From assembly GCF_005843985.1 (NCBI RefSeq), contig NZ_CP040463.1, forward strand, positions 1,290,001 to 1,354,000: a stretch of 64,000 bases of DNA, written 5' to 3'. The notes beneath the pieces were generated by a model. The model had not been told where the DNA came from. It saw only the letters and a list, made by a program, of their open reading frames with translations, and did no database searches. Shown here piece by piece: positions 1 through 64,000 of the stretch. Positions within the stretch are counted from its first letter, which is position 1. Every line of letters begins with the position of its first letter. Made by a program: the position numbers and the translations under genes. The stretch is from Caminibacter mediatlanticus TB-2. Lineage in GTDB: Bacteria; Campylobacterota; Campylobacteria; Campylobacterales; Nautiliaceae.

Positions 1-818
1 TTACTTATTATGCCCTAAAACCAGATATTAAAGTTATCGCTCCTTGGAGAGAGTGGGATTTAAATAGCCGAGAAAAATTACTTGCTTATGCCCAAAAACA
101 TGGAATTCCAATTCAAAAACATGGAAAAAAATCTCCTTACTCAATGGATGCTAATTTGCTTCATATCTCATATGAAGGAGGCATTTTAGAAGATCCTTGG
201 GCAGAGCCAGAAGAAGATATGTGGAGATGGACAGTTTCTCCTGAAAAAGCACCAAATACACCAGAATATATTGAAATAGAATTTAAAAATGGAGATGCAA
301 TCGCTATTAATGGCAAAAAAATGACACCTGCTCAAATTCTTGAAACACTTAATGAATATGGTAAAAAACATGGAATTGGAAGAGTTGATATTGTTGAGAA
401 TAGATTTGTTGGAATGAAAAGTAGAGGATGTTATGAAACACCAGGAGGAACAATACTTCTAAAAGCTCATAGAGCAATTGAGAGCATTACACTTGATAGA
501 GGAGAAGCTCATTTAAAAGATGAAATAATGCCAAAATATGCTGAGCTAATTTATAATGGATTTTGGTTTGCACCTGAGAGAGTTGCACTTCAAGAGCTTA
601 TAAATAAAACTCAAAAAAATGTGGAAGGGACAGTTAGACTTAAATTATATAAAGGTAATGTAAGTGTTGTTGGAAGAAAATCTCCAAAATCACTATTTAG
701 TCCTGAGTTTGCTACATTTGAAGAAGATAGCGTTTATAATCAAAAAGATGCAGAAGGATTTATTAAACTTAATGCTCTAAGATTTATTATTGAAGGATAT
801 ATAGGAAATAAAAAATGA
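1..818 (+). CDS. argG: argininosuccinate synthase, C-terminal part (5' end outside window)
   Basis: The reading frame is open from base 3 and the true start lies upstream of the window. The enzyme joins citrulline and aspartate with ATP in the cytoplasm, the penultimate step of arginine synthesis. Family-typical segments are visible: [28 protein letters not shown] and the citrulline/aspartate-binding stretch ending [17 protein letters not shown], then ETPGGTIL. About 271 residues are present, roughly the last two thirds of a protein that is usually near 400 residues. The stop overlaps the start of the next gene (ATGA), so the two are probably translated together. Confidence 0.97.
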
Positions 819-2029
819 TAGAAAACATAATTGCAATAATTTCAACCTTATTTTTTAGTATTATTCTTTTTCATGATAAAATAGATAATTCTCCTTTGTG
901 GAGAGCTACTGCTATTCCTCTTGCTTCAATTATTGGAAGCGGATTTTTAGTAGTGGCTCCACTTTTATATTTTGAAGTTGGAAGTTATTCTCCTTTTGCT
1001 ATGGCTTTTTTAGTTATTTTAGCTTATATGATTGGAAGTGCGATAAGATATAATATTTTAGAAGTCGAAGATAGATTAAAAAATAACTCCTTAAATAAAA
1101 TTTCTCTTACTTTTGAAAGACTCTCAGATATTGCTCTTGCATTTGCATATGTAGTAAGTGTTACATATTATTTATCACTTTTTGGTGATTTTTCACTAAG
1201 AGGTATTCATATTGTAAATGAAACACTATCTAAAATAATAGCCACTTCTTTAATTATTTTTATTGCTTTTTATGGAGCACATAGGAAATTTAATTTCTTA
1301 GCAAAATTTGAGAGTTTAAAACTTGCAATAATTTTAGGATTTTTAGTAACTTTAATCTTTGGAAATATAAAAGCTTATTATGAAGGCATATGGCATTTAC
1401 CTGAATATAAAAACTTTTCAACTCATTCATTAATGGTAGTCCTTGGAATGTTAATTGTAGTTCAAGGATTTGAAACAAGTAGATATTTAGGAGATAAGTT
1501 TGATAAAGTCCTTAGAGTAAAATCAATGAAACTTGCTCAAATTATTTCAGGAAGTATTTATATTACTTATATCTTTTTAATGCTTTATTTTTTTGCCAAA
1601 TATCCTTTGCCAAAACAAGGTCTTGATAGTGCAATAATAACATTTTCTAAACATATAGCAACTATTTTGCCACTACTTCTTTTAAGTTTATCTTTAATTG
1701 CTCAATTTGATGCAGCAGTGGCTGATGCACAAGGTGGAAATGGATTATTTAAAGAACTTATTGAAAAATATATACCAAAATTTAAATTTAAAGATATTGG
1801 ATATATAATAATTGCAACTTTTGGATTATTTATAATATGGACTTCAAATATTTATGAAATAATAACTTATGCTTCAAAAGCTTTTGCAATTTATTATTTT
1901 TTACAAACTATGGTAGCAAGTTTTACTGCTTTAAAACATAATAAAGATTATCTTAAATTTATCTATTTTTCATTTGTTGGAAGTATTGCTTTAAGTGTTG
2001 TTATTTTTGGAGTCCCTGCAAGTGGTTAG
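815..2029 (+). CDS. APC-like amino acid permease, multi-pass membrane protein
   Basis: A 404-residue, very hydrophobic protein with about eleven predicted membrane helices. An early glycine-rich helix ([21 protein letters not shown]) resembles the GSGI-type first helix of APC-superfamily transporters. The start ATG overlaps the argG stop by four bases, so it is coupled to arginine synthesis and could move a related amino acid, but the substrate cannot be read from sequence. No soluble domains are seen. The family assignment is from the overall look and the early glycine helix only. Confidence 0.6.
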
Positions 2030-2043
2030 GCTAAACCTTAGCC
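2029..2043. terminator. short hairpin between convergent genes
   Basis: GGCTAA-ACC-TTAGCC forms a perfect 6-bp stem with a 3-base loop just at the permease stop codon. No T-run follows on either strand, so it is a weak terminator candidate. It lies between two convergent genes. Confidence 0.35.
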
Positions 2044-2056
2044 CTAATTAAAACCC

Positions 2057-2509
2057 TCAGCCTCCTCCACAACTCATAAGAAACTGCGTTAATTCATCAT
2101 CTTCATTTAAATCTTTATCTCCATTTAAAACTAACACATTTCCATTATGAATAAGAGTAATTTTAAACTCTATATCTTCTTTTAGTGAATTAGTAGTTGA
2201 GCAATATTTTTTAAGCGAACTTCTTACAAAATTCATTACTTCCTCATCAGTAGCATCAGAATAGATATGATAAGTTAATGAAATTTTTGTAAAAATTCTT
2301 GGATACTCTTCTCTTCTATCATATTCTACTTCTAATTCAAAATCACTTAGTTTATCTTTTAAAAAATCGACTATATCATAAGCAGTGCATCCTGCCATAC
2401 CTGTTATAAAAAGCTCAATTGGAGAATATTCTTTTGGATTTATAGTAATTTTACTTTTTTCATTTTCAGCTTCAAAAATAAAATTACCCTTATGTTTAAT
2501 TGTAATCAT
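2057..2509 (-). CDS. OsmC family peroxiredoxin-like protein
   Basis: A 150-residue cytoplasmic protein of the OsmC/Ohr fold. The two redox cysteines expected in this family are present, in GMAGCTAYDIVDFL (about residue 41) and KKYCSTTNSL (about residue 103). Members reduce organic hydroperoxides with thiols. The C-terminus ends in SCGGG, an extra exposed cysteine beyond the usual OsmC core. The ATG at 2509 is preceded by AAGGAG. It is followed by an independent-looking phosphoribosyltransferase gene in the same direction. Confidence 0.88.
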   Translation of the reverse strand: MITIKHKGNFIFEAENEKSKITINPKEYSPIELFITGMAGCTAYDIVDFLKDKLSDFELEVEYDRREEYPRIFTKISLTYHIYSDATDEEVMNFVRSSLKKYCSTTNSLKEDIEFKITLIHNGNVLVLNGDKDLNEDDELTQFLMSCGGG

Positions 2510-2556
2510 TAAACTCCTTTTTGGTGCTATACTATCGAAAAATAGTGAAAAATAAA

Positions 2557-3216
2557 TTAATTTATATCTTTTAATAACTCTTTTACTTCTTCATCACTTA
2601 ATTGATGAAAATCTTTATACCATTGTCCTACACTCATAAACATAGGTGGTGTATGTAATATTTCTAAATGATGGGAAACACTTTTTAACATATTTAAAAT
2701 ACTCTCATCCATTGGTCCAACAGGTGAAGCTATTATAATACTTCTTGGATGTTCTCTTACTACACTTTGAGCGGCAAGATACATACTTGCCCCGGTTGCA
2801 ATACCATCATCAACTATAATTACATCTTTACCTTCAAGAGGAATTGGCTTAATTTTATAAATTCCTCTTTTTTTTGCCATATCATTTATTTTTTCTATTG
2901 CTTTTTGTCTAATATACTCTTCATCAACATTAACTCCAAGAAGTGCTAATTTCTCAATAGCATCTTTATTAATAAAAACTTGGCCACTCTCACTTACACT
3001 TCCTATTGCAGTCTCTTCACTTAAAGGAGAAGGTATTTTTTTAACAAACAGTAAATCAAGTGGTGCATTAAGCGCTTTTGCAATCTCTACACCAACAGGC
3101 ACTCCGCCTCTTGGCAAGGCTAAAACAACAGGGTCTTTAATTTTTCCTTCTTCTTGTAACTTTTTAAGTCTTTTAGCAAGTAATTTACCTGCTTCAAATC
3201 TATCTTTAAAAATCAT
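2557..3216 (-). CDS. phosphoribosyltransferase (type I PRTase fold)
   Basis: A 219-residue protein with the PRPP-binding signature VIIVDDGIATGAS near residue 131, preceded by VALPRGGVPVGVEIAKALNAPLDLLFVKKI, typical of free-standing predicted phosphoribosyltransferases found with dienelactone-hydrolase or stress genes. The base it acts on is unknown. An AAGG ribosome site precedes the ATG. It shares an intergenic region with the divergent gene at 3318. Confidence 0.85.
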   Translation of the reverse strand: MIFKDRFEAGKLLAKRLKKLQEEGKIKDPVVLALPRGGVPVGVEIAKALNAPLDLLFVKKIPSPLSEETAIGSVSESGQVFINKDAIEKLALLGVNVDEEYIRQKAIEKINDMAKKRGIYKIKPIPLEGKDVIIVDDGIATGASMYLAAQSVVREHPRSIIIASPVGPMDESILNMLKSVSHHLEILHTPPMFMSVGQWYKDFHQLSDEEVKELLKDIN

Positions 3217-3247
3217 TTTTAGCCTTTTTATTTAAATTATATCAAAT

Positions 3248-3276
3248 TTGTTAAATTAATCTTTTTGTATTATAAT
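3248..3276 (+). promoter_or_regulatory. sigma70-type promoter for the hydroxylase gene
   Basis: TTGTTA (3248-3253), 17-base spacer, TATAAT (3271-3276). It lies 42 bases upstream of the start at 3318, which is preceded by GGGAGGGG. Confidence 0.55.
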
Positions 3277-3317
3277 TCCAAATTATAGAAACTATAATTT
3301 ATAAATGGGAGGGGATT

Positions 3318-3950
3318 ATGAAAGAAATCCTATTAAAAATCACATCAAGCAAAATAAATTATTATTTAAGTTTATTAACAGATTTATTAACAGCAGTTAT
3401 TTTTCTAAGTTTAAGTTTATATTATTCAAAAGATATTTTTGCAAGTTTAGCTTTATTTGTAGTAGGTGTAATATTTTTTACATTTTTAGAATATGCTGTT
3501 CATGCTTGGCTTTTTCATAAAAATCACCCACTAAAAATTTTTATTGAAGGACATGCAAATCATCATAGAAATCCTTTTAGTTATGATGCAATGCCATTTT
3601 TTATGTCATTATTAATTGCATCAGTTTTTGCATATTTACTTCATTTTATAATGCCATTGCCTGATGCATTAGCAATAGTTGGAGGAATGACACTTGGATA
3701 TTTTAATTATGGAATAATGCATCATATCATGCATAGAGTTGAATTTAAAGATGGCTATTGGAGATATATGCAAGAATTTCACTTTGTCCATCACAAAAAA
3801 CCAAAAATGAACCACGGAGTAACAACTGATATCTGGGATAGAGTATTTGGTACATATTATGTTTGGAGTGAAGAAGATTTAAAAGGAATTGAAAAATTAA
3901 AAAGAGTTGATGAAAAAAGACCTCTAAAAGCTATTTTTGATTTAATATAA
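3318..3950 (+). CDS. fatty acid hydroxylase/sterol desaturase family membrane protein
   Basis: A 210-residue integral membrane di-iron protein. Histidine clusters of the family are visible in order: HAWLFHKNHP, EGHANHHRNP, MHHIMHRVEF and EFHFVHHKKPKMNHG. The layout (two N-terminal helices, histidine box, two more helices, histidine boxes) and length match small FA2H-like fatty acid hydroxylases that act on membrane lipids. The start at 3318 has a GGGAGG ribosome site. Its last 20 bases overlap the end of the convergent reverse gyrase gene. The lipid substrate is not deducible. Confidence 0.82.
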   Translation: MKEILLKITSSKINYYLSLLTDLLTAVIFLSLSLYYSKDIFASLALFVVGVIFFTFLEYAVHAWLFHKNHPLKIFIEGHANHHRNPFSYDAMPFFMSLLIASVFAYLLHFIMPLPDALAIVGGMTLGYFNYGIMHHIMHRVEFKDGYWRYMQEFHFVHHKKPKMNHGVTTDIWDRVFGTYYVWSEEDLKGIEKLKRVDEKRPLKAIFDLI

Positions 3951-6900
3951 CTTTTTGATAAAGCTCTTCTAAAATAATTTTATAATTAACTTCTCCTTGT
4001 TCAACTTTATCCATAATCTCTTCTAAAAATGCAGTATATTCTTCATCTAAAAACTCTTTATATTCACTATTAAATACTCTATCAATTACCTTAAATCCAA
4101 GTTTTGTAGCAAAAAGATATCCATTTTTTTCAACTATATATTTTCTATCAAGTAACTTTTCAATAGTAATCGCATAAGTTGAAGGTCTTCCTATTCCTTT
4201 TTGCTTCATAAGTTCAATTATATCTGCATAAGTATATGGAGGATATTTGGATTTTTGAAGTTTTAGTTTTTCTATTTTCTTTTTGCCTTCATTTACATTA
4301 TACACCTTAATAGGATAAATCAAATTAAAACCATCTTCAATAATTTTAGTAATAAACTCTTCATTTTTACCTAAAATATCATAAGTTTCTTTTAAAACTT
4401 TTGCTTCTTTCATTTGAGAGGCTATAAACTTTCTAAAAATTAAATCATACAATTTTATATGCTCATTATTTAATTCTAAATTTTTAAACGCAATAAAACT
4501 TCTTAAATCTTCACTATCTATTGAAGAAGTAGGTCTTATTGCTTCATGTGCACCCCCTTCTTCAAAACTTCTAAGTTTTATAAACTCTTCACCAAAATTT
4601 TCTTTTATATACTCTTTTGCAATACTCATACCAAGAGATGAAATTCTATGAGAATCAGTTCTATGATATGTTATAAGCCCATTTTCAAATAACTCTTGTG
4701 CAAGTTGCATTGTCTTTTGAGGAGAAAATCTAAGTTTTATTGAGGCTTCTTTTAATAATTCTGAGGTATTAAAAGGTTTTTCTAATAGAGATTCTTCTTT
4801 TGAAGAAATTTTTTTAATTTCAATATATTCTCCTAAACTATTATAAAAATTCTCAGCCTCTTTTTTATCTTCAAACTCAAAATCGACTTTTATCTCATCA
4901 AAAATAATTCTGACTATATAAATCTTTTCTTTTAATTTTGATGTCCTCTCACAAATCCACTTTAAAACAGGAGTTTGAACTCTTCCTGCTGATAAATGAG
5001 CATTTTTTAGAAGTTTTTGTAAATATAAAGAAACCTTAAAACCAATCCACCTATCTGCAATTCTTCTAACAAATTGAGAAGCAACTAAATTTAAATCAAC
5101 TTCTCTTGGATTTTTTATAGCATCTTCAAAAGCATATTTAGTAATTTCGTGAAACTCAGCCCTTTTTATATTTAAATTAAATGGTTTATTATTCAAAGTT
5201 AAATCAAACGCAATTTTTTCACCTTCTCTATCTGGGTCAGTTGCGATATAAACTTCTTCTACTTCACTTGATGTTAAATTTAATGCTTTTAAAATATTGT
5301 CTTTTTCACCTAAAACTTTAAAAATTGGAATATACTTTTTAATAACTCCAAAATCTCCTTCATCTTCTACTAAATCAAAATCGTGCCCTACACTTGCTGC
5401 AATAACTAAATTTCTATCTTCAAGTAATATCTCATATACACTAACTCCATTTATAATTCTTCTTGATGGTTTTCCAAAAAAACTGCTAATTGTTTTTGCT
5501 TTTGTTGGAGATTCTACTACTACAAATGAAGTTTTAAGTTTTATCTCTTTTTTTATTTTTCTACTCTCCTCAACTTCTTCTAAAATCTCTTCTAAATTAA
5601 CCTCATCTACTCTTTTAAACTGAGCTTCACTAAACCATTTAAGTTTTTTTTGTAAAGAAAAAAATGCTTTTTTATTATCTACTAAAACTAAACTTAGCCC
5701 TTTTGTTAAATGCCCATTAAAAAATCTACTACTTCTTCCACTTGCTTGAATATACCCTGTAATATCAGCTGTAATTATTTTTTCTCCATCAAAACTAATT
5801 TCAGGAGAATTTTTAATCTCATTTTCGTATTTTTTAATAAGAATTTTAATTTTTGTAGAGATTAATCTAAGTTTTTCTTCTATTTTTGGATGTAAAATAG
5901 TATAAAAAACATACTTTTTCATAAAATTTATATAATTTTGAAATTCTATTGCTTCTTTTTTATCTAAAAGATTGTTTTTCATTAAATAAGGAAAAACACT
6001 AAGTAAAATTAAATATAAACTCCTAAAATTATCCTCATTTAGATTAAATTCCATTTTAGGGACGCCTACAAAAAGAGTATATCTAATAGCTTGTGGCAAA
6101 TCAATTCCTCTTGCAAGAGGATTTCTATAACTTGCAAAACCTACAAAATAACACTCTCCTTTTTTAAACTCATCAATATGGTCGTTAAACTCTTCATAAG
6201 AATAAGCTTTTATTCCTTTATTATTTAAAAATTCTAAATACTCATAAAGTTTTTCTTTTGTTTCATTTCCAGGTAAAAATAAAAGCCCACCAATTCCTAA
6301 TTTTTTTATCCACTCGATAGATAATTCCCAAGAAAATTTTTCATCAAATAAGTCTTCAATATTTCTTAAAGTTAAATTTGGCCTACTAACTTCAAAACCA
6401 AGAAGATATTTAAAAAGTAAAATTCTTTTTGATTTTGGATTTGCAGTGGCTGATGAAACTATTAAATTTCCTCTTTTTTTCTTCGCAATTTCACTAATTT
6501 TTTCATACTCTTTTTTATTAATTAACTCCATTGCTTTTTGCAAATCTTCTTCATTAAATCCAAGCAAACCTAAAATATCATCTATCTTTTTCCCACTTTT
6601 TAAAATAGAATCAACATCATCAACAAAAACTAAATCAAAATTTTTATTAATTAATTTTTTATTTTTATATAAAAATTGTGTTGTAGTTATCAAAATATTA
6701 TATTCACCATTTTTTATTTTCTCTTTTTCATTTTTTTTACCAGTATAAGCTAAAACCTCTATTCCCCATAACTTAAATCTCTCAATAGCTTGGCTTACAA
6801 GAAGTTTTGTTGGAAAAATAATATAAGAATTATTAACAAAAGCTGAGAGCAAAAGTCCAAATGTTGTTTTTCCAATTCCTGTTGGGGCAAGAAGAGAAAA

Positions 6901-7164
6901 AGAGTTATCTAAAAAATACCTCTTAGCCCACATTTTTTGAATAGAATTTAAAGTACTACCTGTTTTTTCTTTAAAGAAATTATTAAATTCTTCTAATTTC
7001 TTATTAGCTTCACAAAATTTTTTAAAATTTAATAACTCATTACAGTTCTCTAAATTTTCAATCTCTTGCATACATTTATCGCAAAACTCCCCTCTACTTA
7101 ATCTAAGTGATGTTATATCACCAAGACATCTTACGCATCTATTTTTATAAATTGCTTCAAGCAT
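3931..7164 (-). CDS. rgy: reverse gyrase
   Basis: A 1077-residue ATP-dependent positive-supercoiling enzyme, a hallmark of thermophiles. Order: N-terminal zinc finger (C10, C13, C28, C31); helicase half with Walker A APTGIGKTTF near residue 94 and the reverse-gyrase form of the Walker B box, FVDDVDS; then a type IA topoisomerase half starting at FVVVESPTKAKTI near residue 546, Toprim motif ATDPDREGE near 639 and catalytic tyrosine in LITYHRTDS near 832. All key motifs are intact. Length is a little short of archaeal enzymes (about 1100-1250), and no second zinc finger is obvious. It is the strongest sign that the host grows hot. Confidence 0.98.
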   Translation of the reverse strand: MLEAIYKNRCVRCLGDITSLRLSRGEFCDKCMQEIENLENCNELLNFKKFCEANKKLEEFNNFFKEKTGSTLNSIQKMWAKRYFLDNSFSLLAPTGIGKTTFGLLLSAFVNNSYIIFPTKLLVSQAIERFKLWGIEVLAYTGKKNEKEKIKNGEYNILITTTQFLYKNKKLINKNFDLVFVDDVDSILKSGKKIDDILGLLGFNEEDLQKAMELINKKEYEKISEIAKKKRGNLIVSSATANPKSKRILLFKYLLGFEVSRPNLTLRNIEDLFDEKFSWELSIEWIKKLGIGGLLFLPGNETKEKLYEYLEFLNNKGIKAYSYEEFNDHIDEFKKGECYFVGFASYRNPLARGIDLPQAIRYTLFVGVPKMEFNLNEDNFRSLYLILLSVFPYLMKNNLLDKKEAIEFQNYINFMKKYVFYTILHPKIEEKLRLISTKIKILIKKYENEIKNSPEISFDGEKIITADITGYIQASGRSSRFFNGHLTKGLSLVLVDNKKAFFSLQKKLKWFSEAQFKRVDEVNLEEILEEVEESRKIKKEIKLKTSFVVVESPTKAKTISSFFGKPSRRIINGVSVYEILLEDRNLVIAASVGHDFDLVEDEGDFGVIKKYIPIFKVLGEKDNILKALNLTSSEVEEVYIATDPDREGEKIAFDLTLNNKPFNLNIKRAEFHEITKYAFEDAIKNPREVDLNLVASQFVRRIADRWIGFKVSLYLQKLLKNAHLSAGRVQTPVLKWICERTSKLKEKIYIVRIIFDEIKVDFEFEDKKEAENFYNSLGEYIEIKKISSKEESLLEKPFNTSELLKEASIKLRFSPQKTMQLAQELFENGLITYHRTDSHRISSLGMSIAKEYIKENFGEEFIKLRSFEEGGAHEAIRPTSSIDSEDLRSFIAFKNLELNNEHIKLYDLIFRKFIASQMKEAKVLKETYDILGKNEEFITKIIEDGFNLIYPIKVYNVNEGKKKIEKLKLQKSKYPPYTYADIIELMKQKGIGRPSTYAITIEKLLDRKYIVEKNGYLFATKLGFKVIDRVFNSEYKEFLDEEYTAFLEEIMDKVEQGEVNYKIILEELYQKVILNQK

Positions 7165-7194
7165 TTTACTCCTTAATTTATGAACAACTATTTA

Positions 7195-7236
7195 TTGATT
7201 GTAATCAATGATTAATAACAAAATAATAACTAAAAT
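7195..7236 (+). promoter_or_regulatory. Fnr/Dnr-type operator and promoter of hcp
   Basis: Perfect palindrome TTGATTGTAATCAA (TTGAT-N4-ATCAA) at 7195-7208, then a TAAAAT -10 box at 7231-7236. The centre of the operator is about 41.5 bases upstream of the expected transcription start, the classic class II activator position. The same geometry occurs at 11753. The ribosome site AAAGGAG precedes the hcp ATG. Confidence 0.82.
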
Positions 7237-7263
7237 TCATTAAAACTAAAAAAAGGAGCAAAA

Positions 7264-8691
7264 ATGTTTGGATTATTTGGAAATAAAAACACTACACCTA
7301 AAAAAGAATCTTGTGAGTTACCATTTATTTGTTGGCAATGTGAAATGAGTGCACCTGGTGGATGTGGTAGTCATGGTGAAAGTAAAGGTGTTTGTGGAAA
7401 AGATGCAACAAAAGCAAGACTTCAAGATTTAATGACTTATGGACTAAGGGGTCTATCTGCATATAGAGAACACGCAAGAGAATTAATTGAAAAGTTTGGA
7501 GATAAAGCTGAGTGGAAAACAATGATGGAAATTGATGATGTAACAAGTGAAACTTTATACTTTACTCTTACAAATGTAAACTTTAATTTTGATGAACATA
7601 TAAATCAACTTATGAAAGTTGGAAATGCTGGTGTTAAAGTTATGGACTTACTTGCTAATTTACATACAAAAGCACTTGGAATACCAACTCCTGTGGAAGT
7701 TACTCAAAATAAAGCTGAGGGAAAAGGTATTTTAGTTTCGGGACATAATCTTGATATGCTTGAAAAATTACTAAAAAGAATTGAAGAGAGAGGTCTTAGC
7801 GATAAAATAAATGTATATACTCACTCAGAAATGCTACCAGCTCATGGATATCCTCATTTAAGAAAATATAAAAACCTAAAAGGAAACATTGGTAAAGCAT
7901 GGTATGACCAAACTGATGTATTTAGTAAATGGAATGGTACATGTGTTGTTAATACAAATTGTATTGTCCCACCTGAAAAATCACCAAAAGTTAAAAATTA
8001 TATTGATAGACTTTATACTTATAAAATTGTAGGTATAGAAGGTGCTAAAAAAATAGAAAATGATAATTTTGACCCATTAATTGACCATACACTACAACTT
8101 CCTGATGTAGAAGGATTTGATAGTCATGAAAAAATCTCAACAGGACATCATTATAAAACTGTTCTTGAAGCATATGGTAGTAAAGTTCTTGATGCTATTA
8201 AAGAAGGAAAATTAAAAAGAGTATGGGTAATTGCAGGATGTGATGCGCCAGGTAGAAAAAGAGATTATTTTAGAGAATTAGCTCTTGCAGTTCCAAAAGA
8301 TCATATAATAATTACAAGTAGCTGTGGTAAATTTAGATTTAATGATGTAGATTTTGGAGTAGTACCAGGAACTGATATTCCAAGATATATTGACCTTGGA
8401 CAATGTAACGATAGTAATGGTGCAGTTCATATTGCTCTTGCAGTTGCACAAGCTCTTGGCATAAAAGATGTAAATGAATTACCTGTATCAATTGCTCTTA
8501 TGTGGATGGAACAAAAAGCAATTATTATTTTACTTGCTCTACTTAGTCTTGGTATAAAAGATATCTATATCGGACCAAATGCTCCACAATTTGCAAATGA
8601 AGATATTGTTAATTTCTTAGTTCAAAACTTTAACCTTGGAGTTATTAGTGGAGATATCCATAAAGATTTTGGCAAGGAATTAGCTTCTTGA
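7264..8691 (+). CDS. hcp: hybrid cluster protein (hydroxylamine/NO reductase)
   Basis: A 475-residue cytoplasmic Fe-S protein. The N-terminal cluster motif is CWQCEMSAPGGCG followed by VCGK (four cysteines). Hybrid-cluster ligands appear in order: HSEMLPAHGYPHL, NGTCVVNTNC, IAGCDAPGRKRDYF, TSSCGKFRF, GQCNDSNGA and WMEQKA. It is shorter than the usual 550 residues, as in thermophile-type Hcp. Hcp proteins reduce NO to N2O or hydroxylamine to ammonia. In Nautilia a hydroxylamine-based nitrate assimilation route has been proposed, which would suit its neighbours here. Expression is probably driven by the Fnr-type box upstream. Confidence 0.95.
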   Translation: MFGLFGNKNTTPKKESCELPFICWQCEMSAPGGCGSHGESKGVCGKDATKARLQDLMTYGLRGLSAYREHARELIEKFGDKAEWKTMMEIDDVTSETLYFTLTNVNFNFDEHINQLMKVGNAGVKVMDLLANLHTKALGIPTPVEVTQNKAEGKGILVSGHNLDMLEKLLKRIEERGLSDKINVYTHSEMLPAHGYPHLRKYKNLKGNIGKAWYDQTDVFSKWNGTCVVNTNCIVPPEKSPKVKNYIDRLYTYKIVGIEGAKKIENDNFDPLIDHTLQLPDVEGFDSHEKISTGHHYKTVLEAYGSKVLDAIKEGKLKRVWVIAGCDAPGRKRDYFRELALAVPKDHIIITSSCGKFRFNDVDFGVVPGTDIPRYIDLGQCNDSNGAVHIALAVAQALGIKDVNELPVSIALMWMEQKAIIILLALLSLGIKDIYIGPNAPQFANEDIVNFLVQNFNLGVISGDIHKDFGKELAS

Positions 8692-8714
8692 TTTAAATCA
8701 AGGCTAATTTTTTT
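8679..8714 (+). terminator. hcp terminator hairpin that contains a second Fnr-type box
   Basis: ATTAGC (8679-8684) pairs with GCTAAT (8703-8708), and between them TTGATTT pairs with AAATCAA, with a two-base bulge; seven T follow. The inner part, 8688-8701, is itself a perfect TTGAT-N4-ATCAA operator. A TATAAT box at 8723-8728 sits 35 bases after the operator start, almost the same spacing as in the two neighbouring promoters. The stem includes the hcp stop codon. Confidence 0.65.
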
Positions 8715-8748
8715 CTTTTTATTATAATAAACTAAAAAAAGGGTATTT

Positions 8749-8990
8749 ATGGATATCAAAATGTAGCATTTGAGCCAATGAATGAAGTTCACAAAAACGA
8801 AGTTAAAATTTTAAAAAATTTACTAAAATCACTTGAGACAAATGAAAATATTGAAAAAAATTTTGCATTATTTTTAGAAGATGTAAAAAAATATTTTAAT
8901 GAAGTTTTTATTCCTTGGTTACGCAATCACATCGAAACAATGGATACAGTAACTGCTGGATTTTTTGATATGGTAAAAGCTACTGTTTAA
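8749..8990 (+). pseudogene. decayed bacteriohemerythrin copy
   Basis: The sequence parallels the intact hemerythrin gene at 11813. Its original ATG at 8749 leads into a TAG at 8764 because one G is missing compared with the intact copy (ATGTAGC against ATGGTAGC). Re-entering at the ATG at 8778 gives 70 residues (MNEVHKNEVKIL ... WLRNHIETMDTVTAGFFDMV). About 120 bases for the two central helices are absent, including the HxxxE and HxxxH iron ligands, so no di-iron site can form. Its own operator/promoter and ribosome-site region are retained upstream. Confidence 0.85.
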
Positions 8991-9048
8991 TACTTTTTTT
9001 TCCCCCCTCTTTTTTGATAGTATTTCAATAATATTTGATGAAAAAGGC

Positions 9049-9055
9049 GGGGGGG
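9049..9055 (+). repeat. G7 tract between ribosome site and start codon
   Basis: Seven G lie directly between AAAGG (9043-9047) and the ATG at 9057 of the molybdoenzyme gene; a C6 tract lies 40 bases upstream (9002-9007). Such tracts are rare in this A+T-rich sequence and are a known phase-variation substrate in Campylobacterota. Slippage here would change ribosome-site spacing, not reading frame. Confidence 0.6.
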
Positions 9056-9056
9056 T

Positions 9057-11111
9057 ATGAAAAAATATTTTGTTCAAAACGGCAGTTTACAATGTTCATA
9101 TTGTGGAGTTGGATGTAATTTAACAGTAAATAATTCAAAAATCAGAGGTAAAAAATGTGCAAAAGGTGCAAATTTAATAGAACCTCTCAAACACAATCGT
9201 CTTACAAAACCTCTATATAGAACAAACAAAAACTCAAAATTTAAAGAAATCAGCTGGGATGAAGCTTATGAAATATTAATAAATGCAATATCAAAATTTT
9301 CAGAAAAAAGCTACTTTTATATTTCCGGTCAATTACAAATGGAAGATATGTATGTTATTAATAAATTCGTAAAAGGTGTAATAAAAAATAATAATATTGA
9401 TGCAAATTCAAGGTTATGTGTTGCTACATTAGGAACAGCTCAAAGAATGGCTTTTGGTGTTGATTTAACTCCTGTAACTTTTGATGATATTGATGAGAGT
9501 GATGTTGTGATTTTCTGGGGAAGTAATGCCGCAATCAATCACCCTATTTTATTTGATAAAGTCAGGAAATTAAAAAAAGAAAAACACATAAAAATAATAA
9601 CAATAGACCCATATGAAACAATTACTGCAAAAAAATCTGATATTTTTATACAAATAAATGCAGGAAGTGATACTGTACTGTTTAATTATATCTTAAAAAA
9701 ACTTGCAAAAAGAAATTTTATTGATCAAAACTTTATAAATAAATATACTACAAATTTTGAAGAAACATTAAAAGAAGCTAAAAAATATTCTTTAAATGAT
9801 GTAAAACACATATGTGGAATTGAGAAAGAAGACATAAATACATTAATAGAATTATTTGCAAGTAATAAAAAAATAATAACTATATTTGCTATGGGATTAA
9901 ATCAGTCTATGAATGGGACATATAAAACGCTTGGACTAATTAATTTACATTTAGCTACAAAAAGAATCGGAAAAAAAGGCGGAGTATTAGGTTTGACTGG
10001 TCAGCCTAATGCATATTCAGGGAGAATTATCGGATATTATCCACAAATGCTTCCAGGATTTAGAAGTATTACAAATGAAAAAGATAGAGAATTTGCACAA
10101 AACTTTTGGAATCTTGATATAAATGAAAAGCCTGGAGTTAGTATAACAGAAGCAATAGATGAAATTTTAAAAGATAATATTAATTTTATGTGGATAGTAG
10201 CTACAAATCCTATTGTTTCACTGCCAAATACAACAAAAGTAAATAAAGCATTAAAAAAGGCTTTTGTTGTAGTTCAAGATATTTATGATGATATCGATAC
10301 ATTAGAATATGCAAACTTAGTATTACCATCATTTAGTAATGGTGAAAAACTTGGTCATATGGTAAATTCTGAAAGAAGACTTAGAGTTTGTAAAAAAATA
10401 TTTTCTGTCCAAAACACACAGGCAAAGGAAGATTGGAAAATTTTCTCGGAAGTTGCACAAAAACTTGGATATGAAAAACAGTTTAATTATAAAAACTCAA
10501 ATGAAATTTTTAATGAAATAAAAGAATTTTTAAAAAGCACTGACGCGGATTTAGAAAATATAAAAAATGGTGAAATTATAAATAAACAACATCCTTTTGA
10601 AAATGAAGACGAATACATTTTTAGACATGAAGATAAAAAAGCAAAATTTATCCCTGCTATATTTGATGTTTACAAACCTTTAGATGAATTATCAAAAAAA
10701 GAGTTTATATTAATTTCCGGTAGAATTAAACATACTTGGAACAGTGGAACAAAAACAAATAAAGTAAAAAGCTTTAAAAAATTTTATGAAACTCCTATAT
10801 GTCTTATGAATGAAAAAGATATGAAAAAATTAAATTTAAAACATAATGACAAACTAGTACTAAAACGTAAAGGAATAAATCAAGTTTTTACTGTAATAAA
10901 AAGCAATATCAGAAAAAAACATATTTATATTCCATTTGGTTATGGCAGAGCATTTGTCAGACATTATGTCAACAGTTTCATTAACGACAGAGTTGACCCT
11001 TTTTCAAAAGAACCTGATTTTAAATATTCAATTGTTAAAGTCAATAAAAAATTTGATTTCAAAAAATTTTTCAAAAAAAATAAAAATATTTGTGTAAAAA
11101 ATGATATTTAA
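9057..11111 (+). CDS. assimilatory nitrate reductase-like molybdopterin oxidoreductase
   Basis: A 684-residue bis-molybdopterin enzyme of the DMSO reductase family. The N-terminal [4Fe-4S] motif is CSYCGVGCNLTV with a fourth cysteine in KKCAKGAN. The Mo ligand cysteine is in NSRLCVAT, and GLTGQPNAYSGR with LLPGFR-like LPGFRS resembles NarB/NasA more than formate dehydrogenase. There is no twin-arginine signal, so it should be cytoplasmic. The C-terminal cofactor domain (HTWNSGTKTN ... NSFINDRVDP) is complete. It lies between hcp and an Fnr-type regulator and probably feeds nitrogen reduction. A formate dehydrogenase or NapA-like role is less likely. Its end overlaps the regulator gene by four bases. 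Confidence 0.75.
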   Translation: MKKYFVQNGSLQCSYCGVGCNLTVNNSKIRGKKCAKGANLIEPLKHNRLTKPLYRTNKNSKFKEISWDEAYEILINAISKFSEKSYFYISGQLQMEDMYVINKFVKGVIKNNNIDANSRLCVATLGTAQRMAFGVDLTPVTFDDIDESDVVIFWGSNAAINHPILFDKVRKLKKEKHIKIITIDPYETITAKKSDIFIQINAGSDTVLFNYILKKLAKRNFIDQNFINKYTTNFEETLKEAKKYSLNDVKHICGIEKEDINTLIELFASNKKIITIFAMGLNQSMNGTYKTLGLINLHLATKRIGKKGGVLGLTGQPNAYSGRIIGYYPQMLPGFRSITNEKDREFAQNFWNLDINEKPGVSITEAIDEILKDNINFMWIVATNPIVSLPNTTKVNKALKKAFVVVQDIYDDIDTLEYANLVLPSFSNGEKLGHMVNSERRLRVCKKIFSVQNTQAKEDWKIFSEVAQKLGYEKQFNYKNSNEIFNEIKEFLKSTDADLENIKNGEIINKQHPFENEDEYIFRHEDKKAKFIPAIFDVYKPLDELSKKEFILISGRIKHTWNSGTKTNKVKSFKKFYETPICLMNEKDMKKLNLKHNDKLVLKRKGINQVFTVIKSNIRKKHIYIPFGYGRAFVRHYVNSFINDRVDPFSKEPDFKYSIVKVNKKFDFKKFFKKNKNICVKNDI

Positions 11112-11743
11112 AAATTGAAATATTCTTTAATTTTTTCTTTATCTTTTATTTTAAGTTTACTACCTTGATTTTCAATAATTCCTTCTTCTTTAAAAAATTT
11201 TAACTTTCTACTTAATGTTTCTGGTTTAATGTTTAATAAACCAGCAATATTATGCTGTTTTAAACTTTCAAAAAGTTCAGGATATTCATAAATAAATTTT
11301 GCAATTTTTGTTTTTGTATCAAGAATTAAATTTGTATGAATTAAATCATCAAGATATCTCATTTTTTTAAGTAATGAATTCATAATCTCAAAACACATAT
11401 TAGAATTATGAAGTACTTCTTTAAACTTATTCCATTCAATTTTTATTATTACCCCATCACTATCCATTGCACAATTTGCAGGATATGGTATATTTTCTAA
11501 ATTAGCTCTCTCAGCAATTAAACTTACAGCTTTAAATTTATGTATTATCAATTCATTACCATTTTTGTCAACTTTATATACTCTTACATTGCCTTTTACT
11601 AAAAGATGCAAATAATTTGGAGACTCTTTTTCATAAAAAACAATTTCATCTTTTTTTAGATTTTTTATAATTGAAAACGATTTTATTTTCTCTAATAATT
11701 CATCATTAATTTCTTTAAAAAGAAAAATCTCTCTAAAATCCAT
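11108..11743 (-). CDS. Crp/Fnr family transcriptional regulator, Dnr/Fnr-like specificity
   Basis: A 211-residue regulator if started at the ATG at 11743, which has AGGAG upstream; the longer open frame to 11857 runs through the neighbouring promoter and is rejected. Residues 1-120 form the cyclic-nucleotide-like sensor domain and residues 145-205 the winged helix. The recognition helix PETLSRKLKFF carries the E-x-x-S-R pattern that reads TTGAT half-sites in FNR. The N-terminal cysteine cluster of FNR is absent, pointing to a Dnr/NssR-like sensor of NO or another ligand. The matching operator lies 10 bases upstream of its start and in the promoters of hcp and both hemerythrin loci. Confidence 0.88.
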   Translation of the reverse strand: MDFREIFLFKEINDELLEKIKSFSIIKNLKKDEIVFYEKESPNYLHLLVKGNVRVYKVDKNGNELIIHKFKAVSLIAERANLENIPYPANCAMDSDGVIIKIEWNKFKEVLHNSNMCFEIMNSLLKKMRYLDDLIHTNLILDTKTKIAKFIYEYPELFESLKQHNIAGLLNIKPETLSRKLKFFKEEGIIENQGSKLKIKDKEKIKEYFNF

Positions 11744-11752
11744 ATAAACTCC

Positions 11753-11794
11753 TTGATTTATATCAATATAAAAAAATGCTAAATACATTATAAT
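11753..11794 (+). promoter_or_regulatory. Fnr/Dnr-type operator and hemerythrin promoter
   Basis: Perfect TTGATTTATATCAA at 11753-11766 and a TATAAT box at 11789-11794; the operator is centred about -41.5. On the other strand it sits just upstream of the regulator gene, so autoregulation (probably repression) is plausible. Confidence 0.82.
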
Positions 11795-11812
11795 AAAATA
11801 AAAAGGAAATTT

Positions 11813-12190
11813 ATGCAAATTAAAATGGTAGCATTTGAGCCTATGAATGAAATACACATAAATGAAGTAAAAATTCTTGAAGATTTATTAAAATCAATAG
11901 ATAAAAATGAAAATTTAAAAGAGAAATTTGAAATTTTTTTTGAAGATGTAAAAAATCATTTTGCTTTTGAAGAAGAACAAATGAAAAAATATAACTTTTT
12001 TGCATTTTTACCACATAAAATGGAACACGATAAAATTGTTAATCAATTAAATGAAGTTAGTAAACACTTAGATGATACTTTATATTTAAAAAAATATTTT
12101 AATGAGACATTTATCCCTTGGCTTATAAATCATATAGAAACAATTGATACTGTAACAGCTGGATTTTTAAATATGGTGACAAAACAATAA
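11813..12190 (+). CDS. bacteriohemerythrin, single-domain di-iron protein
   Basis: A 125-residue four-helix di-iron protein. Expected ligands are visible in order: H in MNEIHINEVKIL, HFAFEEE (HxxxE), LPHKMEH (HxxxH) and NHIETIDTVT (HxxxxD). Members bind O2 or NO and can deliver O2 or protect Fe-S enzymes. The promoter carries an Fnr/Dnr-type box, and a decayed copy of the same gene lies at 8749. Both copies sit in the nitrogen-oxide island, so a role in NO/O2 buffering for Hcp and the molybdoenzyme is likely but inferred. Confidence 0.93.
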   Translation: MQIKMVAFEPMNEIHINEVKILEDLLKSIDKNENLKEKFEIFFEDVKNHFAFEEEQMKKYNFFAFLPHKMEHDKIVNQLNEVSKHLDDTLYLKKYFNETFIPWLINHIETIDTVTAGFLNMVTKQ

Positions 12191-12236
12191 TATTAACTTT
12201 TTATTAAAATATCATACAAATATCATCTTTAATGTT

Positions 12237-12242
12237 TATAAT
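12237..12242 (+). promoter_or_regulatory. -10 box of the lipoprotein gene
   Basis: TATAAT 25 bases upstream of the chosen start at 12268; no clear -35 box. Confidence 0.35.
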
Positions 12243-12267
12243 GCTTTTAAAAAGAGAAAGGATGAAA

Positions 12268-13434
12268 ATGAATAAAAAAATTCTATTTTCAAGCGTAATT
12301 GCTACACTATTATTCATGAGTGGTTGTGCAGACAAAACAACAAACATGGACATAACAAAAAAATATAATGAATGTAACACTCAACTTAAAGAGTGTCAAA
12401 CAAATTTACAAAACAAAAATGATGAAATTGCAAAACTTCAAAATGAACTTAATTTAGAAAAACAAAAAGTTGCTTCAACAAAAAATGAACTAAATCAATG
12501 TAAAGCAGAAGTATTAAGACTACCAAGAACTGGTCTTACACTATTACCTCCACAAGCAAAACCTGGTGAATGTTTTGCAAGAGTGGTAATTCCACCAAAA
12601 TATGAATATCAAAAAGTAAAAGTTTTAGTTGATGAGGGTGGTGAAAGAGTAGTTACTATACCTCCAAAATATAGATGGGTAACTAAAAAAGTATTAGTTA
12701 GAGAAGCAGGTGAAAAACTAATAACAATACCTCCAGTTTATAAGACAGTAACTGAAAAAGTTTTAGTATCTCCTGAAACAGAAAAAGAGGTTGTAGTAAA
12801 ACCTGCTAAATATAAATGGGTTACTGAAAAAGTAATGGTTGAACCAGCTCATACAGTATGGAAAAGAGGAGCAAGTCTATATGAAGGTAAAAACAATCAA
12901 ATTTTAGATAAAAAATTCAATCCAGAAACTGGTGAAATTATGTGTTTAGTTGAAGTTCCAGCAAAATATAAATATATTAAAAAAAGAATTATGGTAGAAC
13001 CACCTGTTGTAAAAAAAGTAAAAGTACCTGCTGTATATAAAACAATTACAAAAAGAGTACTTGTAAAACCTGCTCAAACAAAAGTAGTTAAAATACCAGC
13101 TGTTTATAAAACTATAAAAGTAAGAGAACTTGTTGAACCAGCAAAAGTTGTAAGAGAACCAATACCACCTAAATATGCTTATATAACTAAAAGAGTAAAA
13201 GTAAGAGATATAGAATATAAATGGATGCCAATTATTTGTAAAACAAATTTAACTCCAGGTTTAGTAAAAAAATTACAAACTAAACTTAAAAAACTTGGAT
13301 ATTACAAAGGTCCAATTGATAGTATTTATGGTCCAAAAACTCAAAAAGCAGTTAACGAATATCAAAAAGATAAAGGTTTAGCACAAGGTGCTTTAACAAT
13401 AGAAACTGCTAAATCATTAAACATTATTAAATAA
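12268..13434 (+). CDS. lipoprotein with coiled coil, tandem P-x-x-Y-K repeats and peptidoglycan-binding domain
   Basis: A 388-residue exported lipoprotein. The start at 12268 is chosen because GAAAGG lies at the right distance; two earlier ATGs lack spacing. The signal ends with the lipobox FMSGC, giving acylated C20. Residues about 30-80 form a coiled coil rich in N, Q and K. Then come about eight copies of a 20-27-residue unit of the form P-P/A-K/V-Y-K-x-V/I-x-x-K/R-V-x-V-x-x-A/E, such as IPPKYRWVTKKVLV and VPAVYKTITKRVLV. The last ~60 residues are a PG_binding_1 domain (KLQTKLKKLGYYKGPIDSIYG). It probably anchors an envelope structure to peptidoglycan. I do not recognise a named family. 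Confidence 0.8.
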   Translation: MNKKILFSSVIATLLFMSGCADKTTNMDITKKYNECNTQLKECQTNLQNKNDEIAKLQNELNLEKQKVASTKNELNQCKAEVLRLPRTGLTLLPPQAKPGECFARVVIPPKYEYQKVKVLVDEGGERVVTIPPKYRWVTKKVLVREAGEKLITIPPVYKTVTEKVLVSPETEKEVVVKPAKYKWVTEKVMVEPAHTVWKRGASLYEGKNNQILDKKFNPETGEIMCLVEVPAKYKYIKKRIMVEPPVVKKVKVPAVYKTITKRVLVKPAQTKVVKIPAVYKTIKVRELVEPAKVVREPIPPKYAYITKRVKVRDIEYKWMPIICKTNLTPGLVKKLQTKLKKLGYYKGPIDSIYGPKTQKAVNEYQKDKGLAQGALTIETAKSLNIIK

Positions 13435-13460
13435 ATTCTCCTTCTTTCCCTCTTTTATGT

Positions 13461-13466
13461 TATAAT
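13461..13466 (+). promoter_or_regulatory. -10 box of small hypothetical gene
   Basis: TATAAT 17 bases upstream of the ATG at 13484, followed by an AAGG ribosome site. Confidence 0.4.
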
Positions 13467-13483
13467 TAACAAAAAGGCAGTAA

Positions 13484-13783
13484 ATGAATTTTGCTGAGTT
13501 TATTGATATTGATGTATCTTCAAATTCTATTATATTAAAAGCATTTAATAACAATATCTCTTCTATTATAAAAATAGACAACAAAGAAGTCAAAGAATTA
13601 AAAATAAAAAAAGAAGCTATATCATTTTTTACATTATCTAAAAATTTTGACAACCCTATCAAACCTGAATTTACTATTTTAATTTATACAATCAATAATT
13701 ACATAATCGAGTTAATATATGAATATGAAGATAAAAAAATATTAGAAGAGTTAGAAGAGTTTGTAAAATCTATTTTGATTTAA
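13484..13783 (+). CDS. hypothetical protein, 99 residues
   Basis: A small acidic/lysine-rich protein beginning MNFAEFIDIDVSSNS, with alternating beta-like segments (FTILIYTINNYIIELIYEYE) and a helical end. A TATAAT box and AAAAAGG ribosome site precede it. It converges on the transglutaminase gene and overlaps its end by 14 bases. No family recognised. An opposite-strand frame covers part of it but lacks a ribosome site. Confidence 0.6.
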   Translation: MNFAEFIDIDVSSNSIILKAFNNNISSIIKIDNKEVKELKIKKEAISFFTLSKNFDNPIKPEFTILIYTINNYIIELIYEYEDKKILEELEEFVKSILI

Positions 13784-15605
13784 GATATTCATTTATTAAT
13801 CTTATTAAGGTTTTTATATCTTTCTGGCTTTTTTTATAAAATTTTAATTTATTGTAAATAATATTTATTTTATCTAATTTATTATCATTAAATGATTTTA
13901 AATATGCGTAAATTGTTTGATGGCCTCTTTTTTTATCTTTTTCTAAAACTCTTAGAAGTTTTTCGATTAACTTATCTTCAATATCTATCTTTTTCTTATT
14001 TGTAAGATAAACAACTAAAATAACTAAAAAAACAAATACTAAAAAAATAGAAATAGCTTTTAATAAAAATTCTTTATTTTGTAAATATTTCAATAATCTT
14101 TGTTGCTTAAAAAAATTATAATTTAATACCCACTCTTCAATTGTAAATCTTATATACATTAAATAAAGCATTTCTTTTGAAAGAGGTTTTACTTTATTTT
14201 CTACTATATTTTCTTTCTTTATATCTTTTTTATTTGTTGTTTTAATTTCTTTATAAGCAAAAATAGTAGGGTCAATCCTAATCCATCCTTTGTTTTTTAA
14301 ATACACCTCAACCCACGCATGCGAATCTTTTGCTCTAATTACTAAAAAATTTTTATACATATTCTCTTTTTTACCTAAAAAACCCGTAACTACTCTACTT
14401 GGAATTCCTACCATTCTTGATAATGTTGCAAAAGCTGATGCAAAATGCACACAATAACCTCTCTTTTTTTCAAATAATGAATCTACAATATTTAAAGTAT
14501 CCATTTTAGGAGGAGTTAAGGTATAAATTATTTTTTGAGATATAAATAATTCTTCAATAGCTTTAAGTCTTTTTTCATCATCTTTTATTTTTCTAATATT
14601 TTTAATTAATTGTTGAGTTTTTAAATTATATTTTTTATTATATTCTAATGCAACTAAAGGGACTAAATTATTTTTTAAGATATATTCTTCACAAGAAGTA
14701 ATTTTTGCATTAATACTTTTTTTAATATTTTTAAATGTTTTTATAGTAAAATAAGTTGTTATATAAGAATTAGGAATATGAGTAATTGGAATATCTAATG
14801 CAAATACATATTTTTGATTTGTAGGAAACTCTTTTATTCTATATGATATTTTTTTTATACATTTTTCTAATTTATCTCTTACCACATTATCTACTTCAAT
14901 CCATACATTACCTAAATTTTTATATAAAACACTTCCCCTAAAATATAAAGAAGTAGGATTTTTATCAAACTTTGTTTCTAAAACTATTTGGTCTGAATTA
15001 ATTACATTTTTATCACTAACTTTCATTTCACCACTAAATCCACTTAAAACATAATTACTTTTAAATCCAAAATTTGACTTTAACATAAAAAATCTTGGAA
15101 AAAATATAAAAAGTAATACCACAATAGGAATAGAAATAAAAAATATCTTTATACTCTCTTTAAAAGAGATAATAGAATTTTTAATAGAATAGTTAATCAC
15201 TACAAAAATAAAAATAAATATTTCTAAAATAGTAAAAAAAAGCATATAGATATTTTGATAGATTACAAGAGATAAAAGTAAAAACAACAAAGGAGATATT
15301 ATAAGCCAAAAATTAATTTCTCTTTTTAAACGTTGTAAAATAACACCATAGGATAAAAAAGAAATTAAAAACATAATATAAGTTTTAAACACACCTATAT
15401 CATATATAGCTTTATAAAAAGATAAAACTAACGAAACTATTCCTAAAATAGCAACAAATTTCATAAAAGGTTTATTTAAAATAATTAATACCACTCCTAC
15501 AATAATAAAAATTTGTATAAAAGTTGGCAATACAAAAAAAACAGGCAATAAAGAGATAAAAAGGGCTAAGTCAATATAGAGCAAGTTTTTTAAGTATTTC
15601 ATCAA
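13770..15605 (-). CDS. TgpA-like membrane transglutaminase
   Basis: A 611-residue membrane protein: about five to six N-terminal helices (DUF3488-like, to about residue 175), then an extracytoplasmic transglutaminase-like domain with catalytic cysteine in KRGYCVHFASAFATL, histidine in SHAWVEVYL and aspartate in WIRIDPT, then one more helix near residue 530 and a cytoplasmic tail. Substrate unknown; in other bacteria the family is essential or acts on envelope proteins. It overlaps the DUF58 gene by 35 bases and belongs to a MoxR-DUF58-transglutaminase operon, a common three-gene set. Confidence 0.88.
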   Translation of the reverse strand: MMKYLKNLLYIDLALFISLLPVFFVLPTFIQIFIIVGVVLIILNKPFMKFVAILGIVSLVLSFYKAIYDIGVFKTYIMFLISFLSYGVILQRLKREINFWLIISPLLFLLLSLVIYQNIYMLFFTILEIFIFIFVVINYSIKNSIISFKESIKIFFISIPIVVLLFIFFPRFFMLKSNFGFKSNYVLSGFSGEMKVSDKNVINSDQIVLETKFDKNPTSLYFRGSVLYKNLGNVWIEVDNVVRDKLEKCIKKISYRIKEFPTNQKYVFALDIPITHIPNSYITTYFTIKTFKNIKKSINAKITSCEEYILKNNLVPLVALEYNKKYNLKTQQLIKNIRKIKDDEKRLKAIEELFISQKIIYTLTPPKMDTLNIVDSLFEKKRGYCVHFASAFATLSRMVGIPSRVVTGFLGKKENMYKNFLVIRAKDSHAWVEVYLKNKGWIRIDPTIFAYKEIKTTNKKDIKKENIVENKVKPLSKEMLYLMYIRFTIEEWVLNYNFFKQQRLLKYLQNKEFLLKAISIFLVFVFLVILVVYLTNKKKIDIEDKLIEKLLRVLEKDKKRGHQTIYAYLKSFNDNKLDKINIIYNKLKFYKKSQKDIKTLIRLINEYLKSK

Positions 15606-16395
15606 TTCCTACCTTAGAATCTAAATAGATATTTTTTAATTTAACTTTAAAGTTATATCCTTTCTTATACGCTTCAATTACCCATTTTGTAAGTTGAGAT
15701 AGTTTAAACTCTAAATCACCATCAATATTATCAATATCAAAAATTAAGTTTTTACTCTCATTTAAAAAACTAAATTTTTTTGAAGCTATCTCACCTTTTG
15801 CAAAACTCCCCCAATGAATTAAACTTAAACTATCTCCTATTTCATAACTTTTAAGACCTTCAAAATCATCTCTTTGACCTAAGAGGTCTTTTGATTTAAA
15901 AAAAGTATCATCTAATGATTTTCCTTTAATTTGTGGATATACAATAATTTTTTTATTAATAGGAACTTTTTTTAAAAATTTAATTATTCTTAATGGATAA
16001 AAACTATAAATAATCTCATCTTTTATTTCAAATTCTCCTCTTTTCTTAAATTTATACTCTAAATCAATTACTTCTTTTTTTTCTAAAATAGGAATAACTT
16101 TATTATGAATATGAATATCAAATCCCTCTCCTTGAAGTAAAAACTTATACTTAAAAGGAGTATTAGCAAAAGCTCTTTCATAAGATAAAGGAATTAATTT
16201 TATATTTTTTATATTTTTTCTACCTAAAAAAAGATTAATAAATAAAAATGAGATTGTAAAAAATAAAACTATATAAGCAATATTGTTATTATGAACATAT
16301 GCGGCAGAGAAGAGAAAGAAAATATAAACTAATAAAAGATAAAAATATTTACTCTTTTTTATTCTTATATCAAAAAACTGCTCTAATAATTTCAT
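15571..16395 (-). CDS. DUF58 domain protein
   Basis: A 274-residue protein with two N-terminal membrane helices and the DUF58 signature GLKSYEIGDSLSLIHWGSFAKG near residue 180. DUF58 proteins are von Willebrand-factor-A-like partners of MoxR AAA ATPases. It overlaps MoxR by 26 bases and the transglutaminase by 35, which argues for translational coupling and a shared complex at the membrane. Confidence 0.85.
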   Translation of the reverse strand: MKLLEQFFDIRIKKSKYFYLLLVYIFFLFSAAYVHNNNIAYIVLFFTISFLFINLFLGRKNIKNIKLIPLSYERAFANTPFKYKFLLQGEGFDIHIHNKVIPILEKKEVIDLEYKFKKRGEFEIKDEIIYSFYPLRIIKFLKKVPINKKIIVYPQIKGKSLDDTFFKSKDLLGQRDDFEGLKSYEIGDSLSLIHWGSFAKGEIASKKFSFLNESKNLIFDIDNIDGDLEFKLSQLTKWVIEAYKKGYNFKVKLKNIYLDSKVGIDEILKKLALY

Positions 16396-17233
16396 CTATA
16401 ATATTTATTGTTTTATTTTTAGGAATCAATCTATGAGTAGCTACATATGGTAAAATTTCTACTACATCCTCATCAATCACATATTCTCTTTCATTTATTA
16501 AAGCCCAAGATTTAGCCATATCAACTATACTAATACCAGCCCTTGTTGATAGACCATATTCAAAAAGATTACTTCTTGTAAAATTTAAAATATTTAAGAT
16601 AATTTCTATGATTTTATCATCTACATAAATTTCTTTTGCTTTTTTCTTATATTCTTTAATTTTACTCTTAAAATTATTAAGAAGAGGAATTGAATCCCTT
16701 TTTAAAATCATTTTCTCACTTTCTCTATCAGGATACCCAATAGATAAAGAAACCATAAATCTATCAATCTGAGAAATAGGTAAAGGAAAAGTCCCAACAT
16801 CTTCAAGAGGATTTTGAGTAGCAATTACAAAAAAATCTTCACTCAAACTAAATCTATTTCCATCAATACTAATTTGTCTCTCTTCCATCGCTTCAAGTAA
16901 AGCACTTTGAGTCTTTGGACTTGCCCGATTTATCTCATCTGCCAAAAATATTTCTGTAAAAATAGGACCTTTTTTAAATACAAACTTTTTAAGTTCAATA
17001 TCAAAATAATTAACTCCTAAAATATCTGAGGGAAGCAAATCTGATGTAAATTGTACTCTATTAAACTCCAAACCTAAAACTTTTGCAATTGTTTTTGCAA
17101 TTGTTGTTTTTCCAACCCCTGGAATATCTTCAAGCAAAATATGACCGCCTGCAAAAAAAGTAGCTAAAATTACTTTTATTTTATCTTCTTTTCCTTTTAT
17201 AACTTTCTCTATTTCTCTTATAATTTCTTGCAC
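16370..17233 (-). CDS. MoxR-type AAA+ ATPase
   Basis: A 287-residue chaperone-like ATPase. Walker A is GVGKTTIAKTIA near residue 40, Walker B IFLADEINRASPKTQSALLEAMEE near residue 105, sensor 1 VIATQNP. It starts at GTG 17233, overlapping the UbiD stop (TAGTG). It likely remodels a metalloprotein or envelope complex together with the DUF58 and transglutaminase proteins; the target is unknown. Confidence 0.93.
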   Translation of the reverse strand: MQEIIREIEKVIKGKEDKIKVILATFFAGGHILLEDIPGVGKTTIAKTIAKVLGLEFNRVQFTSDLLPSDILGVNYFDIELKKFVFKKGPIFTEIFLADEINRASPKTQSALLEAMEERQISIDGNRFSLSEDFFVIATQNPLEDVGTFPLPISQIDRFMVSLSIGYPDRESEKMILKRDSIPLLNNFKSKIKEYKKKAKEIYVDDKIIEIILNILNFTRSNLFEYGLSTRAGISIVDMAKSWALINEREYVIDEDVVEILPYVATHRLIPKNKTINIIDEIIRAVF

Positions 17234-19050
17234 TATTTTTCCAATATTTGATATTTAATTAATTCTTCTTTTGTTATATCTTTTATTAAGCCTAAATCAA
17301 AAAGTTTTTTAATCACTTTCTCATCAACATCAACATCAGGTGGCCACTCTCTATCAAATCCATCTAAACTATTTTTGTTACTTCCATCAATTCCTACAAT
17401 CTCATCAATCCAAACATCTCTAAGTGCATCAATATTATTTGTAACTCTCCACACAAGCATATACAAATTATCAATCTCATCAGTATTAATAAAAACAACT
17501 ATTCTTAAATGATTTTTTAACACTTTTAATTTTTGAAAAATTTCTTTTGCTGATTTTGTTTTCTCAAACTTAATTACACAAATTGGATTTAAAGTATCAG
17601 TAAAATATTGTCTTACATCTAAAATACTCTCATCTAAACTTTTCATTTCTTTTAATAACTCTTCATCACTTAAAATATTTAAATTTTTATCTACAAATTT
17701 TCCATTTTCCATTGTCCATTTTCCATTTGTAATATCTACCCCAAGCTTACCACCAACAAGTTCTTCAATACTTGAATGGTCAAGTTCATCAACTATTCCC
17801 TTACTTATTAAAACTTTACTTTTATCAAAATTATTTAAAATATATCTTGTTAAATTTTCATAGTCTCTAAGAGGTGGAGCATCATCTCCTACAAATATAG
17901 CGTGTTTTACAAAGCTCATCTGCCCTACTCCCCATAAACTATGCATTATTTGCATACTATGCCCTGGATATCTTGGAGATATTTTAGCTAAAATTAGATT
18001 ATGAAAAACTCCATTTTCTGGCATTGCATAATCTATCAAATCAGGTGAGGTAGTTTTTAATAGTGGCAAAAATATTCTCTCAGTAGCATATCCCATATAT
18101 TTATCTTCAAGAGGAGGTTTTCCTACAACGGTAGCATAATAGACTGGGTCTTTTTTTGTAGTAATACAACTCACATTTAAAACAGGAAAAGGCTTTTTTA
18201 AAGTATAATATCCTGTATGGTCTCCAAACATCCCCTCAATTTCCATCTCATTTACATCACACCATCCTTCAATTACAATATCACTATCAAATGGTACTTC
18301 TAAATCATTAGTAATACACTTAACTAACTTTGGATTTTCACCTCTTATAAATCCATATAGCATAAGCTCAAACACACCCGGAGGCATTGGGGCTGTTGCA
18401 CACCAAGTATAAAGAGGGTCCCCTCCAATTGCAATACTTACAGGCATTTTTTTATTTGCTTTTTTATACTCCCAAAAAAGATGGGCTGAGTCTTTATGAA
18501 TTTGCCAATGAAGCCCAAGTCTATTTTTATCATATATTTGAAGTCTATACATTCCAACATTTCTTATTTCACCATCAATACTTTTTGTATAAACTTGACC
18601 CATTGTAATAAATTTACCCCCATCTAAGCCCCAAGTTTTTAAAATTGGCAAATCAAATAGATTTACTGCTTCACCCTGCTTAACATAATATTGACACTCT
18701 GCATTTTTTGTTGTTTTTGGAATAGTATTTTTTAACGCAAAAAGTTTTCCAAACATTTTAAGTTTATCACTTAGAGTTTTAGGAGGCTTCATTTTTATAA
18801 GACTTTCTATCTCACCTGCAATTAAATCTAATTCTTTACCAAAAATTCTTTTAACAACCTCATCATTTGCAAAAATATTCATAACAACAGGAATATCAAA
18901 CTTTTTATCTCCTTCAATTGGATTTGTAAACATTAAAATTTTTGGATTTTTCTTTTTTGCTTCAATATATGCAAGATGAGGAATTTCAAGATTTACATCA
19001 AGAGGTGTATCTATAACTTCAATAAATTCTTTTAGCTCATCAAGTCTCAT
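17233..19050 (-). CDS. UbiD family decarboxylase, menaquinone (futalosine) pathway
   Basis: A 605-residue prenylated-FMN-dependent decarboxylase. Family segments include VGMYRLQIYDKNRLGLHWQIHKDSAHLFWEY, ISIAIGGDP-like VSIAIGGDPLYTWCATAP, EGMFGDHTGYY and PVYYATVVGKPPLEDKYMG. Campylobacterota make menaquinone by the futalosine route and carry a long UbiD member of this kind as the late decarboxylase. Length agrees with that group, which has a C-terminal extension. It sits at the head of the MoxR genes, probably by chance of operon packing. Confidence 0.88.
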   Translation of the reverse strand: MRLDELKEFIEVIDTPLDVNLEIPHLAYIEAKKKNPKILMFTNPIEGDKKFDIPVVMNIFANDEVVKRIFGKELDLIAGEIESLIKMKPPKTLSDKLKMFGKLFALKNTIPKTTKNAECQYYVKQGEAVNLFDLPILKTWGLDGGKFITMGQVYTKSIDGEIRNVGMYRLQIYDKNRLGLHWQIHKDSAHLFWEYKKANKKMPVSIAIGGDPLYTWCATAPMPPGVFELMLYGFIRGENPKLVKCITNDLEVPFDSDIVIEGWCDVNEMEIEGMFGDHTGYYTLKKPFPVLNVSCITTKKDPVYYATVVGKPPLEDKYMGYATERIFLPLLKTTSPDLIDYAMPENGVFHNLILAKISPRYPGHSMQIMHSLWGVGQMSFVKHAIFVGDDAPPLRDYENLTRYILNNFDKSKVLISKGIVDELDHSSIEELVGGKLGVDITNGKWTMENGKFVDKNLNILSDEELLKEMKSLDESILDVRQYFTDTLNPICVIKFEKTKSAKEIFQKLKVLKNHLRIVVFINTDEIDNLYMLVWRVTNNIDALRDVWIDEIVGIDGSNKNSLDGFDREWPPDVDVDEKVIKKLFDLGLIKDITKEELIKYQILEK

Positions 19051-19537
19051 CCATAACCTTTATAATTTTTATTAATATTAATATTGTCCTTATAACCTCT
19101 TTAATTATCTCTTTTTTATCATTTTTATTTAATAATTTAACAGCACTTAACATCTCTAATGACTTAATAATAGCTTCTTGTATCTCTTTTGGATAAACTT
19201 TTAAAGAATCTTTTATCTTATCTGCATCTTTTGAGAATAAAATATCTTTTGGAATAAAAGAAGTAAAAAATATACTTAATGTTTCACTTGCCTTATCATA
19301 ATCATCAACAAACTCCATTAAATTATTAATAATTACTTCTACATCTTCTTCATCAATTATTTTAAAAAAACTATTTAAAGCCTCTTTTTCTTTACTTTCT
19401 AAATTAAGATTTTTTAACAAATTATCTATATTTTCTTTGCTTACAATGTAGCTACAATAATAAACAAAAATATCTAAAATAGTTAATTCTCTTTTTTTAG
19501 CTATCTTATCTACTATTTTAAAAAATAACTTATTCAT
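19040..19537 (-). CDS. hypothetical helical protein, 165 residues
   Basis: An all-helical, lysine- and glutamate-rich protein starting MNKLFFKIVDKIAKKRELTI. It overlaps the SixA-like gene by 8 bases and the UbiD gene by 11, so it is co-transcribed with both. No motif or family is recognised. Confidence 0.6.
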   Translation of the reverse strand: MNKLFFKIVDKIAKKRELTILDIFVYYCSYIVSKENIDNLLKNLNLESKEKEALNSFFKIIDEEDVEVIINNLMEFVDDYDKASETLSIFFTSFIPKDILFSKDADKIKDSLKVYPKEIQEAIIKSLEMLSAVKLLNKNDKKEIIKEVIRTILILIKIIKVMDET

Positions 19538-19991
19538 TTAACTCCCTAAAATGTTTATACTGAAAAAGCCCCTTAATTACATTCTCTTCAATTTCTACTA
19601 ACGAAGGTTTTTGTAATTTTATTTTCAAATTTGGAGCATGCATTATAGACTTTATCATTTCACTTAGGTCTGGTTCATGCCCTACAATTGCAATTATTCC
19701 AACTTTTTCTTCTAACACTTCTTTTAAGTCATTAATATTAGCACCTGGATAAAGCTTTGAAGTTATTTCAAACTCACAATCATAAAACTCTTTTAAAATC
19801 TCAGCTGTTTGAAGTGCTCTTTTAGCTTTTGAAGTTATAATTATATCTATGTGTGGATAAATTTTTTTTATTACTCTAAAAAATTTTCTTGCCCTTTTTT
19901 TACCTTTTTCTGTTAAAGGTCTATCAAAATCGTGACCAATAAATTCTTCTCTATCAACTGCTAATGAATGTCTTATAAATAGTAGTTTCAT
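19530..19991 (-). CDS. SixA-like phosphohistidine phosphatase
   Basis: A 153-residue histidine phosphatase. The catalytic RHS motif is in LLFIRHSLA and the second histidine in AIVGHEPDLSEMI; LTEKGKKRARKF is also typical. SixA-type enzymes dephosphorylate phosphohistidine on HPt proteins. The start is placed at ATG 19991, five bases after AGGAAG; a GTG at 19997 is too close to the ribosome site. Confidence 0.85.
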   Translation of the reverse strand: MKLLFIRHSLAVDREEFIGHDFDRPLTEKGKKRARKFFRVIKKIYPHIDIIITSKAKRALQTAEILKEFYDCEFEITSKLYPGANINDLKEVLEEKVGIIAIVGHEPDLSEMIKSIMHAPNLKIKLQKPSLVEIEENVIKGLFQYKHFRELNE

Positions 19992-21121
19992 TTCCACTTC
20001 CTTAATAAAATTCCTGTAAGATATAATGAATTTGGAACACTTAAAACATAAGGATGATCAATATCTTGTTTTAAAAATTCAATTACTTCTAAATTTGAGT
20101 TATCAATTATACTACTTGAAAGTGCTAAATCAAGTAAATCTTTACTTGTAATAGAATGCGAACAGCTAAAAAGTGCTAAATACCCTCCATCTTCAAGAAG
20201 TTTTAGAGAATTTACAATCAAATATTTCCACCCCTTAATTGCCCCATTTCTTGCTTTTTTATTTTTAGCAAAAGCTGGTGGGTCAATAATAATTAAATCA
20301 TATATCTCTTTTTCTTTTTCTAAAAATTTAAATACATCCATTCTTACTATTTCATAATTTTTTAAGTTATTAAGCTCACAATTTTTTTCTATCTGAGAAC
20401 AAGCAAGAGCAGAAATTTCAACAAACTTAGTATATTTAGCATTTGCATAAATTCCAAAACCACCTGCATTTGCAAATAAATCAAGTGTTTTTTTATCTCC
20501 ATACTCTCCTATTATCTTTCTATTTTTTCTTTGGTCAAGGAAAAATCCTGTTTTTTGTCCTTCTTTTAGATAAGTTAAAAACTTTTTATTATTTTCTTCA
20601 ATTATAAATTCATCATCTACATTTCCATATAAAGTCTGATTTACAACTTCAAGCCCTTCTTTAATTCTAATATTATCGCCTTTTTCATAAATCCCTTTTG
20701 CATTTAAAAGCTTAATTAAAATCTCAACTATAATGCCCTTAAAATTATCCATCCCAGCAGTTGTAAAACTCACAACCAAATTATCTCCATACTTATCAAC
20801 AATAAGACCAGGCAGTAAATCAGCTTCTGAGTGAATTAATCGATATGAGTTTGAGGGTATATTTTCTCTTTTTTTAATAGCCTTCTCAATTCTTTTTTTA
20901 AAAAAATCTTTATTAATTTTTTCTTTTTCAAAACTAATAACTCTTGCAGAAATTTTACTTAAAGGATTAAAAAATGCAGTAGCTACATATTCATCTCTAT
21001 ATACCAAATCTACAATATCCCCAGCATTACATTCAGGAAAATTTACTATCTCATTTTTATAAACCCAAGGAAATCTTCTTTGAAGCTTCTTATAACTTTC
21101 TTTATTAATTTCAACTCTCAA
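19988..21121 (-). CDS. rlmI: class I SAM-dependent rRNA methyltransferase, RlmI-like
   Basis: A 377-residue enzyme: N-terminal PUA-like domain (FPWVYKNEIVNF ... GDIVDLVYRDEYVATAFFNP), a middle domain and a Rossmann methyltransferase domain with LDLFANAGGFGIYA and IIIDPPAFAKNKKA. Family members methylate C5 of a cytosine in 23S rRNA. It overlaps the phosphatase gene by four bases. The start at 21121 adjoins the CRISPR array region. Confidence 0.85.
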   Translation of the reverse strand: MRVEINKESYKKLQRRFPWVYKNEIVNFPECNAGDIVDLVYRDEYVATAFFNPLSKISARVISFEKEKINKDFFKKRIEKAIKKRENIPSNSYRLIHSEADLLPGLIVDKYGDNLVVSFTTAGMDNFKGIIVEILIKLLNAKGIYEKGDNIRIKEGLEVVNQTLYGNVDDEFIIEENNKKFLTYLKEGQKTGFFLDQRKNRKIIGEYGDKKTLDLFANAGGFGIYANAKYTKFVEISALACSQIEKNCELNNLKNYEIVRMDVFKFLEKEKEIYDLIIIDPPAFAKNKKARNGAIKGWKYLIVNSLKLLEDGGYLALFSCSHSITSKDLLDLALSSSIIDNSNLEVIEFLKQDIDHPYVLSVPNSLYLTGILLRKWK

Positions 21122-21176
21122 AAAAAGCCTTTTTTGAAAATTATATCAAAGATTAGGTATATGTGAGGGACTAATA

Positions 21177-21942
21177 ATAAAAATATACTTACTATATTGG
21201 TTGAAGTTAACTGAAAGACTTAAAAAAGAATTAAATATTTCGTTTCCAAACACTATGTACATTGATTAAAGATAAAGGAAATTTATTATACAAGGAGTTA
21301 AAATGAAAATAAAATTAAAAATAAATTTAAAAAAAGTGCTTGTATTGATTAAAGTGATTATTAAATACTAAACAGATAGAGAAGAACCAATTTACAAACA
21401 CTACGTGTTTCGGTTGAATCAATCTATTTGGGAAGATTTTGATAATCCATTTAAGTTTCAATACACTACATGTTTCGGTTGAATGAGTTTGCTAATAGTG
21501 TTAATTTAGGAGAAATCGTAAGTTTAAATACACTACGCGTATTGGTTAAAGATAGATAGATTAAAATTTATTTTAGAACATACTAAGTTTCCAAACACTA
21601 CGTGTATCGGTTAAAGGGAGCACAAAAAACATTGAATGATGCAATTGACAAGTTTCCAAACACTACGTGTATCGGTTAAAGATTCACTGCACTTTCCCTT
21701 GCACACTCGCTCCATCGTTTCCAAACACTACGTGTATCGGTTAAAGGGAGCACAAAAAACATTGAATGATGCAATTGACAAGTTTCCAAACACTACGTGT
21801 ATCGGTTAAAGAATATTTGCTTTACAAATAAATACAACAGGAAGTCGTTTCCAAACACTACGTGTATCGGTTAAAGATATGCCAACTACTGCATTAATAG
21901 AAACAAAAGATAGTTTCCAAACACTACGTGTATCGGTTAAAG
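21177..21942 (-). CRISPR. CRISPR array 1 (12 repeats, distal half decayed)
   Basis: Thirty-base repeats and 35-37-base spacers. On the transcribed (minus) strand the repeat begins CTTTAACCGATACAC and ends GTTTGGAAAC. Six exact copies start at 21587, 21652, 21717, 21782, 21847 and 21913. Leader-distal copies at 21522, 21455, 21390, 21325, 21242 and 21177 carry increasing numbers of changes, though the 65-base period mostly holds; one interval is 83. Spacers at 21617-21651 and 21747-21781 are identical. Copies at 21390 and 21455 have the alternative ATTCAACC end. The leader lies at the high-coordinate side, beside cas2. Confidence 0.95.
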
Positions 21943-22094
21943 GCATGAGATTTCGGGCTTTTTAAAAGGTTGGTGTCCTAATTTTAGGGATTTTCCAATC
22001 ATTTTTTAAAAAATAATAAATTTTCAAAAATCATTTTGCTTTTGCCATTATATCGAGGTTTAGAAAAAAAATCAAGAAAATGAGGTTGGAAAAA
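21943..22094 (-). promoter_or_regulatory. leader of CRISPR array 1
   Basis: About 150 bases nearly identical (reverse complement) to the leaders at 33675 and 41707. On the minus strand it has TTGATT (22075-22070), a 17-base spacer and TATAAT (22052-22047). It begins at the cas2 stop codon and ends GAAATCTCATGC against the first repeat. Confidence 0.88.
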
Positions 22095-23383
<1,289 letters not shown>

Positions 23384-23445
23384 TAATTACTCACTTATTT
23401 ATATAATTTTGCAAAGTGCATTTTTTGCATATTTCATAATGCTCC

Positions 23446-23928
23446 TTACAAAAAACAAAACTCATAATAAGCACATTTTTTACACTGATTTTCAAATTTA
23501 GGAGTTGGCATTTTTGAGTTTATAATTTTTTTAATATCGTTTATTATTTGAAGTAGTTTTTTTTCACTCTCATCATCTAAAATAACTTCTATTTTCTTTT
23601 TATTCTGTTTTCTCTTTTCAAAAACTTCAATTCTACCTTTTTTAATAATACCTTTTTGTTTTAAAACATAAAGATAATACAAAAGCTGCCATTTTGCAGC
23701 TTCTAAATCACTATCGCTTTTTTTAACTTCAACAACATAATCTTTTGTAATCTTATCTACCTTAATGCCCTCAAAACTAACCTCATCTACCTTTTCTTCA
23801 CTAATTTCGTGCAATACTTTTCCAATTCTTACATCTTCACTATTATCTTCAAGATTTATGCGATTTGCAAATAGCCACATTTGAGTTTTACAGTGAATAT
23901 AATAATTTATAAACGTCCCACTAATCAT
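23446..23928 (-). CDS. cas4: Cas4 exonuclease
   Basis: A 160-residue RecB-like nuclease with a [4Fe-4S] cluster: C13 near the N-terminus and C149, C152, C158 at the C-terminus (CKKCAYYEFC). The nuclease core has GIKVDKI followed by VVEVKKS, then QLLYYLYVLK. Cas4 trims prespacers and helps select PAM-bearing ends. It overlaps cas3 by four bases. Confidence 0.93.
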   Translation of the reverse strand: MISGTFINYYIHCKTQMWLFANRINLEDNSEDVRIGKVLHEISEEKVDEVSFEGIKVDKITKDYVVEVKKSDSDLEAAKWQLLYYLYVLKQKGIIKKGRIEVFEKRKQNKKKIEVILDDESEKKLLQIINDIKKIINSKMPTPKFENQCKKCAYYEFCFL

Positions 23929-26213
23929 AAAAAATCATACTCCCTATTTAGTTTTTTAAAAAACTTTTCTCTATTAAACTTAAACTCTTCATCAAAAAAT
24001 TCTTCATAATCTCTAATCAAATAAATTCCACAACACTCATCATTATATTCGTCAATTTTAAGATAAATTGGAATATTGTATGTAAAAAACTGCATTAAAT
24101 AGTTTATTTTGCTTTTTAAAACCTCTTTTTTTGCAAAATTTTCAATTGAATTTAGATTTTTAAACTCTTCCCAAACCCTCTCTCCACTTAAAATATTACC
24201 TTCTACAAAATCTAAAACCTCTATTTTATACTCTCTAACATCAATATCATAAGGAAAAAATAGAGTTTGATGTTTTGTATCAATCAATTTCATCTTTTTT
24301 TTAATTTCTTTGTATTTTAAAGATTTAATCTCTTCTAAAAACTCATTATATCTACTATAACTACCCACAAACTCTAAATTTTTATTTTTTAATTTTTCTA
24401 ATATAGCTAAATAATAAGCTTCAAAATCTTTGTTGATAAAATCTTTTTGCAAATTCTTATCTTTTAAACTAAATTCAATCCTTACATCCTTATACACTTT
24501 ATATGAACTATCTTTATCAAAAAAATAAGCTATTCCTTTTGACTTAGCATTTCTATTAATTCTTCCTAAAAACTGCTCTTCTGCTTCAATTATTGAGATA
24601 TCTTTTATCCCAACATCTAAATCAATATCAACACCCGCTTCAATAACTTGTGTAGCAACAATCACTATTTTTTTAGCTTCTTTGCTTCTTTTTATTACAT
24701 AATTTCTAATTAATTTATTATCATCTCCGCTAAGTTCGTATATTTCATAACCTTCTAAATTTTCTTTTAAAAAATTATAAAATTCTCTTGCACTTTTTTT
24801 TGTAATAAACTCAACTAAAATTCTTCTATTTTGTTTAATAATTTCTAAAATTTTATTTTCATCATTTTCATCTTCTAATAAATTAAAATCACACTCAACC
24901 CTATCCTTAAAAAGTGGATTTTTAAAATATTTCTCACTTTTAATTAAACTTTTCCAATTATTTTTAGATTCTAAAAAATAATCAATCTTAGGCAAAGTAG
25001 CAGACATAATAATAAATTTAACATTCAAAACTTCACTAAATACCTCAAAAAATTCAGCCATAAACCACCAAACATTCAAATTATAACTTTGTATCTCATC
25101 AATAATAACCACCGAATTATAAAGTTGCCACAGAGGAAAATTATCTTCTTTATTTATTCCAAACAAAATATCAAAAAAATTAATATGAGTTGTAATTATT
25201 AAAGGAGAATGATAAAAAAGCCTATTTAAATAAACCTTTGTATAAAGATTTTCATCATCTTCTTCAACATCCATAGGAGTAATTGAGTTTATTACACTAA
25301 AATTTCTCCTAAAAATAGTCTCAATTACATTTTTAGTTTGTTCGACTAATGTATTAAATGGAAAAACATAAAAAATCTTAGTAGGATTTAATTTAAGTGC
25401 TAAATTTATTGAAGTTATCGTTTTTCCAGCCCCTGTTGGTGCGTGTAAATAATAAATATTTGAATTATCAATACTATTTTCTGCTTCTAAAAAAATCTCT
25501 TTTCTTAAAACATTTATACCACTAACACTTTTATTTTCTCTTATATTTTTAACTATTTCAAACTCTTCAAAATCTTTAAAAAAACTATCATCAATTTTCC
25601 CAAAATCTTCAATTTCTAAATTAGTCATATATTCAAGAGTAGCATAATAATCACTACTAATTAAAAGAGAAAATATAAACTTAATTGCTACAAATTTTTT
25701 TATATCCATATACTCTTTATCAATATTAAATTCTGCAAACTCACCTTCTAAATTTCTCTTTAATTTATCTACAAAATCACTAAATCCATCAAGTTTTGAG
25801 TGATGTTTTGAAATCAAAAAAGATAAAACTACTAAAAAAGTAAGCTTTTTATATGCTTCATCAATATCTTCTTCTCTTACAACTTCTTCAATAAATCTTT
25901 CATAAAAAAGCTTTGCACCTAAAAATGAGTGATTTGAATCTTTAATATCTAACTTCTCATACTCATCTCTAAACTCTTCATTTTTCATTTTTAAATATTG
26001 AAAAGCAGGATTACACTTTCCTTCATCGTGCAAAATAATAGCTTCTATTATTAAATTTTTTACAAACTCTCTATCTTTTATCTCAAAAACATTAGCTAAC
26101 TTATCTAAATCTATATTTTTAAATTCAATTATTCTATCTAAATACTTTTTTACTAAACTTTTATGCTCTTTAAGTTTTTCTGGGGATTTTGTGGGGTGGA
26201 TGTGGGAAAACAT
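23925..26213 (-). CDS. cas3: Cas3 HD nuclease-helicase
   Basis: A 762-residue type I effector nuclease. HD domain at the N-terminus: SHIHPTKS, H62-D63 in IILHDEGKCNPAFQ and NHSFLGAK. Helicase: Walker A LHAPTGAGKTITS near residue 258, Walker B VVIIDEIQSYN, MSATLPK, and the motif VI region EEQFLGRINRNAKSKG. It unwinds and degrades DNA recruited by the Cascade complex. Its start overlaps the stop of the SEC-C gene (TAATG). Confidence 0.97.
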   Translation of the reverse strand: MFSHIHPTKSPEKLKEHKSLVKKYLDRIIEFKNIDLDKLANVFEIKDREFVKNLIIEAIILHDEGKCNPAFQYLKMKNEEFRDEYEKLDIKDSNHSFLGAKLFYERFIEEVVREEDIDEAYKKLTFLVVLSFLISKHHSKLDGFSDFVDKLKRNLEGEFAEFNIDKEYMDIKKFVAIKFIFSLLISSDYYATLEYMTNLEIEDFGKIDDSFFKDFEEFEIVKNIRENKSVSGINVLRKEIFLEAENSIDNSNIYYLHAPTGAGKTITSINLALKLNPTKIFYVFPFNTLVEQTKNVIETIFRRNFSVINSITPMDVEEDDENLYTKVYLNRLFYHSPLIITTHINFFDILFGINKEDNFPLWQLYNSVVIIDEIQSYNLNVWWFMAEFFEVFSEVLNVKFIIMSATLPKIDYFLESKNNWKSLIKSEKYFKNPLFKDRVECDFNLLEDENDENKILEIIKQNRRILVEFITKKSAREFYNFLKENLEGYEIYELSGDDNKLIRNYVIKRSKEAKKIVIVATQVIEAGVDIDLDVGIKDISIIEAEEQFLGRINRNAKSKGIAYFFDKDSSYKVYKDVRIEFSLKDKNLQKDFINKDFEAYYLAILEKLKNKNLEFVGSYSRYNEFLEEIKSLKYKEIKKKMKLIDTKHQTLFFPYDIDVREYKIEVLDFVEGNILSGERVWEEFKNLNSIENFAKKEVLKSKINYLMQFFTYNIPIYLKIDEYNDECCGIYLIRDYEEFFDEEFKFNREKFFKKLNREYDFL

Positions 26214-28549
26214 TATTTACCACAACATTTTTTATATTTCTTTCCACTCCCACAAGGACAAAGCTCATTTCTACCAATTTTTCTTTTAACTTTTAAAGTT
26301 TGTTTTAACCGGTATTCTTTTAAACCTTCAAATTTATTTTCTATTATTTTATTAGGTTTATTATCAAAATAAAATTGTTCAAAATGTATAAAATTATTCT
26401 CAAGTATAATCACAAACCAATTATTTATTTTTCGCTCATATGCATATAATTCACATTGTTTTTTTAATAGATCGTAATTATAAATTCGTTTACTAACAAA
26501 AACTACACCTATACGGGCTTTGTCAATATGTGGATAAAAATCTGTTCTTTGAGATTTTAAAATTAATTCAATTTGTTCTTTAATTAAGTTCTGAGAATAA
26601 CAATCCAAGCTCAATAAAAATTTAGTTAGTATTGAAAAATTTTCTTTGTTTAACTCTTCTATTTGTTTAACTAAAAATTTTATATTATTTTTACAACCTT
26701 TAAAAAAAGTTGGTTTTTCAACTTTTTTATCTAATTTTCCCTCTTTCCAAAAATAATATAGGTCTATATCCTTTGAAAAACTACTATCAATAATAAGCTC
26801 AAATCCATTTTTAGGAAACTCTATATCATCAAAGTATAATCCTTCATTTAAAAAATAACCAAAAATATCTATCTCTTCAGCCATTTTAACTTGAGGGTAA
26901 TCGTTATACTTAATTCTTCTTTCAACATAAACCAAAAATTCACTTGGTAAATCAATTATTTCAGAAATAATTCTTAAATCATTTAAATAAACAGACCATA
27001 TCCATTCATCATTCTGAATAAAACCAAATTCTTTAAGAGAAGATAAGTTAGCAGTAATGTGATTTAGTGGCTCTAATGTTACATTTATCAAATATATATT
27101 ATTAATTTTTTCTCTTTTTAGTTTCAATACCGTTTTTTTACTTTTATCTCTAAATTCCACTTCTTCGTCTGACAAAATATATTTTTTTGCTCTTATTGTT
27201 TGATTATATGCTTCTTCAACAAGTTTTTTCATATTACTTTTTATTTTTTCTACATTTCCTTTTTTTGCACCTTTAGAAAATTTACCACTTTTAGCTTCAA
27301 CAATAAATATATTATTATCATATATAATTATCCCATCAACCTCATCATCAACACCATATTTTAGACTTTTATATACTTCGCAGTTAGGTAGTATTTTTTG
27401 AAATAACTCTAAAGATTTATCTTCTAAATATTCTCCTTTTTTCTTATAATAATTTTTTTGATGCTTTTTAGGTGGAATAATACTAATTATAATATTTTCA
27501 AGGATTGTATGTAGATTATAAATTATCAATGCAGGATTGAAACAATAATATTCACTATCTATTTTAATAAGTGGTTTATCATATATTAATGTATCATTTG
27601 TGGGAAAATATTCAATTTCTTCTTCTTTGTAAATTTTATTATCCCCAATCTCCATACTCAAAGCATCTAAAATTTCTTTTGGCAAAGATATTTTATGAAT
27701 TTTAAATATAGAGTCATTAAAAGACACACCGGTTTTATCATAAATGTTTTGTAATTTTTCATTAACTTTTTTTATATTTTCTGAGTCTTTATATGTTTGC
27801 ATAAATTCAATTTTTTCTTCATCATATGATATTTTCTCTAAATTTTTTATAAATTCTTGATAGGATAACATTATTTCATCAAAATATTGTTTTTGAATCT
27901 TCAAATTTTTTATAGGATATTCTGAAATATTTATTAGTTCATCAATTAGTTGTTTTGAATCTATACCATATCTATCTGTTAATATATCATCAAATTTAGA
28001 AAACAGTTCCCGACACATTTCTATTTTGTGTTCAGGATACGAATCCCCTCTTACAATCATATTATGAATAATTTGCTTAAATTTTATTTGACTTGGCTCT
28101 CCTTTATAATCAGAAGTCAATATTAGATATAATGCAGCATTATTTTTTAGATCCTCTATATTTTTATCTATTCGATTTAATATTTCTTCACTACACTCTT
28201 TTTGATTCAAATTTCCTACTGCAGAAACAAGACTATGAATATAGTCTAATTTAAAATTTTTTTCACTATCTAAATCTTCTTCAATTTTGTCAGGAGTAGT
28301 TAAACCATAAAATGCACCAAAATAATCTAAAATTTGTTTTGCATCACAACTTTGAATATCTTTTATTAATAAATTTATAATTTCTTTAATTTTAGATTCA
28401 AGTTCAGGTATATTTTCTTTTAACTGTTCTTGCAATTTCATTTGCTCTACTTCTCCTATTTCGGAAGTATTCATACTTCTCATTTTGCTTGTTATTCTTT
28501 CTATATACTCTTTGAATGGATCTTCTTTTTTTGGTAATTTTATTATCAT
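26213..28549 (-). CDS. SEC-C motif protein with PD-(D/E)XK nuclease-like domain inside the cas operon
   Basis: A 778-residue protein not part of the usual type I-B set. Residues 1-350 are mostly helical with no recognised domain. Residues about 372-440 carry a restriction-endonuclease-like core: GEYLEDK, then D405 in EVDGIIIYD and E418-x-K420 in FIVEAKSGKFSKG. A beta-rich region follows, and the protein ends with a SEC-C zinc motif, GRNELCPCGSGKKYKKCCGK. It sits between cas5 (12-base gap) and cas3 (one-base overlap), on the same strand, so it is made with Cascade. A nucleic-acid cleaving accessory or a stand-alone defence protein are both possible. Function unknown. Confidence 0.85.
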   Translation of the reverse strand: MIIKLPKKEDPFKEYIERITSKMRSMNTSEIGEVEQMKLQEQLKENIPELESKIKEIINLLIKDIQSCDAKQILDYFGAFYGLTTPDKIEEDLDSEKNFKLDYIHSLVSAVGNLNQKECSEEILNRIDKNIEDLKNNAALYLILTSDYKGEPSQIKFKQIIHNMIVRGDSYPEHKIEMCRELFSKFDDILTDRYGIDSKQLIDELINISEYPIKNLKIQKQYFDEIMLSYQEFIKNLEKISYDEEKIEFMQTYKDSENIKKVNEKLQNIYDKTGVSFNDSIFKIHKISLPKEILDALSMEIGDNKIYKEEEIEYFPTNDTLIYDKPLIKIDSEYYCFNPALIIYNLHTILENIIISIIPPKKHQKNYYKKKGEYLEDKSLELFQKILPNCEVYKSLKYGVDDEVDGIIIYDNNIFIVEAKSGKFSKGAKKGNVEKIKSNMKKLVEEAYNQTIRAKKYILSDEEVEFRDKSKKTVLKLKREKINNIYLINVTLEPLNHITANLSSLKEFGFIQNDEWIWSVYLNDLRIISEIIDLPSEFLVYVERRIKYNDYPQVKMAEEIDIFGYFLNEGLYFDDIEFPKNGFELIIDSSFSKDIDLYYFWKEGKLDKKVEKPTFFKGCKNNIKFLVKQIEELNKENFSILTKFLLSLDCYSQNLIKEQIELILKSQRTDFYPHIDKARIGVVFVSKRIYNYDLLKKQCELYAYERKINNWFVIILENNFIHFEQFYFDNKPNKIIENKFEGLKEYRLKQTLKVKRKIGRNELCPCGSGKKYKKCCGK

Positions 28550-28561
28550 TGTTTATTCCTT

Positions 28562-29262
28562 TCATCCATACCAAACTCCTTTCTCATCATATTCCCACAT
28601 CTCATCACTATCAATTATACCACTGCTTAATACCATTTTATCCATCTCATACATTAAAAACTTCTTTTTCATCCCAATAGGCAAATACTCTTCATAAAAA
28701 TATACTCTTCCAAACATAGGTTGTTTTAATGATTTGATTTTGCTTTTAGGAATTAATGATTTGCAAACCATAGGTTTTGTAGCTTTTTTAAGTTCAATTT
28801 CTTTAATATCGCTAATGTTTGCAAAATGGTCATTCTTCCCAAGATATGGAATATAAACACACTCTTTATTAAAAAGTTTTTCTCTTAATTTATTAAATTC
28901 ATCACTTCCATTATCTAAAACTAAAATCTCCCAAGATGGATTTTCAAGCCATTGTTCTTTAACGACTAAATTTCCACCTTGTTCTTTACTTGCGTATCCT
29001 ACTGAGTTGTTAAAAGTTATTATTTTTTTTGAAAACATAACTTCTTTTGGAATAATTGATACTTTTATATGTTTTAGTCTTTTATAAAATTCTGGATAAT
29101 CTTTAATATCTTTATTATATCCATCAAGTCCTAAAATTGCCCCAAAAATACCAAGAAGTGCAATTTTATGAATATGAGAATATGTAAAATAGACATTACT
29201 ATTAACATCTGGCTTTTTAAAATGTGCAAATTTACCGCTTAAATTAAAACTTATTGCTTTCA

Positions 29263-29263
<1 letters not shown>
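28562..29263 (-). CDS. cas5: Cas5, type I-B (Csh-type)
   Basis: A 233-residue RAMP protein that caps the crRNA 5' handle in Cascade. The N-terminus AISFNLSGKFAHFKKPDVNSNVYFTYSHIHKIALLGIFGAILGLDG is typical of Cas5h. It overlaps the cas7 stop by one base. Confidence 0.93.
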
Positions 29264-30144
<881 letters not shown>

Positions 30145-31323
30145 TTAACTCCTTATTTTTAAAATGAATCTATTAAAAGGACTTTCATTAACACATATGA
30201 AACATTTATCTTCTTCTATAACATCTAAAAAAATACTAAAACTTGGATGATTATATTTATTATATTTTCCAGCATTTGCAATCCAAAAATAACAATTTTT
30301 TATATCTTGTAATAAATTTTTATTCCAATTTGATTTTGCTCCATGATGAGGAATTTGAAATACACATACTTCTTTTAAATAATTTTTATAATGATTTTTA
30401 AATTCTTTATAGTTTTTGTTAGCTTTAAGGTTTATATCTCCTGTTAAAATTTGTGCAAAACTCTTATTTTCTAACATAAGTTTTTTACCATATGGCACAA
30501 AACATGTCCGATAACAAATTTTATATTTATAAGGAAAATAATTATAAAAAATTTCATAATTATCTATTTTAACTAATGGTTTATGTAACATTACAAGAGA
30601 AGTGTCATTAAAATTACCTTTAATTTTTTTATAACATTGTTTTAAATATTCAACTGTTTTTTTATCAGAAAGATCTACTTTCTTAATATCAAGTTTTTTA
30701 TCTAATATACAATCTTTAAACTCTTTTAAATCTTTTTTTAAACAAAAAAATCTAAACATCCAATATTTAATTTTAATATCTCCCTTATCTGATTTATGAT
30801 TACCCTCTAAACTTTCTTCATTATTTACATTGCCCAAATTTATTTGAAGTTCAAAATTATCATTATCTTCAACATTAGGTATATCATCCTCTCCATTATG
30901 ATTAGAAGGATGAATATAGTATATGTTATTTTTATTTATACCATATTCAATTAAAAAATTAGTAGGATCTTGTAAAAACTCTAAGTACCAATGATTATTT
31001 TTTGCAAAAGATAAATTTTTAGTTAATATATATAATCTTTCAATTTCTGTAAAATATGGTAAGAAAACATACTTAGGTTTATTTTTTTTAAGCAAATATT
31101 CTAAGCCATTAATATGGTCCTTATGAAAATGTGAAATTACTAACATATCAGTGTTTTTTTCATTTAAGTAATTTAAATAATCGTCAATTACACATTTTAT
31201 ATATTCTTCACTTCCACCACAATCATAGATAAAACTAAATTTATTATTTTTATACTTGATAAGTCCACTATAAAATAATCCTTGTCCAACATTATGAAAG
31301 ACAAATTTACCAAGTAAACTCAT
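30145..31323 (-). CDS. MBL-fold metallohydrolase (ComEC-like catalytic domain) inside the cas operon
   Basis: A 392-residue soluble protein, not a known type I-B component. The metal-binding signature SHFHKDHINGLEYLL gives H65, H67, D69 and H70; later LTGDINLK and IPHHGAKSNWN match the ComEC-type metallo-beta-lactamase arrangement, and NHPSF follows near the end. No membrane segment or signal. Its start overlaps the cas8b stop by four bases and its stop is three bases from the cas7 start, so it is translated within the Cascade genes. Likely a nuclease or phosphodiesterase; substrate unknown. Confidence 0.88.
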   Translation of the reverse strand: MSLLGKFVFHNVGQGLFYSGLIKYKNNKFSFIYDCGGSEEYIKCVIDDYLNYLNEKNTDMLVISHFHKDHINGLEYLLKKNKPKYVFLPYFTEIERLYILTKNLSFAKNNHWYLEFLQDPTNFLIEYGINKNNIYYIHPSNHNGEDDIPNVEDNDNFELQINLGNVNNEESLEGNHKSDKGDIKIKYWMFRFFCLKKDLKEFKDCILDKKLDIKKVDLSDKKTVEYLKQCYKKIKGNFNDTSLVMLHKPLVKIDNYEIFYNYFPYKYKICYRTCFVPYGKKLMLENKSFAQILTGDINLKANKNYKEFKNHYKNYLKEVCVFQIPHHGAKSNWNKNLLQDIKNCYFWIANAGKYNKYNHPSFSIFLDVIEEDKCFICVNESPFNRFILKIRS

Positions 31324-32936
31324 TTTTCATCCTTTTTATAGAATATATTATCAGCTAAAATTCCAACTAACAGCTTATCTCTTTTAACCCTATCACATTC
31401 AAAGCTTTCAACTAATGCAAGTGCATTATTAAACTTCCTGTAATTTAAAGGAATCTCGTGTTTATAGTTAAAAAACAAGCTCTCTATTTCTTCTTTTAGT
31501 TTTTTAACTTTCCCTGCTCTTAAAAATGGCTCAATCATATCAGCTCTTTTTTCACTTTTTTTACTTTTATCAAGCAAATATTTAATTATTTGCCCAGCTA
31601 AAATAAAAAACTCATCTTCATTTAACTCTTCTAAATTTTCAATTTTTTCTTCAATATTTTTTAAACTATTTTTAATATCCATCCTCTCTCCTTCATATTC
31701 TAAAATTGATAATTTTAAATTCAAAGATTGTTGTGCTTTTTTTAATCTATTTTCTTTTAAATGCCACAAAATAAAATCATCAGCATATTTTTTATTAACC
31801 TTAAAAAGTGGTTTTATCTCACCTTTTTTTAGAGCTTTCATAGCATCACGAGTAAGATAAAAAAGAGTTTGTACTTTATGAGGTAATTTATTCCACACAT
31901 CTGAATATAACGATAAAGTTTTGTTATAAAAAATTTCATTTATTTTTTCATATAAAAGACTATATCTCTCTATCTTTTCATCTTCCCCATCTTTTGATAA
32001 AAAATCTTTGTATATAAACTCAGGATAAATTCTATCTTCACTCACAACAATATCAAAATCAACAATTTCAGCCACATCATTATTATTTTCTTTATAAACA
32101 TAAATCCCGCTTTTATTATTTTTAGCTTCTTTATTAAAATCTCTAACATACTTTAAAAAATCAAAAAGTTTTTTATGTAAAATTATTTCATCTTTTTCAA
32201 CTAAAAAAGGCAATTCAAACCCTCTTGTTTTATGAGCTAAAAATGGCTTTTTTGCATTTAATCCAACATTAAAATCACTAAGTCCATAAATTTTATTATC
32301 TATTTTATATGTATATTCGATTTTGTTATAAATTTTTAAAGCATAATAAATTTTTGCTTCATTTTCATACTTTTTAATATCTTCATCAAAAAATATTTTA
32401 ATATACTCATTTTCTTTAATTAGTTCTTTTTTATTTTTAATTTCTTCAAAGACTTTTAAAAATCTGTTTTTTTTAATTTCTACATCTTTTTGTCTTTTTT
32501 CATCAAAAATATAATCTTTAAAATCTTCTAAAACTTCTTTTTCTTTTTTCTTATTAAAACTTTTAAAATCTATTAAATTTTCATAAAGTTTTTCAATAAA
32601 ATAATCTTTATTTTCATCATTAAATTCTTTTGCTTTACAAAATAAAGTAAGGTAATTATTATTATGAATTCTCTTTTTAGGAGGGTCAATTGATTTATTT
32701 GAATTTAAATAATTGCTTATATAATCTCTTTTACAAAACCACTCATACATTTGAGAAGCTATATTATCTTCTAAATCAGTTAAACACATCTTTTTATCAC
32801 AATCTTTTTTAAATTTATACTTATAAAATTCTATATTATCGCCAATTTTCACATATAGCCCATCTTTAAGTTTATAGTTATCAATTATTGCTTTATCTAA
32901 ATCAAAATCAATCTTTTCTAAAATATCTCTAATCAT
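31320..32936 (-). CDS. cas8b: Cas8b large subunit, type I-B (Csh1)
   Basis: A 538-residue large Cascade subunit when started at ATG 32936, which has GGAG six bases upstream; a TTG at 32954 is possible. It has the Csh1-like pattern of a lysine/aspartate-rich body and a helical C-terminal part (ENRLKKAQQSLNLKLSILEYEGERMD ... EDEFFILAGQIIKYLLDKSKK). It recognises the PAM in type I-B. It overlaps the end of cas6. Confidence 0.85.
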   Translation of the reverse strand: MIRDILEKIDFDLDKAIIDNYKLKDGLYVKIGDNIEFYKYKFKKDCDKKMCLTDLEDNIASQMYEWFCKRDYISNYLNSNKSIDPPKKRIHNNNYLTLFCKAKEFNDENKDYFIEKLYENLIDFKSFNKKKEKEVLEDFKDYIFDEKRQKDVEIKKNRFLKVFEEIKNKKELIKENEYIKIFFDEDIKKYENEAKIYYALKIYNKIEYTYKIDNKIYGLSDFNVGLNAKKPFLAHKTRGFELPFLVEKDEIILHKKLFDFLKYVRDFNKEAKNNKSGIYVYKENNNDVAEIVDFDIVVSEDRIYPEFIYKDFLSKDGEDEKIERYSLLYEKINEIFYNKTLSLYSDVWNKLPHKVQTLFYLTRDAMKALKKGEIKPLFKVNKKYADDFILWHLKENRLKKAQQSLNLKLSILEYEGERMDIKNSLKNIEEKIENLEELNEDEFFILAGQIIKYLLDKSKKSEKRADMIEPFLRAGKVKKLKEEIESLFFNYKHEIPLNYRKFNNALALVESFECDRVKRDKLLVGILADNIFYKKDEK

Positions 32937-33633
32937 CCTCATCTCCAAAATCAACTGATTTTATTTCTTTTAAAAATCCTCCCCCAATTAAAGCATTTTT
33001 CTCTCCAAGTCCATATCCAAATCCAACAAAAGAAAGTTTCTTAGCAATCTCGTTATCTTTAATACTTGCAATTATTTTATTTCCAAAAAAATCTTTATCT
33101 TTATATCTTACTTTAAATGGCTTTTTATTTTTAAATTTTAAATATCCAATAAAATCAGCCTTTGTAACATTTTCACCGGATATAAAGTTATATTTTTTTA
33201 TCAAATTATTAGTTAATCTATCAATAAACAATAAAATATCTCCGCTCTCTTTATATGTCCAAAAGCGATTATTTTTAAGAGTTACAAACACTGGATTTAA
33301 AGTAATAAAATTTTTATATTCTCTAAATTTTACTTCTCTAAATTTAATACCCTCAACTCTTAAAAACTTATCTTCCCACATAATACTACTAACAAGCAAA
33401 TCAATATATTTTTTATCAAAACTTCTAAAAATAAAATTAGTTTTACCCTCATAATATCCGTCTTTTGGATTATTAAAATTTGAAAAAACATACTTAAATT
33501 TATTTTCAAGATGTGAAGTGTCACCTTTACTCATAAAATATGAAGCTAAAAATTTCGATATCACTTCAAGTGAAGACTTATGATAAATTCTATGCTTTAA
33601 TTCAACATCAATTTTTAATTCAAAATATCTCAT
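32929..33633 (-). CDS. cas6: Cas6 crRNA endonuclease
   Basis: A 234-residue RAMP endoribonuclease that cuts repeat RNA. The C-terminal glycine-rich loop FVGFGYGLGEKNALIGGGF is the family hallmark; the N-terminal ferredoxin fold begins MRYFELKIDVELKHRIYHKS, with a histidine suited to catalysis. It is the first gene of the type I-B operon and the only cas6 in the window, so it should also process RNA for the type III operon. Confidence 0.92.
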   Translation of the reverse strand: MRYFELKIDVELKHRIYHKSSLEVISKFLASYFMSKGDTSHLENKFKYVFSNFNNPKDGYYEGKTNFIFRSFDKKYIDLLVSSIMWEDKFLRVEGIKFREVKFREYKNFITLNPVFVTLKNNRFWTYKESGDILLFIDRLTNNLIKKYNFISGENVTKADFIGYLKFKNKKPFKVRYKDKDFFGNKIIASIKDNEIAKKLSFVGFGYGLGEKNALIGGGFLKEIKSVDFGDEDD

Positions 33634-33647
33634 TTGACCCCTTTTTC

Positions 33648-33663
33648 GTTAAAACATTTTAAC
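33648..33663. promoter_or_regulatory. inverted repeat upstream of cas6
   Basis: GTTAAAA-CA-TTTTAAC, a perfect 7-2-7 palindrome 15 bases upstream of the cas6 start. A related palindrome precedes the type III operon at 41691. Possible operator; no regulator identified. Confidence 0.4.
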
Positions 33664-33674
33664 ATATTATTAAT

Positions 33675-33825
33675 TTTTTCCAACCTACTTTTCTTGATTT
33701 TTTTTCTAAACCTCGATATAATGGCAAAAGCAAAGTGATTTTTGAAAATTTATTGTTTTTTAGAAATGGTTGGAAAATCCCTAAAATTAGGACACCAATC
33801 TTTTAAAAAGCCCAAAATCTTATGT
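33675..33825 (+). promoter_or_regulatory. leader of CRISPR array 2
   Basis: Near copy of the leaders at 21943 (reverse strand) and 41707. Contains TTGATT (33694-33699), 17-base spacer, TATAAT (33717-33722). It ends AAAATCTTATGT before the first repeat, differing from the CTCATGC ending of the other two leaders. It lies between the divergent cas6 operon and the array. Confidence 0.88.
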
Positions 33826-34513
33826 ATTCAACCGATACACGCAGTGTTTGGAAACCATAAAACAATATAATTAACTTGATTAGTAAAATGATTCAACCGA
33901 TACACGTAGTGTTTGGAAACATCATAGCAATTGATGCTAACTCTTTTTCAGTGTTTATTCAACCGATACACGTAGTGTTTGGAAACTAAATATTAGGCAT
34001 TTCTATTCCTTTTTTATAAAAATTCAACCGATACACGTAGTGTTTGGAAACTTTAAAGTTGCCATATTAGCTCCTCTTAGCCTTCGTATTCAACCGATAC
34101 ACGTAGTGTTTGGAAACTTATACCCTTATTGTACAAATGTTAAAAAATATGTTATTCAACCGATACACGTAGTGTTTGGAAACTCGTAATTTAATATATT
34201 TTTTGTTAAATTATTTCTTATTCAACCGATACACGTAGTGTTTGGAAACTTATCTAGTTTAGGTTCTAGGTAATCGAATAACGCATATTCAACCGATACA
34301 CGTAGTGTTTGGAAACTTTTTATCATCTTTAAATAAAGAATAATTTAAAATAAATTCAACCGATACACGTAGTGTTTGGAAACTAGATTGTATGGATGGT
34401 AATGTTAAGAAAAAGTCATTCAACCGATACACGTAGTGTTTGGAAACAGCATTTAATCTACTGCCTTTTTGTAATCTTAATTTCTTCAAGCAATACACAT
34501 TGTGTTTGTAAAA
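33826..34513 (+). CRISPR. CRISPR array 2 (11 repeats, 10 spacers)
   Basis: Repeats begin ATTCAACCGATACACG and end GTTTGGAAAC. Starts: 33826, 33891, 33957, 34022, 34088, 34154, 34220, 34287, 34354, 34418 and a degenerate last copy at 34484. The first, newest repeat has CGCAG where the others have CGTAG. Spacers are 34-37 bases. The 130 bases after it (34514-34643) are A+T-rich and hold no gene I can see. Confidence 0.96.
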
Positions 34514-34643
34514 TCGAATTTTTTTCTTTACATAAATAATCTATATACCTTTAATCAACACGTAAAATAAAAGTATAAGAGTATAAGAAAAATAGAAAAT
34601 ATGAATAAATTTTGATAGATTATAAAAAAATATTTAAAAAAAA

Positions 34644-35360
34644 TCACTCTAAAAGCTTACTTCCAGTAGTAATATAATATTCTGCATTTTTTATTATTTT
34701 TTGCCCTTGTGTAAAATCAAATTCTGGTAATATTTCTAATTCTCCTTCAAATTTTTGATTATTAAATTTTAAATAGTTTTTAAGTGGATTTTTATAATTA
34801 TTGGTTTGATAAATTCCTTTTATAAGGTTGCAGTTATAATTTTTCTCTTTAATACTTTCCAATTTCATCAATCCAAATCCATATCTTACATCACCACCAA
34901 TATATATCTTTTTTATTTCATCTAAATACTCTTTTTTGCAGTTTATATATCCAACCCACTCTCCAACCCACTCTATATTATTTGGATATATTAAATCTAT
35001 CTCATGTAAACTTTCATCTTTTGCATTAAGAGAGGTTGGATTAATTGCAGTAGATGTAAAGCTTTTTACATATTTTTGTCTAAACTCACTTTCACTCATG
35101 TCGCCAAGATAAAGTTCCCCATTTTTATAACTTGGATATAATACTTTTCCATCTATTTTTGGATAAAAACACGATATTTCTTCGAATATATGCTCACTAT
35201 GTTTACCTGTTATTTTAAAATACTCATTTGTCAAAGCACCCCACATTGTAATACCTGGAATAAAAATGCGAGTCTCATTTACAACACCCCAACCACCTTG
35301 CCCAATATTAATTGGCTCAATTTGTTTAAAAGTTAGCTCAAACCATTTATTATCACTCAT
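34644..35360 (-). CDS. Cas5-group RAMP protein of the type III operon (Cmr3/Csx10-like)
   Basis: A 238-residue protein if started at ATG 35360 (a GTG six bases earlier is possible). It has the Cas5-type N-terminus FELTFKQIEPINIGQGGWGV, a loop with FIPGITMWGALTNEYFK resembling the P-G-S-x-hhGAL pattern, and a C-terminal glycine-rich stretch IGGDVRYGFGLMKL. In type III complexes this subunit holds the crRNA 5' end next to Cas10. It overlaps the cmr5 end by eight bases and is the last gene of the operon. Confidence 0.72.
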   Translation of the reverse strand: MSDNKWFELTFKQIEPINIGQGGWGVVNETRIFIPGITMWGALTNEYFKITGKHSEHIFEEISCFYPKIDGKVLYPSYKNGELYLGDMSESEFRQKYVKSFTSTAINPTSLNAKDESLHEIDLIYPNNIEWVGEWVGYINCKKEYLDEIKKIYIGGDVRYGFGLMKLESIKEKNYNCNLIKGIYQTNNYKNPLKNYLKFNNQKFEGELEILPEFDFTQGQKIIKNAEYYITTGSKLLE

Positions 35361-35715
35361 TTTCACTCACTTTTAATGCTTTTGCGTGGTATCTTGCATA
35401 AATTAAAGCTTTTTCAAGAATCTCTTTAAAAAATAGAAGTTGATGTATATCGTTTGAGAGATTTCTAAAAAACTCTTCATCATCTGCATTTTCAATATTT
35501 ACAAATTCTTTTAGTTTTTCTATTTTCTTAATAAAAATATCATCAATTTTATTTGCTTTACAATAAACCCAATAAACATACACTCCATCATTAGCTAATA
35601 CACCAAGAGATTTATCTATATAGTTTTTATACTTTGTTCGTTCTTTATCTTTGTTCTTAATTGATTCAACTATTTCAAACCCAACTTCATTAATAATTGC
35701 ATCAAGATTCTTCAT
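35353..35715 (-). CDS. cmr5: Cmr5-like small subunit (Cas11 group)
   Basis: A 120-residue all-helical protein (LDAIINEVGFEIVESIKNKDKERTKYKNYIDKSLGVLANDGVYVYWVYCKA ... ALIYARYHAKAL). Pattern, size and position match Cmr5, which lines the inner face of the type III-B/C complex. ATG 35715 has GGAG upstream. Confidence 0.82.
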   Translation of the reverse strand: MKNLDAIINEVGFEIVESIKNKDKERTKYKNYIDKSLGVLANDGVYVYWVYCKANKIDDIFIKKIEKLKEFVNIENADDEEFFRNLSNDIHQLLFFKEILEKALIYARYHAKALKVSENE

Positions 35716-35724
35716 TTTACTCTC

Positions 35725-36708
35725 CTATTTTAAATCAATTTTTAACCTACCAAATCCTCTTGTTGTCATTCCACCAATTCCAAGAGTTTCATAGTAGTGT
35801 TTTGTATCATCAAGAGCATTAAATACTAAATTTAGATCTGGTAAGTCATTATCTACTCTTTTGAATCCTCTAATTTCACCTTTAAATATAGTTCCCCTTG
35901 GAATAGCCTCACTTGTAAATAAAGCACCCTCTTTTGCAGCACCAGTAATAGGGTCTATTGAAACAGAGGTTCTAACTTCTAAATTTGAATTAATTATTTG
36001 AGAAATTAAACTATCTGGAACAATTACAATATCTTCTTTTTTGAAATCTAAATTATTTAAATCTAAATCTTTTTTTATAGGTCCCCTAACTTCTAAATTA
36101 AGCCATCCAAGATTTAAATAACCTTCACTCCCATTAGCAGTTAAGATTGTATTGTCTTCAATTTCAAAATTTTCATTAAGTAGTTTTGGTGATGTAATCC
36201 ATTTCGTTCCAAGTCTTGTATATACTGGAAAATATAATATGTTTAAATCACTAAAAAATAGCATTCCTTGATTTGAAATATCTTTTTTAGCAAACCCAAA
36301 ACCTTTACAAACTATACATCTCCCACAATGTCCAGTATTACTCATTTTTGAATCTTCAAAAGTTTTATTAGCTTGATCATCTTGCCCTGCACACTTTATT
36401 CTTGCATATCTATTGCCATCAAACTCTTTCATCCAATCTTTTGGATTCTCAAATAAATCTTCTAAACTTTTATCTTTTCTTTTTTGTAAATCTTTTTTAT
36501 ATTCATCTTTAAATTTACTTTGTAACTCCATAGCTACATAATATCTCCATGTCCCAGCCAAACTGCTTCCTGGAATTTTTGGAATATATGTTATAGGGTC
36601 TCTTACAATTGTATTATCAACTCTACCAATTGTATATCCACCAGTGCCAATATATATTGGGTCCGTTGCTATTGCACAAATCACTTTTTCAACTACATTA
36701 TTATTCAT
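35725..36708 (-). CDS. cmr4: Cmr4-like Cas7 backbone RNase
   Basis: A 327-residue RAMP backbone protein. The N-terminus DPIYIGTGGYTIGRVDNTIVRDP carries the aspartate that cleaves target RNA in Cmr4/Csm3. KIPGSSLAGTWRYYV and QGMLFFSDLNILYFPVYTRLGTKWITSP are typical Cmr4 segments. A four-cysteine/histidine patch (HCGRCIVCKG) may bind zinc. AAAGGAGAT precedes the start, inside the end of the cas10 frame. Confidence 0.88.
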   Translation of the reverse strand: MNNNVVEKVICAIATDPIYIGTGGYTIGRVDNTIVRDPITYIPKIPGSSLAGTWRYYVAMELQSKFKDEYKKDLQKRKDKSLEDLFENPKDWMKEFDGNRYARIKCAGQDDQANKTFEDSKMSNTGHCGRCIVCKGFGFAKKDISNQGMLFFSDLNILYFPVYTRLGTKWITSPKLLNENFEIEDNTILTANGSEGYLNLGWLNLEVRGPIKKDLDLNNLDFKKEDIVIVPDSLISQIINSNLEVRTSVSIDPITGAAKEGALFTSEAIPRGTIFKGEIRGFKRVDNDLPDLNLVFNALDDTKHYYETLGIGGMTTRGFGRLKIDLK

Positions 36709-36709
36709 T

Positions 36710-39700
36710 TTATATCTCCTTTAAAGTTGTATGATAATAATCAAACATATCTAAAAATTTTTTCATTTCATTAAAGCCATAATCTTTAATACCAAATTGT
36801 TGTATATCAATTTCATTTTGCTTAAAAGTGCTTTTCATAAACATTTTAAAACTTTCTTCATTATCTTTCCAATCTTGGATTTTTGAATATATTAAACTAA
36901 CAAGTCTGTGCATTAAAGCTGTTTTATTTTTAAAAAACTCTTTAAAATTTTCAAAATATTCAAACTCTTCCCAAGTATATGGTCTATTAGATTTTAAATG
37001 TAAATTTATTTTATCTTGGTTATCATATGATTCTAAAAATAACTTTCTTTTTCCTTTCACATAATAAATATCATTTTTTCTTGAATTACTATCTAAAAAT
37101 TCAAAATCAATTGTATTTGGATATATTATAAATTCATCACTTTGATTATATTTTTTTACCCCTTTTTTACTTGGCAAATTATAAAAAGGATAATCATTAT
37201 TTTCGCACTCATAAAGCCAATAATAATCTTTCGCATTATTGTTTTGTTCTACAATTTCTTCATAACACTCTAAATTTGGAAGTAAATTTCTACCCTCCAC
37301 TTTAATATCTTCCCAAATTTTAATATCTCGTCTTATTTTTCTTAATGCTTTAATCCCAATATATAATGGAAATTTAGAGTTTTGAACAACAATACCTATA
37401 TGTAGAGGTAATTTTCCATATACATATTTAAACTCTTTTTTATATAAATGCTGAATTTTTTTTATAGCATCATTAACTTTATTTGTTGGTAAAATAAATT
37501 GCCAAGAGATAGGAGTAGGGTCAATTATGGATAAATATTGTTTATATTCATCTTCTTTAATTTTATCTTTTAAATGTTCAAAATCAGGTATCTTTTTTGC
37601 AAAACCTTCTTTTGTTCTATAACCTTTGTAACTATCTAAAATTTCACTCTTAACTCTATTAAAAAACTCATAAGTAGTATCCCAAATTCTTCTTAATCAT
37701 GCAGGTGATGGATTTTTTCTTAATATAAATTGTAAAAGTATTTTTGATAATACTTCAATATCATTCTCAGTTAAATTATTCCAATATATTTTCCTATTTT
37801 CAAAATTTATTTTTTGTTTTTTAGGTTCATTATTTTGAATATCCCAATCATTTAATTGTTTATAAATAAATTCTTCCCACTTTTGACCAATAGAACGTTC
37901 TAATAAAGTGTTATAAACTTGGTACATAAAATAATTAAGGATAAAAATTTTATACAAATGAGTTTTTACCCCATCGTCTTCTATATATTCATTTAGCTTA
38001 ACTTTTTTGCCCTTTTTTTTGTTTTTAATAATTTCGTTAGTTGCAGAGTTATAAAAAGAATAGTATTCCTTAATCCAATTAGGAGCCAATAAATTCTTAG
38101 TTAAATCTCGCCAACCTCTTTCGTTAGATACATTATTTAAGTTTTTATGTTCTTTTAATACATTTTTCATGGTTTTAAATGGCTCATAAATACCACTTCT
38201 ATCATAAAGTTCAAAAAATTTTTCAAATGTCTTTTCATCATTATCAGTGATATTTAGTGATTTTACATCTTGACTTTTTAGGTTTTTAATTAATATATTG
38301 AAGGCTGACATTATTTCATTTTTATATTCTTCAAAGCTTTCATTTCGAACCAACAAACTATTCAACAAATCCCCATTTAACCATTCACTAAGCTCAAACT
38401 TTAATGTAACTAATGCAACTCTGTTATTATCATCTGCGAGTTCATCTATCCAAATTGTTTCATCTTTTTGATTTTTTAACCACTTATCTAATCTTCCTTT
38501 TGTTTTATTTTCATAACAAAATCCACATATATTTTTATCTTCATCTTTTTTATCAATGTTATAAACTATTCTTGTTTTACAAACTTGACAAACCCCAATA
38601 GGATATTTATTCTCATCAAATTCCAGGCATAAATTTTTATTTTTTAAACTAAAATCTTGTTTTAAAAAATTCTCTTTTGCTTGTTCTAAAAGTGTTGTTA
38701 AATTCATTAAACCTCTTGATGATTTACTTAATACAAAACTTGGATAAAATTCATCATCAGTTTTATTTTTAAAAATTTTTAAAATCTCTTTTTTTAGCTT
38801 ATTAGATAATTCAAAATCTTCAACAACTATAAAATATACTCCTGTTTCATCTTTGTATATCTCATTTCCAATAGGATATTTTATTTCTAATAAATCTTGT
38901 ATTTCTTTATCTATTTCTCTTGAAATATCTCTATACCACATTATTTGTGATGGTTTATATCCTTTTTCAGCTAAACCTAATTTATCATATTGAATACCAA
39001 GTATTCTCCATTTTATACTTGAAGGATTATTTTGATAACTACTTAACTTAGAGTTATCAATAACAAGTTGCGATAAAACAGCTTTAAACATAGAAGCTGT
39101 CATATATGCTTGGTCAAAAAGAGATACATCATTAACAGGAAATCTATTATCACTCAAAAGATGTGAATACCACTTTTTTATTTCTTTTAAAATAAAATTT
39201 CTGATTTCTTGCCAATTTGGGTTTTGATAATAATTATTATCTTGCAAGAAAAAATTTAGTTTACAAAAAAAATTATTTCTTGCATCATCAAAATATGTTT
39301 CGTCTATTTCTTCCTTATAACTTCCAAAAGCATTAGAAAGCCAAAGTTTATATTTTAATTGTTCTTTTGGTGAGCCTTTATCTATTCCAGAGTTTATATT
39401 TTCACATCCTCTAAAAAATACTTTTTGTATAAAATTCTCATTAGAAGCATCACCTTTAAAAAATTCTATCCAATCTATTTTTTTACTATCACTAATTTTT
39501 ACTTGTTTATTAATAATAAAATCTTTTAAATCTTGAGAGATACTTTCTAATTCATTTTCAAATATATTATTTTGATAGTAATTTTTATAACTACTAAATT
39601 GACTTTGAAAATTATTAAAATAGTCTTTCCAATTACCTATTCCTATATGAGTTTTTCCCAAATTAAAGAGTAAAGCTCCTATTTCTGCTTTTAAAATTTC

Positions 39701-39742
39701 ATCTCTATATTGTTTTAATTTTTCTAAATCTAATCTTGACAT
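36710..39742 (-). pseudogene. cas10-like gene (Csx11 type) interrupted by one in-frame TGA
   Basis: Two open stretches, 37697-39742 and 36710-37300, lie in exactly the same frame and the 396 bases between them are also open. The only interruption is TGA at 37697-37699, so the full product would be 1010 residues with the stop after residue 681. Around it the frame reads NPSPA-stop-LRRIWDTTYEF; a CGA arginine codon would restore a smooth sequence. A zinc-finger pair (CQVCKTR and CGFC) lies near residue 390. There is no GGDD cyclase motif and the N-terminal HD position reads LFNLGKTH, so both Cas10 catalytic centres look lost, as described for Csx11/type III-C. The start is placed at ATG 39742, seven bases after AAGGA. 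Confidence 0.8.
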
Positions 39743-40656
39743 TTTTTCCATCCTTCTGGAATTTGAAATTCACTGTTTAAACAAACCTTTTTATCTTCAT
39801 CCAAAATATCAAACCTTCCCCAACCAAGTTTTGTTTTAGCTCCAAGGCCATTTTGAGATAATTTTTCAATACATTTAGTTAAAAACTCTAAATCTTTTTT
39901 TGCTTCTTTTTGAATTTTTTTATCATCTTCTAAAATTGCATCAAAAGGAATATAGATAATTTGTAAAGTGCTTTTGCAACCTTTTGGCACTACTTCATAA
40001 TATATTGGATTTGTTCCTGCTTTTGTTTTTCTATTGTGTGGGTTTATTACTTCAAGAGATAATTTATCAAAATATATTGGATAAAATATAGCTCTTCCTT
40101 TTTGAGCTTTTGATTGTTTATATCTCTCAAAAGCTTCTTTTAAACTTTCATTAGGATTTATTCCAATCTCAAAAGCTAAAAATAGTTGCAGTTGATTTAT
40201 GTCAATTCCTTCTTTTTTGAAAATAGCTCTAAATGTATCATTGCCAACACCAAAAATTCTAAAAAAGCTTTTTAAATTTTCTATATTAACCTCTTCTTTT
40301 AAAATCTCTATTGCATTGTGTAACAGTGCACCTTTTATACTACTACCTCTAATCATAGGAACTTTGAAAGCTTTATCTTTTAACATAGGATTTGAAATAA
40401 TATAGAATTCATCATCATCTTTTGAATATAGAGGTGCTGTAAGTTTTAAAGTTACTTCAATACCAAAAGAATTTGGAATTGATTTTTGGATTAAATTTTC
40501 TATATCTATTTTTAGATGTTCAATATATCTCAAATTACCAAATCTATACTCTTTTGGCAATTGTTTTAAAATATTTAATTTATTATTTAATCCATATTTT
40601 AATTTAGAAAAAGAATCATTGTTGTAATTTAGACAATATTCATAATTTTGATTCAT
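39730..40656 (-). CDS. Cmr6-like Cas7-group RAMP protein
   Basis: A 308-residue RAMP protein with KVPMIRGSSIKGALLHNAIEIL, GRAIFYPIYFDKLSLEVINPHNRKTKAGTNPIYYEVVPKG and the C-terminal glycine-rich GLGAKTKLGWGRFD. The GRAIFYP...INPH pattern and position between cmr1 and cas10 fit a Cmr6-type terminal backbone subunit. ATG follows GGAG inside the end of cmr1; its end overlaps cas10 by 13 bases. Confidence 0.75.
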   Translation of the reverse strand: MNQNYEYCLNYNNDSFSKLKYGLNNKLNILKQLPKEYRFGNLRYIEHLKIDIENLIQKSIPNSFGIEVTLKLTAPLYSKDDDEFYIISNPMLKDKAFKVPMIRGSSIKGALLHNAIEILKEEVNIENLKSFFRIFGVGNDTFRAIFKKEGIDINQLQLFLAFEIGINPNESLKEAFERYKQSKAQKGRAIFYPIYFDKLSLEVINPHNRKTKAGTNPIYYEVVPKGCKSTLQIIYIPFDAILEDDKKIQKEAKKDLEFLTKCIEKLSQNGLGAKTKLGWGRFDILDEDKKVCLNSEFQIPEGWKKCQD

Positions 40657-41663
40657 TTTTTAGCTCCAATATTTTGAATTCCCCAAATTGATAAAAATTG
40701 CCCATTATAAATTTTAGTTGATTTATTAAAAGAGATTAAAGGAATTATCTTTGTAGCATTCGGACCTTTTATTTCAAGGTTATACCTTTTATTTTTATAT
40801 ATATCTTTTGCTATAGAACCAAATTTATAATGCCTAATAAACTTATTACTTTCAAATCTTCTTAATTTGACTTTTTTTGAGAGTAAATTTTTTATACAAT
40901 CATTCAAATTATTACACTTTTTAATATTAAATACTTCTATTGCTTTATAATTTAATCTATTTAATTCATCTGGTAAATCTTTTTCTTGGAAAATTGAGTT
41001 AGTTATTTTATTATTAACACCTATACAATTTAAATCTATTTCATTATTTTCAATAGTAGGTTCAATTATTTTAACTCTGCCATATCCTATGTTATTCTTT
41101 GCTCCTATAAAACCATATCTTTCAATAAATTTTAATAATGGCAATAATATATTTTCTCCAACTTCATTTAATACATTAAAAGTAATACGAAATTTTCCAA
41201 AAAAACCCTTTTTAAAATACCAAGATGGGATTATAGTTTTGTTTTGCTTGTTATATTCTAATTTCTCTAAACTAATTTTTCCAAGTGGATAGATATATTC
41301 ATATTCATCTATCTTTATTACTTTTTTAATCTCTATTCTACTCTTCCAACCAGTGCAGCCAAAAATTTTAGAAGTTGTAGTAAGAGGTAAATTTTTTATA
41401 ATGTACTCTTCTATATCTGATATTTCTTTATCTTTATATTTATATTTTTCAAAAGTTTTGTTTCGAATTTTTTCAAAAGTTTTATAATCTAAACTTTCAT
41501 TCTCTTTTACTTCAATACCTGCAAAATAGCAATATACTTCAAACCAAAATCTTAAACTTCCAAATATTGAAGCTGGTTTAAGCTCTGTACATTCTCCATT
41601 TATATCACCTGTCCATAAAGGTGTAACTGTTTCAAATGTAACTGTTAATTCTTTTTTACCCAT
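40653..41663 (-). CDS. cmr1: Cmr1-like Cas7-group RAMP protein
   Basis: A 336-residue protein starting MGKKELTVTFETVTPLWTGDINGE, then PASIFGSLRFWFEVYCYFAG, SKIFGCTGWKSRIEI and IERYGFIGAKNNIGYGRVKI, all typical of Cmr1, which caps the 3' end of the crRNA complex. First gene of the type III operon. ATG 41663 follows AAGGAT. It is divergent from leader 3. Confidence 0.88.
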   Translation of the reverse strand: MGKKELTVTFETVTPLWTGDINGECTELKPASIFGSLRFWFEVYCYFAGIEVKENESLDYKTFEKIRNKTFEKYKYKDKEISDIEEYIIKNLPLTTTSKIFGCTGWKSRIEIKKVIKIDEYEYIYPLGKISLEKLEYNKQNKTIIPSWYFKKGFFGKFRITFNVLNEVGENILLPLLKFIERYGFIGAKNNIGYGRVKIIEPTIENNEIDLNCIGVNNKITNSIFQEKDLPDELNRLNYKAIEVFNIKKCNNLNDCIKNLLSKKVKLRRFESNKFIRHYKFGSIAKDIYKNKRYNLEIKGPNATKIIPLISFNKSTKIYNGQFLSIWGIQNIGAKK

Positions 41664-41690
41664 TTTATCATCCTTTCCTGATACCTAATT

Positions 41691-41705
41691 TTAACAAATT
41701 GTTAA
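41691..41705. promoter_or_regulatory. inverted repeat upstream of the type III operon
   Basis: TTAACAA-A-TTGTTAA, perfect palindrome 28 bases upstream of cmr1. Half-sites resemble those at 33648 before cas6. Confidence 0.4.
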
Positions 41706-41706
41706 T

Positions 41707-41859
41707 ATTTTTCCAACCTCATTTTCTTGATTTTTTTTCTAAACCTCGATATAATGGCAAAAGTAAAGTGATTTTTGAAAATTTATTGTTTTTTTAAAGA
41801 CGGTTGGAAAATCCCTAAATTTCGGACACAAACTTTTAAAAAAGCCCGAAATCTCATGC
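41707..41859 (+). promoter_or_regulatory. leader of CRISPR array 3
   Basis: Near copy of the other two leaders, with TTGATT (41727-41732), 17-base spacer and TATAAT (41750-41755). It ends GAAATCTCATGC against the first repeat, as leader 1 does. Divergent from the type III operon. Confidence 0.88.
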
Positions 41860-42943
41860 CTTTAACCGATACACGTAGTGTTTGGAAACAATAATCAATA
41901 ATATCTTTATAAAAAAATTTAAGAACTTTAACCGATACACGTAGTGTTTGGAAACGCAGTAGCTACAGCATTACCCAGTATGTCAGCATCCTTTAACCGA
42001 TACACGTAGTGTTTGGAAACACTTCTTTGCTGTTGGAGAGATACTTTCTTTCTTCACTTTAACCGATACACGTAGTGTTTGGAAACAATTATCTACTAAA
42101 CTTACTAAAAAGAGTCTGTTTTCTTTAACCGATACACGTAGTGTTTGGAAACTTTAAAAACTTATTTGCTTCTATGCACTCTTTTAATCTTTAACCGATA
42201 CACGTAGTGTTTGGAAACTTTCATATAAACGTTTATAATCTATATTATAAACATTAAACTTTAACCGATACACGTAGTGTTTGGAAACTTGCTGTTGCAG
42301 GAAAGTTTATTATCTTTTTTTCCCAACTTTAACCGATACACGTAGTGTTTGGAAACGAATATAGCTTATATTGATTCGTTGTACCTATTGTCTTTAACCG
42401 ATACACGTAGTGTTTGGAAACGTGTTATTTGATGGTATAGGTTTAAATAAAGAAATCCTTTAACCGATACACGTAGTGTTTGGAAACTTATCATAATTAT
42501 CTATAATTTCTCTTTTATTTAACTTTAACCGATACACGTAGTGTTTGGAAACGTGGAAGCATAAGGTAAAAGGAATAGGTCATTAGCATTCAACCGATAC
42601 ACGCAGTGTTTGGAAACGCAATATAATTATCTGCAAACAATAAAACACTTAGATTCAACCGATACACGCAGTGTTTGGAAACAGCTGATAAAGAAGCAAG
42701 AAAAAAAGAGATTGACATTCAACCGATACACGCAGTGTTTGGAAACCCTAATGGACTTTGATACACATTTATTGGTTGCAGCATTCAACAGATACACGCA
42801 GTGTTTGGAAACAGAAAAGGTAACATTTTCTTGATAGGTGTCTTATCTATTCAACCGATACACGCAGTGTTTGGAAACGTAACTTTTGCATAATAATTTG
42901 CGGTTGTTTGAATATTCAACCGATACACGTAGTGTTTGATTTT
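41860..42943 (+). CRISPR. CRISPR array 3 (17 repeats, 16 spacers), two repeat variants
   Basis: Repeats 1-11 (starts 41860, 41926, 41991, 42057, 42123, 42189, 42259, 42327, 42392, 42458, 42523) begin CTTTAACC and contain CGTAG. Repeats 12-16 (42588, 42653, 42717, 42783, 42849) begin ATTCAACC and contain CGCAG. The last, at 42914, is truncated after GTGTTTGA. One spacer is 40 bases, the others 34-38. Transcribed on the plus strand from the leader. The following 42944-43118 is A+T-rich with no gene seen. Confidence 0.97.
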
Positions 42944-43103
42944 CAAACCTATGTATTTTTTAAGAATATTTAGTTTTTTTATAAATTAAAAATATCTGTC
43001 ACTTTTATAATCAAAGAGACAAGTTTTTATTCAAATTAAAATTAAAAAAAATATATAAATTTCTAAAGTTTTAAAAAAAATTACCGATTATTTTTTGAAA
43101 CCA

Positions 43104-43130
43104 AAAAAGGAGCTTAAAATGGGTTGTTAA
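43104..43130 (+). other. ribosome site with a three-codon frame (gene remnant?)
   Basis: AAAAAAGGAG is followed at normal spacing by ATG GGT TGT TAA (43119-43130). A strong translation start with no gene behind it, next to the leader-distal end of array 3. Confidence 0.3.
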
Positions 43131-45052
43131 ACTTTTAAATATTTCCCCTCTTTTTTAACATAATCAATTAAATGTTGATAGGTTTGGTTAGTAGAAAGTG
43201 TTTTAGCATCCCCGACAATAATTAGCTTTCTTTTTGGTCTTGTGATAGCGACATTTAATCTTCTTATATCATCTAAAAATCCTATATTTTCTTTTTCATT
43301 AGCCCTAACAAGACTAACAATTATTATCTCTTTTTCTCTACCTTGAAAACCATCAACTGATTTTATTTCTATTCCTTCTATTTTTTCATTTTCCATTAAT
43401 TTTTTTATATATTCTTCGTGGTCTTTATATGGAGTAATAACACCTATAAATTCCTGTTTTGCATTATTTTCAATAAGTTTTTTACATAAACTCAAAACAA
43501 ATTCAGCCTCTTTTGGATTATATTTTGAAGGAGAGTCTTTTTTTGTCTCTTCAAGGAATTTTCCTCTTGTATCAAAAAATACAATTGGAGTGTATCCTCC
43601 AAAACTTTCATCTTCATTTACTCCTAAGTCTTTAAGTGTAATATTTTTTATTTTTTCATATGTTTTTACTTTGCACTCATAAAATTCACAACTTGGAAAA
43701 TTGTTTATTTTTTCATTCATACGATATTGAACTTCAAGAGTATGTGAAGCAATGGGATAAATTTTATGAAATCTCTCAAACATACTAACTTTAAGTCTCT
43801 CATCATTACTAAGAATTGTAGGTGGGAGTTGTTTATCATCTCCTGCAAATATTGATTGTTTTGCTTTAATTAGTGGAATTAGTGTTGATGGCTCCATTGA
43901 TTGAGCTGCTTCATCTAAAAATACAACATCAAATTTTCTTTCTTCTAAAAATTCACTTCCAGCCCCTGAATTAGTTGCAAAAACTATATCAGCACTATTT
44001 AAAATCTCTTTCATTATTTCTTCTGTAATTTTATTTTTTTCATCATATAATTTACTAATTTTTCGTTGAATTTTAAGCCACTCTGCCATCTCTTTTATCC
44101 ACTCTACCTTAACTCCTCTTTTTCCTTTACCTTGTTTTGCTAAATCTAAAATCTCTTCATCACTCATACCTCTTCTTCTACTTGGAGTTGGTTTTTTTGT
44201 GCGTTTTTCTTGAAGATATTTTAAATCATCGATTTTTTTAATAAGTTTTTCTACTTCTTTATATCTTTTGTCTCTTCTAATTTTTACATCAAGAGAATAC
44301 TTCATTAAATTACTCTCAATTTTTGCAGGATGACCAATTCTAACTACATTATATTCACTTAATTTTTCTAAAACATTATCAACAGCTACATTACTATCAG
44401 CACAAACTAATATTTTTTTGCCAATATGTTTTTTTATAACCTCAGCTAAGGTTGTTGTTTTTCCAGTCCCAGGAGGGCCGTGAATTAAAAATGTTTCGCT
44501 ATTTATAGAATAACTTAAAGCTTTATTTTGAGAGTCATTAAGTTTATCACTTTTAACTTCTACTTTTTCAATTTTTGGATTCTTTTTACCAAGAATAATA
44601 TCTACATCAAACTCACTATTTTCTAAATTATCAAGAGCCTTTAACATTCTTTTAAAAGTAATATCATTTACAAATAAATCAAGCCTATAAAGTTTACTTC
44701 TAAAAATTGGCTCTTTGCTATAAACTTCAATAAAGTTTTTACCAACTGCACTAACTGTTGCTTCTTGGTTAAATTTAAGTGGTTCTCCTCTGCTAATTAA
44801 AACAATATCTCCTACTTTTATTTGATGCTCTGGCATATTGTTTCTATTGAATCTATAAATTTTAAAATCTAAAAATTCACCAACATACCTCATTCTAAGA
44901 CCAAGAATAGCCCTACCTCTTTTTTGTCTTTCAACTCCGCTTAATCTTTTTATCTCATTTAAATGAAATTCTTTTTCAGCTAAACGCTCTTTTTCAATTA
45001 ACTCTTTAAAATAACTTCTATATTCTTCAATACTCTCAAATCTTAACTTCAA
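43127..45052 (-). CDS. SF1 DNA/RNA helicase, IGHMBP2/Upf1-like
   Basis: A 641-residue superfamily 1B helicase. Walker A HGPPGTGKTTTLAEV near residue 192, motif II VVFLDEAAQSMEPS, motif III FAGDDKQLPPT, VQYRMNEKI, SVDGFQGREKEIIIVSLVRAN and NVAITRPKRKLIIVGD. A beta-barrel-like N-terminal domain precedes it. The start is TTG with AAGGAG upstream. Similar proteins occur in thermophiles and archaea; the substrate is not known. The long lysine-rich insertion near residue 290 is within the family range. Confidence 0.92.
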   Translation of the reverse strand: MKLRFESIEEYRSYFKELIEKERLAEKEFHLNEIKRLSGVERQKRGRAILGLRMRYVGEFLDFKIYRFNRNNMPEHQIKVGDIVLISRGEPLKFNQEATVSAVGKNFIEVYSKEPIFRSKLYRLDLFVNDITFKRMLKALDNLENSEFDVDIILGKKNPKIEKVEVKSDKLNDSQNKALSYSINSETFLIHGPPGTGKTTTLAEVIKKHIGKKILVCADSNVAVDNVLEKLSEYNVVRIGHPAKIESNLMKYSLDVKIRRDKRYKEVEKLIKKIDDLKYLQEKRTKKPTPSRRRGMSDEEILDLAKQGKGKRGVKVEWIKEMAEWLKIQRKISKLYDEKNKITEEIMKEILNSADIVFATNSGAGSEFLEERKFDVVFLDEAAQSMEPSTLIPLIKAKQSIFAGDDKQLPPTILSNDERLKVSMFERFHKIYPIASHTLEVQYRMNEKINNFPSCEFYECKVKTYEKIKNITLKDLGVNEDESFGGYTPIVFFDTRGKFLEETKKDSPSKYNPKEAEFVLSLCKKLIENNAKQEFIGVITPYKDHEEYIKKLMENEKIEGIEIKSVDGFQGREKEIIIVSLVRANEKENIGFLDDIRRLNVAITRPKRKLIIVGDAKTLSTNQTYQHLIDYVKKEGKYLKV

Positions 45053-45061
45053 GTTTACTCC

Positions 45062-46225
45062 TTAAAAAATAGTATCTAATATCGCACTAAAACTCATAAT
45101 AATCATAACTATAAAAACTTTTCTTTCAAAAAACGCTGTTAAAGAAATTAATGCAAATAATATGAGTGTAATTATATCAAACTTTATCAAAGAAAAATTA
45201 TCTCCTAAATGCAAATACCAATCTATTATCTCATCAAAAATTCCTCCAAATCCTATAATATGCATAAAAATACTTATTGGATAAAAAATTGTAAAAATTA
45301 AATTTATAAATGGTGAGAGAAGTTGATAAATATTGAAGTTTCCAAAAAAACTATGAGAAATGATAAACATTACTAAGAACATATAAAAACTAAGCAAAAT
45401 CCCATTTAAAAATGTAGGTCTAAAATATCTAAAAAATAGATAAATATAAAACACTCCTAAAATACTTAGCAAAAATCCTATGCTAAAAATTTTAGTAAAA
45501 AATATTAAAAAAGAAAATAAAATAGTTAAAAACAATACTTTTAGTGAAAAAATATTTTGAAGTCTAATAGCAAATAAAAATAATATAACCTCCATTACAT
45601 AAGCCCTAATTAAAGAAGGAGGAAAACTTGTCAAATATAGATATAAAAATTCAACTACTAAAATTAAAATTCCTAAATCAAAAAATCGATTCCTATATGG
45701 AAAATATCGCTGAAAAAACTTATAAATAGGAGAAAAAATTAAAAATAAAATTAAACTAATAAATCCTAAGTGAAGTCCACTTAATGCAAAAAGATGACTA
45801 ATTCCAAGACTTGAAAGTTCTTTTCTTGTTTTATAATCTATCGCTTCTCCTAAATATAAGGCTTTATATAAATTTGCTATTTTTTTATCTTTATGTTGAG
45901 ATTCTATTTTTTCTTCTATAAAAGAAATTGGATTTAATTTTAAATTAAAACTTGGTGCATAAAAGGTTGTTAAATAATCTAAAAAAGAGATATTTTTAGT
46001 AATTAAAGTAAGAGTTAGTTTTTCATTTAATAAATTTTTTAGATCATCTCTTGAAGTTGTATAAAATGTAACTTCTTTGTTTTTTAATTTTAATACATAA
46101 TAGTTTTTCTTTTTATATTGAGTAATAACTCTTGCATCAACTATTTTATAACCATTTCCTAAAAAGTTTAGGTAACTAAGAAAAGAAAGTTGAAGCTTTA
46201 AAATAAGAATTAAAACAAAAATCAT
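45062..46225 (-). CDS. ComEC/Rec2-family competence membrane protein, short form
   Basis: A 387-residue integral membrane protein with about nine helices. The Competence-domain signature GISHLFALSGLHLGFISLILFLIFSPIYKFF is near residue 146, preceded by LYLGEAIDYKTRKELSSLG. It lacks the C-terminal metallo-beta-lactamase domain of full ComEC, as is common in Campylobacterota. It likely forms the DNA uptake channel in the inner membrane. Start overlaps the dnaB stop (ATGA). Confidence 0.85.
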   Translation of the reverse strand: MIFVLILILKLQLSFLSYLNFLGNGYKIVDARVITQYKKKNYYVLKLKNKEVTFYTTSRDDLKNLLNEKLTLTLITKNISFLDYLTTFYAPSFNLKLNPISFIEEKIESQHKDKKIANLYKALYLGEAIDYKTRKELSSLGISHLFALSGLHLGFISLILFLIFSPIYKFFQRYFPYRNRFFDLGILILVVEFLYLYLTSFPPSLIRAYVMEVILFLFAIRLQNIFSLKVLFLTILFSFLIFFTKIFSIGFLLSILGVFYIYLFFRYFRPTFLNGILLSFYMFLVMFIISHSFFGNFNIYQLLSPFINLIFTIFYPISIFMHIIGFGGIFDEIIDWYLHLGDNFSLIKFDIITLILFALISLTAFFERKVFIVMIIMSFSAILDTIF

Positions 46226-47628
46226 TCAAGAGTTGATGGTACTTCAATATTTGCTTCTGTTGGTTCTACTTCATTAACTGCACTAACTTTATCAGTAAAA
46301 AGAGTATATTTTTTATTAAATAACATCTCAACAGTACCTGTTGGACCATTTCTTTGTTTTCCAATAATTATTTCTGCATCTTCAATCTCTTTTTCTTTAA
46401 ATTCAATCTCAACAGATTTACCTTTTTCTAATGCTTCTTTTTGTTTTTGTCTTGCCTCCATTGCTTTATAAACATCATCTCTATAAATAAACATAATAAT
46501 ATCTGCATCTTGTTCAATTGCTCCTGATTCTCTAAGGTCACTTAGCATTGGTCGTTTGTTTGGTCTACTCTCTAATGCCCTATTTAATTGAGATAAAGCA
46601 ATAATTGGAATTTGAAGTTCGCGTGCAAGAAGTTTTAAACTTCTACTAATCTCAGCTATTGCTAAGTGTCTTTCTCTTTGGTCTGAGCTTATAAGTTGCA
46701 AATAATCAATTATTGCAAGTGATAGGTTTGGATTTTGAGCTTTTAGTTTTCTAAGTTTTGCTCTAATTGTATGAATATTAATATTACCCTCATCATCTAC
46801 AAAAAGAGGTCTATTTGATAAATCATCAGCAACTTCACTAAGTTTTGACCACTCTTCATCACTTAAATTACCTCTTCTTAAATCTTGAAGAGGAATTTTT
46901 GCATAAGCACTCATCATTCTTAGCATAAGTTGTTCTGCTGGCATTTCAAGAGAAAATATTGCAACACCTTTATCTTGTTTTACTACATTTAAAGCAATAT
47001 TTAATGCAAAGGCAGTTTTCCCCATCGATGGCCTCGCAGCAATAATAATTAAATCTCCTTCACCAAATCCACTTGTCATTCTATTAAGTTCAATAAATCC
47101 TGTATCAAGACCTGTTACTATCTTATTTTTTTTAGCTGCTTGTTTTTTTATAAATTCTAATGTATCAGTAATCACATTTTCAGCAATTTTAAAATCACCC
47201 GATAGGTTTGAGGTTGCAATATGAAAGAGCTTACTCTGAATCTCTTCTACCTCTTCAATAGCTCTTTTATCTTCTTCTAATACAATTTTTTTAATTTCAT
47301 TTGAAAGATGAATAAGCTCTCTTTTTGTAGCTAAATCTTTAAGCTCTTTTGCATAACTCTCAACCGCTTCAATTGGAGCAGTTCCTATAATTTCTAAAAA
47401 AAGCTCATCATCAAATTTATTTTTTTTCTTTAAAGCCTCTTTTAAAAACACCTCATCAATTGGCAAATCTTTTTTATAAAGCTCTTCCATTGTCTCAAAT
47501 ACTGCTTGATGAAAAGGAAGATAAAAATCACTTGGTTTTAAAATTGATGCAACATCTTCATATATTTTTCCATCAAGCAAAATTGCACTTAAAATACCTC
47601 TTTCAATATCTAAATTATAAAGATTCAC
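46222..47628 (-). CDS. dnaB: replicative DNA helicase DnaB
   Basis: A 468-residue hexameric replication-fork helicase. N-terminal domain begins NLYNLDIERGILSAILLDG; RecA-like core with Walker A ARPSMGKTAFALN near residue 199, Walker B LAIIDYLQLI, and LSQLNRALESRPNKRPMLSDLRESGAIEQDADIIMFIYRD. The start is GTG 47628 with AAAGGA upstream. No intein is present. Confidence 0.98.
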   Translation of the reverse strand: MNLYNLDIERGILSAILLDGKIYEDVASILKPSDFYLPFHQAVFETMEELYKKDLPIDEVFLKEALKKKNKFDDELFLEIIGTAPIEAVESYAKELKDLATKRELIHLSNEIKKIVLEEDKRAIEEVEEIQSKLFHIATSNLSGDFKIAENVITDTLEFIKKQAAKKNKIVTGLDTGFIELNRMTSGFGEGDLIIIAARPSMGKTAFALNIALNVVKQDKGVAIFSLEMPAEQLMLRMMSAYAKIPLQDLRRGNLSDEEWSKLSEVADDLSNRPLFVDDEGNINIHTIRAKLRKLKAQNPNLSLAIIDYLQLISSDQRERHLAIAEISRSLKLLARELQIPIIALSQLNRALESRPNKRPMLSDLRESGAIEQDADIIMFIYRDDVYKAMEARQKQKEALEKGKSVEIEFKEKEIEDAEIIIGKQRNGPTGTVEMLFNKKYTLFTDKVSAVNEVEPTEANIEVPSTLE

Positions 47629-47917
47629 TGCTATCCTTTAAAATATGCTCATGAAGTGCTTTTAAAACATCTCTTATATCTTGGGATTCCATTAAAACTT
47701 TAAGTTTTGCTTTTCTTTTCTTAGGAAGACTTCTTATAATCTCTTTTATTTCATTATCATCTTTTGCATTTTTTATCTTCTCAATTGCTTCTTGACCGAT
47801 AACTTTTACTAATTTTTCTTTTGTAATTTTTTGAGGTTTTAATATCATAAACATAAAAATAAATGCGAGTGAAACAATAGAAAATCCAACAATATAAATA
47901 AGAGTAGCAGCACTCAT
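47615..47917 (-). CDS. hypothetical single-helix membrane protein, 100 residues
   Basis: One N-terminal membrane helix (LIYIVGFSIVSLAFIFMFMIL), then a charged helical cytoplasmic part (KLVKVIGQEAIEKIKNAKDDNEIKEIIRSLPKKRK). It overlaps dnaB by 14 bases. GGGA precedes the ATG. No family recognised. Confidence 0.7.
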   Translation of the reverse strand: MSAATLIYIVGFSIVSLAFIFMFMILKPQKITKEKLVKVIGQEAIEKIKNAKDDNEIKEIIRSLPKKRKAKLKVLMESQDIRDVLKALHEHILKDSSESL

Positions 47918-47936
47918 TAATTCCCTTTTTATTAAA

Positions 47937-48986
47937 TTATACCATCTTTTGAAGCTCTTTTAAAAATTCATTTAGTAACTCACCCTCTTTAAATTTTCCT
48001 ATAATTTCTCCCTTTTTAAGAATAAGTCCATATCCTTTACCACATGCAATAGCTAAATCAGCCTCTTTTGCTTCTCCAATAGCATTTACAACACATCCCA
48101 TTACTGAAAGATTAAGAGGTTTTTTTATATTTTTTGTAGCTTCTTCGACTGCTTCTACAATAGGAGGCAAATCAACCTCAATTCTTCCACAAGTAGGACA
48201 CGAAATAATATTAACTCCCTCTTTAATTAATCCTAAGTCTTTAAGTATTGATTTTCCTACTCTTATCTCTTCTTCAAGTTCGCCTGTTATAGAAACTCTT
48301 AGAGTATCACCTATTCCATCAAGCAAAAGTTTTCCAAATGCAGCTGCACTTTTTATAGTTGCGTGAAATTTAGTCCCTGCCTCAGTAACTCCTAAATGAA
48401 AAGGATAATCTACAAGTGGTCTTAACATCTCATAAGCTTCAACAGTTCTAATTACATCACTGGCTTTTAGAGACACTTTTATATCAAAAAAATCTAAATC
48501 TTCTAAAAATTTTATATGCCATAATGCACTCTCAACCATAGCTTTTGGAGTTTGTCCATATTTATTTTCAAGATTTTCTTCTAAACTTCCAGCATTAACT
48601 CCTATTCTTATTGGAATATTTCTCTCTTTACATACTTTTACAATCTCTTTTACTCTCTCTTTTCCTCCAATATTTCCAGGATTAATTCTAAGTCCATCTA
48701 CAACCTCAGCTGCTTTAAGCCCTAATTTATAATTAAAATGAATATCTGCAATAATAGGAAGAGGAGACTTTTTTTTAACTTCTTTTAATGCCTTTGCATC
48801 TTCTTCATCTAAAACTGCAACCCTTACAATATCAGCCCCTGCAAAATATAATCTATTTATTTGATTTAAAGTTTCATTAATATCTTTTGTTTTTGAGTAA
48901 GTCATTGATTGGACTGAAATTGGTGCGTCTCCTCCAATTTCTACATTCCCAACTTTTATTTTTCGTGTAGGATATCTTTTAATCAT
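47937..48986 (-). CDS. ispG: (E)-4-hydroxy-3-methylbut-2-enyl diphosphate synthase
   Basis: A 349-residue [4Fe-4S] enzyme of the MEP isoprenoid pathway. N-terminus [32 protein letters not shown]; cluster cysteines in ISCPTCGR and [17 protein letters not shown]. Length matches bacterial single-domain IspG. AAAGGA precedes the ATG. It overlaps tlyA by eight bases. Confidence 0.97.
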
Positions 48987-49695
48987 TTTTTTCCTTTATA
49001 AAATGATAAATATATTCAATATTTCCTTCTTTTCCTTTAATACTTGACTTTTCACTTCTTAGTAGTCTCCAACCTAATTTTTTAGCTTCTTTTTCAAAAT
49101 TTTCTCTTGCTTTTATGATAGCCTCATTATCTAAAACAACTCCTCTTTTATCTCTTTTTACTTCAATTCCAACTTCAAATTGAGGTTTAAAAAGTAAAAT
49201 AATATCACTCTTTGCAAACTTATCAATTACATCTATTATTTTAAGAAGAGAAATAAAACTAACATCACTAATTACTATATCAAATTTTTCATCATATTTA
49301 AAATCTCTAATATCAGTATTTTCAAAATTCTCAACTTTTGTATTTTCTTTTATTTTAGGATGAAGTTGATTACTTCCTACATCTACACAAACTACTTTTT
49401 TAGCGCCCTTTTCTAAACTAACCTCACTAAATCCACCAGTAGATGCTCCAATATCTAATACCCTTTTTTCGTTAAATGAAATATTATATTTATCTAAATA
49501 GTTTTTTAATTTCCAAGCAGCCCTACTTACATATACTTTTTGTAAAATTTCAATCTCATCATTTTCTTTAACTTCAAAAGATGGCTTTTTGATAATTTTT
49601 TTATTAACTTTTACTTTTTCATTTTTAATAAGTTCTTTTGCTTTTGAGCGAGTCTCAACTAAATCTCTTTTAACTAAGGCTTCATCAAGTCTCAA
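48979..49695 (-). CDS. tlyA: TlyA family 16S/23S rRNA 2'-O-methyltransferase
   Basis: A 238-residue protein when started at TTG 49695, after AAAGG, giving the family N-terminus [22 protein letters not shown] (S4 RNA-binding domain). The upstream ATG at 49725 has no ribosome site. A methyltransferase domain follows: [44 protein letters not shown] and [10 protein letters not shown]. It methylates ribose at the subunit interface. Confidence 0.9.
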
Positions 49696-49783
49696 AATTA
49701 CACCTTTTTTTATAAATTTTAACACATTTTATTCACATATTCACATTTTTTGCTATAATATTCAAAACCAAAAAGGAGAAAAT

Positions 49784-49888
49784 ATGGGATTTAGTGGATT
49801 TTTAGCACTTGCGTTATGTGTAATCGCAACAGGAGCTATGCTTTCAATTGCAATTAGTGCAGCAAAAAAATCTCCAATAAAAGATTAA
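49784..49888 (+). CDS. small membrane protein, 34 residues
   Basis: AAAAGGAG five bases before ATG, and TATAAT at 49755-49760. The product is one hydrophobic helix (LALALCVIATGAMLSIAIS) with a short charged tail (AAKKSPIKD). It converges on gpsA with a four-base overlap. Not recognised as a named family. Confidence 0.7.
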   Translation: MGFSGFLALALCVIATGAMLSIAISAAKKSPIKD

Positions 49889-50772
49889 GAGAGCAAATCT
49901 CTTAGAGAATCTTTTACTTTTTTTCTTTCATAAATTATTTTATAAACTTCATTAGCAATCGGTGTGTAAATTCCTTTTTTGGTTGCTATGTTATAAATTG
50001 CTTTTGTAGTATAAACACCTTCTGCAACTTCTTTAAGTTCTTTTAAAATATCATCAAGTGTCTTGCCTTTTGCAAGATTTAGACCTACTCTATAATTTCT
50101 ACTCATCGTTGAGTTTGCAGTTAAAAACAAATCCCCAGCCCCAGCAACTCCTAAAAATGTATCCTTACTTGCACCAAAAAACTCACCAAATCTATCCATT
50201 TCAACTAAACCTCTTGCAATCAAAGCAGCTTTTGCATTATTACCAAGATTAAGCCCTTCACAAATTCCACTTGCTATTGCAATTACATTTTTATACGCCC
50301 CTGCAACCTCAACGCCAATTACATCATTACTTTTATAAATTTTTATAAATTTAGGAAAAAATGTTGAAAATTTATCTGCTAATTTTTCATTTTGTGAAGC
50401 AATTACAAGGGCAGTTGGTTTATTTTCTTTTACTTCTTTTGCAAATGATGGACCAGAGAGAAATGCTAAATTATTTCTATCAACATATTCTTCAAAAATT
50501 TCATTTAAAAATTTATTTGTTTTATTATCAATCCCTTTACTTGCTATAAGAATTTTTTTATCTTTTATCTTTTCTTTGTTTGTTTCTAAAAAATCTTTAA
50601 TCGATTGTGAAGCAATAGCAATTATTATATATTCATTTTTTAAAGCTTTCTCTAAACTAACAAATTTTTCAATATTTCGTTTTCTCCTTGAAGTAATTAC
50701 TGTCTCTATTTTTTGAGAAATAGCATAAAATATAGCACTACCCCAAGCACCAGCTCCAATTACGCTTACCAT
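49885..50772 (-). CDS. gpsA: glycerol-3-phosphate dehydrogenase [NAD(P)+]
   Basis: A 295-residue enzyme making sn-glycerol-3-phosphate for phospholipids. NAD site VIGAGAWGSAIFYAIS at the N-terminus, then LSGPSFAKEV, GAYKNVIAIASGICEGL (catalytic lysine), GVAGAGDLFLTANSTMSRNYRVG. ATG 50772 follows AAAGG. Slightly shorter than the usual 330, but complete. Confidence 0.96.
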   Translation of the reverse strand: MVSVIGAGAWGSAIFYAISQKIETVITSRRKRNIEKFVSLEKALKNEYIIIAIASQSIKDFLETNKEKIKDKKILIASKGIDNKTNKFLNEIFEEYVDRNNLAFLSGPSFAKEVKENKPTALVIASQNEKLADKFSTFFPKFIKIYKSNDVIGVEVAGAYKNVIAIASGICEGLNLGNNAKAALIARGLVEMDRFGEFFGASKDTFLGVAGAGDLFLTANSTMSRNYRVGLNLAKGKTLDDILKELKEVAEGVYTTKAIYNIATKKGIYTPIANEVYKIIYERKKVKDSLRDLLS

Positions 50773-50933
50773 TTTAAACCTTTAAAACTTAATTGTTTCT
50801 AAATCTATTTTAAATCGCTCAATATCATCTTTACCACCAACAACAATTAAAATATCTCCTGCATCAATTTTATGATTAATACCTTTTGTCACAAATTGAA
50901 CATTTTCACTCATCTCGGCACTGACCTAAAACA

Positions 50934-51401
50934 TTATTTATTACCTTTTAAATTAAGATTAAAGAAAAACATAGCAAGTCTATTATCTAACCAATCAAAA
51001 GACTTAGCATGAGCTTTAGTTTTTCTAACAAGATATGAGATTTTATCTCTCATTTGAGAATTTAAGTTCTCAACTAAATTTGTATATTTTGATTTTTTTT
51101 GACTTGCTTTATCCCCATATACATTCGAATATGCAAAATGTCCATCTGTATAATATTTTTCTACTTTTGGTAAATCAAAATTAAATGATAATAAACTATC
51201 AATATTTTTCTTTTTTGATAAAAAATAAAAATAAAATTTTCTTCCTGTTTTTGTAACTCCTACTGCACTCCATACATATACCCTGTTATCCTTTTTACGA
51301 TAAAAAGTATATAATTCGTCTAAACAAAGATATGAAAATACTATTGGAGTTTTTTTTAATATTGCTAAAAATTCGTTATATAATTCTTTATACATTTTCA
51401 T
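50934..51401 (-). CDS. IS1-family transposase, catalytic part (InsB-like)
   Basis: A 155-residue DDE-type catalytic domain: LCLDELYTFYRKKDNRVYVWSAVGVTKTGRKFYFYFL, YYTDGHFAYSNVYG and NLVENLNSQMRDKISYLVRKTKAHAKS with the second D and the E. IS1 transposase is normally made as a fusion with the upstream frame; here the frames overlap by 14 bases beside a run of A that could promote slippage. Confidence 0.88.
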   Translation of the reverse strand: MKMYKELYNEFLAILKKTPIVFSYLCLDELYTFYRKKDNRVYVWSAVGVTKTGRKFYFYFLSKKKNIDSLLSFNFDLPKVEKYYTDGHFAYSNVYGDKASQKKSKYTNLVENLNSQMRDKISYLVRKTKAHAKSFDWLDNRLAMFFFNLNLKGNK

Positions 51402-51546
51402 TTTTTTTTCTCAACTGATATTGTATTGAAGATAAACTTCTTCCTAATACTCTTGCTATCTTCCTTAATTCCATTTTCTCTTCATAAAGTTTAAAAATTA
51501 ATTCTATTTCTTCTTTTGTCATCCTTTTATAAGTTCGTCTTTTCAT
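51388..51546 (-). CDS. IS1-family InsA-like helix-turn-helix protein, 52 residues
   Basis: Starts MKRRTYKRMTKEEIELIF and contains a helix-turn-helix, MELRKIARVLGRSLSSIQYQL. AAAAAAGG precedes the ATG at 51546. It stops inside the start of the catalytic frame, just after a nine-A run. It should bind the element ends. Confidence 0.82.
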   Translation of the reverse strand: MKRRTYKRMTKEEIELIFKLYEEKMELRKIARVLGRSLSSIQYQLRKKNENV

Positions 51547-52156
51547 TTAAAAACCTTTTTTTACTATGAAGCAACTTTTGTTCCCTTTTAGGTCAGTGCC
51601 CTCATCTCTTTATCTACAATAGCAATTATTATAATATTATAATTTTGTGAAATTTCTCTATAAACCTCTTTTATGTATCTTCCATCTAAAAAGCTATTTT
51701 TTGGTATTTCTATTTCTGCAAAAGAGAGATTATTATCTTCAAATATAATCTCCTCAATAATTTTTATTGTAAGTGGTTTTTTTAAAATTGTCATAATCCT
51801 ATTTGCAGTTACTTCATAAGGATTTATTATCTTATCTACTCCTGCAAGTTTATATTTAAATTCATTATCTTTTTCTGAAACTTTTGCTATAACTTTTTTA
51901 TTTGGAAACAAATCTTTAAGAGTTAAGGATAAAAATAAATTAAGCTCTTCATCTCTAAGAAGAGCTAATGCTATATCAAAGTATTCTAATTCTAATAAAT
52001 ATTTATCATCAATTTTATCAAATATAACTACATCAAAAAAATTTTCTTTTGCTTTTTTTTCTTCGTTTTCATCAAACACAATAATTTTTAAGTTCTTTTT
52101 ACCAAGATATTTTGCTACCTTTTCTCCAAACTCATCAAATCCAAAAAGTAAAATTC

Positions 52157-53758
52157 TCATATACTACTTCTTTCTACTAAATATTTAAAATAATTAACAC
52201 TTATACTATATCCCATTACCACAATAATATCTCCTGCTTCAAGTTTTAAATCAAAAGGTGGATTAAAGTAAAAATGTCCATTAGATAAAGAAAAAGTTTT
52301 GTTTAAAAGGTTGGATTCTTTTTTCTTTAAAACTCCAAATAAAATTAATTTATATTTATCAAAGTCTATTTCACCAATTAATTTACCATCTAAGATAGAA
52401 TCTTCAATAACAATAATTTCATCAATTACTGCATTTCTTTTTTCAGTCAAAATTGCATCAATAACTTCAAATGTTATAGGATTTCCTATGTACTCAGCTA
52501 TCAAAAGAGATGTTACAGAAGTTGGAACCACTACATAATCAGCACCCGCTTTTTGGATTTTGGAGATATTTTTTTCATCATTTGCTAATGCTATGATTTT
52601 TATATCATCATCTTTAAAAAAAGCTCTAATACTTAAAATCATAAATGCATTGCTTATATCATTATTTGTTAAAACAAATACTTTACTTATTTTTTCAAAA
52701 TCTAAGCTTTTTAAAAAATCTTTTTGAGTCACATCACCTTTTAATGCGATATATCCTTTTATAGAGGCTTTTGATATTCTTTTATCATCTATATCTACAA
52801 CTACAAAATCTTGATTTTCTTTTGAAAATCTTTCACATAAAATTTCAGCCTCATTTGAATATCCACATATTAAATAAACATCATTCATATTTTTTATTGT
52901 CCTAACCACTCTTTCAGCTTTTAACTCTTCAAGTTTTTCTGTAAAAGCTGATGCAATAATTGATGTAGCAAAAGAGATAAAACCAATACCAAAAATAATT
53001 AAAATCATAGTTAAAACTCTACCTTCCTTAGTCACAGGCGTAATATCACCATATCCAACAGTAGAGATTGTAATTAAAGACCAATAAATTGCATCAAACA
53101 AATTTTCAATTTTTGGATTAGAATGTGCTTCAAATACATAAATAACTGCACCACCAATAAAAGTAACAAATGAAACAGCAATTAATAATATGAATAATTC
53201 AAACCTTTTATTTGCTAAAACTTCAATAAAAGTATTGATGCTTTTGGTATATCTAAGAAGTTTAAAAAGTCTAAAAATAACAAATATTCTAAAAATTCTA
53301 AGAGGTCTATATCCTGGAAGAATTGCTAAAAGGTCAATGATTGCAAATGGAGATTTTATGTATTCCCACTTTTTAAGTAAAATCTCTTTAAAAACCTTTT
53401 TTAAATTAAATTCTCTCCCTAAGAAATAGGCTTCTTCATACTCTTGAATAATAATTTTATGTATATCGTTATAAACCCAAAGCCTTATAATATACTCAAT
53501 TAAAAAAATAGTTGTAATAAAATAAAAATCAAAATCTTCAAGTAAAGGATAAACTTCATTTTTTATATCATAAAGTAAAATTCCTACACTTATCAAAACC
53601 AAAAAAAACATAAAAAAGTCAAAGACTTTTTTATATTGATAAGTATCATCATTCATTAAACGCCAAAAAAATTTTTTTACTTTTTTATAAACTTCATTTC
53701 CATCTAAATAAAAAGCAAAAGCCACTAAGGCTTTTACTATACTCTTTTTTATATTCAA
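52157..53758 (-). CDS. voltage-gated-type potassium channel with RCK domain
   Basis: A 533-residue membrane protein. Six membrane helices including an arginine-rich S4-like segment ([22 protein letters not shown]), a pore loop with selectivity filter STVGYGD near residue 232, then a cytoplasmic TrkA_N domain ([18 protein letters not shown]) and a TrkA_C domain ending [13 protein letters not shown]. It controls K+ flux. The start is TTG overlapping the gatB stop. Its likely partner gene next door is broken by an IS. Confidence 0.9.
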
Positions 53759-55176
53759 GAAAGCTTACTTTTTAATAATTTATTTACAACTTGCGGATTA
53801 GCTTTTCCTTTACTTGCTTTCATAACTTGACCTACAAAAAATCCAAATAGCTTTTCTTTTCCAGATTTATACTCAGCTACTTTATCTTCATTTGCAGCTA
53901 ATACTTCATCTACAATCTTTTCAATTGCACTCTCATCACTTATTTGTTTAAGTCCAAGTTTTTCAATAGCCTCATCTACTTCAATATCTTCTTCCATTAA
54001 TAAATCTAAAACCTTTTTACCACCAGCCCCACTTATAACTGCTTCTTTTTCTCTAATAGCAATTAGTGAAAGTTTTTTAGCATTTACAGGTGAATTTTCA
54101 ATACTTAAACCAGCTTTATTTAATCTTCCAAGAAGCTCTATTGCAAGCCATCTATTCGCTGCATTTGGTTCTACTCCAAGAGAAATCATCTCTTCAAAAA
54201 ATTTAGCAAGTTCTGGCTCGCTTGTTAAAACACCTGCATCATATTCTTTAAGCTTAAATTCTTGCATGTATCTTTGTTTCTTCTCATCAGGAAGTTCTGG
54301 AATTTTTATATCAAAAAATTCATCTGGTACTTCAAGAGGAAGTAAGTCTGGGTCTGGGAAATATCTATAATCTGCACTCTCTTCTTTTCCTCTCATACTT
54401 CTTGTCTCACCCGTTTTACTATCAAAAAGTCTTGTCTCTTGTACTACTTCATCTTCATATTCATCATACTCATAAGCTTCAATATGTCTTTCAACTTCAT
54501 AATCAATTGCTTGTTTTATAAATTTAAATGAGTTAATGTTTTTAATTTCAACTCTCGTTCCAAACTCTTTTTGACCTTTTGGTCTAACAGAAACATTAGC
54601 ATCAACCCTAAAACTTCCTTCTTGCATATTTGCATCACTAATTCCAAGATATTTAACAATAGCATGAAGTTTTTTAAGATAAGCAATAGCTTCATCACTA
54701 CTTCTCATGTCAGGTTCACTTACAATTTCAAGAAGAGGAGTCCCTGCCCTATTTAAATCAACTTTACTTACATCCCCATCGTGAATATTTTTACCTGCAT
54801 CTTCTTCTAAATGTGCCCTTGTAATTCCAATTCTTTTTTTACCATCTTTTGTATCAATAAAAATTTCACCATTTTCTACAATAGGCACTACAAATTGAGA
54901 AATTTGATACCCTTTTGGAAGGTCAGGATAAAAATAGTTTTTTCTCTCAAATGTTGAAATTTTATTTATTTTAGCATTTACAGCTTTTCCAAACATAACT
55001 GCTTTTTTAACTGCCTCTTTATTCATCACAGGTAAAGCCCCAGGAAGACCAAGACAAGTAGGACAAGTATTTGTATTTGGCTCATCACCAAAGCTTGTTG
55101 GACAACTACAAAAAATTTTTGTTTTTGTGTTTAATTGAACATGAACTTCTAACCCTATTACTACTTCATAACTCAT
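53755..55176 (-). CDS. gatB: Asp-tRNA(Asn)/Glu-tRNA(Gln) amidotransferase subunit B
   Basis: A 473-residue GatB: N-terminus [48 protein letters not shown] with zinc cysteines, [27 protein letters not shown], and the C-terminal YqeY-like tail ([27 protein letters not shown]). It transfers ammonia onto mischarged tRNA. AAAAGGAG precedes the ATG. Confidence 0.98.
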
Positions 55177-55187
55177 TTTTTCTCCTT

Positions 55188-56396
55188 TTATTCTACTACG
55201 AATCTAAAACCATTTTTGTGAAGTGCTCTTTTAATAGATTCTTGATGTTCAAGACCTCTTGTTTCAAGAGCAATTGAAACATTAGCATCACCAATTGCTA
55301 AATTTAAATCAGTCCTATCATAACCAATTGAAACTATATTTGCTCTTTCTTTACTAAGAATTTCTGTTAATTTCATTAATGCACCTGGCTTATCTACAAG
55401 TGTAATTACAAGTTTCATTTTTCTGTGAGATTTTAATAAACCTTTTTCAATAATTAAATTAACCATAGTAACATCTATATTCCCTCCACTTAAAACCACT
55501 CCTACTTTTTTAGGTGAGCCAAATTTAATTTTATGATGTAAAAGCGCTGCAATTCCAACTGCCCCTGCACCTTCCACAACTACCTTTTGTCTCTCCATTA
55601 AAAACAAAATTGCATTAGCAATTTCCTCATCATCAACTTCTACAATATCATCTACTATTTCTTTTATAATATTAAAAGTTATTGGAGAAGTATCTCTTAC
55701 TGCTATGCCATCTGCAATTGTTTTTACAAAAGGTGTATCTTGAACTGAACCACTTAGAAAACTAAGTCTCATAGCAGGTGCACCTTCTGCTGTAACTCCA
55801 ATAACCTTTATATGAGAATTTATCTGTTTTGCAGCACTTGCAATACCACTTATTAAACCTCCCCCACCAACAGGTACAACAATATAATCTAAATCGGGAA
55901 CTTTTTGAAGCATTTCAAGAGCAATAGTACCTTGTCCTGCCATTACTTCTTCATCCGCAAATGGATGGATAAATTCAAGTCCTTTTTCTTTTGCAAGTTT
56001 TATAGCATATTCATATGCTTCATCATAGTTATTTCCAGCTAAAACTACTTCTCCTCCATACTCTTTAACACCACTAACTTTTGTAAGAGGAGTTGCTTCT
56101 GGCATTACTATGATTGATGGAATATTAAAATAATTAGCACTAAATGCTACACCTTGTGCGTGATTTCCAGCACTTGCAGCAATTACTCCTTTTTTTCTCT
56201 TCTCTTCACTTAAAGATGCAATTTTATTAAATGCACCTCTTAGTTTAAAAGCCCCTGTTATTTGAAGATTTTCTTTTTTTAAAAAAATCTCATTTCCAAC
56301 TTTTTGAGATAGTACAGGAGCATACGCAAATGGAGTTTTATACACAACATTTTTTATTCTCTCGTGAGCTTCTTTTATTTTACTAAGAAATATCAT
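55188..56396 (-). CDS. ilvA: threonine ammonia-lyase (biosynthetic-type, with ACT domain)
   Basis: A 402-residue PLP enzyme that deaminates threonine to 2-oxobutyrate for isoleucine synthesis. PLP lysine in [14 protein letters not shown], then [28 protein letters not shown], and [13 protein letters not shown] single ACT-like domain ([21 protein letters not shown]) occupies the end, so it is the shorter, 400-residue form. It overlaps the CoA-binding gene by one base. Confidence 0.95.
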
Positions 56397-56842
56397 TAAA
56401 TTAATCCCTCACTTTCACATCTTTTGTGTTCTACCATAATACACTTATCTTCTACATAAAAAATTCCATTTTTTTGAGCTATATTTTTAGCTTCTTCGTT
56501 TTTTACACCCTCTTGTAAAAATACACATTTAATTCCTGGAAGTTTAACTGCCTTTTCTACAATAGGAGGAGTATCTTCACTTTTTCTAAAAATATCTACA
56601 ATATCAACTTCAAAATCAATTTCATCTAAACTTCTATATACTCTCTCACCTAATATTTTTTCTTCTCTCGGATATACAGGAATAATTTTATAACCTTTTT
56701 CTTGCAAATATTTTGCTACTTGATGAGAAGCTCTATGAGGTTTTGGTGAGAGTCCAACTATTACAATCACTTTTGAAGTTTTAAGAACTTCACATAGTTT
56801 TTTATCAGCTTTTTTTGCACTTGGCAGTTCACAAGCCTCCAT
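56396..56842 (-). CDS. CoA-binding domain protein (YccU-like)
   Basis: A 148-residue Rossmann protein: VIVIVGLSPKPHRASHQVAKYLQEKGYKIIPVYP, then LDEIDFEVDIVDIFRKSEDTPPIVEKAV and CVFLQEGVKNEEAKNIAQKNG. Family members bind CoA; the physiological role is unknown. Co-directional and coupled with ilvA. Confidence 0.9.
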   Translation of the reverse strand: MEACELPSAKKADKKLCEVLKTSKVIVIVGLSPKPHRASHQVAKYLQEKGYKIIPVYPREEKILGERVYRSLDEIDFEVDIVDIFRKSEDTPPIVEKAVKLPGIKCVFLQEGVKNEEAKNIAQKNGIFYVEDKCIMVEHKRCESEGLI

Positions 56843-56889
56843 TTTTAACCTTTTTTAACAAAATTATATCAAAAAAACACCATAAAGAC

Positions 56890-56919
56890 TTGATTTTTGG
56901 GAATAAAAAAGAGTAAAAT
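56890..56919 (+). promoter_or_regulatory. promoter of the HU gene
   Basis: TTGATT (56890-56895), 18-base spacer, TAAAAT (56914-56919), then AAGGAGG before the ATG at 56948. Confidence 0.55.
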
Positions 56920-56947
56920 TTATTGTCACTAAATTTAAGGAGGAAAA

Positions 56948-57256
56948 ATGAAAAAGTCTGATTTAGTAGCAGCAGTAGCAGAGAAGACAGGTTTAAGTAA
57001 AAAAGATGTTGCAGCAGTAATTGATGCTACAATTGAAACAATCGAAGAAGCTTTACAAAAAGGTGAAAAAGTAAGTTTTATTGGATTTGGTAGTTTTGAA
57101 GTTGTAACAAGAGCTCCAAGAGTTGCAAGAGTGCCAGGTACTGGAAAAGAAATTAAAATTCCTGAAACAAAATCAGTTAAATTTAAAGTTGGTAAAAAAC
57201 TAAAAGAGTTAGTAAACTCTGGCAAAACAACTAAAAAAAGAGGATGTAAAAAATAA
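56948..57256 (+). CDS. hup: HU family DNA-binding protein
   Basis: A 102-residue nucleoid protein: MKKSDLVAAVAEKTGLSKKDVAAVIDATIETIEEALQKGEKVSFIGFGSFEV, then beta-arm RAPRVARVPGTGKEIKIPET. A lysine-rich tail (TTKKRGCKK) with one cysteine extends beyond the 90-residue core. Strong AAGGAGG ribosome site. The final codons lie in a terminator stem. Confidence 0.97.
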   Translation: MKKSDLVAAVAEKTGLSKKDVAAVIDATIETIEEALQKGEKVSFIGFGSFEVVTRAPRVARVPGTGKEIKIPETKSVKFKVGKKLKELVNSGKTTKKRGCKK

Positions 57257-57270
57257 TCCTCTTTTTATTT
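57235..57270. terminator. bidirectional intrinsic terminator
   Basis: AAAAAGAGGAT (57235-57245) pairs with ATCCTCTTTTT (57256-57266) around a 10-base loop, with T-rich sequence on either side. It serves HU and the convergent membrane-protein gene. Confidence 0.85.
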
Positions 57271-58191
57271 TATAATTTCACTTATTATATATTTTCTTGG
57301 AATTATAATCATTTGATTTGATTTGTTGCTTTTTAAATAGTAATTAATACTCAAATTAAATATTACTTTCGCTTTTTCTAATTTACAAAAATTTTTATTT
57401 TCATACATTATATTATAATTACTTTTTAAAAAATCACAATATTTATTTTTATTGTTTATATATAATGTTGATACATAATTACCAATTTTCATATATCTTA
57501 ATCCTAATTCAAAATATTGTGCAATAAAAAAAATTAAAAAAAACCAAATTAAAAAAGCTATCAATAATAATGCTAAACTTTTTTTTGTTTTATTTATCTC
57601 ATAAAGAGTGTAAATCATTATCATTAATATAATCATACACATTAATAAAAATAAATTAAAATTAGAAAAAATAAGCATAAAAAGAAATACCCAAAAATAA
57701 GAAGTTAATAATATTTTAAATTCTTCTTTTTCTAATTTAGTTTTTAGTTTATCATTGACTTTAAGCAGCATTTTATATATTATTTTATATAATAATTTAA
57801 TTATCATAAAAATTTCTATATATAAAAAAAGATAACTTAAATAATATTTTCCAAAATCTAAATCCAACAATTCTATTATTTTGTATTCAATGTAAATTCC
57901 AAATAACCACAAAATTCGTCTAAAAAAGAAAAAAAACAAAGGTAATAAAAAATAAATTAAAATTAAACCAATAACACTTAAAATTACATTAAAAACTATA
58001 ACTTCAATCATAAAATCTGAAGACATAGGAGGCAAAAATCTAAGTTGTGAAATTTCAATTGTTATTAAAATAGAAAGTGTAACTATTACAACAATAAAAA
58101 GAAAATCTTTATTTTTAATAAAGTCAGATATAACTATATTATTTTTAATTTTTTTCCATTTAAAATATCTACCATAAAAATCATTTGACAC
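57265..58191 (-). CDS. hypothetical multi-pass membrane protein
   Basis: A 308-residue protein with about seven hydrophobic helices, very rich in F, I, L and Y. The start is GTG 58191 with AAGGA seven bases upstream; the longer frame to 58236 runs into the tRNA-Leu and is rejected. The C-terminal 80 residues are soluble (NYVSTLYINNKNKYCDFLKSNYN). No family recognised. It is A+T-richer than its neighbours, as expected from its composition. Confidence 0.65.
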   Translation of the reverse strand: MSNDFYGRYFKWKKIKNNIVISDFIKNKDFLFIVVIVTLSILITIEISQLRFLPPMSSDFMIEVIVFNVILSVIGLILIYFLLPLFFFFFRRILWLFGIYIEYKIIELLDLDFGKYYLSYLFLYIEIFMIIKLLYKIIYKMLLKVNDKLKTKLEKEEFKILLTSYFWVFLFMLIFSNFNLFLLMCMIILMIMIYTLYEINKTKKSLALLLIAFLIWFFLIFFIAQYFELGLRYMKIGNYVSTLYINNKNKYCDFLKSNYNIMYENKNFCKLEKAKVIFNLSINYYLKSNKSNQMIIIPRKYIISEIIK

Positions 58192-58206
58192 TATTTTATC
58201 CTTAAT

Positions 58207-58291
58207 TGGTACCAGCGGAGGGACTCGAACCCTCATGGGTTGCCCCGGCGGATTTTGAGTCCGCTGCGTCTACCAGTTCCGCCACGCTGGC
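58207..58291 (-). tRNA. tRNA-Leu (anticodon CAA)
   Basis: An 85-base gene with encoded CCA. Anticodon stem GCGGA/TCCGC with loop CTCAAAA, T arm GGTTCGAGTCC, long variable arm and acceptor GCCAGCG/CGCTGGT. Type II structure fits leucine. Confidence 0.95.
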
Positions 58292-58415
58292 ATTTTGGAA
58301 AATTATTATATCAAATTTATTAACTTTCTGATAACAATAAATAGTTAAAATAAAAAAAGTTAAAAAAAATAAAAAAATGTCGATTTAATATTAAATGACA
58401 TTCAAAGGACAAAAT

Positions 58416-58574
58416 ATGCAAATTTTAATGATTATATTAATAATTTATGGAATTTTTGCAATTGCTGAAATAATGTATATAAAAAAATTAGAAAAGAGAT
58501 TTAAAGAAAAAAACTTAAAACTAAACGAATATGAAGAAGAGTTAATATTAAAAAAGATTATACAAAAAGCTTAA
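58416..58574 (+). CDS. small membrane protein, 52 residues
   Basis: AAAGGA precedes ATG 58416. One N-terminal membrane helix (ILMIILIIYGIFAIAEIMYI) and a charged helical tail (KKLEKRFKEKNLKLNEYEEE). It converges on the cation transporter with a four-base overlap. Not recognised. The preceding 58292-58415 holds no gene. Confidence 0.7.
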   Translation: MQILMIILIIYGIFAIAEIMYIKKLEKRFKEKNLKLNEYEEELILKKIIQKA

Positions 58575-59473
58575 TCACACTCTTCTTGCATTTTATTTAC
58601 TAATGAGTCATCATATGGGTCTGCATGAATATTAATTATCCATTTTTTGTTTTTATCAATATTTCTAATTTTTTCTTCTACATTCTCGACAATTGAATGT
58701 GCAAGTTTTAATTTCATATCAGGTGTCATTACTAAATGCACATCAACAAAGTTTCTAATTCCAGCTTTTCTTGTTCTTAAACAGTGATAATCAAGTACAA
58801 GTGGTTCTTTTTTTAAAATTTCTTTAATTTTTTCAATTGTTTCAAAATCAAGAGCAGCATCAAGAAGTATTTCAAATCCTTCTTTAATAATTTCACTCGC
58901 TTCTTTAATGATATAAATACCAATTGCAATAGATAAAACATAATCTATCCAATAAAGCCCTGTAAATTTTACAATAATTAAAGATACTAAAACAGATGCA
59001 TTTACTACTAAATCTGTTTTGTAATGAAGAGCATCTGATTTAATTACAATATTATTTGTTTTTTTATAAACATAAAGCAAAAATGAAACAAGTGCTGCTG
59101 TAACTATAATAGAAAAAATCATTACATAAATTGAAATATCAAAATTTGAGATAGTTTCTTTTTGAAGAATTTTCCTAACAGCTTCATAAATAATAAAGAC
59201 ACCACTTCCAGTAATTATAAGACCTTCAAAAAGTGCTGCTAAACCTTCTATTTTTCCTTTTCCATAAGGATATTTACTATTTGGAGAACTTTCACTAATT
59301 TTTAATGCAATATTATTAAAAATACTAACAGCCATATCTAAAATACTATCTAATGCACTTGCAATTACAGCAACACTACCACTCATAAATCCTACTATTA
59401 CTTTCGCAATTGCTAAAATTAATGCTGTAAAAGTAGCAACAAGAGTTGCAATTCTTGGTAATGATAATTTCAT
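58571..59473 (-). CDS. cation diffusion facilitator (FieF-like)
   Basis: A 300-residue CDF metal/proton antiporter. Six helices with metal-site pattern ALDSILDMAVSIFNN and SDALHYKTDLVVNASVL, followed by a cytoplasmic domain with histidines (DYHCLRTRKAGIRNFVDVHLVM ... IINIHADP). It likely exports Zn2+, Fe2+ or Mn2+. Confidence 0.92.
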   Translation of the reverse strand: MKLSLPRIATLVATFTALILAIAKVIVGFMSGSVAVIASALDSILDMAVSIFNNIALKISESSPNSKYPYGKGKIEGLAALFEGLIITGSGVFIIYEAVRKILQKETISNFDISIYVMIFSIIVTAALVSFLLYVYKKTNNIVIKSDALHYKTDLVVNASVLVSLIIVKFTGLYWIDYVLSIAIGIYIIKEASEIIKEGFEILLDAALDFETIEKIKEILKKEPLVLDYHCLRTRKAGIRNFVDVHLVMTPDMKLKLAHSIVENVEEKIRNIDKNKKWIINIHADPYDDSLVNKMQEECD

Positions 59474-59524
59474 TTAATCAATCCTTTTTTTTTGATGAAA
59501 TAATAATATTTTTTTGAACATATG

Positions 59525-60583
59525 TCAAATAAATTTTTTAATTCCTTCTTTTAATAAATCAATTAATACTGTTGCATACGCACCTTTTGGCAAAATAAAA
59601 ACCAATTCATATTGAGCAAAGTCTTTTAGATATTTTTTTTCAATTATTTCTGGAAAAATCCAAGCAATCCTTCTATCTCCATTTGCAGGAATTAACTCAT
59701 CATATTTCTCTTCAATCTCTCTTGCTTTATCTTTTGCACGAAGTGCTTTTTTACCAGGTAAAAGCCCTGTAACACTAATCTCTTTTTTATAAAATCTCTC
59801 ACTATCTTCTAAACTTTCTAAATAAAAATATTTTCCCATTGGATAGTGAGTCATAACATCACCTGGGAGTAATTTAAATGGATGTTTTTGAGATTTTACA
59901 AACTTTATTAACTCTTTATCATATCCAGCCGTTAATAACTCTTTTTCACTCAAATCAAAAATATTACTAAGCCTTATTCTTTCTGCAAGCCAATCATTAA
60001 AAAGTTTTGACTGATAGGCACTTATTAAAAACTTTTCCATTCTTCTATTTTTAATAAATTTTTCACCTTCAATTATAGCTTTACCTTCTTCAAAATTATT
60101 TCCAAATTTTCCAAATCTTTGATATCCAAAAAAGTTTGGCATACCATATTTTTTAATTTCTTTAAGAACACTATCTATTTTTTTAGCATCAACAGGCAAA
60201 ACTTTTTTAAGTCTTACAAAAAATTTATTACCTTTTAAATGACCTATTTTTAATTTATTTCTATGAAGGTCTTGTTCGACAATTTTTATATTTTTATCTT
60301 CAAATTTATTTACATTATCTCTATATTTTCTTGGGACACTTATCCACTGAATTGTCATACCATCTTTATCTTTAAGTCCTGCATATCCAATATCTCTTTT
60401 TTTTATACCTGTTACGGCTGAGAGTTTATTTATCATCTCATTAGTAGTTAAACCTTTTTTTCTAACTTTTAACATCAACCACTCACCTGTATGAGCAAAA
60501 GGATAAAGTGGAATCTCTTCAACTACAAAATTTTCTGAATTTTTATTAAAATGAAAGTTGATTGGTGCATGAGAAAAAATCAT
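59525..60583 (-). CDS. truD: tRNA pseudouridine(13) synthase TruD
   Basis: A 352-residue enzyme. Catalytic motif GYAGLKDKDGMTIQWISVP near residue 67, then NFFGYQRFGKFGNNFEEGKAI and the insert domain. It makes pseudouridine 13 in tRNA-Glu. AAGG precedes the ATG. Confidence 0.95.
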   Translation of the reverse strand: MIFSHAPINFHFNKNSENFVVEEIPLYPFAHTGEWLMLKVRKKGLTTNEMINKLSAVTGIKKRDIGYAGLKDKDGMTIQWISVPRKYRDNVNKFEDKNIKIVEQDLHRNKLKIGHLKGNKFFVRLKKVLPVDAKKIDSVLKEIKKYGMPNFFGYQRFGKFGNNFEEGKAIIEGEKFIKNRRMEKFLISAYQSKLFNDWLAERIRLSNIFDLSEKELLTAGYDKELIKFVKSQKHPFKLLPGDVMTHYPMGKYFYLESLEDSERFYKKEISVTGLLPGKKALRAKDKAREIEEKYDELIPANGDRRIAWIFPEIIEKKYLKDFAQYELVFILPKGAYATVLIDLLKEGIKKFI

Positions 60584-60608
60584 TTTGTGCCTTTTTTGTG
60601 AAATTATA

Positions 60609-61268
60609 TCAAGAAGATTTACAATGTTTTAAAACTAAGTGAGATATAAAAATAAGCTGAAATGTATATCCAAACCAAGAAATTATAGGAATAAAGTAAA
60701 TAAAAGAAGTTAAAAACACTACTACCCAAGCCTTAATTCCAAGTTTTTTTTCTATTTCTCTAACATCAAAAAATAGATAACTACTATCATAAATTAAAGG
60801 TTTTTTATTCAAAATACTCCACATAAACATTTGATAAAAAATATTAACAACAGGGATAAATAACATCCAAAAACTTAAAATAAATAAAACTAAATATAAT
60901 AAAAGTGACTTAATTGAAGTTATTACTCCATAAATAGTATCTTTCAGGGTAGGTTTTTTAGGTGTACAATTATAATGTTTTTCATTAATACGTAAAACTA
61001 TATGGTCTATAAAAAAACTACTAAATACTCCAAGAGTTGATATTGTTAAAAGATAATAAAGTAATAATAAAACAATCCAACCTGTTGAGTTTATTATATT
61101 TACTAACACATCTCCATAAGGTAAAACTTTTGCATAATTTGATAATAAGTTTAATAAATTATCACCAAAAAAATAAAAAATAATTCCCCAAAAAATAATT
61201 GATATTAAAAGTGGTAATAGTGAATACTTTATTATTTTACCATCAAATAAATCTTCTAATATTTTCAC
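60609..61268 (-). CDS. EI24 domain membrane protein (CysZ-like)
   Basis: A 219-residue protein with about five membrane helices and the EI24-type FNP-like central region (FWMLFIPVVNIFYQMFMWSILNKKPLIYDSSYLF). The start is GTG after AAGGA. CysZ carries sulfate; for this lineage the substrate is not established. Small gap to thiL. Confidence 0.75.
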   Translation of the reverse strand: MKILEDLFDGKIIKYSLLPLLISIIFWGIIFYFFGDNLLNLLSNYAKVLPYGDVLVNIINSTGWIVLLLLYYLLTISTLGVFSSFFIDHIVLRINEKHYNCTPKKPTLKDTIYGVITSIKSLLLYLVLFILSFWMLFIPVVNIFYQMFMWSILNKKPLIYDSSYLFFDVREIEKKLGIKAWVVVFLTSFIYFIPIISWFGYTFQLIFISHLVLKHCKSS

Positions 61269-61276
61269 AACAATCC

Positions 61277-62095
61277 TTAAAAATGATTTTCTTTACATAT
61301 GTTTTTATATTTTCCTCTTTTTGTTATAGCAAAAATTGTTATTTTTGTCCTTGTTATTTTAGCAATATTTTTAATCGCTTTTAAATGTTTCTTAGAAAAT
61401 GTAAATAAAATTTCATATTCTTCACCACTACACCCTGTAATTTTATCAATATTTTTAATAAACCTATATCCTACATTTGACACTTTTGAAATTCTCTCTA
61501 ACTCTTTAAAAAGTCCATCGCTTATATCACAAGCGGCTGTAATATATTTACTTGCTTTATAAAAAAATTTATCCCTTAAAATAGGTTTTATAAATTTAGA
61601 ATTTTTATTTGTTTTTTTACCTATTAAAAGTCTTTTTAAATCTTTACTTACACTTCCTAAACTGCCAGTAAATGCAACATATTCATCAATTTTTGCTTTT
61701 CTTTTTATAGCTCTTTTACTCTCCCCTATCATAGTAATTGAAATAGCGATTTTTTCATTTTTTATAGTATCACCACCAATTATTTTATATCCATATTCAT
61801 TAGCTGCTTTTTTAAAACCATATGCTAACTTTTTAATATCACTTAAAGACATATCAGGAAATCCAACATTTAATATTGCATATTTAATTTTTGAGTTCAT
61901 AACAATCATATCACTAATATTTACTAAACTTGCCTTATAGCTAATTTCATCTAAATCCAGCCACTCTTTTTTGAAATGAATATCTTCAAAAAAACTATCA
62001 CTTGCAATAATATTACATCTTTTTAAATCTACAATAGCTCCATCATCACCAATAAATTTGTTTTTAAATTGTTTTATAAAAAAATCTTCTTTCAT
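61277..62095 (-). CDS. thiL: thiamine-monophosphate kinase
   Basis: A 272-residue kinase from ATG 62095, which overlaps the stop of the PAS gene (ATGA); the longer frame to 62122 is less likely. Motifs: IGDDGAIVDL, IASDSFFEDIHFKKEWLDLDEISYKASLVNISDMIVMN, IIGGDTIKNEKIAISITMIG and TAACDISDGLFKELERI. It makes thiamine diphosphate. Shorter than E. coli ThiL (325), as in relatives. Confidence 0.92.
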   Translation of the reverse strand: MKEDFFIKQFKNKFIGDDGAIVDLKRCNIIASDSFFEDIHFKKEWLDLDEISYKASLVNISDMIVMNSKIKYAILNVGFPDMSLSDIKKLAYGFKKAANEYGYKIIGGDTIKNEKIAISITMIGESKRAIKRKAKIDEYVAFTGSLGSVSKDLKRLLIGKKTNKNSKFIKPILRDKFFYKASKYITAACDISDGLFKELERISKVSNVGYRFIKNIDKITGCSGEEYEILFTFSKKHLKAIKNIAKITRTKITIFAITKRGKYKNICKENHF

Positions 62096-62601
62096 AAACT
62101 CTTTAATACCTCTTTTTCCCAATCTTTTAAATTAGATTTTGCAAGAAGTTCAGCTTTTCTCATTTTTTTATATAAATTATCAGCATATGCCACTTCTTCT
62201 CTGCTTGGTTCTCGTCTCACAGCAACAAATCCAGCTATCTCTTCTGGTTTATCATAAGTTATTTCTCCCTCTTCATTTATTGGGTCAATTTGAACTATTA
62301 CCCAATAATATTTTCCATCTTTTCTTAGATTTTTAACCATACCTTCCCAATGCTCACCTCTTAAAATAGTATCCCACATCTCTTTAAATGCTGCTTCTGG
62401 CATAGTAGGATGTCTAACAATTGAGTGAGGTTTTCCAATTAATTCTTCTTTTGAATATTTTGTCATATCTCTATATGCTTTTGAAGCAAAAGTAATAATT
62501 CCTTTTTTATCTGTTCTTGTTATTAATGCTCTTGCATCAAGCCCTTCTTCTGTAAAAGTTGCTTCAACATCAAGTGGTTTTACATTTGGTCTTGCAGCCA
62601 T
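62092..62601 (-). CDS. PAS domain signalling protein (Aer/CetB-like)
   Basis: A 169-residue protein that is mostly one PAS domain: GIITFASKAYRDMTKYSKEELIGKPHSIVRHPTMPEAAFKEMWDTI, then WEGMVKNLRKDGKYYWVIVQIDPI. The RHPTMP segment is typical of redox/energy-taxis PAS domains in this phylum. No output domain, so it must act with a partner such as a chemoreceptor. Confidence 0.85.
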   Translation of the reverse strand: MAARPNVKPLDVEATFTEEGLDARALITRTDKKGIITFASKAYRDMTKYSKEELIGKPHSIVRHPTMPEAAFKEMWDTILRGEHWEGMVKNLRKDGKYYWVIVQIDPINEEGEITYDKPEEIAGFVAVRREPSREEVAYADNLYKKMRKAELLAKSNLKDWEKEVLKSL

Positions 62602-62611
62602 TTTTTATCCT

Positions 62612-63322
62612 TTAAAAAAAGTTGTTTTCAAATCCAAAATCTTGAATTGGTGGATTTTTATCATTTTGTTGTAACATTTTAATATCAAAAGCACTTGCAA
62701 TATGTTTTGGACATACATAAACACATTTTTGACAATTAATACAATTATAAAGTCCATTTTCTTTTGCAAGTTCTATTCTTTCTTGTTTATCACTTTTATC
62801 CCTACTATCAAACACAAATCTAAAATATTTACTAAATACAAAAGGCCCTGCAAAATCTTTATCATAATCTAATGCTTCACACTCAAAATGACAAGCCATA
62901 CATAAAATACAATCTGTTTGTTTATCATATTTTTTAAGTTCCTCAGGAGTTTGTAAATTTTCTTTTGTTTCATCTATTTCATCTACAAACCATAATTTGT
63001 TATCTTTTATAGATTTTTCAATATAACTATGGTCCACAACTAAGTCTCTTAACACTACACTTCTATCAACAGGCTCTACTATTACTTCATCATTCTGAAT
63101 TAAATCTTTTACTTTACTTTTACAAGCTAAAACTGTTCTATCATTTACTTTAACTGCACAAGTCCCACAAATTGCACTTCTACAAAAACTTCTATATGCA
63201 AATCTTTTTTTATAATTTGCTCTATCTAAAAGTTCTAAAATTGTTTCATTTTCTTTAAAATCAAATTCAAACTCATCAAAATAGTGTCTATTTCCGTCAA
63301 ATCTTTTGATTAATAATCTCAT
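62612..63322 (-). CDS. succinate dehydrogenase/fumarate reductase-type iron-sulfur subunit
   Basis: A 236-residue Fe-S protein. [2Fe-2S] motif SFCRSAICGTCAVKVND with a fourth cysteine in LACKSKV; then CILCMACHFEC and CINCQKCVYVCP for the [4Fe-4S] and [3Fe-4S] clusters. No flavoprotein or membrane subunit lies beside it, so it could serve a fumarate reductase encoded elsewhere or another oxidoreductase. It overlaps the kinase-like gene by 26 bases. Confidence 0.85.
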   Translation of the reverse strand: MRLLIKRFDGNRHYFDEFEFDFKENETILELLDRANYKKRFAYRSFCRSAICGTCAVKVNDRTVLACKSKVKDLIQNDEVIVEPVDRSVVLRDLVVDHSYIEKSIKDNKLWFVDEIDETKENLQTPEELKKYDKQTDCILCMACHFECEALDYDKDFAGPFVFSKYFRFVFDSRDKSDKQERIELAKENGLYNCINCQKCVYVCPKHIASAFDIKMLQQNDKNPPIQDFGFENNFF

Positions 63323-63854
63323 CTATCTTTTCCCTTGCTAAATTTAATCCTTTAATTTTATCTTTTTTATACTCTTCTATTATCATTTTAATATCATTTT
63401 TATCAAAATTATTATCTCTTTGCAAGTAATATCCAATAAGCTGTAAGAAATTTCTTGGATTTTCACTAAAAACTGCTCTTTCAAAATCAATAAATTTAAC
63501 TCCATTTTCAGTTAAAAAAATATGATAATATCTCCCAAGTTGTTTATGAAAAACTCCTTTTTTATCCAAATAATATGCCCCATTTAAAGCCTCTTTTAAA
63601 AGAAGATAATATTTTGAAGTTTCTAAATCTTTTAGAGGCTCTCCTTTTATATATTCCATTATAAAATATCTTTTACCTCTAAAAATAGGCTTTGGAGCAT
63701 AATTCCCATCTAAAAATTTTAAAATTTCCCATTCTTTATCTATATTATAATTTTTTGCCCATTTTAATGCTGCAATCCTTCCATCTTCAAGCTTTACTTT
63801 ATAAACTTCTCCTCTATTTCCTTCACCAAGTTTTCCAATAACATCATATCTCAA
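63297..63854 (-). CDS. small protein-kinase-like protein
   Basis: A 185-residue protein with a compact kinase fold: glycine loop KLGEGNRGEVYKVKLEDGRIAALKWAK, EYIKGEPL hinge, and FIDFERAVFSENP in place of the DFG region. The HRD-equivalent reads HKQLGRYYHIFL, lacking the catalytic aspartate in its usual place. It may be a RIO/LPS-kinase relative with altered catalysis or a pseudokinase. Confidence 0.7.
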   Translation of the reverse strand: MRYDVIGKLGEGNRGEVYKVKLEDGRIAALKWAKNYNIDKEWEILKFLDGNYAPKPIFRGKRYFIMEYIKGEPLKDLETSKYYLLLKEALNGAYYLDKKGVFHKQLGRYYHIFLTENGVKFIDFERAVFSENPRNFLQLIGYYLQRDNNFDKNDIKMIIEEYKKDKIKGLNLAREKIDEIINQKI

Positions 63855-63870
63855 TTAGTTCCTTTTTTGA

Positions 63871-63876
63871 TATAAT
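63871..63876 (+). promoter_or_regulatory. -10 box of tRNA-Arg
   Basis: TATAAT eleven bases before the tRNA; no clear -35. Confidence 0.45.
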
Positions 63877-63886
63877 TTTATTCTAT

Positions 63887-63963
63887 CTCCCGGTAGCTCA
63901 GCTGGATAGAGCGTCGGATTCCTAATCCGAAGGTCGTGGGTTCAAATCCCGCCCGGGAGACCA
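63887..63963 (+). tRNA. tRNA-Arg (anticodon CCT)
   Basis: A 77-base gene with encoded CCA. Acceptor CTCCCGG/CCGGGAG, D arm AGCTCAGCTGGATAGAGC, anticodon stem TCGGA/TCCGA with loop TTCCTAA, T arm GTGGGTTCAAATCCCGC. The rest of the window (63964-64000) shows no gene. Confidence 0.95.
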
Positions 63964-64000
63964 TCTATTAAATAATTAGTATTTTCTTTCAGCTGGAGCA

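Follow-up and report, generated by a model that had tools for sequence, protein, structure and literature searches.

Among the described relatives of the protein studied here are the MBL nucleases of Hachiman, AVAST, and canu, which were presented in a 2025 paper as pro-enzymes. In that paper's models, the active site appears to lie beneath a pair of disordered insertions. A partner protease cuts these insertions, at I118 and I218 in HamM and at I134 and I234 in Avs1a, and the freed enzyme degrades DNA (PMC12799240). Coupled immunity and suicide genes have also been proposed in general, with PrrC of type Ic R-M systems as the example that has been studied (PMC3506569), and a nested toxin-antitoxin module, CreTA, has been described within a CRISPR-Cas locus (PMC12737573), so the general idea of coupling is already known. 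For PrrC, an anticodon nuclease, control by the Hsd complex has been demonstrated.

The DNA analysed, hereafter the window, is a stretch of 64,000 nucleotides from Caminibacter mediatlanticus TB-2 (contig NZ_CP040463.1, positions 1,290,001 to 1,354,000), in which a type I-B cas operon carries a gene for a ComEC-like MBL-fold protein. With the gated MBL pro-nucleases of PMC12799240 (Hachiman HamM, AVAST Avs1a, Lamassu, DRT, and canu CanC), this protein shares the ComEC-like fold, metal motifs that are intact, two disordered insertions at comparable places, and mobility between unrelated immune systems. It differs from them in its host, as the hosts listed in the main text of that paper do not include a type I-B operon, and in its partner, as the pro-nucleases described there have a trypsin- or caspase-like protease and none was found for the window protein. 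The recently described DNase family shared by unrelated immune systems is hereby extended to type I-B, without the usual protease. A literature search with partial coverage returned no report of such an MBL in type I-B, and the papers searched contained no description of an MBL gene in an I-B operon that lacks a protease.

The type I-B operon and the position of the MBL gene

The operon is located on the minus strand and was recognized in family scans as type I-B of the HMARI kind with CRISPR arrays. The order of transcription is cas6, cas8b, MBL, cas7, cas5, a NERD/SEC-C gene, cas3, cas4, cas1, and cas2, and the set cas6b-cas8b-cas7b-cas5b-cas3-cas4-cas1b-cas2 is complete. The first gene, cas6b (32929..33633, E = 1e-41), is followed by cas8b (31320..32954), which was assigned by the PADLOC Cas8b profile (E = 1e-128) and by orthologues. 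Downstream of the MBL gene are cas7b (29263..30141; family-scan E = 2e-37, Pfam Cas_Cas7 E = 2e-35), cas5b of the I-B/HMARI kind (28562..29263, E = 2e-46), cas3 coding for an HD nuclease-helicase (23925..26213, E = 1e-219), cas4 (23446..23928, family scans), cas1b (22391..23383, E = 1e-118), and cas2 (22095..22394), the last being assigned by position and orthologues. A CRISPR array with the repeat ATTCAACCGATACACGTAGTGTTTGGAAAC (33813..34453) precedes the operon. With the TTG start as listed, cas8b overlaps cas6 by 26 bases (32929-32954); homologues point to an ATG about six codons further in as the likely true start.

The MBL gene (30145..31323, minus strand) is an ORF of 392 aa with an ATG start, and its product is a predicted DNase. 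Its start overlaps the stop of cas8b by four bases in the sequence ATGA (31320-31323, minus strand), and three bases (30142-30144) separate it from cas7; in relatives, cas8b and cas7 overlap directly at the equivalent place. As read from the sequence, the gene is thus inserted exactly at a coupled stop-start junction. Because of this precise placement, it has the same orientation as the Cascade genes, is probably translated along with them, and leaves them undisrupted. No terminator-like site was found across 28.0-34.7 kb, a scan that counts as weak evidence. The ORF, its location, the overlap, and the gap had all been given correctly in the original prediction, and the coupling of the MBL start to cas8b that it proposed is borne out by the ATGA overlap.

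A second non-cas gene and thus a second piece of cargo in the operon, overlooked by that prediction, is situated between cas5 and cas3 (26213..28549, minus strand). The encoded NERD-like protein of 778 aa has a conserved DDEVDG...EAK, which is a PD-(D/E)XK nuclease signature, and SEC-C at its C-terminus; no convincing peptidase match was obtained for it. Its only full-length relative among 200 genomes of the order (50%) belongs to an island that is rich in transposases and has no cas genes (L156); plasmids carry relatives that are more distant. No RNA families were identified by Rfam at 20-45 kb of the window.

Fold, motifs, and extra loops of the MBL protein

The metal-binding motif SHFHKDH is intact (H65, H67, D69, and H70). 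Residues D34, H65, D69, H70, D296, H326, H327, and H359 are invariant among 23 to 25 homologues, and many of these have D at the position of H67 in the alignment, giving the HxDxDH form as in ComEC; H67 is one of the residues for which the original prediction had suggested substitutions. Pfam Lactamase_B was matched with 30 bits, above the cutoff of 22.7. The best NCBIfam scores, those of ComEC_Rec2 (E = 2e-14) and Avs1a (NF041809, E = 2e-11), are both far under the curated cutoffs, with 52.9 vs. 190 bits and 43 vs. 420 bits, respectively. The protein was accordingly not assigned to the Avs1a family, and, being free-standing with 392 aa, not to the ComEC/Rec2 competence membrane proteins either. 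PADLOC families LmuA (1e-13), RTasMBL (3e-12), PDC-M48B (7e-12), and Avs1a (2e-8) were matched, and the same four recur across 23 family members, PDC-M48B in 23 out of 23. PDC-M48B is a candidate defence family given without mechanism in PADLOC.

The AlphaFold2 model, computed on an alignment without two plasmid-derived rows, has a mean pLDDT of 81 and pTM of 0.85. The ComEC MBL domain (9ic4) is its best match in PDB (E = 7e-13, TM 0.72 over the target), and several ComEC structures were matched in the profile search. By sequence, the protein is a ComEC-like MBL from a defence-associated family, and it is a probable DNA-cutting enzyme judging from sequence and model. Motif, Lactamase_B, ComEC_Rec2, model, and 9ic4 agree with the ComEC-like metallohydrolase with intact HxHxDH that had been proposed, and the nuclease, one of the functions offered for it, is the most likely. 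By structure as well as by profile, the protein matches ComEC DNases best, and not MBLs that cleave signals.

Cas14 of type VII, a beta-CASP-type enzyme, is also a nuclease with the MBL fold, and its gene accompanies cas5 and cas7. Assignment to type VII was rejected, as Cas14 is only weakly similar (Foldseek E = 4e-3, profile E = 0.04) and the operon in the window has complete cas8b and cas3, whereas type VII has neither cas8 nor cas3.

The catalytic core and motifs are those of the ComEC MBL domain (9ic4), but the window protein is free-standing, has no membrane channel, and contains about 140 extra residues in two regions. Three anchors could be placed against 9ic4 in the profile alignment: the block from HxHxDH to Pro, the N-x-x-SL block, and the HHG block. 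As read from this alignment, the first and second anchors are about 145 residues apart in the MBL protein vs. 49 in ComEC, and the second and third about 71 vs. 29. The extra loops, at approximately residues 142-179 and 261-279, are variable, not conserved across the family, and of low model confidence, with low-confidence stretches at 142-157, 163-179, and 261-279. Their places are comparable to those of the cut loops of HamM and Avs1a; relative to ComEC, the protein has two disordered insertions, as do the gated pro-nucleases. Based on the model and on this analogy, the MBL protein is probably gated by the two loops. No trypsin-like protease was detected by motif scan in the window or around the homologues, and no peptidase family was found in the I-B operon by Pfam and motif scan, in which caspase-like partners were searched less closely. 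With no partner protease found, the usual gate-opening step is missing or different for this protein.

Cargo in related type I-B operons

Cas8b orthologues are present in 24 out of 399 genomes of the order, and the 22 I-B loci with a readable gene after cas8b were compared. Profile libraries were applied to representatives, while the HEPN/MNT, GNAT-RHH, L052, and other Septu assignments were read from sequences. The MBL gene is in one operon out of 22, that of the window. The slot between cas8b and cas7 is empty in 15 operons and filled in seven: by MBL in the window, by a Septu-like PtuA-PtuB pair in four (L042, L043, L047, and L050; PtuB E = 4e-36 for L047), and by HEPN/MNT-type genes in two (L037 and L051). 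The PtuA of the four Septu-like pairs carries an extra N-terminal domain. In locus L038 from the same family, the match to the cas8b end (4430-4731) adjoins the match to the cas7 start (4733-5034), whereas the equivalent flanks in the window are about 1.2 kb apart; L038 is therefore a clean empty site.

One or more non-cas genes are located between cas6 and cas1 in at least 16 of the 22 operons, a minimum count because several contigs are truncated. These embedded genes are mostly defence or toxin genes. Slots other than cas8b/cas7 contain a UG13 reverse transcriptase, a YhcG nuclease, and a PIN protein (L035), HsdM-HsdS with an OLD-like ATPase (L038), a SIR2-STAND protein (L040), PD-T4-5-like proteins (L044 and L052), Fic (L045 and L050), ParE (L043), and a GNAT-RHH pair (L054). 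In L038 (6327-12471), hsdM-hsdS, a 347-aa gene, and the OLD-like ATPase gene are inserted between cas5 and cas3, and no hsdR was seen between the cas genes flanking hsdM-hsdS. Two sets of I-B effector genes are arranged in tandem on the single contig of L045. No report of Septu or UG13 within I-B operons was found in the literature search of partial coverage.

Variable cargo in the same slots is evident from the gene orders of relatives, and the interior of the I-B operon, as these predicted genes show it, is a cargo site for interchangeable defence genes, which the operons of these bacteria carry at stop-start junctions. MBL as a core type I-B component was rejected (one out of 22 operons in the order and none of nine further Aquificota loci); the earlier statement that it is outside known I-B sets holds, as none of the 21 related operons has it.

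The second case is locus L069 of a Persephonella MAG (Aquificota), with an MBL homologue inside an I-B operon of the TNEAP kind. The gene order is cas6 (7e-70), a gene for a large subunit that has the place of Cas8 but no match in the library, cas7 (1e-30), cas5 (1e-22), DUF6236, MBL, and a cas3-like gene, so the homologue occupies the cas5/cas3 slot and not the cas8b/cas7 slot of the window. Among relatives of L069 with Cas7 identity of 81 to 98%, the cas5/cas3 slot is empty in L191 and L195 and filled by a 290-aa gene in L192 and L193, by a pair of 664- and 207-aa genes in L194, and by a 291-aa gene in L197. MBL is absent from all nine further Aquificota loci around the Cas7 relatives of L069. 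The differing slots of L069 and its relatives represent the same loading pattern in a second phylum and I-B subtype, and the recurrence of a predicted MBL gene in a second I-B lineage is clear. Identity between the MBLs of the two I-B operons is 38%. A 17-row tree pairs them as sisters with support of 89/78, which is below the threshold, and the placement of the window MBL was not resolved in a 27-row tree; a sister relationship is suggested, weakly, by these sequences.

Homologues elsewhere and the possible role of the MBL protein

Scanning of genomes with the family alignment revealed 28 homologous loci, and all searches together about 33 distinct ones. Only two of these (the window and L069) are among cas genes. 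Type I R-M loci hold five homologues (L070, L078, L087, L091, and L095), with the order hsdM-hsdS-MBL-hsdR in L095. Homologues adjoin OLD-family ATPases in a Bacteroidales MAG and in Thermococcales (L068, L072, and L232); that of L060 adjoins Fic and a ParE-like gene, and copies in L059 and L233 are alone. On the plasmids examined, no cas genes are near MBL relatives. Viral contigs gave no MBL match in a single-protein scan, and phage records gave one weak partial match. A Thermococcales module (L232:9122-12957; L234) consists of the MBL homologue, a large methylase-like gene, an OLD ATPase gene, and a small downstream gene; the MBL copies of L234 and L072 are interrupted.

The rarity of homologues near cas genes argues against a dedicated Cas function, yet fits a mobile defence nuclease. 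The original prediction named homologues almost never near cas genes as a finding that would count against it; two of about 33 loci comes close to this, and with none of the 21 related operons carrying MBL and many of them holding another defence gene in the same slots, a role as dedicated partner of Cascade was not upheld. The explanation that we favour, and hold to be probable though well short of secure, is that the MBL gene is captured cargo and codes for a ComEC-type DNase from a mobile defence family, which is probably gated and serves as a backup effector co-expressed with Cascade. The type I-B operon would have captured the gene at the cas8b/cas7 junction. The extra loops, both of which lie after the first metal motif and before the HHG motif, would hold the enzyme in an inactive state, as happens in HamM, Avs1a, and CanC, until it is freed by a cue from infection or because the primary CRISPR response has failed. 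Once free, the enzyme would degrade DNA and bring the infected cell to a halt. It would be made together with Cascade but not as its subunit. DNase activity, loop gating, and use as a backup effector are in this proposal what fold, loops, and gene order suggest.

Control of the MBL protein by Cascade is possible, and the alternative that survives best, though rather unlikely, is an effector or guard that the I-B complex holds inactive or releases. Release would come on target binding or on anti-CRISPR inhibition, like that of PrrC held by type Ic R-M; PrrC is likewise a toxic effector encoded inside the operon of a primary immune system. Beside this precedent (PMC3506569), a guard is favoured by the ATGA coupling to cas8b, the five homologues in type I R-M loci, and the grouping of MBLs from I-B operons of different subtype and phylum. 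However, the support of this grouping (89/78) is under the usual threshold, the slots differ (cas8b/cas7 and cas5/cas3), the 21 related I-B operons are without MBL and many have unrelated cargo, and most homologues have no cas genes nearby. The more specific version, in which I-B systems of two phyla use a ComEC-like DNase that is made alongside Cascade and has the I-B complex itself, not a protease, as its gate, seems doubtful; such gating would make it a CRISPR-controlled or anti-CRISPR-triggered suicide nuclease.

It is improbable that the gene is a passenger, that is, a mobile gene, defensive or selfish, that landed where it is tolerated and well expressed and has no functional link to CRISPR. 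Highly variable cargo in the same slots, toxin-antitoxin-like pairs included, and homologues on plasmids and alone are in line with it, but the exact stop-start junctions, the kept orientation, and the predominance of defence genes in the cargo suggest selection for co-expression. A neutral passenger would be expected to look much the same as the favoured captured backup effector. The natural empty, filled, and swapped sites are material for testing the coupling of immunity and suicide through co-expression.

A nucleotide-signal phosphodiesterase or immunity brake, Apyc1-like or ring-nuclease-like, is highly improbable: Apyc1 belongs to the MBL superfamily (weak profile match, E = 1e-4) and a type III locus is next door, but structure and profile group the protein with ComEC DNases, the Cas10 next to it, of the III-C kind, has no GGDD cyclase motif, which also disfavours a ring nuclease for the adjacent system, and the I-B operon of the Persephonella copy is without a type III gene on the examined contig. 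Nothing was found in favour of the phosphodiesterase or the autoimmunity brake that had been considered at the outset. The type III module itself (34644-41663, minus strand), of Cmr/III-C kind, consists of Cmr1, Cmr4, Cmr6, and the Cas10 without GGDD, and is flanked by two CRISPR arrays, the repeats of which differ by a few bases. A further repeat-spacer tract (21231-21947) is located downstream of cas2 in an orientation inverse to the other arrays; several of its repeats are decayed, and one spacer is present twice (at about 21618-21651 and 21748-21781).

Follow-up and report, generated by a model that had tools for sequence, protein, structure and literature searches.

A probable recent nonsense mutation in csx11, the Cas10 large-subunit gene of a type III-C CRISPR operon in Caminibacter mediatlanticus TB-2

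We find that csx11, the large-subunit gene of a type III-C effector operon in Caminibacter mediatlanticus TB-2, is interrupted by one in-frame TGA at a position where related proteins have arginine, and we consider it probable (roughly three chances in four) that a recent single-base nonsense mutation inactivated the gene. Translation would end after residue 684, inside palm2, giving a product without the rest of palm2 and the C-terminal domain, and most of the downstream 328 codons would probably go untranslated. The truncated protein would be expected to fail to complete the III-C complex, so that III-C interference would be lost, and the type I-B and separate type III-A systems of the same genome may cover for it. 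The genome is one contig of 1,685,887 bases, and the window analyzed here is its 64,000-nucleotide stretch from base 1,290,001 to base 1,354,000.

Results

One stop codon interrupts an otherwise open frame

The csx11 frame (36710–39751, minus strand) is open except at a single TGA (37697–37699). An earlier note on this DNA, made from the sequence alone, had described one frame broken once between 36710 and 39742, and translation indeed shows no other stop there. An ATG at 39751, three codons upstream of 39742, is a possible start, and with it the TGA becomes codon 685 instead of 682. Chance does not explain the open frame downstream, since that part contains no stop, against a mean of 35 and a minimum of 20 in 500 mononucleotide-shuffled versions. 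The read-through protein (~122 kDa) matches the Csx11 profile TIGR02682 with 498.8 bits (cut-off 248.95), which bears out the earlier identification as a Csx11-like cas10; the first piece alone also exceeds the cut-off (342.5 bits), and the second piece alone falls below it (142.7 bits). Judged by this match, the product is the Cas10 large subunit of the type III-C operon. Only one full-length copy is present in the genome, the eight further DNA matches each spanning fewer than 70 bases. For 132 codons after the TGA there is no ATG, GTG or TTG, the first being the GTG at 37300.

The surrounding operon runs cmr1, cmr6, csx11, cmr4, cmr5, cmr3 on the minus strand, with CRISPR arrays on both flanks (Table 1). 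Its other genes had been reported as intact, and this holds: all five Cmr-type genes are open and give near-full-length profile matches, except that the cmr6 match lacks the first 55 residues. Because cmr4 has its own AAAGGAGA about 8 bases before its ATG, its translation need not depend on csx11.

Table 1 Features of the csx11 locus and neighboring CRISPR loci (window coordinates)
Feature	Coordinates	Strand	Description
Type I-B cas2, cas1, cas4, cas3, cas5, cas7, cas8b, cas6	22095..33633	-	Two extra genes among them
CRISPR array	33826..34447	.	10 repeats; repeat family common to other window arrays
cmr3-like gene	34644..35366	-	Open throughout; profile match
cmr5-like (Cas11) gene	35353..35715	-	Open throughout; profile match
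cmr4-like (Cas7) gene	35725..36708	-	Open throughout; AAAGGAGA ribosome-site-like sequence within the csx11 end
csx11/cas10, second piece	36710..37696	-	328 sense codons + TAA; putative rest of palm2 and C-terminal domain; first 132 codons without a canonical start
Frame from GTG 37300	36710..37300	-	First candidate restart; would yield the C-terminal domain alone (196 aa)
In-frame TGA	37697..37699	-	Arg codon in 78/78 relatives reaching the column
csx11/cas10, first piece	37697..39751	-	684 codons + TGA; putative degenerate HD region, palm1, zinc knuckle, first palm2 strand, insertion
cmr6-like gene	39730..40656	-	Open throughout; profile match without first 55 residues
cmr1-like gene, III-C operon	40653..41663	-	Open throughout; profile match
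CRISPR array	41860..42943	.	16–17 repeats

Relatives have arginine at the interrupted codon

To collect relatives, we used an alignment of four Csx11 proteins to scan one genome from each of 84,980 species; the scan returned 97 relatives, and the best 80 loci were kept. The resulting alignment has 93 rows including the window. It takes in frames of at least 60 codons from the best 80 of the 97 loci, fragments that three genomes of the order contributed, and a single copy on a cyanobacterial plasmid; three loci contained in other loci were dropped. Every row that reaches the TGA column has Arg there (78/78; 77 from the best 80 of the 97 loci plus the plasmid copy) and none has Cys or TGA, the remaining 14 rows being pieces that end before or start after this position and show a gap. 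The motif around the column reads K-N-P-S-P-A-R-L-R-R-I-W and is looser in distant members. A plasmid scan found two cyanobacterial records; a single-protein scan of a genome-contig collection and an alignment scan of viral contigs yielded no relative, and phmmer against PDB sequences returned nothing relevant.

Alignment with related Csx11 proteins thus agrees with the arginine proposed in the earlier note, and less so with its proposed path, a C-to-T change in CGA. The 78 codons at the column are CGC (21), AGG (18), AGA (17), CGT (15), CGG (4) and CGA (3), and the three relatives with CGA are all distant. In the tree, the sister group of the window consists of two Campylobacterota loci, L079 of Sulfurovum sp. 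FS08-3, whose III-C operon is intact, and L076, with AGA and AGG, respectively. AGA outnumbers CGA by 27 to 3 in csx11 itself and by 492 to 15 in the 51 other genes of the window. Given the sister codons and the AGA-heavy usage in csx11, AGA appears likelier than CGA as the ancestral codon; this is not proven, and CGA is possible.

Ahead of the NPSPAR motif, Csx11 carries a variable-length insertion (residues ~465–680; 37714–38359), which is ~100 residues shorter in L013 and L018 and nearly absent from the Anabaena plasmid copy (L019).

The stop is predicted to divide palm2

An AlphaFold2 model of the read-through protein, built with 45 aligned sequences from the window and related loci, has a mean pLDDT of 89.6. 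It matches Cas10, Csm1 and Cmr2 chains (VIA-align Z of 18.4 over 578 residues at 4.3 Å against a Csm1 chain), and its best Foldseek match is the large subunit of a type III-B Cmr complex (6s8e_K; E = 5.8e-8), with a query TM of only 0.35. In the model, residue 685 lies near the start of a helix (683–707) between a strand (444–452) and a hairpin strand (749–755). We interpret these two strands as palm2 elements, and the stop would accordingly divide palm2 as modeled. By comparison with Cmr structures, the missing C-terminal domain may also mean lost contact with Cmr5.

GGDD occurs in none of the 93 aligned rows, the window reading PISWQF where it would align. Nor does the window keep the HD motif (it has LLFNLGKTH), which is likewise absent from all 27 close relatives that cover the position and is found in 22 of 35 distant long rows. 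Taken together, the HD count in close rows (0/27) and the GGDD count (0/93) indicate that the broken subunit comes from a branch with neither catalytic signature. With its 498.8-bit match, Cmr1/3/4/5/6 relatives in the operon and absent GGDD, the protein resembles Csx11/Cas10c of type III-C (TIGR02682, PADLOC Cas10c), whereas it differs from Csx11/Cas10c generally in that the gene is TGA-interrupted and the HD motif is missing too, a lack it shares with all 27 close relatives that cover the position. An excerpt of PMC11229360 describes type III-C as lacking cyclase active sites and gives half as the share of III-C loci with a recognizable HD; the HD motif is thus variable in III-C and not decisive for membership. 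Arg is kept at the TGA column in every other Csx11 examined despite the loss of GGDD, which makes it a good target for structural work.

The downstream frame shows no clear decay

We compared the window with conserved alignment columns on either side of the TGA. Where 28 close relatives are at least 95% conserved, it departs at 3 of the 80 columns that precede the TGA and at 0 of the 39 that follow; with the threshold at 90%, the departures are 3 of 94 and 3 of 51; and when conservation of at least 95% is required across all 67 long relatives, they are 0 of 20 and 1 of 14. The window also shows the largest excess of N-part over C-part identity among 29 rows. On a fixed topology, its terminal branch is 0.312 for the N part and 0.376 for the C part, a scaled C/N ratio of 1.28 that ranks 17th of 25. 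This tree used 24 of the 28 close rows and left out L075, L089 and L091, which are incomplete or interrupted, and L097, whose omission was unnecessary. Set against a fragmentary relative from the family, unique changes are 14 versus 9 in the C part and 16 versus 36 in the N part (Fisher P = 0.02), a comparison in which the relative's two contigs may not be one gene. Some of these measures hint at faster change after the TGA, with signals that are small and mixed, and overall they suggest no clear decay of csx11 downstream of it. This pattern implies that the stop is young, or is not real, or that some product is still made. The very recent loss envisaged in the earlier note is consistent with the single stop, the 39 unviolated columns after it and the unremarkable branch ratio.

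Alternatives to a nonsense mutation

It is unlikely that the TGA is a sequencing or assembly error and that the organism's csx11 is intact. A single-base change with no second stop in frame and no clear sign of decay fits such an error, but the genome is a single contig scored 100% complete and 0% contaminated, and the change looks like a substitution and does not lie within a long homopolymer. We also scanned 464 kb, or 27.5% of the genome, made up of the window and 20 further 20-kb stretches, for same-register frames of at least 100 codons parted by one stop. In four of 39 such pairs, csx11 among them, the stop is followed by at least 20 start-free codons; the other three overlap long opposite-strand frames and look like shadows, which leaves no second real break of the scanned kind. 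The scan, which covers in-frame stops only, argues against a genome full of such errors and cannot clear one base.

Recoding or leaky readthrough of the UGA, by selenocysteine insertion or near-cognate decoding, could in principle give some full-length Csx11, and we regard this as very improbable. The genome does make selenoproteins, having selB (319.1 bits, over the cut-off), an adjoining tRNA-Sec with anticodon TCA and a pair of formate-dehydrogenase-type genes that each contain a single in-frame TGA (one gene scores above the family cut-off); csx11 resembles these genes in that its frame stays open and conserved after the TGA. In both formate-dehydrogenase-type genes, which served as positive controls, a 5-bp hairpin carrying a G-rich 5-nt loop follows the TGA at a distance of 13 nt. 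In contrast, csx11 has no SECIS-like hairpin after its TGA, where pairing is weak (−3.6 kcal/mol) and shuffled versions fold about as well as the 61-nt stretch itself (z = 0.24), and its relatives carry Arg, never Cys or TGA, at the column. Recoding is unlikely on both these grounds, and the earlier suggestion of readthrough finds no backing in them; selenocysteine at this TGA in particular, very unlikely from the sequence, was set aside for the same two reasons. A suppressor tRNA was rejected as well, TCA anticodons being confined to tRNA-Sec among the tRNAs that account for 42 of 43 Rfam tRNA matches (at the 43rd, of 59 nt and 29.4 bits, ARAGORN places no tRNA). Because UGA is the stop of 21 of the 51 window frames taken as genes, a global code reassignment is ruled out.

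That the two pieces are made separately and act together as a split Cas10, an idea raised in the earlier note with GTG 37300 as the second start, is the least tenable account, since the break falls inside palm2 and the first canonical start comes 132 codons on. The GTG would begin near the boundary between palm2 and the C-terminal domain, but residues 686–817, half of palm2, would then be in neither product, only a weak GGGAAG precedes the GTG, and Lys and Thr occupy the corresponding position in the sister sequences. Csx11 is interrupted in 8 of the best 80 of the 97 related loci, and in one of these, archaeal contig L096, two frames overlap by ~17 bases at an ATG; cmr6 is also broken in L096, so its apparent split may be a frameshift. 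A natural split in another locus, L094, was rejected: the interruption is an in-frame TAA, and the next 400 nt have no ATG, GTG or TTG.

csx11 is broken in several related loci

The eight broken loci (L089, L091, L094, L083, L087, L096, L103 and L119) hold 10 csx11 breaks, counted over the 235.6 kb of csx11 in all 80 loci, compared with three breaks in the 318 copies (296.5 kb) of cmr1/3/4/5/6 together. By length, the excess in csx11 has P = 0.018 when breaks are counted and P = 0.055 when broken loci are counted. The counts rely on profiles made from near-full-length copies and supersede an earlier count of 9 versus 1 obtained by single-sequence search. Shortened copies without a second fragment (csx11 in L127 and many cmr genes) were not counted as breaks; most cmr flags trace to profiles that exceed the proteins in length. 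Because the cmr genes are short, their fragments are shorter as well, and cmr breaks may be missed more often.

Three of the csx11 breaks are in-frame stops (TAA in L089, TAG in L091 and TAA in L094), and the others are overlapping frames, mostly frameshift-like. Seven of the eight broken loci are metagenome assemblies by their titles, and some of the breaks may stem from assembly errors. We treat recurrent csx11 breakage as a suggestive lead, not a result. One could speculate, at rather long odds, that loss of the large subunit is recurrent and tolerated or even favored in type III-C, with the Cmr RNase backbone and crRNA supply kept and a csx11 gene without HD and GGDD switched off by single mutations.

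In L087, one csx11 frame change coincides with a run of (AT)n (~8218–8243) that lies ~20 codons past the NPSPAR motif and may be a slippage site.

Discussion

Two other CRISPR systems in the cell most likely explain why the csx11 allele would be tolerated. Besides the type I-B genes in the window, a complete-looking type III-A locus spans the contig origin (~1,677,950 to the end plus 1–1,646). Its Cas10 lies in two pieces at the contig ends, the N part with LHDIGK and the C part with AGGDD, and the locus further encodes Csm2–5, CARF-RelE and CARF-PDDEXK effectors, a WYL protein and Cas6. Arrays with another type of repeat lie near it, as does a frame that looks Cas1-like by eye.

Type III-C is patchy in the order: Csx11 matches occur in 7 of 398 genomes, including this one and one marginal case, and in none of the six genomes of the same genus, two of which are less than 75% complete. 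One genome of the same family, G009, has a cmr4 relative on a contig that ends before any csx11.

As a mutation, a nonsense change in csx11 is ordinary, since nonsense cas10 mutations are already documented elsewhere. According to an excerpt of PMC3784566, they arise in Staphylococcus epidermidis when CRISPR immunity blocks a transferred plasmid. The allele described here resembles those mutants, as portrayed in that excerpt, in that single-base substitutions create stop codons within cas10; the S. epidermidis mutants came from laboratory selection in which a targeted plasmid was transferred, whereas here the gene is of type III-C and belongs to a deposited genome. A natural parallel, also from the excerpt, is csy2 of Escherichia coli UTI89, where one cas gene carries a stop in a natural genome and other strains are intact. 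There a spacer matches a resident plasmid, unlike in the present genome, where no near-exact self-target was found.

Of the 32 distinct spacers extracted from the arrays of the window and an array close by, that search matched 31 against the genome, omitting one A+T-rich spacer of the latter; the extraction covers all but a few spacers, those at degenerate repeats, and only arrays outside the III-A locus. Scoring 40 of 147 first-look candidates gave no near-exact self-target outside the arrays for these 31 spacers, the best matches there, both of them A+T-rich, reaching 88% over 32 nt and 83% over 41 nt. A self-targeting spacer as the cause of the mutation is accordingly not supported.

Our literature search returned no report of a stop-interrupted Csx11, a split type III Cas10 or a type III-C Cas10 pseudogene like this case. 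What the locus appears to offer is a natural nonsense allele of a III-C cas10 with the other subunit genes open, in a genome with a complete-looking III-A system and a I-B system. Such an allele could help to find out whether a large subunit lacking both catalytic motifs is required by a III-C complex.

Several further features of the neighboring loci were observed. Between cas5 and cas3 of the I-B operon lies a gene (26213–28549) whose 778-aa product gives a weak NERD nuclease-like match and bears a SEC-C motif at its C terminus, and between cas8b and cas7 lies a gene (30145–31323) for a metallo-beta-lactamase-fold protein with weak ComEC, Avs1a and RTasMBL matches. The array at 21231–21947 has degenerate repeats at its far end and contains one spacer twice (units at 21651 and 21781). 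A fourth array with the same repeat sits just outside the window (genome ~1,288,990–1,289,450) and has one duplicated spacer too.
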